This document shows, in pieces, positions 1 through 64,000 of a stretch of DNA of 64,000 nucleotides. The translations under genes were made by a program, and so were the position numbers. The stretch lies in the NCBI GenBank assembly GCA_943737045.1, contig CALSFV010000064.1:483481-547480 (forward strand). The letters are read 5' to 3'. The notes below the pieces were generated by a model. That model saw only the letters and a program-made list of their open reading frames with translations, was not told the origin of the DNA and ran no database searches. Source of the DNA: Parapristionchus giblindavisi (lineage: Eukaryota > Nematoda > Chromadorea > Rhabditida > Diplogasteridae). The stretch's first letter is position 1. Every line of letters begins with the position of its first letter.

Positions 1-135
1 GTGAAGACAGAAAGGTAGCAAAAGTTATTCTACCTACCGTACACTATTTATTTTATGATGATTCAGCTTATTGATCGCTAGGAACATGAATGAATCATCA
101 GGTCTGTGCAGGGGAAAGGTGCGGTTACTTTATTT
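1..135 (-). mobile_element. tRNA-derived SINE-like element, 3' part, cut by window edge
   Basis: The segment matches 41833-42075 on the same strand and the reverse complement of 3790-3970. Shared words include GTGAAGACAGAAA, AGCAAAAGTTATT, ATTCAGCTTATTGATCGCTAG and the start of the GCGCC(T/C)TTGCCTG block. The tRNA-like head present in the other copies lies in minus orientation and is not clear here. It is a dispersed repeat rather than a gene. Confidence 0.65.
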
Positions 136-177
136 CATTCTTCATTTTAATCACATTCATGGGGAATAAACTCTGAT

Positions 178-324
178 TTACATGAGGGAAAAGGCTGTTC
201 TTGCTTCGGACAGTCCCAGAACATTGTCGTTGAACTTCTTATGCGCATCTTTCGATTCTACAATTCTTGAGTCCGCGACGATCAACAGGCAGACCGAAGA
301 AGCTGGCTTCCCATACTCCTGGTA
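178..324 (-). CDS. 3' terminal exon of an unrecognised gene
   Basis: Read on the minus strand, a CAG acceptor at about 325 opens a frame of 48 codons that ends in TAA at 180-178. The translation begins YQEYGKPASSVCLLIVADSR and ends SEARTAFSLM. It looks like real coding sequence: a hydrophobic CLLIV core, charged helical residues, and GC content higher than the flanks. I do not recognise the family and could not find the preceding exon between 325 and 1361, so upstream exons may be disrupted or this may be a gene remnant. No function can be given. Confidence 0.4.
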   Translation of the reverse strand, partial: YQEYGKPASSVCLLIVADSRIVESKDAHKKFNDNVLGLSEARTAFSLM

Positions 325-1361
325 CTGTTCCAGAAATAATCAAATACCAGCATATTTTTGAGGAATAACAGATCGACATGACCTGGAGAATATATTATTC
401 AGAATTTTATGCTCTTTCATCTGATATATGACACGATAAGCATAATTGAATTCATACGCGTTCAGAATGCGGAATTTTTTTTAACATTAAATACAGGACC
501 TTGCTGCCTATCATTTTTGAACATTTGACAAACCTGTAAAAAAAGTAGATTCTTATCTGTTGTGTAAAACGGTCAAAAATGGTTTTGTTCCATTATTGCA
601 ATGGATTAGAGTATCTGTTAGAAAACCGCTCACAGTGAAGAAAGAGCACTAAACGAATTTTTCAATTGAGTGATAACGAGAGTGATTAGAATTGAAAGTG
701 ACAGGGAGTATAGACAAGATGATAAAATGATAATAGACAATGGTTGGAAGCGTCTTCACACCTAACTTTTCCCTTTCGTCTACATATCAACACGTGTTTT
801 TATTCCGTCCAAATCACGTTGATATTCAGTATCTTATATCTTCTCTATCTTGCATCTGATATCTTGTTGATTTAAGTATGTTTCACAATGACAATAAACT
901 CATGCTTTTCTAATAGGATACGTTTCTGCTCCGTTTCTAGAACGATCCCTGACATAAGCCTATATTTTACCATGGTGTAACTTGATATTTAGATGTATCA
1001 CCTAACCGAATGGAAGGATACTAAGGATAAAGAGTTGTTGATGAATGAAATATTCAATACACATGTGAGATTTTGATTGGTGCAACTTTAAATTTCTACT
1101 TAACAATTCTTTCTTCTTTGCGTATTATTATTGTTAGAAGAGAAGTTTGTTCTAACAATAAAATCAGAATCAATTGCATTAGTACATTTCAGGGTAAAGA
1201 ATCTCCACAAAATCTGGTTGTGCGAACTGCTATTCCCTACTCGATCGATAATAAGTTACATTTTAAAAACACATAAAGCTAACTTAAACAATGTGCTAAA
1301 AATTTTCTTTTGTTTTTTAAAATTTCTGGACGGTGTGGACGGAGCGCAAATTTCTTTTTAG
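325..1361. other. Intergenic, no supported gene
   Basis: AT-rich sequence between a minus-strand terminal exon and the glycine N-acyltransferase-like gene. It must hold the missing first exon of that gene, which has to end two bases into a codon, but no candidate stands out. An ATG at 1041 followed by eight codons and GTGAGA at 1065 has the wrong phase. The only other identifiable content is a satellite relic at about 362-455. Confidence 0.5.
362..455 (+). repeat. Solitary relic of the ~322-bp satellite found at 61.3-64 kb
   Basis: This stretch carries AACAGATCGACATGACCTG, then ATTCAGAATTTT, then GCTCTTTCAT and ATATGACACGATA. The same blocks occur in the tandem array at the other end of the window, but here the second and third are brought closer together. 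It is a degenerate single copy. Confidence 0.6.
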
Positions 1362-3343
1362 ATATCTTGAGGATGCATTAAAGATGTAAACATTACTGGT
1401 GTTATGTTTACAGATATCCCATATCGAATATGAGATTCTTCGGATCAAACTCTGATGGAAAATCATCCGATCTCCAGTACTTCTTCGTCGTTGAAGAAAA
1501 CACGGACGCCTAGTCAGTTTCCGTTTATTTTTCGCACTCCCTATCTCACTGAAAATCTTTGTCTCTTCTTTTCTTGGCTCATTCTTTCATTTTGATCTAA
1601 TTCAGTACCGGATTCTACTGTCGTCCTGTGGTAAATGGTCACGATAAAGAGCTGCTTAAGAAGGTTTTTTTCTTCATAAAATTAATTAATGTAGACTGAC
1701 TCCTAGGTCCTAACTGCACTCACCTCACAAATAAAGGACGACATTGAAAAGTATGGACGATTCCTTATGCTGTCTGATACGATAACCAGGGAGACGGTAC
1801 GTATACACGGTTCATCGTCTAAAATGAGATTTTTTGAACAAGATGAACAAACACAATCAAATTATTTTTTTAAATGTACATTCCTGTATACACCATTTTT
1901 AAGCTATAAAAAGGTTTAAAATTAAGGTGTTTCTGCTTCTTCTGAATATTTTAAATCGATATCATCTATTGATCATGATCATTTTCGATTCAGCTCTTAT
2001 CCCATCTGGATGATCTTCTCCCCAATTACGAAGATGTTCATCCATCAACGATTAATGTATTCTACATGACAGATAATCAGATGAAAGAGGTCGAGGAGGT
2101 CGGTTATTTTTTGAATTCTATCATTTTATTGGCAAAGAGATCGTCTAGGGTTTTCGTCGCATGGCACATTTTTTGGCCCAGTGAAAACACTTTAAATAGT
2201 CAATGGTTACTTTGGCGTAATCAAATATTGGTGGGCTATTAATGTGGTTTAAATCACAAAGTGATGGTAATGTGTGTCCTACGTATTGTTGAATTTATCG
2301 AAGATAAAAAAGTATAATTTATAGCTCAAAATCACTCTTCCGGAAGGTTACTCAATCGACTCAGTCGATGTTGAGAAGGATGCAAAAAGGATTCACGATA
2401 ATTGGATACATTCGACGTCGCTGGAGCTGACAACGTTAGTTGATCTTTGATCTTTGATCTTGAATTTTATCCTCTAGCGCTCGACTGAAATATCTTCCGG
2501 CGTCGTGTGTGAGAGATTCTGAAGGACTAGCTGTCGCATGGGATATGTCATCTCCGTTCGGACAGGTATGTACATATTGTTTATTGTTAAAATTGTTTTT
2601 TTTCAAAAGAATTTTAAACAATATCGAGATGAATATGGAAAACGAGCAATATTAAAAGCAGCGGCACAAGCATAGCCATCGAATCACGTTATCACATTTG
2701 CCTTACGTTTCTACGTTTCAAAATTCGCTTCGACGGAGACGATAACGTAGTTTATGCAGTTTGTAAATTTTTAACATATTTTGGCGCAAGTAAAATATAA
2801 ATAATATAAATTTTACATGTGTAATTTTACATGATAGTCTGCGAAACACTGCTAAATTCACGTTGACATCTCCGTCCGTTACTGTTAAAAAATAGTTCAA
2901 AAGCAACTCCGCGTGACAAAGAAACAGAGAGTGGCGAGTGCTTGAAAAATCATTGTTGCTGTTCAATTTCAGATGTCGAATCTCTTCACAATTCCTGATC
3001 ATCGTGGAAAGGGACTAGCAGTGGCTGTACAAATGCATCTCGCTAAGACTTTCATCAAGTAAGTTACAAGCAGCAGTTAAAGTCGTTGTGCATATTTTTT
3101 GACTAATTTTGTCGGGAAAAATTAGAAGAATATATCAAATATCTGTGCATCTGTAAGCGAATGTATCTTTTGACCAAACATTATTCTTTGAGGAATGGCT
3201 TCCGACCCTTCAAATACGTTGAGACAAAGAATGAACGTCTTGTATCGGCTTCAGCTAGACATCCTTATTGGACAAGATGGGAGAATGAAGATGGAGAAGG
3301 AATGAACATGCATTTTACTACTATACAGAAGAAGCAAACGTAG
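1362..3343 (+). CDS. Glycine N-acyltransferase-like protein (GNAT fold), 5' exon missing
   Basis: Nine exons join in frame: 1362-1385, 1414-1476, 1606-1663, 1707-1796, 1994-2098, 2325-2434, 2478-2565, 2973-3058, 3193-3343, giving about 258 residues ending at TAG. The order of blocks is that of nematode glycine N-acyltransferase-like proteins. An N-terminal YPISNMRFFG is followed by INVFYMTD, LPEGYSI, IHDNWIH, LPASCVRD and VAWDMSSPFGQ. The acyl-CoA-binding GNAT loop comes next as LFTIPDHRGKGLAVAV, and the end is NGFRPFKYVE and RHPYWTRWEN. These enzymes move an acyl group from acyl-CoA to an amino group such as glycine; the actual substrate here is inferred only from family. The R-x-x-G-x-A motif (RGKGLA) is intact, so catalysis is plausible. 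The first exon remains unfound. The intron after 2434 opens GTTAGTTGATCTTTGATC, an example of the intronic heptamer described elsewhere. Confidence 0.88.
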
Positions 3344-3714
3344 TTTCTAAATATATTTATTGAATTTCTAATATTTTGAATATGTTTTGATAAATATTAT
3401 TAATTCGAGATTATATAAGACAGATACAAAACGGCATGATTTTGATAAAATGTATCATTAGAGAGTTAATCATTATTTGGAATTATGATTTTGAAACTTC
3501 AATATAGTTATTTTCGGGATAAGATGTAGTGCATATCGATCTTGCGTCACAGTAATGCGTGATTTTTTAAATTTTTTTTTCTGTGCAATGGCTTCATACA
3601 CTTTTACAGGAGATCCGTGTTAAAGATGGAGGCCCTCGAATGTCTATGCTAATGTGTAACATATCGGGTATACAAATGATAAATGATATGCAGAAAATTA
3701 GATCCTTCATGCAT

Positions 3715-4175
3715 GCATCCCGTAGCGTAGTGGTAAATGCGCTGCCTAGTTAGCGTAACCTCGTGGGTTCGAAACATATTGCTGAACTTTCTTATTTTCA
3801 AAATTTCGCGCCTTTGCCTGTACATCAAGCATGGATTCATTCATGATTCTAGAGATCAATAAGCTGAATTTGCATAAAATAATTAATGTACAGTATGCAG
3901 AATAACTTTTGCTTTCTCTTTCTGTCTTCACAGTTTGTTCACGAAAATATTCGTCGGACTCCACCTTTAAAGCACACTATGCGCATTGAAAGTATAACTT
4001 TCAAGACATGTAGAGAGTGCCCATCCGATATGCATACTTACAACTTACAACATACTTGTTAGCTCTCTCATTTTATCATTGTCCGTTACGCCAATTACCA
4101 TATAATATAAACAATTTTCAGCATGCTTATCGTGGCTGGAGTCAACTAAAGGCCCCCTTCTTTAATTACTCTTTT
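3715..4175 (+). mobile_element. tRNA-headed SINE-like element
   Basis: A tRNA-like head at about 3717-3785 carries an A-box-like TAGCGTAGTGGTAAATGCG and a B-box-like GGGTTCGAA. A body follows with CGCGCCTTTGCCTGTACATC, the GCTTTCTCTTTCTGTCTTCAC segment shared with 1-135, GTTCACGAAAATATTCG, and a distal part ending near GGCCCCCTTCTTTAAT. Partial copies lie at 1-135, 15120-15300, 15950-16220, 41833-42075 and 45225-45405. The head has no matched acceptor stem, so it is not a working tRNA gene. Confidence 0.65.
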
Positions 4176-5214
4176 CAATGATCGCCATCTCAATAGATCA
4201 AATGAAGATTCAATCTCATATACCCGAAGAGAGAATTAACTTGGAGTGAATAGTCTGTATTTCAAGGAGGATGAATCAATCAAACTATATTCATACAACG
4301 TGCACATCTTTACATAAGGCGCAGTAATGGGTGAAGTATAGAGAGTTTGAAGTGACAAAATTCATTATCCCAGCGATGATCTCTAATAAACACTCTTCAT
4401 AAAGATATAGCTTTTCAACATACACTTCTTGAATCATTTGAAAAGAATTAATATGGTTAATTTTGAAGATAAACGGTAGTTCACAGAGATCTGACGTCAC
4501 ATTAACGCATAGTTTGCGATCTCTTTTCATTGGTTAGCGGTGAACAATTGTATATGTATAAGTGTTGAATTGAATCTTTCAAGGCGAATTTGGTCTAATT
4601 GATCAAAACTCTTGGTCACGATCTATGTGTGACACACAATGAGCATTTTAAACAAGGATTACTGTATCAGATTCCTCCCTATTCCTTCCATTCAACCAAT
4701 GAGACTACAATGAAGGTTAAACGGGAGATTAGCATATTTGTTTAAAGGAGCAATATCCTCTAAGAAAAAAAGTGTATTATTTTATTTCATGTACTATAGA
4801 TACTAGAATGTAATAGAATGGATCTATAATGCTTCTTCGCAGTTCGTGATTTAAAATCACTCGCACTCTAATATCATTATGTCACCATCAATTATTGTCT
4901 CGTCACAAGCAATAAATATTTTATCATGTGTTACCATTGTGTGAGAACTCCTAAGGACGCGAGGCAATCGGTTGGTAAAGGAGGCAGGCCTGCCAAGTAT
5001 GAGAAATGCATTTTAGATGAAGAACCTGGAATATTCTAACTGTCTGTCTGATTCGAGGGACAAATCATAAGCAACACGTTTCAGCTCAATAATTTGCTGT
5101 GATAAAACTAACGATGGTCGTTGATTCGAACTCTAGCGCCGTCTTACTACCAAAATGCACGCCGTTGTCTGAACTGCCCCAGCTGATTCAATCATTCCTT
5201 GAGAAATCAATATG

Positions 5215-5310
5215 CAAATTCAACAGCAAAGAAATTGTGTAAACTTTCGCAATATTTCTTCGCAGTTTATTCACAAATACATTCTCGGGACACCACAATT
5301 AAGCTATGGA
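5215..5310 (+). repeat. Fragment of the SINE body
   Basis: CAGTTTATTCACAAATACAT followed by TCGGGACACCAC corresponds, with changes, to CAGTTTGTTCACGAAAATAT and TCGGACTCCACC in the copy at 3715-4175. It is degenerate. Confidence 0.4.
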
Positions 5311-5864
5311 TCAGATCAAACATTCATCTCGAATGATTTCACAACCGGAATCGGTGGATAACAATAAGTGATTACGGACCAGTTATCGGTAATGCATTTG
5401 CGCACGTCATCCTGCAACATACATTTTCGTACCATCGTAATGCAAGGATCGACACACTGTATCAAGGAACATTTTCAGGATCGAACCACTATATAATGCT
5501 CACTTTTTTATGCGAGATGACAATTTAGGCGATAAAGTAAAGGTATTTTTCAATCGACCCACTATATTTTCAAAATCGTCCCACTATGTAAAACAACCTG
5601 TGATGGAGTCGAAAATGTATGATCCAGCAATATTCCAAGTGTACGCCAGATTGTTGAAAATGTCACACGGCGTTATTATACTTAATTAAATTTTACTCTC
5701 TCATTAACTCTAACGTATACCTGAACAAGTTTTAATGGATCTCCTTCCACAGTTGTAATTCGGGTGATCCGTCACACTTTCAATTCACTGCACTATCGCA
5801 ACGTAGAAATGGTCGTGGTCGATCTGGTACGATCTTAAATAGGTTCCACTATATAAATTGATCT

Positions 5865-6053
5865 TCAGCTGTCAGCGATGGGCGTTTCTTCCTTACTTAT
5901 ATAGTATCTTTTCAACATCGGAGTGAGGGTGGGGTACTTTTCAACACTTTCCTCTTTATAGTAAACTAATTTTTTCCCATGCTGGATCTGAAACCTCTCA
6001 CATGAATCTGAAAGGTTCCCTTCCCGTTCTGAGGCCTCGTCCACCTCACTCAA
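5865..6053 (-). pseudogene. Possible scrap of hAT-type transposase C-terminus
   Basis: An open minus-strand frame of 62 residues contains KYPTLTPMLKRYYISKEETP. The spacing of YP-x-L and the downstream YY recalls the C-terminal dimerisation region of hAT transposases, where a Trp and then YPxLxxLARxYL are usual. The expected upstream Trp and the downstream S-x-x-ER motif are absent. The match is weak and a chance open frame is a real alternative. Confidence 0.2.
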
Positions 6054-6423
6054 ACTGGATCACTGGCGATTTGATAGCTATCGATAAACCCCCTGTCACC
6101 TTCCCTAAGTCCTTTCTATCATTATTATAATTATTTCTCTTATCGATCCTGTATTTGCCGTCGCACCTGTCACGGGTGTATCAAATAAATAAATAAATAA
6201 ATGCTCGCTATGCATTCTAACAATGACAATCATGCTGTTGTTTAATGCAGTGAAAATGTGAGAAGTTGAAAACAATAAAAGCCCGCCTTCTACCAATTCA
6301 TTCGATCGTATTGCATTACTTATTAACATTGCGTTCGCCGAACGATCCACGTCATTATTAAGTATTTTTCATTCATTCAGAAATAATCTACCTTGCAGTG
6401 ATCAACGACTACGATAAGCGACG

Positions 6424-9400
6424 ATGCCCTGTTTAGCAGGGACTACGTAAGTTATTGTATTTTCAAATAAATTAATATGTACCGACATAAGAAGCATACG
6501 GAAAAAATTTTCCCCTCTTTGTCCATTCTTTTCAAAAAAATGAATCAGTTATATGTACATATTTCCTTCACAATTATTCCCAATACTGATGCTTGCTTAA
6601 TTTATTTTTTAAATATTTTATGTATTCTTTCATAGCAGGGTTGGTGAGCCATCGCTTAATTAAAATCCAAAGTGATTTTCCGAGAATATCAACACCGAAA
6701 GTTGTAAAATTTGAAAATAAGGATAAATATCGAAAAATCTCCTTCCCTACAGTCTCCTACTTCTTTCTTTTTTTGCGCAAATATTATATGCGCGATGTGT
6801 AAACGGAGGTTGTATGTTGCTTTGATCGTGAATTATGATAGTCATTCGTTATTCCACTGAAGCAAATGAGGGTTAACTTGATCTCATTGTTCATTTACCG
6901 TAGTCATTGAAGGAACCGCCCCCAGTCATAAATGGAATCTCGTTAAATCATATTTTTTGTATATAGAACAACTAAACGTAGGTGTGACCGTTCTGACTTG
7001 CTTAAGGGTACTGTAGGAAATCTTTAGGGGGACTCATAATACTGATTAATGATTGTCTTCATTTTTAGATATCCCATTGTGAACGAATCTTATTTTCTGA
7101 CAGACTTTTTTGAGCGATATTCCAACGATAAATATGTTGTAACGATAGATGCAGATAATGATATGTGAGTCGTTTGGAATTACTCATCGAGTTAATTTCA
7201 TTTGGTTCATGATTATTGAAAATCATTTCAGATGTCTAATTCACATGGAAACGACTCCTGATAATGAGGAACACGATGAGGATATATTAAAGAGTTTATT
7301 CGCAAAGATTCTGGATAAAATGATCGTTGAGATCGAGAAGAATGGACAATTTACAGTACATTCTGATGAATTCACCAGACAAGTGGTAAGAATTTCGATT
7401 GAATTTTTAATTCTCTTAGAAATTGCGTACAATATTTGATTTTGCAAATATGAATGAAATGGTGAATCATAATTTAATATTTAGCATTAAACGTTATTGA
7501 TTTTTAGATGTTCCACATTATCGCTGAAGTTCTTCCTGATTTTGAGGTAGATATCTCTACGCCTATCGATTCAATCAATAAAGATATTGGAGAGAAGCTT
7601 CGTTCAAGCAAGGTACTCCATCTCTCATTTGCACTTTACAAAGTTTTCCCTGGTTCTCATTGTTCGAAGCATAAAACATACTTTAACTTATAATAATTGA
7701 ATTTTTCTTGAATTGAAAAAAATCGACGTAATGATTTAACCTGTCGAAAGTGGTCAAAATTAAAAGCACGTTTCCAATACGCGTTTACGAATTACGATCT
7801 ATGAGCAATATATTTCATTTCGATTAACGTTCGCTTCGTCTTCTCTAAACTAAGTTGACGTATGCAATTTGAGCAATTCGTGGCTTGATCAGTAGTTAAT
7901 CTTTTCACGTCTTCGGCCAGGAATTAGAAAAAAAACATCAGCAGACTATAACTGTTTATTACAAAAAGGTCAACAATCGCCATGTCACGATAAATTAGAA
8001 GATCACATGTGATGTGATAAAATATATATAAATATGTACAGTGTAGCCTAAAAGTCATGGGACGCTTTTTAGTTTTTTTATAACCTTTGATCCAGAAAAG
8101 CAATCAAGTTGATCTTTTCAGCCAATGTACAGAATTTATCAGGGAATATTAACGTGATGTGTTGGTATAATTAAATTACTTCTCTGATGCGTAGTGATTA
8201 CGCTATCGAAATACACTTTTTTGAAAATTTACATTTCTTTAGAGAAAGATCCTGTTCTTCTGAAACATTGTGAGAGTGGAGACCCCCACTAGGCCTGCAC
8301 AGTCACACAATCCGGAATGGCTCCGACCCCTATTTCAAGCTGTGGCAGGGTTGCAAATTTGACCTAAAAAATTTATAACTCGGCTTCTAGATGTGATAAC
8401 GACCCGTACTAAGCGCCAAAATGATGCTAGTGGCGAGTAATGTTGATCCCCAGATTATGGTAGTCGTAGCTCGTCATTTGCCCTCAGGGCATAAAATAAT
8501 TTTTTTTAGGGAGGACCGATTTTGAGACCCTACCGTTCAGAGGGCGGGTGTTCTAAAATTATGGTTCCTGCGCAAGCAGCTTTGCAATATATCATATATT
8601 AATTTCCCTTATTTTGATTTAGTTCCGATTCCTTTCAGACCCGCAACAAACGTAATGCTGAGGTCTACTCGGTTGTAGCGAGTAAAGATCAAAATACAAA
8701 GATCAAAGATCAAAGTTTAGCAATAGTGTAAAAACTTTTGTGAACACCTCTAACATGCATTGGTACTTTGAAACTAAGAGATTTCATCAATAGAGGCTCA
8801 GGGGCGAGAGCAGTAAGAGAGACAGCGCAAGAGCGCGCACGGAGTAGACCTCAGCATAACGTTTGCTGCGTGTCTGAAAGGAATCGGAACTTTATCAAAA
8901 TAAGGGAAATAATTATTTGATACATTGCAAAGCTGCCTGCGGAGTAATCATAATTTTAAAAGACCTGCCCTCTGAACTGTAGGGTCTCAAATCGGTCCTC
9001 CCTAAAAAAATTATTTTATGCCCTGAGGGCAAATGACGAGCTACGACTACCATAATCTGGGGATCAACATTACTCGCCACTAGTATCATTTTGGCGCTTA
9101 GTACGTTATCACATCTAGAAGCCGAGTTATAATTTTTTTAGGTCAAAGTTGCAACCCTGCCACAGCTTGAAATCGGGGTCGGAGCCATTCCGGATTGTGT
9201 GACTGTGCAGCCCTAGTGGGGGTCTCCACTCTCACAATGTTTCAGAAGACCAGGATCTTTCAGTAAAGAAATGTAAATTTTCAAAAAAGTGTATTTCGAT
9301 AGCGTCATCACTACGCATCAGTGAACTAATTTAATTATACCAACACATCATGGTAATATTCCCTGATAAATTCTGTACATTGGCTGTAAAGTTCAACTTG

Positions 9401-10996
9401 ATTGCTTTTCTGGATCAAAAGTTATAAAAAAATGAATAAGCGTCCCATGACTTTTAGGCTACACTGTACCTACAATTGTGATCATAAAAGGGACAAACAT
9501 GTGGGAAGAGCAGAAGACCATTGTTTCGAACAAAAATAAATAGATCAAGACACAAATTAATTGCTTTACGAATTGGAATTATCGTAGGACAAACAAACAC
9601 AAATGAACGAAGCGAGATTATTTGTTAAAACTACTAAAAGTAATGGCCGTTTTGTTTCCCTTCTGCTGTTTCTAGAATTTGTTTTTCCTTATGAATGGTA
9701 ATGGAGAAGTGAACAGACAATAACTTCTATAATTTTATTAATCTTATATTATTGATGACGAGAATTTTTAAGTAATATATATTCTCTTCTTTGCTGTATT
9801 TACTGAGATATGCTATGCAAATGAATTGAATTAGTTTTTAATTGTTTTTTTTATCTCTGAAATCAGATAAATGTGTCGGCTCCACCAGTTATTTTTTTAT
9901 TGAAAAAAATCACCTTTTGCATTGGGTACAGTGTAATCATTTGACAAACATCATTACCGGATTGAGAAAATGTTGTTTTCGAGAGTTTAGATAGCAAACT
10001 ATATACATAGAACGATAAAGTGATGAGGTTAAAGGGACCTTGATTTCACTCGATGTTTCTTTGATCTTTGCCGACGTTTCAACGTTTATATGTATTTATC
10101 TAAACAAAAGATGAATATAGACCATCTGTATTTGAGAATTCACTGCCAGATATGATATTTTGATCGATTGAGAATCAATAACGATTCAGCAATACATGAG
10201 GCCGCTTGTGTAATAATCAGCTAAACTCAGTGAAATCCGACACAGTCAAAAAATCGTCATCTGCACCCTTATAAATCCACTTAGTCGAGTCTTACGCAAA
10301 CGGCCTCACATTTAGCAATACTTGTATTCAGTCATTGGAGAACCAAAAATATTGTCAGATTAGAGCGAATAAAATAGATTGTAAATGATGTTTCCTTCAC
10401 ATTAAAAATATTTCTGAAATATATTTTCAGATATGCGATGTTAACTGTAACAATATGGATAAATATGACGGATGTTCAGACGACATTGAAAATGCGCAGC
10501 ATGAACGAGAGTGAGTTATGCGCGCCTAAATATTTTTTACATACGCAAATTTCAAATCAACAATAGATTGATTTAATTTTAAGAGTTCATCATTTGGATG
10601 TTTCTGCTAATTGTAAATCTGTTTTTATAACGGTCACTTCGTTGTTCGACAAGGTATCAATTCTACGAATAAAATACAAATGAAAATTCTTTTTAATGAA
10701 AAAGTTAGTATTTTTTTTTCTATTCCGAAATTACATGTTTCAGTTTTCTCTACAATTTCACACAAAATCATCCTTGTCTAATATTTCTACCATTGTACCT
10801 AAGTAAGTGATTTGTTTTAAATATTTTAATGAAATTTTCCTTCCTGGCAGTGTTTTGAGGATACCTGTACATTTCCCATTGTAATTAGATGCTTTCATTT
10901 TTCAGCTCAGATCGTCCTCACAATCTATGTAAAACTGATAGAAATCGGAAGTTTTATAAAACAATATTCAAGAAGATGGCAGAAACTTCTTTCTAG
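6424..10996 (+). CDS. Unrecognised 225-residue protein, 8 exons
   Basis: Eight exons keep phase from ATG to TAG: 6424-6446, 7069-7164, 7232-7385, 7508-7612, 10431-10510, 10584-10653, 10744-10802, 10906-10996. Splice sites are standard GT...AG, with TTTTAG, TTTCAG or TTTAAG acceptors. The product begins MPCLAGTTYPIVNESYFLTD and ends FYKTIFKKMAETSF. The N-terminal two thirds is acidic and probably helical (for example DILKSLFAKILDKMIVEIEK). The middle has a short Cys-containing stretch, ICDVNCNN. The C-terminal third is Ser/Thr-rich and then basic. I see no signal peptide, transmembrane segment or catalytic motif and do not recognise the family. The 2.8-kb fourth intron holds a Tc1/mariner-type palindrome and a 110-bp MITE. 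The start is chosen because the ATG gives a 23-nt first exon whose phase fits the next exon; other first exons are possible. Confidence 0.7.
8039..9466. mobile_element. Palindromic MITE, Tc1/mariner type, TA target duplication
   Basis: The ends are perfect inverted copies: TA|CAGTGTAGCCTAAAAGTC on the left and GACTTTTAGGCTACACTG|TA on the right. Imperfect inverted arms of roughly 650 bp continue inward, and a spacer of about 150 bp holds GATCAAAGATCAAAG. The TA flanks and the CAGTG...AAAAGTCATGGG terminus are typical of Tc1/mariner derivatives. No transposase frame remains. It sits in intron 4 of the 6424-10996 gene. A related arm occurs at 20574-21715. Confidence 0.88.
10198..10307. mobile_element. 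110-bp MITE with ACAT target duplication
   Basis: It begins GAGGCCGCTTGTGTAA and ends with the imperfect inverse TTACGCAAACGGCCTC. The flanks ACAT (10194-10197) and ACAT (10308-10311) form a 4-bp direct repeat. The terminus matches that of the larger element at 32868-33385, which also has a 4-bp flanking repeat, so the two form one family. Confidence 0.75.
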
Positions 10997-12374
10997 AACA
11001 CATTTGTCTTATAATTACGTTTACTGAAAATTTTTTTTGCTCCAATTACCATAACTACTTAGTTATTTTTAGTGTCCTTCTTTCGCGCATGTGTTTATTT
11101 TCATTCTTCGTAATATTTCACTTCACTCAAGTTGCTTTATTATACTTATTCTTTTTGTTAGATTACTTGCAATTCGAAAAATATCAGCTTCATTTTCAGT
11201 ATAATTAAAAGAAAACCCGAGACCGCTTTGGTAAAGTCCTCTAAGAAAGCGAGAGAGCATTTCAAGAGTATTAAATTATCTCGAGATATCACACTTTATC
11301 ATGACTGAACATTATTAATTAATTGACTGTTCTTTTGACTCTTATCAGTTTTATGGACCATTATTTTCCATTTATTCGTTATCAGTCTTTTATTATTATT
11401 AATAATATATTTTGTTTATCTGTTCAAGCAATATTTCATATCTTTATCGTTTAAAATGAAATGTGAAAGTATGTACTCCAATGATAAATCTCCAGCAACT
11501 ACGAGATTCCAATGGGGGGAATTAGCATAATTTTTCAACTTAGTTTTTCAGTAATCAATAAATGACTCTAAAAATTAGGGTTTACAGTACACAAAGAACA
11601 AAGATCAAAGATCAGTCTTAGATTATACAAATTGAATACAATTCTAGAAGATCGCACACTCTAACAAAAATTAGAGGGAATGTAAACAAAAAAACTTTGA
11701 TTATGAAAAAGACACAGAATAATTGAAAGAGTGATTAGAATAACGTTAAAAAGCCTCTGGATTAAGGATCAAATGACATTAAAACATCTACTGCTTGCCA
11801 GAGTTGATGAAATCGTAAACAGAAGTGCGATTGCCACGGTTCATGTTAACCTTAAAATATTTTTATATTTATCATATAATAGTTATTTTCCTCATTTCAT
11901 TAACTACTCACTCGTGAATAGTGTCATTATTAGTATTGTTCGTATACTAGTATTTTGCGCATAAAGAAATGGTCCGCTAGAATTATATTTGTTTGCTCAT
12001 TCATGCCCTATCTTTGTGTATCTAGCTTATCGGTCATTGCTATGTTAGCGATAAAGTGCAATATTTATGTTTTTAAAGAACAAAAGGTCGTCAACGTTCT
12101 CTTCTTAAACGTTTCGCGTCATCACATTGGCAAACATTGCTATATACCAGATTGGTAAAGAACGAGAAATAGTAAGCTATATGAAGTTTGCCATCTTTTA
12201 AAGTAAAACATCTATGGTAGTTAATTTGAAAATCTTAGCTCTCATCATAATCTCAAGTTTCAAAAGGCACAGCAAATGAGCTCGGATTTTTTACTATTAC
12301 TTGCCCACAAGCTTCTTCTTTATGACAATTATCCTTTGGTTTCTTTCTCAAAAGGAAATGTATAAAAAGATTTT
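10997..12374. other. Convergent intergenic region, no supported gene
   Basis: This lies between the 3' ends of a plus-strand and a minus-strand gene. It is AT-rich with a short GATCAAAGATCA patch at about 11600. An alternative last exon of the minus-strand coiled-coil gene may lie near 12320-12345. Nothing else stands out. Confidence 0.5.
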
Positions 12375-13210
12375 TTAATGTACCTGGCTGACACGATTCA
12401 TGATCTCTGCCATCTGTCGTGAGAAATCATTATCCTCAGCGTGATTGGTCTGCATACGCTATAAAGATAGAAGAATTAAAGATCAAACTACAAAGATCAA
12501 ATACTAAATGATTACATCTGTTTTTACTATATTTAGATTGCCTGATAGTGATAAAAGCCCAGAGAAATGTGACCGGAGTTTCTGCCCCGGTCTAGTCATC
12601 GACCAATTCTCATGGGGTTGACCTCGTTAGTAGGCAAGAGCTAAATTATTTTTATAAATATATAAGTTCGTACTTCGTGGAAGCTCGCCCTCCTCCTTGC
12701 GCGTTCCTGCTTCTGCTGTTCGAGAGTCTCCATGAGCTTCTCGTTGTGGGCCTTCAGTCGTTGCTCAACCTGTAGTTTGTAGTTTGAATTTTAATTTGTA
12801 CTTTGATCTTTGAATTATTTATAGGTTATAATTTGATCATCACTCACCTTGTTCATGTAGTCATTGAGATGATCCATCTGGCTGTTCAACTTCTTGATCT
12901 CTGAATAATACAGATCAAACTACAAAGTACAAAATACAAAAAAAATAAAAAGATCAAAGACTAAACTACACACACTCACCCTCAGTCTCTTCAGTGGTCT
13001 CAACTTCCGCGAGCGACTCCATTCCTCTCTGGATGGCGGAAAAGGCAGTATCATTATTCTGCTGTTCTGACAGGGGCTGACTGCAAAGATCAAAGATCAA
13101 ACTACAGAACACAAAGATCACACAACAAAGATCAAAGGTCAAACTACGCACCGTGTACGCATACGTACAATGGGTTGTTCGTCGGCGTTAGTTCCGTTGG
13201 TGGCTGACAT
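12375..13210 (-). CDS. Bublin-like coiled-coil protein
   Basis: Minus-strand exons, read high to low: 13210-13152, 13080-12980, 12900-12848, 12769-12674, 12458-12375. They give 130 residues from MSATNGTNADEQ to NRVSQVH. A helical region starts at about residue 30 (TAFSAIQRGMESLAEVE) and leads into a coiled coil, LNSQMDHLNDYMNKVEQRLK and then AHNEKLMETLEQQKQERARR. The pattern of N, D, L and E positions follows the human bublin (BBLN, former UPF0184) core with INSMLDQINSCLDHLEEKND. Bublin-type proteins organise intermediate filaments and protect lumen shape in nematode tubular epithelia; that role here is inference. The exon 3 acceptor reads CAGAG, with the second AG used to keep frame. The last exon either stops at TAA 12377-12375 or is spliced after 12384 to a short exon near 12340 encoding a KKLVGK-like end. 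Three of the four introns are made largely of GATCTTTG/TAGTTTG-like words. Confidence 0.65.
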
Positions 13211-14348
13211 CTACAAAACCGTTAATTAGGATCAACAACATAGATCGGCATCGAACGGAAATGACGGAACACGAAAATCGATCGATCACAATCGCATAAG
13301 AGAAAAAAGGTGATAATGAGGAATACCAAGAGAGAATATTGATAAGGAGAGATAGGGATTAGAAGAGACAATAAAAGAATATGGAGAGTGAGAGAAATGC
13401 ATATAAATAAAAGAATAAGAATAATCAATCTAATCAATCTGTTGACTGCATTTGAACGAATTTTCATTTAATCCAAAGAATCGTGAGGATGGTAAAAGAA
13501 CAGAGAGAATTGAAAAGTGAACGAAAGAGGAAGAGTGTTTGGGAAGAATTGTTCAAACGGTACAACGATCAACAAAAAAAGTACAAGGAAGGCTTAACAG
13601 GGTCGAGGACACCAAAGCAAACCAGAAAGGGGCCAAGAATGAAAAAAAACGATGAGTGATAATGAATCAAAAGAAGAAGAAGATGATGTTGATAACGATT
13701 CTCTTTGTTTCATTTTCACATAAAATTGATTGATTAAGATCAAAAGGCCATCTAGCACTTTTTATTGTCAAAATGAAATATCAAAAAGACAAATCGATAG
13801 TGCTTAAAGTAGCGAAGTATAAGAAAAAAACAGGGAAAGACTGGGGTAGATATATTAAATTAAAATTCCAATATAGAGTCGACTTAATAGGTGTGCTATC
13901 AATCAGTGATAAAATCAATACACTATAAATAAAACAGAATAGTCATCGGTTTGACCAGACCACGCCCCCTTTCCTCACTCTCTCTCTTTCAATGTAGTCC
14001 TCGGCGTACACCCGACGGGTTTGGTGCGCGATGGAACTGATCTGCGGTGGGCGGGGCTTAGTTCGGTTTTTTTTTCAAGCCATACCAAGTTAGCTAATAA
14101 GTCAAGTCGTCATTACTTAAGTTATAAGTCAAGGATTAAGTTAAGTAATAAGGTCATAAGGAATAAGTTAAGTACAGTTAAGTAAACAAAGTGGAATTAA
14201 GTCATGCTAACGTAAATTAGGTTAAGGGAAGGTAAGTTAACGTTAGTGTTATACGTCATGGTGCATATTACTGTAACACAACCAAGCAGATCACCGATTA
14301 CGGTAGCACCACTCATCTTACATAAAGGATAAGGAAGATGATTATTAG

Positions 14349-14494
14349 CTACCGTAACCCTGTTAGGTGGATCAGATTAAGTACCGATGGTCAGCGTTGA
14401 GAAAAAATGTCGTATTATTCGAGTTACATGATTATGTCTATTGTAGACTACCGTAACCCGATTCGGTGGGTCAGATTAAGTACCGATGGTCAGC
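14349..14494 (+). repeat. Two copies of a ~46-bp direct repeat
   Basis: CTACCGTAACCC, then GTGG(A/G)TCAGATTAAG and TACCGATGGTCAGC, occurs at 14349-14395 and again at 14448-14494. TACCGTAACC-like words recur elsewhere in the window (for example inside 43262-43576 and 59363-59984), so this may be a fragment of a palindromic family. Confidence 0.6.
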
Positions 14495-14789
14495 TTCGGT
14501 AAGTACGATTGGTCAGATTTGAGTAAAATTCTGCGAAGTCATCGTCAATTCTCATCCACCTCACATAGACTCAAAAATACGAAGTAATTCTCAAAAAAAA
14601 ACTGCTGATTTTCTACAAACGTCAATAAACAACACACAACTCAACCTAGCGCGCAACCAGGCACAATGCAGATAACGCGCGCCGCAGGCGCGCTCGACCG
14701 GCTGGTTATCTCATAATATCTCATAATTATCACTTTCTCTCATTCCCAAACCGACCCAAAGAGACTGGTTACAAACGCTCACACATGCA

Positions 14790-14895
14790 AATCGTTGTGG
14801 GAAAGGGAGAGAGAGGGAGGGGAGATGGAGAGAGAAGAAGAGGTAGACGGAGATGTAGGGGAGAGTGAGGGGCAGAGGATGCAGAGGTAGAGGGA
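14790..14895. repeat. Purine-rich (GA) block
   Basis: The plus strand is almost free of C and T over about 100 bp (GGGAGAGAGAGGGAGG type). Open frames across it are composition artefacts. Confidence 0.7.
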
Positions 14896-15119
14896 GTAGA
14901 GAGATCAACGGTCGAAATCTACACGTCAACGATGATGGGTTTGGTGGGATAATCGGCTCGATGGAAACAAAGGACGGGGAATGACTAATCTAAAATAGAA
15001 TACTATATACTTTTGATGAGATGAAGATGATTATTCAAATATTATTGTTTTACAAGGGAATATTTGTACGTCTATTTTCTTTAATATTTTCTTTAACAAA
15101 CTGCAAAAGCTGGTCTACA

Positions 15120-15300
15120 TACCGTACACTATTATTTTATAATTGTCTGTGCGTATTGATCGCTTAAATCACGAATTAATCACTACTCGAAGTTAAGGCA
15201 AATGCGTCCTTTATGGAAATTGGAAATTTTATAGATATCGAGCCCGCAACCATTGATTATCGAATCAATGCACCAAGAGGTCAGCAAAAGTACCACTTTT
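15120..15300 (-). mobile_element. Degenerate SINE copy
   Basis: TACCGTACACTATT and TATTGATCGCTTAAATCACG resemble the element at 1-135. A minus-strand tRNA-like head near 15238-15285 contains CGAGCCCGCAACC. It is diverged and internally deleted. Confidence 0.45.
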
Positions 15301-15949
15301 TTGCATATTACTTGACATTTGAATATGCTAGTCGTTCTCCATCCTTTACCAAACATGCATGAAAGACCAAGAATCGATTCGAAATAATTACAGAATGTGA
15401 CAGATTTGCGATATAAAACATGACAATTTAGAATGGAGTAAATGTTAAATGATTCATTCTTTCTTTCAGTGTTAATCGACTACTTAATGTTACTTACTCA
15501 ACCTTTGCCCCACCCAGTATGAGTAAGACAACAGAACACACCCTACTGAGTAATAGTAAATGAAGTAAGAAATGGGCGGAGACTACGTTGTTTTTCTCCT
15601 GATTTTTGCATAATACTTTCTTCTAAGTTTAACACACTGACAATGATAAGTAGGACTAGATCCACAATTTTGAAGCAGAACATGAATTGTGTTTTATATG
15701 ACACAGACTAGCCCACAAACTATAGTGTTACAGTTTTTTTCTATCACTAAAACTTGTAGTCTATGCCTCATAATTCATGGCTGATCTTAAAATCAGTCAA
15801 AATGTATATTACGATAATCTAAATAAGGAAAGAGTCTTAAAGAAGGGGACCGACGAGATTTGGGCTGCGCTATTGACATGAAGAACGTGGGACATAGGAA
15901 GTGACATTCTGTTCTCTTTTAGATTTGACCGGTTGAACGCGTAGGGTGT

Positions 15950-16220
15950 GTGGCTCAGTGGTTATTAGTCAGCGCTTGTAACCGCGCCACGCGGGTTCGA
16001 TTCCCGTTTGCAATTTTCTATACATTTGTGCATCAATTTCAAAAACTCGCGCCTTTCCCTGGGCATATCAATGAACTTTAAGTCTGAATTACGGTATTCT
16101 GGGGCATCTAAAGTTTCAGAGAAAATTGTTTTTGTATACAAGGAGATGTGATCAATAGTTCTGTTTGGCCAGTTTAGTCACGAAAAAACTCGTGGGTCCC
16201 CTTCTTTAATCACTCCAAAA
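15950..16220 (+). mobile_element. SINE copy with well-kept tRNA-like head
   Basis: The head at about 15951-16012 has an A box (TGGCTCAGTGGTTATTAG) and a B box (GGGTTCGATTCCCG). The T-arm stem pairs GCGGG with CCCGT. The acceptor stem does not pair, so I treat it as SINE-derived and not a tRNA gene. The body continues with ACTCGCGCCTTTCCCTGGGC and ends near CCCCTTCTTTAATCACTCC, as in the 3715-4175 copy but with an internal deletion. Confidence 0.6.
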
Positions 16221-16796
16221 ACGCTTCACAACATATTGTTAGGCGTTCCTACACAAGAATAGAATGAAACAAAGACCTTAAGGGGACATAGCCCAAATGA
16301 ATACATTAAGCAGTGACAAGGACGAATCAGACTGAGAAAGGAACGGAACTGCAAAGACACGAATAAGTAGAATGGAGGACTAAAAAGAGGAGGATGGAAG
16401 GGGAAGAGGAGGGAGGGGAAGGTGAGAGGGTGTGGTCCTATGAGAGATTCTAGCAGAGATAGAGGAACGATAGAAAACTTGATGAGGGAAATAAGAATGA
16501 TTAATCGATAATAAATGAAGCTATAATGTCAGTGATTGAAGAAGGGAATACCTGGAATAATGATGTCGATGAACAAAGAAACAGAATAGGAAGTGATGAG
16601 ATAAAGAGTGAGATATAGAATGAATGAGATTGGATAAGAAACGAACCAAATATCGGATGTAAACCAAAATAAAAGTAGTTAAAATAGTACTACGAATTGA
16701 CTATGGACATGGTTGTCCTTGAGTGAATGAGTGATCAACCATATCATTATCTATAAGAGTCCTCGAGGAACAATGAAGAGATAAGGAGAGGTAGAG

Positions 16797-17310
16797 GGAT
16801 GGGGAGGGAGAGGGAGAGGGAGAGGGAGAGGGAGAGGGAGAGGGAGAGACAAAAAAGTTGAGTGGGAGGATCAGACTGAGTATGGGAGAGACAGTAAAGA
16901 GGACGTAATGATAGAGACTAGAAGAGACAGATTGGTACAGGGAGAGAAGGAAGATGAAGTGGGAGAGAGATGGAGAGGAAGAGGACGAGAGATGGAGAGG
17001 GAGAGGAAGAGAGATGGAGAGGGAGAGGAAGAGAGATGGAGAGGAAGAGGAAGAGAGATGGAGAGGGAGAGGAAGAGAGATGGAGAGGGAGAGGAAGAGA
17101 GATGGAGAGGGAGAAGAAGAGAGATGGAGAGGGAGAGAGAGAAAGTATCAAGATATGAATATAGTCACTGAGAGATTGAGACATAGAGAGTGAGTAAAAA
17201 CGTAGGAGAAAGTTGATGAGTCAATCAATGTGTCATTCTTTCTATAGTGGTGAAGAAGTAGAGGGAGAGGGAGAGGGAAGGATAGAGGGAGAAAAGGAGA
17301 GGCAGAGATT
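16797..17310. repeat. GA-rich minisatellite blocks
   Basis: At 16801-16850 there is a (GGGAGA)n run. At about 16965-17140 a longer unit built from GAGATGGAGAGG and GAGAGGAAGA repeats several times. At 17255-17310 the GAGGGA type resumes. Overlapping open frames in several phases on both strands result from absence of stop codons in this composition. Such purine tracts can form triplex DNA; that is inference. Confidence 0.85.
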
Positions 17311-18069
17311 GATAAAAACGTACTTATTGACGGTACAACAGTAAATCATGAGGAAATGAGTAATATAATCAAAAAACCCCAACTGCAATGTGATTTCCTT
17401 TTGAATTTCACTAAAATATCCATATATGGAAGAAAAATACAATGGTAGTTAATATTTTATGGATAGGAAAGGCAAATATTGTGGACAATTGGATTGGTAC
17501 AGCTGTTGTTTGTATGAGGAGGAAATTGAGAGTAGATCAATATATATATTGATTTCTAGATACTCATATTTATCGGAATAGTAAATATGTCAGCATCAGA
17601 AGTGCTCATGACTCCATATGGGTATGATCTAGCTACAAGTACCTGAGGTATATCAAATACCATCATGGTTTCATTGGTTCCCATGATGACGAAATATCGC
17701 AATGCATATCATGATTTAATTGCACGGTACGTTGGAACGTTTGCTTCTGTGTCTCTGTTAACGATGAACATTTGCGTTAATAAATTAATACTTCACCACG
17801 TTATTCGCTAGCGATTAGAAAACGTATCACAAAAGTGTTATATTTATATAAATATTATAATAACATTGATTGTGAGTTAAATCTGTGTCGAAAGGTTCAA
17901 GGACAGAAGACAATGAGGACGTAATTCTCACAATCCTCTCTTATCCCGAGTTGCGAACACTGCCAATTATACGATTACAATTCAGCAAAAAAACACGAAG
18001 AGAAAATACGGAATAAGAAGAATAGTGCTCTTCAGTGAATCGATAGTTCTCTATTGCATTCTATGTTAG

Positions 18070-18400
18070 TCTACTAGCGCGCTCTCCTTCTACTTCTCCC
18101 TCTCCCCCTCTCCCTTTGTACCTCTCCCTCTCCCTTTTCTCCTTTCAATTTCTCTCAATTCTCATCATTCTCCTCTTCCCTCTTTCTGTCTCTTCCTCTT
18201 CTAACTCTACTTCTCACTTTGGCAATGTTTTCTCTGTCTCGCCCATTTTCATTCTTCAGTTGTTTCTCTCTCTATCACCTTGGATGATGTTTTGTCCTCT
18301 CCCTCACCTTCTTCCTCTCTCTCTCTCTCTCCCTCTTCCCCCCTCTCCCTCTCCCTCTCCTCCCCCTCTCCCTCTCCCCATGCATCTGACTCTCCCTCTC
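18070..18400. repeat. CT-rich block
   Basis: The plus strand is pyrimidine-rich with many CTCCCTCTCCC units, the reverse polarity of the GA blocks at 16.8-17.3 kb and 19.3 kb. No gene is supported. Confidence 0.8.
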
Positions 18401-19314
18401 CCTAACTCCCCATCAGTTCCGTTTCGGTCCGATGATACAGACACACACAAGTGATGGTTGTGAATGAATGAATGGGATAGGTGGTAGGTACGATAGAATA
18501 CGATATGGGAAGTAGTGTAGGCCTTGTGTGAGAGACACGAAGAGTCACACTTAATAGCCCCCCTTTCATTGTTAACAATCAAAGTAAGCATACTGAGTTG
18601 GTCATAAATCATGGAATACACCATACTAAATCAATAGAAGAAGTATGACTTAGGTCGTGCTCCACCACTCTTCAGAAAGACTATGCTGACAGGTATTATG
18701 AGGATAGTAAAGTACGCACAGAGTTGGGTAATATGGGTTTCAGGTTGTGCTGGATAATGGAGAGATTATGCTACTGAAATCATAAAAAGTTTGGTACGTG
18801 AGGTGATGCGATAGAGTAAAGTGTTTTTGAGAATGGATATTATGTGTGACTACTTTATCCATTAATTGCTTGGACAAATTTTGATGAACATCACACAAAC
18901 TCTTCCCTTGCGTATTTTTGAAAGAGCCAACGCAAGCCCGATAACCTTTGATAGTACACAGATTGTTAGGGCGAACTTGGGATACTCCCGAAATCAGGGA
19001 CAGTGGTCCAAAGGAGAGTGTATTAACCAACAAGAAGTACTCTCCTATATGATTATTGTAAACTTTGGAGAACTATTCTGAAATTGTATGCATAGAATAC
19101 AAACACTAGTGGATTAGTCGTGTATATAGTAGGACCATTGTGCAGTTTGAGTGATAGAGTGAGGCGAATACATTGATAGTCTATTCTATCTCTATCGATT
19201 CATTTCCCATATCATTTCTCATTTCCTCTCATATTCACTTACGTTCGACGAGACATCATTGAATACGATAGAGTGCAGACAGGTAGAGACCAGTCAAAAC
19301 ACTGAAATATACAT

Positions 19315-19435
19315 TGGAGAGAGGGAGAAACGGAGAGAGAAGGGAAAAGAGAGGGAGAGAGAGAGAGGTCAGAGGGTGCGAGAGGGAGAGAGAGAAGGAG
19401 AGAGAGAGAGAGAGGGAGAGGTGAAGGGGATAGAG
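19315..19435. repeat. GA-rich block
   Basis: A run of GAGAGGGAGAAACGG and GAGAGAGAGGGAG type units in the plus strand. Low-complexity repeat with no gene. Confidence 0.75.
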
Positions 19436-20573
19436 GAGCACAATCACTACATGTTCATCAACACAAAAGAGTCTGCCGACAGACTCATAAAACAATATTA
19501 TTATGTATACATATTACATACAGATAATAGGAAACGGGATAGGAATTCGTGGGATAAGCTATTATTGTGATACATTCGTAGTATTTCAGGCATTACAGGC
19601 ATATTTTTGTCACTTTCTAAAAGAAATCATCAATAAAAAAATTTAATCCTAAATCAAAAACCCTTTTATAACAGTGGAATCACTGCCAAGTTAAAACGCG
19701 TTCTCCATAAGAGTGGCGGGGGCATGGCACAATGTTTCAAAATCATCCTAGGTGACTCATATTTTATGGTTGGAGTCCCTAGGGGACGTATACACTTCAG
19801 TCAAAAAATTGACCCAAATTATCGATTTTTGATCTACAAAAAGTCGAAAAATCAAAGTGTGATTTCCATGGCATGTTACATACCATTCGATAGAGGATCC
19901 AAAGTTATATAAGAATACCAAATTACATGAATTTTCATAACTCCATGTTCGAGAAATATCCGATTTTCCGAATTTTGACCAGATTTATTTGTTTTAATCT
20001 CGTGGCTTACTATGTTACCGTTATTTCCAGGGACTGGATTTTTGATATGTTATGTAAAAATGAATGGGCTATCCGAATATAACACTTATTTGGACCCGCT
20101 GTATGCCAGGCATAGTGATATCGCCAGTCATAGTGATCAGTTTTAACGCCCTAACGTCGACGCAGGTTCGAATCCAGGTCCCGGCCGAAATTTTTGCAAA
20201 TTTTTATTCGGCTCAAATTTGACTTTAAATTATACTTTCATGTGTTTTACCTTGTTTTCATTAATTTAATGCACGAAATATCCATCAACATTATCAGAAA
20301 TAACAAAAAATCGTATAACTGATATAGTACCGGCAAAAAGTCATGGGCCGGGCGAAAATAACGGTTTTTCGACAGTTACACTTCTTTAAGATGTAATATT
20401 TTCTACTTTCTGATAAAATAAGATCAATCAACACGTGAACTCTTCAAATCTCGGTAATTGAAAAATATTTGAAAAATTGTTTACGAAGATCAAAGATCAA
20501 AGTTGAAAATAAGAAATTTCATCAGTAGAGGCGTTGGGACGAGAGCACTCCGAGGAAAAAAATTTATTACAGA

Positions 20574-21715
20574 TACACTATCGGCAAAAAGTCATGGGAC
20601 GCTTTTTCATTTCTTTTTTCGAATTTTGATTCAGGAAAGCAATCAAGCTGATCTTTTGAGTCAATGTAAGCAGCTCATAAAAGAATACAACCATTGTGTT
20701 GATGTAATTAAATTAGTTCACTGTTGCGTAATGATAACACAATCGAAGTACACTTTTTAAACATATATAGTTCTTTAGTGAAAAATGCTGTTCTTCTGAA
20801 ACATTGTGAGAATGGAGTCCTCCACTAGAGTTGAAAAAATCGGAATGTTTCTGAATCTGATTTCAAGCTCTAGCGGGGATGCAATTTTTTCCCTAAAATT
20901 TAAAACTCTTCTTCTAGATGCGCTAACGACCCATTCTGAATGCCAAAATGATGCTAGAAGCGTGTGATATTTATATACAGATTATAGTAGTCATAGCTCT
21001 TTATGCGCCTTCAGGACATAAACAAAAAATTTTTGGAAGGACGTATTTTAGGGGGGGGGGGGGGCGCCCGTTTCCATTTCGGGAACGAGTTATAAACCGG
21101 TTGGGAGATGGTGTATAGAAACAAAAATTGTATCATTGTTATCAGTATGGGTGTACGGTATTGGGCTACCGTAACCGTCGGGAATCGCGAACTGATTTTT
21201 TTCCGTCGACCCATGTCCCGGGATTCATGGTTGAAAATGGCCGAAGTCGAAAAATTCATGATGACCTGAGATCAAATACTAGTTAGCATTATGTGAACAT
21301 TGAGCCAATTTTCATATTTCTTGATGTTGGCTCATGGTTGATATAATGCTAACTAGTATTTTATCTCCGGCCATCATGCATTTTTTCGACTTCGGCCATT
21401 TTCAACCATGAACCCCATGTCATGGGTCGATAGAAAAAAAATCAGTTCGCGATTCAAGATAGTTCTCCTACTGATAAGAATGATACAACTTTTATTGCAA
21501 TAGGCCATCTCCCAAGATTCATGATTCGTTGCCGAAACGGGCGTTGTCGAAACGGGCGCCCCCCCCCCGTATTTTAGACCCTACCGTTCAGAGGCAGGTA
21601 TTCTAAAATTATGGTTCTTCCGCAGGTAGCAATATATTCATTTCCTTTATTTTGGTTTAGTTCTGATTCCTTTCAGACCCGCAGCAACCGTTCTTCTGAG
21701 GTCTGCTGGATTTCA
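20574..21715 (+). mobile_element. Single arm of the 8039-9466 family (third layer)
   Basis: It starts ACACTATCGGCAAAAAGTCA. It then follows the arm at 8039-8660 through CTGAAACATTGTGAGA, GACCCTACCGTTCAGAGG and TTCCTTTCAGACCCGC, with moderate divergence. It is interrupted by the foldback at 21052-21568, after which the homology resumes at GACCCTACCGTTCAG. Confidence 0.75.
21052..21568. mobile_element. Foldback element with 9-bp target duplication (innermost layer)
   Basis: Inverted arms start with a poly-G run and GGCGCCCGTTTCC and end CGTTGTCGAAACGGGCGCCC. The flanks GTATTTTAG (21043-21051) and GTATTTTAG (21569-21577) are an exact 9-bp direct repeat. Removing the element restores continuous homology to the 8039-9466 family. 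Copy two of the family is at 59363-59984. A 9-bp duplication suggests a Mutator-like non-autonomous element; no transposase is present. Confidence 0.88.
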
Positions 21716-23016
21716 GCGCCTAGGCTTAGACTTAGGCTTTTTCTCATGCAGTGGACTCGTCCCAACGCTTCTACTGATGAAATTTCTTATTTTCAAAGCT
21801 CTGATATATGTTGAAAATGTTCACAAAATTGTTTTATTATATTGCTGAACTTTGGTCTCTGATCTTTGAACTTTGATCTTTGATCTTCGTAAACAATTTT
21901 TCAAACAATTTTCAATTACCGAGATTTGAAGAGTTCAAGTGTTGATTGATCTTATTTTAATAGAAAGTAGAAAATATTGCATCTTAAAGAAGTGGAACTG
22001 TCGAAAAACCGTTATTTTCGAACAGCCCATGACTTTTTACCGATACTATATCAGTTATACGATTTTTTGTTATTTCTGATAATGTTGATGGATATTTCGT
22101 GCAATAAATTAATGAAAACAAGGTAAAACACATGAAAGTATAATTTAAAGTCAAATTTGAGCCGAATAAAAATTTGCAAAAATTTCGTCCGGGACCTGGA
22201 TTCGAACCTGCGTCGGCGTTTGGGCGTTAAAACTGATCACTATGACTGGCGATATCACTATGCCTGGCATACAGCGGGTCCAAATAAGTGTTATATTCGG
22301 ATAGCCCATTCATTTTTACATAACATATCAAAAATCCAGTCCCTGGAAATAACGGTAACATAGTAAGCCACGAGATTAAAACAAATAAATCTGGTCAAAA
22401 TTCGGAAAATCGGATATTTCTCGAACATGGAGTTATGAAAATTCATGAAACTTGGTATTCTTATATAACTTTGGATCCTCTATCGAATGGTATGTAACAT
22501 GCCATGGAAATCACACTTTGATTTTTCGACTTTTGGTAGATCAAAAATCGATAATTTATGTCAATTTTTTGACTGAAGTGTATACGTCCCCTAGGGACTC
22601 TAACCATAAAATATGAGTCAACTAGGATGATTTTGAAACATTGTGCCATTCCCCCACAGCCGCCCCTCCGCGGTAAGGGAGAATGTGTTTTAATCTTGAA
22701 AAAGACTGTCCAATTGTGAAAGAAATTTTTTGATATTGCTAGAGAAAAATGCATACAATTTAGAGGGAATTGTTGAGGAGAACAGAGAAATCGTAGGAGT
22801 ATTATCCAGAGAACGTAGAGTTGTCTTGGGAGAAAATTAAAGAGGAGAGAAAAGGACACATTCGACTCGACGTTTGCTAGTTGAATTAGTGAGTATGCTA
22901 GTTATAGAAAAGATGATTCAAAGCAAAAGGTAAAAGGAAATTCCGTGCAAACCAAGAGATCGGCAAGACCAATTATAATTCAAAAGTAGAGATAAACTGC
23001 GAAGGTGTTATGTAAA

Positions 23017-23641
23017 GTATCGGCCAAAAGTAATTGGATCCTTTTTCAATCGAATTAGCTGGTTTGAAAATTGCAATTTTTATAGTGAAAAGTCCTCTTC
23101 CTCTGAAACATTGTGAGTGAAAAAATAGAAATAGTCGGTCATCATTCAGTAAATTAATCAAACTTCATTCAATCGGGATGCTCTTACATTTCCATTTCAC
23201 GCAATACTTCGTTGATCTCTATTCTGTATTTGCGAAAAGCCAATTTCAAACGTTTTTAGTGACATGATAGTGATAGTGACATACTAACAAATAACGTTTG
23301 ATTCTATAATAACTGTCAGTCAATATATCATTTCTATGTCTTCGACTTTCCCGTGTTGCATCATGTATGGTGCCTTGCCGTCGAGATACAGTACTATATC
23401 ATCGTGGCCTCGCAACAGAAGGTCGCTCTTCATTATTCACGATTGGGGTCAGAACGGACATACAAATCAATGCTGATTATTCTCATTATAGGTATTTTTA
23501 GAGACTAAATCGTATGGAATCACCGTAGTGTAAAGTACCAATGTCATTTATGTTCAGTCTGAAACATATATGAAACATGTGGTTGTGGATCAAAAAGATA
23601 TTAAAAAATGGAAAAGTGTCCCATGACTTTTTGCCGATACC
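23017..23641. mobile_element. Tc1/mariner-type MITE
   Basis: The left end GTATCGGCCAAAAGTAATTG and right end (inverse) GGTATCGGCAAAAAGTCATG are imperfect inverted repeats. Near the left end is CTGAAACATTGTGAG, shared with 8039-9466 and 20574-21715. It is diverged and carries no transposase. Confidence 0.65.
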
Positions 23642-24379
23642 ATAATATGCAAAAGTAGCGAAAAAGAAAAGAATAAGAGGCGATAGAGGGTGAAAGAAGG
23701 AAAAGAGTTTTATTTTATTTTCGAAACATTATATCAGAACATGAGAACATTTAATTGAGTAGCGAGAGATCAAAATAGGAGTGATAGACCAAACAATGAA
23801 AATGAAAGATGATTCAAGAGGGAGAAAGAAGAGGGAAAGGGAGAGGTAGAGCAAAAAAAGGAGAGGTAGAGTGGAAAGGTCCACTGGGCTCCACCCTTCC
23901 GCCAACTCTTAATTCGATATTATGAGTAAGCAGACAAATAGGGGTAAAAATTTCTGGAATGTACTGATACTAAAAATAAGAATATTAATATTTACATTTA
24001 CATTGATTTTTAAATAAGAGATACAGTTCAGTAACCATGGGCTGAACTGTAATTACTTGTAGGGAATTACGGGAAGTGTTTATTTTGAAAACAGACACAA
24101 TTTTCAGGTAATCGACGAAACAAAATTAAGTGAATGTTTACGTGAATTCTATTGGAAATAGAAGGATGATTAGGACTAGTACAAAGTAGATGAGTACCAC
24201 TAATTTCGTTGTTTTCCAATCTCAACGGAAATAATCCGCAATTACTATTTTGATACATTGTTTCTAAATCTAATTTTTTTTGAGATCGGGAATAAGAAAA
24301 AGATAAACATATAATAGATAAATGATAGATGAAGTGTATCATATGATGATAAGAGTGATATGATCCTCTAGAACAATGA

Positions 24380-24740
24380 TTCACTTTCTTTATCTCTCCC
24401 TCTAATTCTTCCCCTCTCTCATTCTTCTGCTTCGACTTCAAGTGGAAAGGACACCCTATCATGCGAGGGATTAGAGAGTGATATGATAGTGGAAGGGCCC
24501 TAGAGGGGGTTGAGAGGGAGAGATTAAGGAGAGGTAGAGGGAGTGGTAGCGGACGAGAGAGAAAGAGGGAAAATGGATAATACGTATTGAACGATCTCAA
24601 AGGGGTAAGGAACACTGTCCGATCTCATTCCATTTCTATCACAAAAAGACGGAAGATATCGATAATTAGGGTAGATGAACGTGGGAGGGAGCGGTTGAGG
24701 GAGAGGGAGAGAGAGAAAAGGGAGAGGGAGAGAATGGAAT
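24380..24740. repeat. GA/CT-rich blocks
   Basis: Pyrimidine-rich sequence at 24390-24430 is followed by purine-rich sequence at 24500-24560 and 24690-24735 (GGGAGAGGGAGAGAGAG type). Open frames here are composition artefacts. Confidence 0.65.
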
Positions 24741-24924
24741 AAAAAGAGATGAATGAATGGTAATGATTCATAATATCGATTCAATCATTACAATGGGAAC
24801 GTCAGTGATTCATAGCAATTTGTCGCTTTCCCTTCTAATTATAACTTTAAAGGGAAAACATTCTTGGTCATAAGTTTCTCAACAGATCTCAAACGTGCAG
24901 ACGAGATATTAAATATTGCGTTAA

Positions 24925-25145
24925 AGGTAAAGGTAAAGTTATCCGGTCAGTCAAGGCACACGAAGTCCTGCGTGAGATGAGTGCTAGGCCAGTGAAAACA
25001 ATTCAGTCCGGATCACCTAATCTCTTCTTCGGATCTACTTTACCGGGCGATGTAGTACCTGACGATTTCTGTTTCGGGCGCACTGGTGGATCGGAGGCGT
25101 GTCACGACCCGGAATCGAACCCAGGGGAGATGGAATACGCGACTT
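24925..25145 (-). repeat. tRNA-like repeat, minus orientation
   Basis: AAAGGTAAAGGTAAAGTTAT leads into a GC-richer stretch ending GACCCGGAATCGAACCCAGG. Its reverse strand is a B-box-like GGGTTCGATTCCGGGTC. It could be a SINE of another family. No closed tRNA cloverleaf was found. Confidence 0.4.
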
Positions 25146-25507
25146 TAATTTTTGTGTGAATTATATTAAAATATGCATATATTGATAAAGACAAAGAGTT
25201 TTGAGGCATGGAAAATTTGCATTAGGCCGATCGATATCTTCAATAATTCATTGTGAGATGGGCGTCGCTTCAGTGTAGTGCAATTCTTCCACCCCTTTAG
25301 ATAAATCATGAATGTGACCTATCGAACAAGGATTCAATTGTACGGTAGTTATGACACAAATGGAACAGAGTTAATCTGTGTGAGTATTGTGAAAGAGACT
25401 GAAAAGAAGAGTTCTACATTTATACCTTCGAGATAAAAAAAGTAAGAGATTGGGGTCAGTATGGAGAGATACTTATTGAATGTATTACTTGCCTAATCTG
25501 TTACATA

Positions 25508-26097
25508 CCGTCAAAACGAAAAAAAGTGAAACATTTTTCAAAAAATTTGAAAATTTTTGACAAAAGTTCACAAGATTCCCTGTTTGAGCATTTTTCACGA
25601 TCTTGATGATGTATTATCTAAGGTTTTTCATTGTGGATGTGTTTGCCCAATACAGTTATGCACGACAAAAGTGAAAAAAATAATCGGGAACGCCCCAAAG
25701 CAGAATTGGTATACTGTAGCATACTGTAGAATCTTACTGTAAAACTGCTGCCATCGAGCTTTTTCGTCTAATAATGGTTAGATATAGCATTACCTGACTT
25801 CCTATAGCGAATTTGCACTGCTTTGATCTTGGCAAAGATCAGGCTGCAAAAGTGGTATACTGTAGAAAATCTTATCGTATACCAGTTTTGCAAAACAGCG
25901 TTCACAGTAATTTATTTCAAAATTATTCTTCACGGGTAAATTAGGCTAGCTCACAGATGCTCAAACACCCTATTATCTAATAAAAAACTATCAACCCCAT
26001 TTAGATATCATGATTCAAAATTTTCAAAATCTTGTGAACTTTTGTCAAAATTATTCAAAAATTTTGACAAATGTTTCACTTTTTTTCGTTTTGACGG
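25508..26097. mobile_element. Palindromic MITE with TA flanks
   Basis: TA|CCGTCAAAACGAAAAAAAG on the left and CTTTTTTTCGTTTTGACGG|TA on the right. Inverted similarity continues inward through GTTCACAAGATT / AATCTTGTGAAC-type words. About 590 bp with no coding capacity. Confidence 0.8.
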
Positions 26098-27869
26098 TAC
26101 GTAGACTGGAACACCAATACGGTATCCAAGGGAAAAAATCCATAGCCATCACTAATTGTTAGAAAACTTTGTTAGTGCAAAATATTATGGATTTCATGAT
26201 GTCTAACTTTGAAATAAAAGAAAATCAAGTGTAACGACGACAACGAACTGTTCAGGATAGAGATAATTATAGCAGAAAGGACGCTCAAAAGAATATGAAA
26301 TATCAATTGATAGCTCCAAAAGAGAGTGAACATGGAATACGGAAGTCTATTGGGTGACTAACCATAGTGGATTAGTGGTTTAGCCCCCACGGAAGGAAAC
26401 CGCTAGACTTTCTGTGCTAATTCTTGCAGGAACAACTGAGTGGGATAGAGGGAGAGGAAAGAGAAATAGAGCGTTAGGTGTTCACCGACTCTCGAAACCA
26501 GTTCAACCCAAGAGTGCACCGAATCGATAATCAATGATTAGTTGTTAGGTTAGAATAACCTTGGTCTTTTCATGCTATTTATCTGTTCTCTGAATATGGA
26601 AGAGTAGGAAGAAATCATTGTCTACCTTTAATGCAATGTTCGGAGTGCACATGAAGTATTCATTTTTGTCAAAGTGATACAGATGATAAACGGATTCAAA
26701 GGAACACACTCGAGCAAATTATACTCTCCGTTCTCACAACGCTCTCTCGTAGACAAAGATAACGAGAGAGCATTGTCAGAGCTGACAAGGAGAGTTTCAA
26801 AGATATCACGTATAGAGACTGTCTCGATGACAAATAAAGTAATGTACGTAGAGTCAAATTACCATGATAAAAGTACTTAAATCAAGTCCAGATCAATCAA
26901 GGTCAGTCCTCGTGTTGCGATAATGCTGAGGCAATACAAGAGATGGGCTTTTTCTCTTTCTTTGCAAACAAAATACTTATCAAAATCATTTCGTGAGACG
27001 ATAAAGTACTGCAATGGTTCATTGTTTTCAGATTTTTTCCAACGTATCTCTCACCTCCTCCAACACAAAACAAATAAGTACCATAGGAAAAAGTATTCGT
27101 CGTTCATTTGCAGTCAATCTATTGTGGAGGCGTCTGAGCCGATTAGTTGGGGCAACTTTGAGATGGAGAGAGGGAGGAATGAGCTAAAACGGTGGCTCAA
27201 GTATAGAGTTGACTCAGGAGCTTAGACAGTCAATGTCTCCCCCTTTTCAACATTTCACCATTCCTACATAAACTGGTCGACCTCACTGACATTTCATAGA
27301 AGAGACAGTGAATATAATTGAATTGTGACGAATATGGAACAGATTGTGAAATGTAATCGAACGGATAATGATCGGTTCAAAAAATAAACTAAGAGAAAAG
27401 AGAAGCAGAGAAAACTCTCCTTGTTTTGCACATATTCTCATCTCTTTTTATTTTCAAAACTTTTTAACACCACATAAGAGGTTAATGAATGCGAGTCTAA
27501 AGAGACAAAATTAATATTTCAAATCGGAGAGTTCGATTTATGTTTTTTTTTTCAGGATTTAAGAAAAACAATCGCATTAAGGGGCATATCAATTGTACTT
27601 TGAAATCACCCTTTGTGGCAATAAATAAAGCACTACTAGAAAGATTGAACGTTGTGAAATACATATTAGCTACATAAATGCTCTACAATTGAATATGGTT
27701 GATATGTGTTCATGGAGAGAACTAATAATATCAATGGACTACCGAAAGAAATATGATAAACTTTGAGCAAGAAATGCATGAAAAAAATAGAGAAGTGATT
27801 GCAATATCTGTCTACCTAACTGTTTCTCGGCAGAGCTCTCTATTCTTTGTATGTCTGACTCTATGTCTC

Positions 27870-28110
27870 TATTTCTCTCTCTCTCTCTCACTCTTTCCAT
27901 ATTTCTATCTCTATCATTCTCTTCCCTCTCTCCCTCTCGACGTATATGATCTCCCTTCTCTTCTTCTCCCGTTGCTCAAAAGAAACGGATGAAAGTGATT
28001 CCGGACTGTGTGTGTTAGTTGAATAGAGAGGGGATAGGGGGGAGAGAGAGAATGATATGGAGAGAAACAGAGAGATGGAGGGAGTATGGGAGGTAGATCA
28101 CGAGAGGTAG
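27870..28110. repeat. CT-rich then GA-rich block
   Basis: Pyrimidine-rich sequence (TTTCTCTCTCTCTCTC) up to about 27965 is followed by purine-rich sequence from about 28020 (GGGGGGAGAGAGAGAATG). The opposite polarities on one strand could fold as an imperfect hairpin. No gene. Confidence 0.6.
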
Positions 28111-28658
28111 AGTGAAACAGAAACGCTATGAATGAATGTGTATATAAACATATAGAATGATGGATAGAGAGGTTGGTCATTATATGTATAATACGTGATA
28201 TACAATGGGTATTGAAGAATAGATAGTTACTAATATTTTTGCATTGAAGTTGAATCCTAATGTAGAAAAGTAATGGTCTTTTCTACATAATGATTGTGCA
28301 CAGACATATCCACTTTACCTTGAAATTGGATAACTACGTCAACGAGTAAATGCACACTGATAAAAAATAAAGTACGTTGAAATGCCGGCCTGGGAACGTA
28401 GCCCTTAGATATAAGACACATTGAACGGTCTGAACACTCGTGTTTTCAAATCGTTGGATGTAAATGTCAGTATTATTACATAGAAGGTTGCAATGGATAA
28501 TAAAATTAATTTGAATAAATCAAAAAATTTAATTAACCTATTATAATTTAGTTAGCATAGTTCATATTCGAAGTCCTTATGAAATAAAATGACGTTCATT
28601 CTCCACTCTCCATTCATACCCTTGTGCCTCGTTCTGAGCGGTCGTCTCTCGTTCCACG

Positions 28659-31600
28659 ATGCCATTATTCGACTTTTTCAAGAAGTAAGTTCGTTCCATA
28701 AGGGGCGGAGCCAAATGACTAATATTATCTGAAACTCTATTGCAGTCGCATCAAAACGAAGAAGAGCGATCGAAGGCATGATAAATCCAATAATAACAAT
28801 GCCGTAGAGAAGTCAACCAGTACTTCCATGCAGAAACCATCGAAACGTTCAGTAAAGGTTACACTTTGGATTAAGCCACGAAACATTTTTGGATTGTTCA
28901 TTGTTCTCCCGTGAAGACATCCTAGACAATACATCGCTCAAAGCGCTTTCACTGTTCGAGAATAAAGACATGAATGAATAGAATTCGCAGTGAACAAGCA
29001 ATAAGCCATGCCCACTTTTGGAGCTTAATCAAACTCATTTAGGAAAGATCGATGAATCAGTCTGTGGCCAGCCAGATCATCGATAAGTCTGGGCCGTCCA
29101 TCACACTTCCAAAGGTTGATTCTAAACAGAGGAAGGAGGTAAGTGGAGTCGCAAGGGGACGAAGTCTAACCTATTCTTCTTTCAGTCAAGGAAGATCGAT
29201 AAGTACCACAAGCCGATCGTTCAGGTATGCAATGATCTCGATTAGTATATCGAAATCCCCATAAATGAATGAGATACCTCTATTAATGGGGAAAAAGGAA
29301 AAATTTCGGAAAATTTTGCAAATGAAGTCGTGAGCATAGTCCTCGCACACTCATCTTTTTGTTTTATAATTATAATTATAATTTATCTACGCCCGAGGCG
29401 CAACAGCAATTGAATGAACAATGGGTGGTAAAATATGATTGACGACTCTCCGGATTCATTGAGAAAGTGATAATTCGACGATATGGGGGTGTTTTCACGT
29501 TTTAAACACAATTGATTTTTGTCACTGGTCTCTTTAGAAAGCCGAGGATGTGCGCACTAAGAAAACAGTCGATCTTCATCTCGAAGAGCTTCACTGGCAT
29601 TCTGGTGGAGTATTCTCGAATGTGTATAGGTGAGACGGAGCTAATATAGCAAGATGGGAGAAGTTTACCATTTTCAGAGGTACAATGACGGCCCCTGAAC
29701 GAATGGAAGTCGCCATCAAGAAGACCTGGCCGAGTAAGCTGGATTATTTATGTTACTGATGTCTGATCTTTGATCTTTGATCTTTGATCTTTCAGAGGAA
29801 TCCGTTCGTTCTGATGAGATGATTATTCTCGCTGCGATGAGACGCGCATCACCTCGTAATATTATCAAGCTGCTCTACATATTCAAGAACACTGCTCCCG
29901 ATGGAACGGTGAGTTGATCTTTGATCTTTGATAACTGATCTTAGCTCTTTAATCTATCGTCCATGAGATTTGATCTTTAATCTATGATACCTAATTTGTA
30001 ATATTTAGGAGTGCGAGGCATTTATCTTTGCATTCATGCCCGAGACACTTGACAAGGTGGGCGGAGTCTACACTACAGTTGTCTTCAGTAGTCTAGCACG
30101 GTCTACTACAATCTACAATGCTCACCTTTAGTCTACCGAAATCTACCGCGTTCATTAAAGGTTATCCGTCGTGGCCTAAATCCAACCGATATCAAGATCT
30201 ACATTTGGCAGCTCTTCAATGGACTCGACTTTCTGGCTGCGGTGGGGCCTCTCCCAGTCGATTTGGCCATTAAATCCGCCCCTTTCAGAATCGCATCGCC
30301 CATCGAGACATCAAACCGATCAATATACTCGTGAATAAAGATACCGGCGAGCTCCAGGTTGATCCTTGATCTTGGACCGTAATAATAGACTCTTTAAGAT
30401 TGGCGACTTTGGATCTGCGAAAGTGATTTCATCTCGTGAGCGCTCGTCTGCTTATCAAGTATACATTTTCTTGATTCCTTAAGACTTAAGCTTAAGGGTG
30501 TATGACCTTAATCCGTTAAGCCCTACCTAATCTTAAGTACTCCCGTAAAGGTTACTCGCTACTATCGTCCTCCTGAGATGCTTCTGGGTTCCAATCACTA
30601 CTCTCATCAAATTGATGTCTGGAGTGCTGGCTGTGTACTGGGAGAAATGATCAAGGGACGTGTACTCTTTAGAGGATCGGTATGAACTTATGACTTAGTA
30701 GACTTAACTTAACTTAACTTAATAGAGTTTGAACATTCTTACATGCCTAAACTTAAGGATTCGGAGAATCAATTCCATCTCATTCAAGCCGCACTTGGTA
30801 CTCCTACAGAAGAAGAACTCAAGGTCATGAGGGTCAAAACGGTACACATGAAATCGATCCCCAAATTGGGTTTACTCGCGGTAAGTCATGGACTTAGTGG
30901 AGACTTAACAGTAAGGTCTCTTAAGTCGCTCCGTCTGCAATCTGAGTACGGAGAGCCGATCAAGCTCACTACGTCTATGGCAGCTGCAGTGGCCCTGCTC
31001 AGGAGAATACTTGTCTACCATCCCGATAAGTGGGTTACTCATGGGTATTATAGAATTAAAACTGTCCGAACAATACAAATTCCGCTGTTTGCCGCGCAAT
31101 ATTCAGACTCCGCCCACTTCTTCGCGCGACATACCATTTTCTCTAGTTTTATCGAATTTTATGGCGTTTCCTCATCATTTCACAGGACTTTCAATAAAAA
31201 TAAAATTATATGCATTGAAAAAACGTTCGAAAAAACCTTCCGAAAATTTGGAGTGCGTTTTTCTCAACGGTGGAGAAGTTTACTATATTCGGCATTTGGC
31301 GCGGTGTGTGCAAAACTTTTGTAATTCTATAATAGTTATGACAAAAGTTAACGCAAGGGTTACCTAACTATTTTTAGGAAAGCACGGGATTTAACAAAGG
31401 CAAATTGAATTCATATTGATCTTTTAGTCGCTACTGTGGCAAGGATCTGCTCGAGGACCCCTTCTTCGAAGACGTTCTCTCGGTAAAGTTTGATCTTTGA
31501 TCTTTGAAGATTGATCTTTGATCTTTGAGCCCACTTGTGTACGCGAGAATGGTCAGAAGACGGTTTTGGAGCGTCAGAGTGATGATACGATGTGTCATCA

Positions 31601-32449
31601 ATGCTTTGAGAAGTCACAGGTAAAATATTGATTGCTTTCTATTATATTAATGAATACAAAAACATTAATGTGTTCATTGATTCAAACTTTACATCAATAA
31701 TATTTCTTAAAATGAAATTTTTTTTGAACTTTAAAATTTGATGGCAGCGTAGCTTCGATGTACAATAAAATATCAATAATATAATCTGTAATATTCTTTC
31801 AGCGTTCATCTCGTGTTAGTCGAATCGCTCCAGCTCCTGTACACGAACCGGTAAGATTTGTTCTTTCATTTCTGATTTTGAATTGAAAACTTTCATTTGA
31901 ATTTGTATTTTCGATTTTAATGTTTGAGATTAATCTTCGATGTCTTCAGGCTCCTATGAAGTTCTCCGTTGAAACCACCACCTGGGGGTAATGATTATAA
32001 TGATTAAAGGATATAAATATCCTTTTCAAAGATCAAAGATGAACTATCAAACACGAGATCATTAACATAGCTCCATCCTATCTTATTGCGTGTAGCGAGA
32101 GATCAAATTATGCATGAGGGCAACGATCAAAGATCAAAGATCAAACTGCAGAACCAACGAAGATGGTGCGGACACGAACATTACTGCGGAAACTGCCGTT
32201 ACGGCCGCTACGCACGAAAAGGTTGGTTCATTTTGTAATATTAATGTATCTAGTGAAAAGCGATGAATTTGTCGATGAAAAGCAGTCAGAGCCGAATATG
32301 TAGAGTCAAAAAGTCTTTGTTACTGCGTTATTAATCTATAATATCTAGGTGAAACCTGAATTTCAATCATTTTAGTAGTAATGGGAAATCAATAATTAGT
32401 TGCTAATTTGTAGAAATCCGCTAGTCAAGAGACTATTACTGCCATCTAA
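28659..32449 (+). CDS. GSK3-like serine/threonine protein kinase, 20 exons
   Basis: Twenty exons join in frame from ATG 28659 to TAA 32449 and give 494 residues. A basic Ser/Asn-rich N-terminus of about 100 residues (starting MPLFDFFK) precedes the kinase domain. Visible motifs, in order: glycine loop [12 protein letters not shown]; lysine VAIKK (about 29715); catalytic loop [13 protein letters not shown] (exon 30289-30357); DFGSAK (30405); activation segment [26 protein letters not shown]; and LGTPTEEEL. The tyrosine equal to GSK3 Tyr216 is kept, as is the Lys of DFGSAK. The NREL stretch that gives GSK3 its priming-phosphate Arg is replaced by RSDEMIIL, so primed-substrate use may differ (inference). 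Nematodes have divergent GSK3 paralogues linked to sperm; this could be one, but the sequence does not prove it. The C-terminal tail is about 80 residues and low in recognisable motifs. Several introns are heptamer-built, and acceptors such as TTAAG, TAAAG and TTGAG are used. Confidence 0.92.
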
Positions 32450-32654
32450 GAAGTGTCCATTGCCATCCCGATCTTTCCTTTCCGTCCTTGACCCACCGCT
32501 CTATTCGAATTTTCCGTCAATTCTTTATTGTATAATCAATCGATAAATCGATTTGACCGATGAGAAATATCGTACACAACACTTGTTGCAGGACCAATCA
32601 GAGATACGGTAATCGATTGGCATACTACACTCTCTGAGAATCTCCGAACAATAC

Positions 32655-32660
32655 AATAAA
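32655..32660 (+). terminator. Candidate polyadenylation signal of the kinase gene
   Basis: AATAAA lies about 206 nt after the kinase stop codon and is the clearest canonical hexamer in that stretch. Position fits a 3' UTR, but no cleavage evidence can be seen. Confidence 0.35.
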
Positions 32661-32867
32661 GGGTCATCTTGTTTCAGTTATTTAATATTGCGTTACATTA
32701 ATAATACAGTTATTGTAAAGTATGTTTCCGTTCTAGGGGTTGGGGGTGTTTACGATGAGAGAAAGTGCGCGGAAGTAAGCAAGGGGATATGGAGAGGGGA
32801 AGTATCCTAGGGAAGGGGGTTCAAAGATGAACGCACTCGTAACTGCATATTGGGACACTATATCTAT

Positions 32868-33385
32868 GAGCCCGTTTGCGTAAGAGTCGGACAATCAGCA
32901 ACGGGATCCCGTACAGCAAAAAAAAATTTTTTGAGATAATAACATTTTTGAGTACCTCTCGATATGTTAGAATACTAGGCAAACCCTCGTGGTATACAAA
33001 AATTTTTTTGCAAGTCTATCATGATCGCATCCACGCGCCCTATTCGTCTCCGCTCGCACTTTTTTGGTTGAATTAAAATAATGTTTGTATCTCTCGACTA
33101 ACACGTCTTTTTTATATTACCCTAATCATCATTATGATCCTCGTACAAATTGAGCAAGGGTTGCTCTTGTGACTTTTCTGTTTCCTTCAACGGATCTCCA
33201 GCTATAGTCGAAAAACTGAAAAAGGGCCATCTTTGGAGCTCCATACCGAGCTCAAAAAAATTTTGCATACCACGAGGGTTTGCCTAGTATTCTAACATAT
33301 CGAGAGGTACTCAAAAATGTTATTATCTCAAAAAATTTTTTTTTTGCTGTACCGGAGCGTGTCCGACTCTTACGCAAACGGGCTC
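32868..33385. mobile_element. Palindromic MITE with 4-bp CTAT flanks
   Basis: Inverted ends GAGCCCGTTTGCGTAAGAGT and ACTCTTACGCAAACGGGCTC, with arms of about 140 bp that include GAGGTACTCAAAAATG and its inverse. The flanks CTAT (32864-32867) and CTAT (33386-33389) are direct repeats. It shares its terminus with the element at 10198-10307. Confidence 0.82.
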
Positions 33386-34522
33386 CTATCATTAGATCAG
33401 AGTGCATTGGGAATGTCAAGTTCATGGTTCTTCTTCTTTTCTAGGGAAATAGGTTTCAGCAATACATAATGAACTATTCATAGATGCAGACATTGAAATG
33501 CAGAAAATAAAATTGAAATGGAAATTTGGAGATTTAAATCTACAGTTGTCTTGCTGTCTATCTTGTAAATTTCGTTGTGTTGATTTTACGACAAAGTATT
33601 GAGCTTGGATTTCGTGGGTTATATCTAACTATATATTTTTCTAAATTCCGTTTCATAGTTCACTATTCGAAAAGGATTAAGTGTGGCGACTTTGAATCTG
33701 ATGAACTTCTTCAATTGCTGATCAGAAGAAGATGAAAGAAAAATGATTCAATATAGAAGTACCACATTTATATGACCTCACACTCTTCACGCACATACTA
33801 ATTAGTCGTTTACTATTAGTGGGAACTATTCCTTCGCAAAAAAAGTTATGTGCGTGATAAAGTTCATTGAAATAAAATTTAGAATTTTGTTGAAAGTTTT
33901 TGATTACAGCGTGAGGCAGAATAATGGAAACACGACATCCTGCATTTACAATTAGCAGCGGTTTTTTTTATCGTTTTGTGTGTTTCAACAGTGTTCTCGA
34001 AATAATTTCATTGAAATTTACCGTTATGAGCGTTTGGTGCTGATTGCTTTTCATTGATTAAAATGGCACGCCTTAGAATAGATGCCTGTACTTCTGGTTC
34101 GCACTGCGTCGGCGGAAAACAAGGTGTAATAGATTGTTTCAGATCCATTCCACGTCCTATTCCTCACAGTTTTCTTTTCTGTCATCTGTTTTTTTTGTAG
34201 CTCTGCCCACTCTCTCGTCTTCCCATTATCTCTCGTCCTGTCTATTCATTCCCAACCCCGGTATTGACTGGGAAAGTGGAGATTGCGGTACTTGTGAAAT
34301 ATAGATTGAATTGAACAGAGTAATCTTCACAATGATCAGATGTTATTGAATATCGTGTGCTGCGTGAGATCAGAAACAAATTAAGATACATTAATATTGA
34401 TTTATTTGAAGTGCATTAATTTGTCCAAGTGAGGCATTGAATAGAATCTTAGTGATTACGGTGCTCTTTGGATATTAATTGATGCCATTGTCCCGAGGTA
34501 TTGATTTTTGTTATGGTTACAG

Positions 34523-34836
34523 TACTCTCAAGCCCCGATCGTTGCAGGAGATGACGGTGTGCGAAGTGGAATTGAGCCATGACAATGAGCGACTCATTAT
34601 GCGTATACGGTAAGACTCTTTTCTCTTTGTTGTTTCGTGTAGAGTTGTACCAAAAGAGTTGACAGATAGTGTTTTTTCTCCTTTTCTATGCTATATTGCC
34701 TGAATTTTACCAATATTGATATTTTTGACTCATTTAAATAAATGTTCTTTTTTTATTTGTGGTGGCAAGCATCGTGGGTACTCTCTGGCGCGAAACTATC
34801 TCGCGCGCATCTCAGTTAATGTCGCCGGTTGGCTAG
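34523..34836 (+). CDS. Two possible exons of an unidentified small gene
   Basis: The exon 34523-34609 follows a TTACAG acceptor and ends at CG|GTAAGA. It reads TLKPRSLQEMTVCEVELSHD then NERLIMRIR. The exon from 34770 follows GGCAAG and continues in phase as IVGTLWRETISRASQ to a TAG at 34834-34836. GC content and residue mix look coding. The preceding exon must end in phase 2 and was not found. A shifted reading of the second exon is also open up to GTACAT at 34843, so the model is uncertain. No family is recognised. Confidence 0.35.
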
Positions 34837-35489
34837 AGGAGGTACATAGATCAAAGATCAACTTTCTGTATCGTTAAGATTCAAGATCCAAAAGATTAAA
34901 AATCAAACTCCATTCGCGTGAAGAGCGAAAATAATGTTTTCAAACTAAAATGTAATATAAAAGGAAGGTATCGTCAAGATCAAGTATCAGTCGATTAAGG
35001 CTTCACCTGGTCTTATCAAGTCGATGAGTATAAACTAAGAATCGAAAGAACTATGTAATCTTCATTTTGTATATAGATGATTAATATCTATGTAAGACCA
35101 GTGTGATAATGAATGATGGTTGAATATGATACACAAAGAGACAAATCTCTCCAAGATAGGAAGCGATTCCCTTTCAATGCTAGATCAGTGATAGAGCGGA
35201 CAGACCACGAGATTAGATCGATGGGTAGAGACGCAGAGAGTCATCGCGCGCGCAAAATATGATTATGAGAATAAACAAATTAATTATTAAATAGATCTAA
35301 ATTATTAAATAGATCTAAAGCGCAAAACTTTTTCTCCTCTTTATTACTTATGCCATATATTTTGTAAATAATTAATAATATTAATATTTATAAGTATCCA
35401 TAAATATATAATGAAACGCGTGTGACGAAAGAAAAAGAAACGAAATGAATCGATAATGAAGATGATAATGCAAACGATAATGAATTGCT

Positions 35490-35917
35490 CACGGGTTAAA
35501 GAATAAGGGACGAATCTTTGGAACAATAGAGACGAAACATAATGTATTATTTTATATTAGGGAGAGAAACATAAAGTCTCAATGCACTACCGGGCACAGT
35601 ATCCCAAGTATGGCTGTAACACCGCAAAAATACCCTTCTTGTGAAATAATTCAGAGAACACATAGATTTGAGGACAGAACCTACTTAGAGGAAAATATAA
35701 AATTTCCAATAAAAAATCCCACCATTTTCGCCCTTATACCACACGAAACAGGCTCAACTTTAACAATAACGGATCTAGATTTAATTATAGACATTACAGC
35801 TTCTTTCCTAGACCGGCAAGACTTTTGGTACAACATGGCAATCAAATAGAGTTTCCCAAACACATTATGTTTCGTCTCTATTGTTCCAAAGATTCTTCCC
35901 TTATTCTTTAACCCGTG
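35490..35917. repeat. Inverted-repeat element, ~428 bp
   Basis: CACGGGTTAAAGAATAAGGG starts a left arm of about 57 bp that includes AATAGAGACGAAACATAATG. The inverse CATTATGTTTCGTCTCTATT ... CTTATTCTTTAACCCGTG closes the right side. The interior shows no transposase. Open frames across it on both strands are not supported as genes. Confidence 0.65.
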
Positions 35918-36290
35918 ATCAATTAATTTGGAAATGACGAGGCGACATACAGGATACTCGAAGATCTCACACTCATAGGGAAACAACGTTCCACTGAATG
36001 GGAGAAGCAACGTCATCTCAATTACTCTATTGATCTCTCATGTAATGTGTATGCTTCACTTCACATTACCAACACAACCCCTTTTAACCAGGGCTACCTC
36101 CGCCAACTGACTCGCACTTCCGGTCAGGACCAAAGCTTCGATCCCTTATTCTCGGAATCTTGCCCATACGTTCAATTTATTTTGTTAGTCTTTATATACG
36201 CATTAACCATCAACCGAATTTTGTGCTGAAAACGTATTGTTTTGGTTCAAAATGGATGTGTATTAATTCATATATTACATTTATTCAGTG

Positions 36291-58353
<22,063 letters not shown>

Positions 58354-58712
58354 CCCGATATGAATAATGTCGCGATAAAATGTTTTCTCGATCTTGTTAT
58401 GTACATCTTTGTTTCACTTTGTTTATTCGATGTAATATTTCGAATTCTCAATTCCACTTGGCTGAGATAACACCAGTGAACCTGTCGATAAAGTTTCTAA
58501 AATGTAAAAAAAATCATAAATCATAGCACTGAAAAATATTATATTACTGAATGGAAAGGCGAAGAAAAATTTCTTGAGTATTTATCAAGAAGTTGAAAAA
58601 GTGCTTCTGACATGAAGTGCACACAAATCATTCTTCCCAATTACAGATTGTTTATCAATCCTACTATTACTACAAATCAGGAAATTTTTCAAATAACAAT
58701 TATTATCCTCAG
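58354..58712. other. 3' flank of the NACHT-WD gene
   Basis: AT-rich downstream sequence. An AT-rich run with GATAAAATG at 58374 could serve polyadenylation, but no AATAAA stands out. No gene. Confidence 0.45.
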
Positions 58713-58794
58713 TACTATTCGCTGGTTTGCCTTCAGTTCTACCGTACGGTCTCTTATTATCGTAACCTAGACGACGCTTTCGAGTCATTCAATA

Positions 58795-60060
58795 CACTCA
58801 GAAAAAAAAGTGTAAAATATAACACCTTTTCATGTTCATTGGATCAGACTCTAATACCCGATGTGTAACTATTCACAGCCTAAAAAGTGTACTTTTCAAC
58901 ACATGAAAAGGTGTAAAAATGAACACATCGAGGAGTAAAAACTACACCTTTTTGAATGGCGCGGTCACCCCTTTTCATTCATTAGCTCTGCACATATCTT
59001 TAGATTCCGACGACTTTGTCAATGTTGTACTGACTGTCAAAAATTTGTGAGTGACAACACATTAGCGTGTCACAGTTATATCTTTCAATTGTAATAACAA
59101 GAGATTTAACAATCGCTTGATGGCATGTGCATTGCTGAAAACAAGTGTATAAATATAGGGCGCGGCGAACACCAGAAGGGTTTGGTCGAGGCGGTATTTG
59201 GTTTAAAAGAACACCTTTCCTGGTTACCACTGAGCACATAAAGAGGTGTAAATCAGATACTCGAAACTTTGAACGTGAAGCTGAAACCTGTAAAACTGGA
59301 CACCTTTTCATGTGTTCAAAAGAGCACTTTAAAAGGTGTAAATTAGGACACCCCTACGTCTTGGGGGGCGCCCGTTTCGGCAACGAGTTATAAATCGGTT
59401 GGGAGAAGGTCTATGGAAACAAAAGTTGTACCATTTTTATCAGTAGTGGTGTACGGTATGGTGCTACCGTAACCATCGGAATCGTGAACTGATTTTTTTT
59501 AGTCGACCCATGACCCGGGGTTCATGGTTGAAAATGGCCAAAGTCGAAAAATTCATGGTGACCCGAGATCAAATACTAGTCGTAATTATATCAACAGCGA
59601 GCCAACTTTTATCTTTATGGATACCGTAACCCGTACTACCGTAATCTAGCTACTACAACCTGCAATAATATGGCCAAATGCACTTCAAATCCCGGTTTGA
59701 TTACGGTAGTTCGGGTTACGGTAACCAGAAAGATAAAAGTCGGCTCACTATTGATATTAAAAAAAAGCAACTAGTATTTGATCTCGGGTCACCATGAATT
59801 TTTCGACTTTGGCCATTTTCAACCATGAACCCCGGGTCATGGTTCGACAAAAAAATCAGTTCACGATTCCCGACGGTTACGGTAGCACCATACCGTACAC
59901 CACTACTGATAACAATGGTACAACTTTTGTTTCCATAGACCTTCTCCCAACCGATTTATAACTCGTTGCCGAAACGGGCGCCCCCTACGTCTTCACAACA
60001 ACACTCCGAGGTGTTCTACAAAATTACACCTGTTCATTTTTACACCCTTTTTTCTGAGTG
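58795..60060. mobile_element. MITE with CACTCAG termini and TA target duplication
   Basis: TA|CACTCAGAAAAAAAAG on the left and CCCTTTTTTCTGAGTG|TA on the right. The subterminal regions hold many AAAAGGTGTAAA words. It interrupts the left arm of the large palindrome: the uninterrupted right-arm sequence near 61234 shows the empty site. It contains the foldback element 59363-59984. Confidence 0.85.
59363..59984. mobile_element. Foldback element with 9-bp target duplication, second copy
   Basis: It starts GGGGGGCGCCCGTTTCGGCA and ends CCGAAACGGGCGCCCC. Its arms are closely similar to 21052-21568 (ACGAGTTATAAA(T/C)CGGTTGGG). The flanks CTACGTCTT (59354-59362) and CTACGTCTT (59985-59993) are an exact 9-bp direct repeat. 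TACCGTAACC-type words fill the inner arms. Confidence 0.9.
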
Positions 60061-60065
60061 TAGCC

Positions 60066-60136
60066 AAAACATTTCCTCAAAGGACATCTATCGGCAGCAT
60101 GACCTTTTCCACTACAATTCGAACAAATATAAATAG
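60066..60136 (-). pseudogene. Retroelement gag zinc-knuckle fragment, left arm
   Basis: The minus strand encodes a C-x2-C-x4-H-x4-C knuckle followed by a short basic stretch. It is the inverted partner of 61166-61234. The frame is broken downstream by the insertion of the 58795-60060 MITE. Only this fragment of a gag-like frame is visible, so class (Gypsy, Pao or other) cannot be set. Confidence 0.6.
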
Positions 60137-60205
60137 GCAAGTGATGAATTCATACCTTCCTCTACAAACTCTATTACCGATATTATCATTATTATCTGTT
60201 ACGAG

Positions 60206-61085
60206 CAGGGATGGGATTTTACGTTTACGGATTTTACGGATTTTACGTATATTACGGTATCGGCCGTAAAATTTTTTTTACGGATTCAATACCGTAAGAT
60301 CCTCAAAATATTTTAAAGAAGGAAATGCTTAAAAATAAAAGAAAGTTGAACAAAAAATTTTTGCGCGCAAAACTAAAATAGTGCAAGCGTTGCGAACTAG
60401 TGAATTTTTCGGAATTATCCTTAAGTGAAATAAGAACATCCAGTGATATGGTTTCGCCTAATTATTAACAGTGCTATTTTTTCGTTTTATTTGACATTGT
60501 TGTTGTATAAAAGTAACTCTCACTCTGATATAGATAAAACAATCCATCAAATGTCAAAATGGCAACGATACCTATCGTGTCATATGCCGTTTGAAAGAGC
60601 AAACAATTCTCAATAAAATACTGCTTCGCATGTGGAACAACGGCAACTCGTGCCAAAGTACAAAATTATATTTGTGTCTTCGGTGCATTTTTAGATATTA
60701 AACAATTCATGACGAGACAAATGGATGTGGTGTCATATATCATGTGATAGATCAAAAAAATCTGAATAAGACTCATTTCAGTTCACGAATCTGTAATCTT
60801 TGATAGCGGTCATAGTGATTCAAATTCATTTATCATATCAGACAGACTAAGGTCAGATGTGTAATGACGCGTCATTACACATCTGACCTTAGACACAAAG
60901 ATAATTTTGCTAGAGTTACCGTTGCTCCACATGCGAAGCAGTATTTTATTGAGAATTGTTTGCTCTTTCAAACGGTATATGACACGATAGGTATCGTTGC
61001 CATTTTGACATTTGAAAAATTTTACGGCCGATACCGTAATATACGTAAAATCCGAAAAAACCGTAAACGTAAAATCCCATCCCTG
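60206..61085. mobile_element. hAT-like palindromic MITE core
   Basis: Ends CAGGGATGGGATTTTACG and CGTAAAATCCCATCCCTG with repeated TTACG words; CAGGGATGG is a frequent hAT terminus. Immediately outside, GTTACGAG (left) and CTCGCAAC (right) are inverses, so the palindrome extends beyond the termini and no 8-bp direct repeat is seen. This suggests that the inversion happened after the insertion. Confidence 0.72.
60847..60892. repeat. Perfect 46-bp palindrome at the axis of the large inverted repeat
   Basis: The half site CTAAGGTCAGATGTGTAATG plus GAC is followed directly by its exact reverse complement, with GCG/CGC at the axis and no spacer. It is the symmetry centre of 58713-61310 and can extrude as a cruciform. 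Confidence 0.95.
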
Positions 61086-61165
61086 CTCGCAACAGAAAAT
61101 AATGATAATGTCGGTAATAGAGTTTGTAGAGGTAGGTATGAGTTCATCACTTGCCTATTGATCTT

Positions 61166-61234
61166 TGTTCGAATTGTAGTGGAAAAGGTCATGTTGCCGA
61201 TAGATGTCCTTCGAGGAAATGTTTTGGCCATTGA
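61166..61234 (+). pseudogene. Retroelement gag zinc-knuckle fragment, right arm
   Basis: A plus-strand C-x2-C-x4-H-x4-C motif is followed shortly by TGA. A basic Arg/Lys-rich stretch continues in the same frame after the stop, to about 61310. It mirrors 60136-60066. No reverse transcriptase, protease or LTR is visible in the window, so this is a relic. Confidence 0.65.
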
Positions 61235-61317
61235 ATGACTCGTAAACGTCGTCTAGGTTACGATAATAAGAGACGGTACGGTAGAACTGAAGGCAAACCA
61301 GCGAATAGTATACACTT

Positions 61318-64000
61318 TTCCACTTTGTGCAATTCAGAATTTTTTCCTCTTTCACATTGTATCTCACTCGATAAGTGTCATTGACAATTTGACTTGTAAC
61401 GAATTGTTTTTTTTTTAACAAAAACAAAGAACATTGGAAGATAAATTTGCATATTGGCCGTACTGACCACTTTGAAATAATTTAATTTATTCAGAATTTT
61501 TCGCTCTTTCATTTGGTATATGACACAATAGGTATCATTTTCATTTTCATATTTCTCAAGTTAGCTTGACCATATCAGAGTAAAAGCTACTTTTGTACTT
61601 CGGTCATTATAGCAGCAGTAAAATGTTACAGATCGACATGAACTGAAGTTTATGCAATTCAGAATTTTTTCCTCTTTCACATAGTATATCACTCGATAAG
61701 TCTCATTGACAATATGACTTGTAACGAATTGTTTTTTTAACAAAAACAAAGAACATTGGAAGATAAATTTGCATATTGGCCGTACTGACCACTTTGAAAT
61801 AATTTAATTTATTCAGAATTTTTCGCTCTTTCATTTGGTATATGACACAATAGGTATCATTTTCATTTTCATATTTCTCAAGTTATCTTGACCATATCAG
61901 AGTAAAAGCTACTTTTGTACTTCGGTCATTATAGCAGCAGTAAAATGTTACAGATCGACATGAACTGAAGTTTATGCAATTCAGAATCTTTTCCTCTTTC
62001 ACATAGTGTATCACTCGATAAGTATCATTGACAATTTGACTTGTAACGAATTGTTTTTTAACAAAAACAAAGAACATTGGAAGATAAATTTGCATATTAT
62101 CCGTACTGACCACTTTGAAATAATTTATTTTATTCAGAATTTTTTCGCTCTTTCATTTGGTATATGACACAATAGGTATCATTTTCATTTTCATATTTCT
62201 CAAGTTATCTTGACCATATCAGAGTAAAAGCTACTTTTGTACTTCGGTCATTATAGCAGCAGTAAAATGTTACAGATCGACATGAACTGAAGTTTATGCA
62301 ATTCAGAATTTTTTCCTCTTTCACATAGTATATCACTCGATAAGTGTCATTGACAATTTGACTTGTAACGAATTGTTTTTTTAAACAAAAACAAAGAACA
62401 TTGGAAGATAAATTGCATATTGGCCGTACTGACCACTTTGAAATAATTTATTTTATTCAGAATTTTTTCGCTCTTTCATTTGTTATATGACACAATAGGT
62501 ACCATTTTCATTTTCATATTTCTCAAGTTATCTTGACCATATCAGAGCAAAAGCTACTTTTGTACTTCGGTCATTATAGCAGCAGTAGAATGTTACAGAT
62601 CGACATGACCTGAAGTTTGTGTCATTCAGAATTTTTTCCTCTTTCACATAGTATATCACTCGATAAGTATCATTGACAATGTGACTTGTAACGAATTGTT
62701 TTGTACCAAAAACAGAGAGCACTGGAACATAAATTTTTCATATTGGCCGTACTGACCACTTTGAAATAGTTTATCTTATTCAAAATTTTTCGCTCTTTCA
62801 TTTGGTATGCCGTTCTGACCACTTTGAAATAGTTTATCTCATTCAGAATTTTTCGCTCTTTCATTTGGTATATGACACGACAGGTATCATTTTCATTTTC
62901 ATATTTCTCAAGTTATCTTGACCATATCAGAGTAAAAGCTACTTTTGTACTTCGGTCATTATAGCAGCAGTAAAATGTTACAGATCGACATGAACTGAAG
63001 TTTGTGTCATTCAGAATTTTTTTCCTCTTTCACATAGTATACCACTCGATAAGTATCATTGACAATTTGACTTGTAACGAATTGTTTTGTACCAAAAACA
63101 GAGAGCACTGGAATATAAATTTTTCATATTGGCCGTACTGACCACTTTGAAATAGTTTATCTTATTCAGAATTTTTCGCTCTTTCATTTGGTATATGATA
63201 CGACAGGTATCATTTTCATTTTCATATTTCTCAAGTTATCTTGATCATATCAGAGTAAAAGCTACTTTTGTACTTCGGTCATTATAGCAGCAGTAGAATG
63301 TTACAGATCGACATGACCTGAAGTTTGTGTCATTCAGAATTTTTTCCTCTTTCACATAGTATATCACTCGATAAGTATCATTGACAATGTGACTTGTAAC
63401 GAATTGTTTTGTACCAAAAACAGAGAGCACTGGAATATAAATTTGCATATTGGCCGTTCTGACCACTTTGAAATAGTTTATCTTATAGAGAATTTTTCGC
63501 TCTTTCATTTGGTATATGACACGACAGGTATCATTTTCATTTTCATATTTCTCAAGTTATCTTGACCATATCAGAGTAAAAGCTACTTTTGTACTTCGGT
63601 CATTATAGCTGCAGTAAAATGTTACAGATCGACACGACCTGAAGTTTGTGTCATTCAGAATTTTTTCCTCTTTCACATAGTATATCACTCGATAAGTATC
63701 ATTGACAATGTGACTTGTAACGAATTGTTTTGTACAAAAAACAGAGAGCACTGGAATATAAATTTGCATATTGGCCGTACTGACCACTTCGAAATAGTTT
63801 ATCTTATTCAGAATTTTTCGCTCTTTCATTTGGTATATGACACGACAGGTATCATTTCATATTTCTCAAGTTATCTTGACCATATCAGTGTAAAAGCTAC
63901 TTTTGTACTTCGGTCATTATAGCAGCAGTAAAATGTTACAGATCGACATGAACTGAAGTTTGTGTCATTCAGAATTTTTTCCTCTTTCACATAGTATATC
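61318..64000 (+). repeat. Satellite array, ~322-bp unit, continuing past the window
   Basis: The marker CAGAATTTTTTCCTCTTTCA or a one-base variant recurs at about 61335, 61660, 61982, 62304, 62627, 63012, 63335, 63655 and 63970. Spacing is 315-325 bp, except one 385-bp unit that holds an internal duplication of about 60 bp near 62760-62870. Units also share ACAGATCGACATGA, GGCCGTACTGACCACTTTG and CTCTTTCATTTGGTATATGA. Identity looks high. Open frames on both strands repeat with the unit and are not genes. Confidence 0.95.

Follow-up and report, generated by a model that had tools for sequence, protein, structure and literature searches.

Several short introns in a stretch of the genome of the nematode Parapristionchus giblindavisi are filled by copies of one short word, and the word varies among introns. 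The window, i.e., the whole stretch of 64,000 nucleotides that was analysed, corresponds to C64:483481-547480 in an assembly of 251 Mb and 703 contigs. The original prediction for this DNA was that such introns are gained or lengthened by local expansion of an oriented, splice-competent word, akin to introners, and that their acceptors arise from the word itself. The question raised by this locus is whether the words create introns or rewrite introns that already existed.

The Kinase Gene and Its Neighbors

The gene with most of these introns, named W here, encodes a GSK3-like protein kinase; its reading frame is recognized by Pfam as Pkinase (6.6e-40) and matches GSK3 alpha in the PDB (2.8e-39), and a single open frame results when W is read with the introns originally named. 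Its best protein relatives are from Pristionchus, with identities of up to 82% (P. entomophagus), 80% (P. fissidentatus) and 79% (P. pacificus) and, in P. mayeri, of 81-83% across 82-89% of the query. Relatives from other genera score next, with identities of 47-54%. Twelve introns (Table 1) were placed by spliced alignment with the P. entomophagus ortholog (P0001, 82% identity) using a script that required GT and AG, applied a donor score and had no acceptor preference other than AG. None of the 12 junctions was directly gapped in this alignment (a nine-protein alignment was also made), the alignment with GSK3 alpha provided a further basis for introns 7 and 8, and the junction of intron 6 was ungapped against GSK3 alpha. 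The boundaries predicted for introns 2, 4, 7, 8, and 11 proved exact and agree with the P. entomophagus alignment.

The bublin-like gene on the opposite strand shows 57% identity with C. elegans bublin and 72% with the P. pacificus protein. The boundary of its intron 1 was identical with three Pristionchus proteins and different with the C. elegans protein. The 12 introns of W and the 5 of this gene have GT/AG ends and restore a conserved protein on removal, as is characteristic of spliceosomal introns, and we infer their splicing from the related proteins. The GNAT-like model, which has a predicted word-containing intron, retrieved no relative at E<=0.001 in a protein search. A CDCA7-like zinc finger recognized by eye in one frame at ~32150, downstream of the kinase, was discarded, as the Pristionchus orthologs have another tail.

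The window contains additional repeats: a satellite with units of ~322 nt that extends from 61324 to its end at 64000 (TRF), a perfect ATA repeat of 55.7 copies at 54626-54792, where several frames are open, and G/A-rich and C/T-rich tandem repeats of 6-28 nt (GGGAGA words) at 16785-18403, with strong strand asymmetry at 16001-18000.

Table 1. Genes and introns of the window (positions in the window; A, B, and C are paralogs of the kinase gene W).
Feature	Position	Strand	Length (nt)	Words	Acceptor	Remarks
GNAT-like gene, predicted intron	2435..2513	+		two GATCTTTG		gene-finder boundaries only
Bublin-like coiled-coil gene (aligned part)	11806..13210	-				5 introns; spliced alignments
Bublin intron 1	13081..13151	-	71	sense GATCTTTG and TAGTTTG	CAG	
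Bublin intron 2	12901..12979	-	79	sense TTTGATC-like	CAG	
Bublin intron 3	12770..12847	-	78	antisense CAAAGATC, CAAACTACAAACTACAG, CAAACTAC	CTACAG	
Bublin intron 4	12459..12673	-	215	sense, close to 3' end		
Bublin intron 5	11851..12383	-	533		AAG	three Pristionchus proteins; C. elegans alignment ends before it
GSK3-like protein kinase gene W (aligned part)	29541..31847	+				12 introns; Pfam, PDB, spliced alignment
W intron 1	29630..29677	+	48	no repeated word	CAG	23-nt tandem repeats in A, B, C
W intron 2	29734..29795	+	62	4x GATCTTT	CAG	TACGGTA/TACAGTA words in paralogs
W intron 3	29909..30008	+	100	GATCTTT	TAG	GATCTTT in every paralog (A 65, B 65, C 127 nt)
W intron 4	30057..30160	+	104	GTCTAC	AAG	paralogs 44-49 nt, CAG
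W intron 5	30242..30288	+	47	no repeated word	CAG	plain in all copies
W intron 6	30358..30398	+	41	decayed GATCTTT	AAG	paralogs: intact GATCTTT, CAG
W intron 7	30459..30550	+	92	CTTAAG	AAG	A, B, C: AAG, TTAAGG-type words
W intron 8	30680..30757	+	78	ACTTA/CTTAA	AAG	AAG in C too
W intron 9	30881..30925	+	45	GACTTAA/CTTAAG	AAG	AAG in C too
W intron 10	31030..31427	+	398	GATCTTTTAG at end, rest non-repetitive	TAG	
W intron 11	31483..31529	+	47	nearly all GATCTTTG	GAG	
W intron 12	31620..31802	+	183	no single word	CAG	

The words named for the kinase introns were all seen on inspection (four copies of GATCTTT, a near-complete GATCTTTG, CTTAA, and GTCTAC), and several introns are each made from one word, the words differing among them (GATCTTTG, CTTAAG, GTCTAC); 4 of the 12 introns (1, 5, 10, and 12) are not built in this way. 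Head-to-tail arrays of short units were detected with TRF at 29764-29792, 30702-30722, 31489-31528, and 13084-13143. In the bublin-like gene the sense orientation originally described holds for introns 1 and 2 and for the 3' end of intron 4, whereas intron 3 carries the words in antisense.

Kinase Paralogs in the Same Genome

Three close paralogs of W are encoded in the same genome, A and B on contig C238 and C on C211. A (C238:331600-334350, + strand) and B (C238:508400-511150, - strand) are near-identical inverted copies located ~177 kb apart. The dS values were 0.01 for A-B, 0.23 for A-C and ~2.4, i.e., saturated, for W-C, and dN across the copies ranged from 0.003 to 0.155; the combination of saturated dS and a dN of 0.07-0.16 between W and its copies indicates purifying selection. 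Junctions in A, B, and C were set by hand and checked by the open frame and the protein alignment, and similarity of A and B to W is lost once intron 8 begins. All comparable intron positions of W are common to the paralogs, 7/7 in A, 7/7 in B, and 9/9 in C, and no pair with an intron present in one copy and absent from another was seen among the kinase copies compared.

The contents of these introns are far less stable than their positions. Intron 1, 48 nt long in W, measures 172, 149, and 291 nt in A, B, and C, respectively, where it holds a 23-nt tandem array, and the difference between A and B, at a dS of 0.01, is exactly one 23-nt unit. Between A and C, at a dS of 0.23, intron 1 differs as above and the GATCTTT intron 3 has 65 vs 127 nt. 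Introns 1 and 2 differ in content between W and the three paralogs, the word class is the same in W and its copies in introns 3, 6, and 7 (8 and 9 in C), with TTAAG-type words and AAG in introns 7, 8, and 9 of both W and C, and intron 4 starts near a GGGCGGAGT-type word in W and paralogs alike. These contents indicate that intron positions persist, that words expand and that at some positions one word is replaced by another, while at other positions the word class is kept past synonymous saturation. Expansion inside existing introns is thus supported, and with it the part of the original prediction that invoked lengthening by local expansion. The other part, gain akin to introners, was not borne out, as all comparable positions are common to all copies, with content either shared or unrelated; the paralog result comes close to contradicting it outright, the comparison being among paralogs and not sister species.

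Another GSK3-like gene of this genome, L033, was spliced to GSK3 alpha and has five introns (four with CAG, one with TAG), none of them visibly word-built. The comparison with W is restricted to introns 5-8, because introns 3 and 4 are run together in the alignment of W with GSK3 alpha; the exact positions of these introns are unused in L033, the nearest intron being 3 residues away and in another phase. The presence of two haplotypes in the assembly was considered, the contigs forming more than one descending series by length, and set aside: chaperonin matches fall in ~10 places without an obvious second set, with two side by side on C227.

Repetitiveness Compared With Chance

Repetitiveness was scored in introns of up to 150 nt as the coverage by 6-mers recurring inside the intron, compared with dinucleotide shuffles (p<0.05; 1000 shuffles per intron in the main intron counts, elsewhere 500 per intron and 100 per control segment). 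Intron 11 of W, for example, reached a coverage of 0.79 vs 0.28 in the shuffled sequences (p=0.006). Beyond the window, 20 kinase loci were considered. The intron counts cover five of them (L031, L037, L042, L043, and L048), resolved by spliced alignment with PDB kinases; apart from L033, which is outside these counts, the other 14 are gene-finder models, some of them poor (for L047, one of the 14, a PDB search was made and its result was not used). Nine chaperonin regions were chosen, four were obtained and three, with CCT genes, were aligned, the fourth (L053, Hsp60-like) being a gene-finder model only. Being nearly equal to those of C, the introns of A and B were not counted.

Short introns scored as repetitive in 5/10 cases in W, 5/6 in C, 4/14 in the five PDB-checked kinases, 2/3 in the bublin-like gene and 2/18 in the three CCT genes; among the control segments, 6/90 from exons (three genes) and 33/300 from random genomic positions did so. 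Taken together, W, the five kinases and the bublin-like gene (11/27) score as repetitive more often than the random segments (Fisher p=0.0002) and, by a narrow margin, more often than the CCT genes (p=0.045). The less biased figures are those of the five kinases and the CCT genes, because W and the bublin-like gene had been picked where words were already seen. Half of the kinase introns (18/36) are minimal, with 41-54 nt.

The 3' Splice Sites

Based on the protein spliced alignment, AAG is the acceptor in five and GAG in one of the 12 introns of W. Among the 51 aligned introns that do not belong to GSK-family genes (window and L031-L056), T occupies position -5 in 48, position -4 is nearly free (A14 G16 T16 C5) and position -3 is T25 C20 A3 G3, TAG being as common as CAG; AAG or GAG acceptors account for 6/51 of these introns and for 3/31 of those in the CCT genes, all three of which were aligned with CCT chains from the PDB. 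Acceptors that are loose at -3/-4 and keep T at -5 mean that several words can supply an acceptor, and the words that reach it (CTTAAG, TTTGAG, CTACAG) do have T at -5. In C. elegans (PMC4889670), the 3' splice site is a highly conserved UUUUCAG/R octamer in which U at -5 is the strongest position after AG. The near-invariant T at -5 is thus a likeness to the site as described there, and the almost free -4, the parity of TAG and CAG and the 6/51 AAG/GAG acceptors set the present introns apart from it.

Whether acceptors derive from the words was examined in introns of up to 200 nt by asking if the acceptor 5-mer recurs in its own intron, against a first-order Markov model of the interior. Observed vs expected values were 3/11 vs 2.1 for W, 2/7 vs 0.9 for C, 3/15 vs 2.7 for the five kinases, 1/3 vs 0.0 for the bublin-like gene and 6/20 vs 2.5 for the CCT genes. 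A recurrence above chance tied to word-built introns was rejected, W being not clearly above expectation and the sets showing no consistent link. The claim that acceptors arise from the motif holds by eye (CTTAAG, TTTGAG, CTACAG) but is not clearly borne out by the recurrence counts of W. Likewise, since T at -5 and AG are the main requirements of these acceptors, splice competence of a word is plausible, but word-derived acceptors are not clearly enriched in the kinase.

Two other features of these alignments were observed. In the tyrosine kinases L031 and L042, each of the 9 introns supported by alignment has a length that is a multiple of 3 (48, 51, 54, 93), and phase 0 introns made up 20/27 and 21/31 in two alignment sets, both features being noticed post hoc.

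Distribution and Orientation of the Words

The exact 15-mer GATCTTTGATCTTTG occurs 23,847 times in the 251 Mb, on both strands (11,830 + 12,017), and its reversed control 1 and 0 times. The density of GATCTTTGATC per 10 kb was 6.4 in the 20 kinase loci, which were chosen by Pfam hit, compared with 3.0 in the window, 2.75 in 20 stretches of 10 kb taken at random and 0 in the four chaperonin loci. GATCTTT or its complement occurs in 2 of the 15 introns counted in the five PDB-checked kinases and in 0/31 of the aligned CCT introns. Among 38 word clusters in the random stretches and the window, 8 are in predicted introns and 18 lie >600 nt from predicted genes, these 18 not being all proven intergenic because the gene finder misses genes.

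With regard to orientation, TTGATTGATT occurs 34 times in sense vs 3 in antisense in the kinase loci, and GATCTTTGATC 16 vs 13. Genome-wide, raw counts 3' of GTAAGT were 741 sense and 400 antisense for TTGATTGATT and 820 and 678 for GATCTTTGATC (array-inflated), and 5' of GTAAGT GATCTTTGATC reached 649 and 223 (raw); several of these counts are too high owing to arrays on C6, C7, and C11 and to a recurring stretch of 28 nt. On contigs C1-C5, GATCTTTG lies by GTAAGT 22 times in sense and 15 in antisense on the intron side, and 4 and 9 times on the exon side; a chance of ~19 each, estimated by hand from the densities, indicates that the exon side is depleted and the intron side not clearly enriched. 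A clear enrichment of GATCTTTG beside GTAAGT and a strong sense bias of this word (16 vs 13; 820 vs 678) were both rejected. The orientation bias is weak for GATCTTTG, which occurs on both strands and also in arrays, and TTGATTGATT is more oriented.

Long arrays in which GATCTTTGATC or its complement adjoins GTAAGT extend over at least C7:50037-98937, with a spacing of 444 bp, and C6:44405-96473. The fixed 28-nt stretch GATCAAAGATCATGCGAGTACGGTAAGT (e.g., C1:3461435-3461462) recurs across many contigs and is transposon-like.

Discussion

Altogether, the introns of this locus are probably the result of a turnover of tandem repeats within old spliceosomal introns, which a permissive 3' splice site would allow. 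Short words dispersed in the genome would expand locally in tandem and would overwrite and stretch the interiors of old introns. Minimal introns may hold little beyond the donor, AG and the T at -5; with a 3' splice site loose at -3/-4, a word that offers T-N-N-A-G near the end could act as acceptor, so that a word array may fill an intron without breaking splicing. The words would grow and shrink by whole units and could be swapped for another at the same intron position, both of which were seen between copies, and the acceptor would be allowed as AAG or GAG, as seen by alignment; the molecular motor might be replication slippage or unequal exchange. The tolerance can be hypothesized to exist because minimal introns need scarcely more than a donor and T-N-N-A-G. 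Some observations speak against this explanation. The word class is kept in five introns between W and C at a dS of ~2.4, where drift alone would erase it, so that ongoing homogenisation or selection is needed. Chaperonin introns are repetitive in only 2/18 cases with GATCTTT in 0/31, for which expression level or selection can be offered as guesses, and the five PDB-checked kinases alone reach 4/14. Finally, the introns of L033 all end in CAG or TAG and none is visibly word-built.

These observations lend themselves to other explanations. Across the lineage, a small dictionary of T-N-N-A-G words compatible with splicing might spread between introns and overwrite their interiors, which would account for a class kept past saturation and an acceptor recycled from the word at a permissive U2AF-type 3' site; this we consider unlikely. 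Similarly improbable is that the words are functional intronic signals under selection gene by gene (splicing enhancers, germline-expression or chromatin marks). The persistence of the word class beyond synonymous saturation in introns 3, 6, 7, 8, and 9, the sense excess of TTGATTGATT in the kinase loci and, in raw counts, 3' of GTAAGT, and the lack of GATCTTT in the 31 chaperonin introns would be consistent with such signals, but introns 1 and 2 tolerated complete replacement of their content at the same positions and GATCTTTG is nearly unoriented in the kinase loci and is found in arrays and outside predicted genes. An origin of the words from transposable elements or satellites that have internal tandem repeats, with remnants carried in introns as passengers, agrees with the fixed 28-nt stretch ending in CATGCGAGTACGGTAAGT that accompanies the word in many of the contigs listed and with the C6 array and the 444-bp-spaced C7 array, which carry it; this is quite unlikely, given that no element flanks were seen by eye beside the word in the aligned introns, that words vary from intron to intron and that unit-wise changes in length fit local expansion.

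An introner-like gain, in which new introns would form when a splice-competent word is inserted into exons or expands from them, is very unlikely. The word runs from the donor to near the acceptor in W intron 11 and in intron 6 of C, and the W intron 5-8 positions unused in L033 imply gain or loss at some older time. Nevertheless, all comparable introns occupy common positions in the four copies, some of these positions holding unrelated content, no presence-absence pair was seen, and the word is dispersed on both strands, in arrays, outside predicted genes and in both orientations after GTAAGT.

Turnover of tandem repeats within old introns also has parallels among known systems. Intronic micro- and minisatellites consist of head-to-tail copies whose number varies between close copies of a gene, the same words occurring outside genes. 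The introns described here share the head-to-tail units, the changes in length by whole units and the repeats outside genes, so that they fit well among intronic tandem repeats. They differ from ordinary cases in that a word can take up the greater part of a minimal intron, that its array may extend as far as the acceptor and that several words alternate among the introns of one gene. Introners, as described in the survey by Gozashti et al. (2022; PMC9860276), resemble them in that sequence is common to introns of the same genome and in some cases extends almost as far as both splice sites; here such similarity was visible by eye in W intron 11 and C intron 6 and not in most others. They are unlike those introners in that positions are shared with paralogs (7/7, 7/7, and 9/9) instead of marking previously uninterrupted sites, units are tandem words of ~4-23 nt and content is replaceable. 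As the survey filtered out low-complexity or microsatellite-like families and these introns hold short tandem words, they are not expected in its list. Intron gain by tandem genomic duplication (PMC4974935) likewise has tandem duplication as a source of intron sequence, but here a short noncoding word is what is repeated, and the copies have their introns at common positions. Among the matches listed from the open-licence literature, none dealt with the word or with introns of this type in Pristionchus.

Four copies of one gene within the same genome thus provide evidence that tandem words can rewrite short introns while the positions of these introns persist. Introns rewritten in this manner could mimic recent intron gain in surveys, and the loose 3' splice site to which the present alignments point would explain why this nematode, which resembles Pristionchus, tolerates the rewriting.
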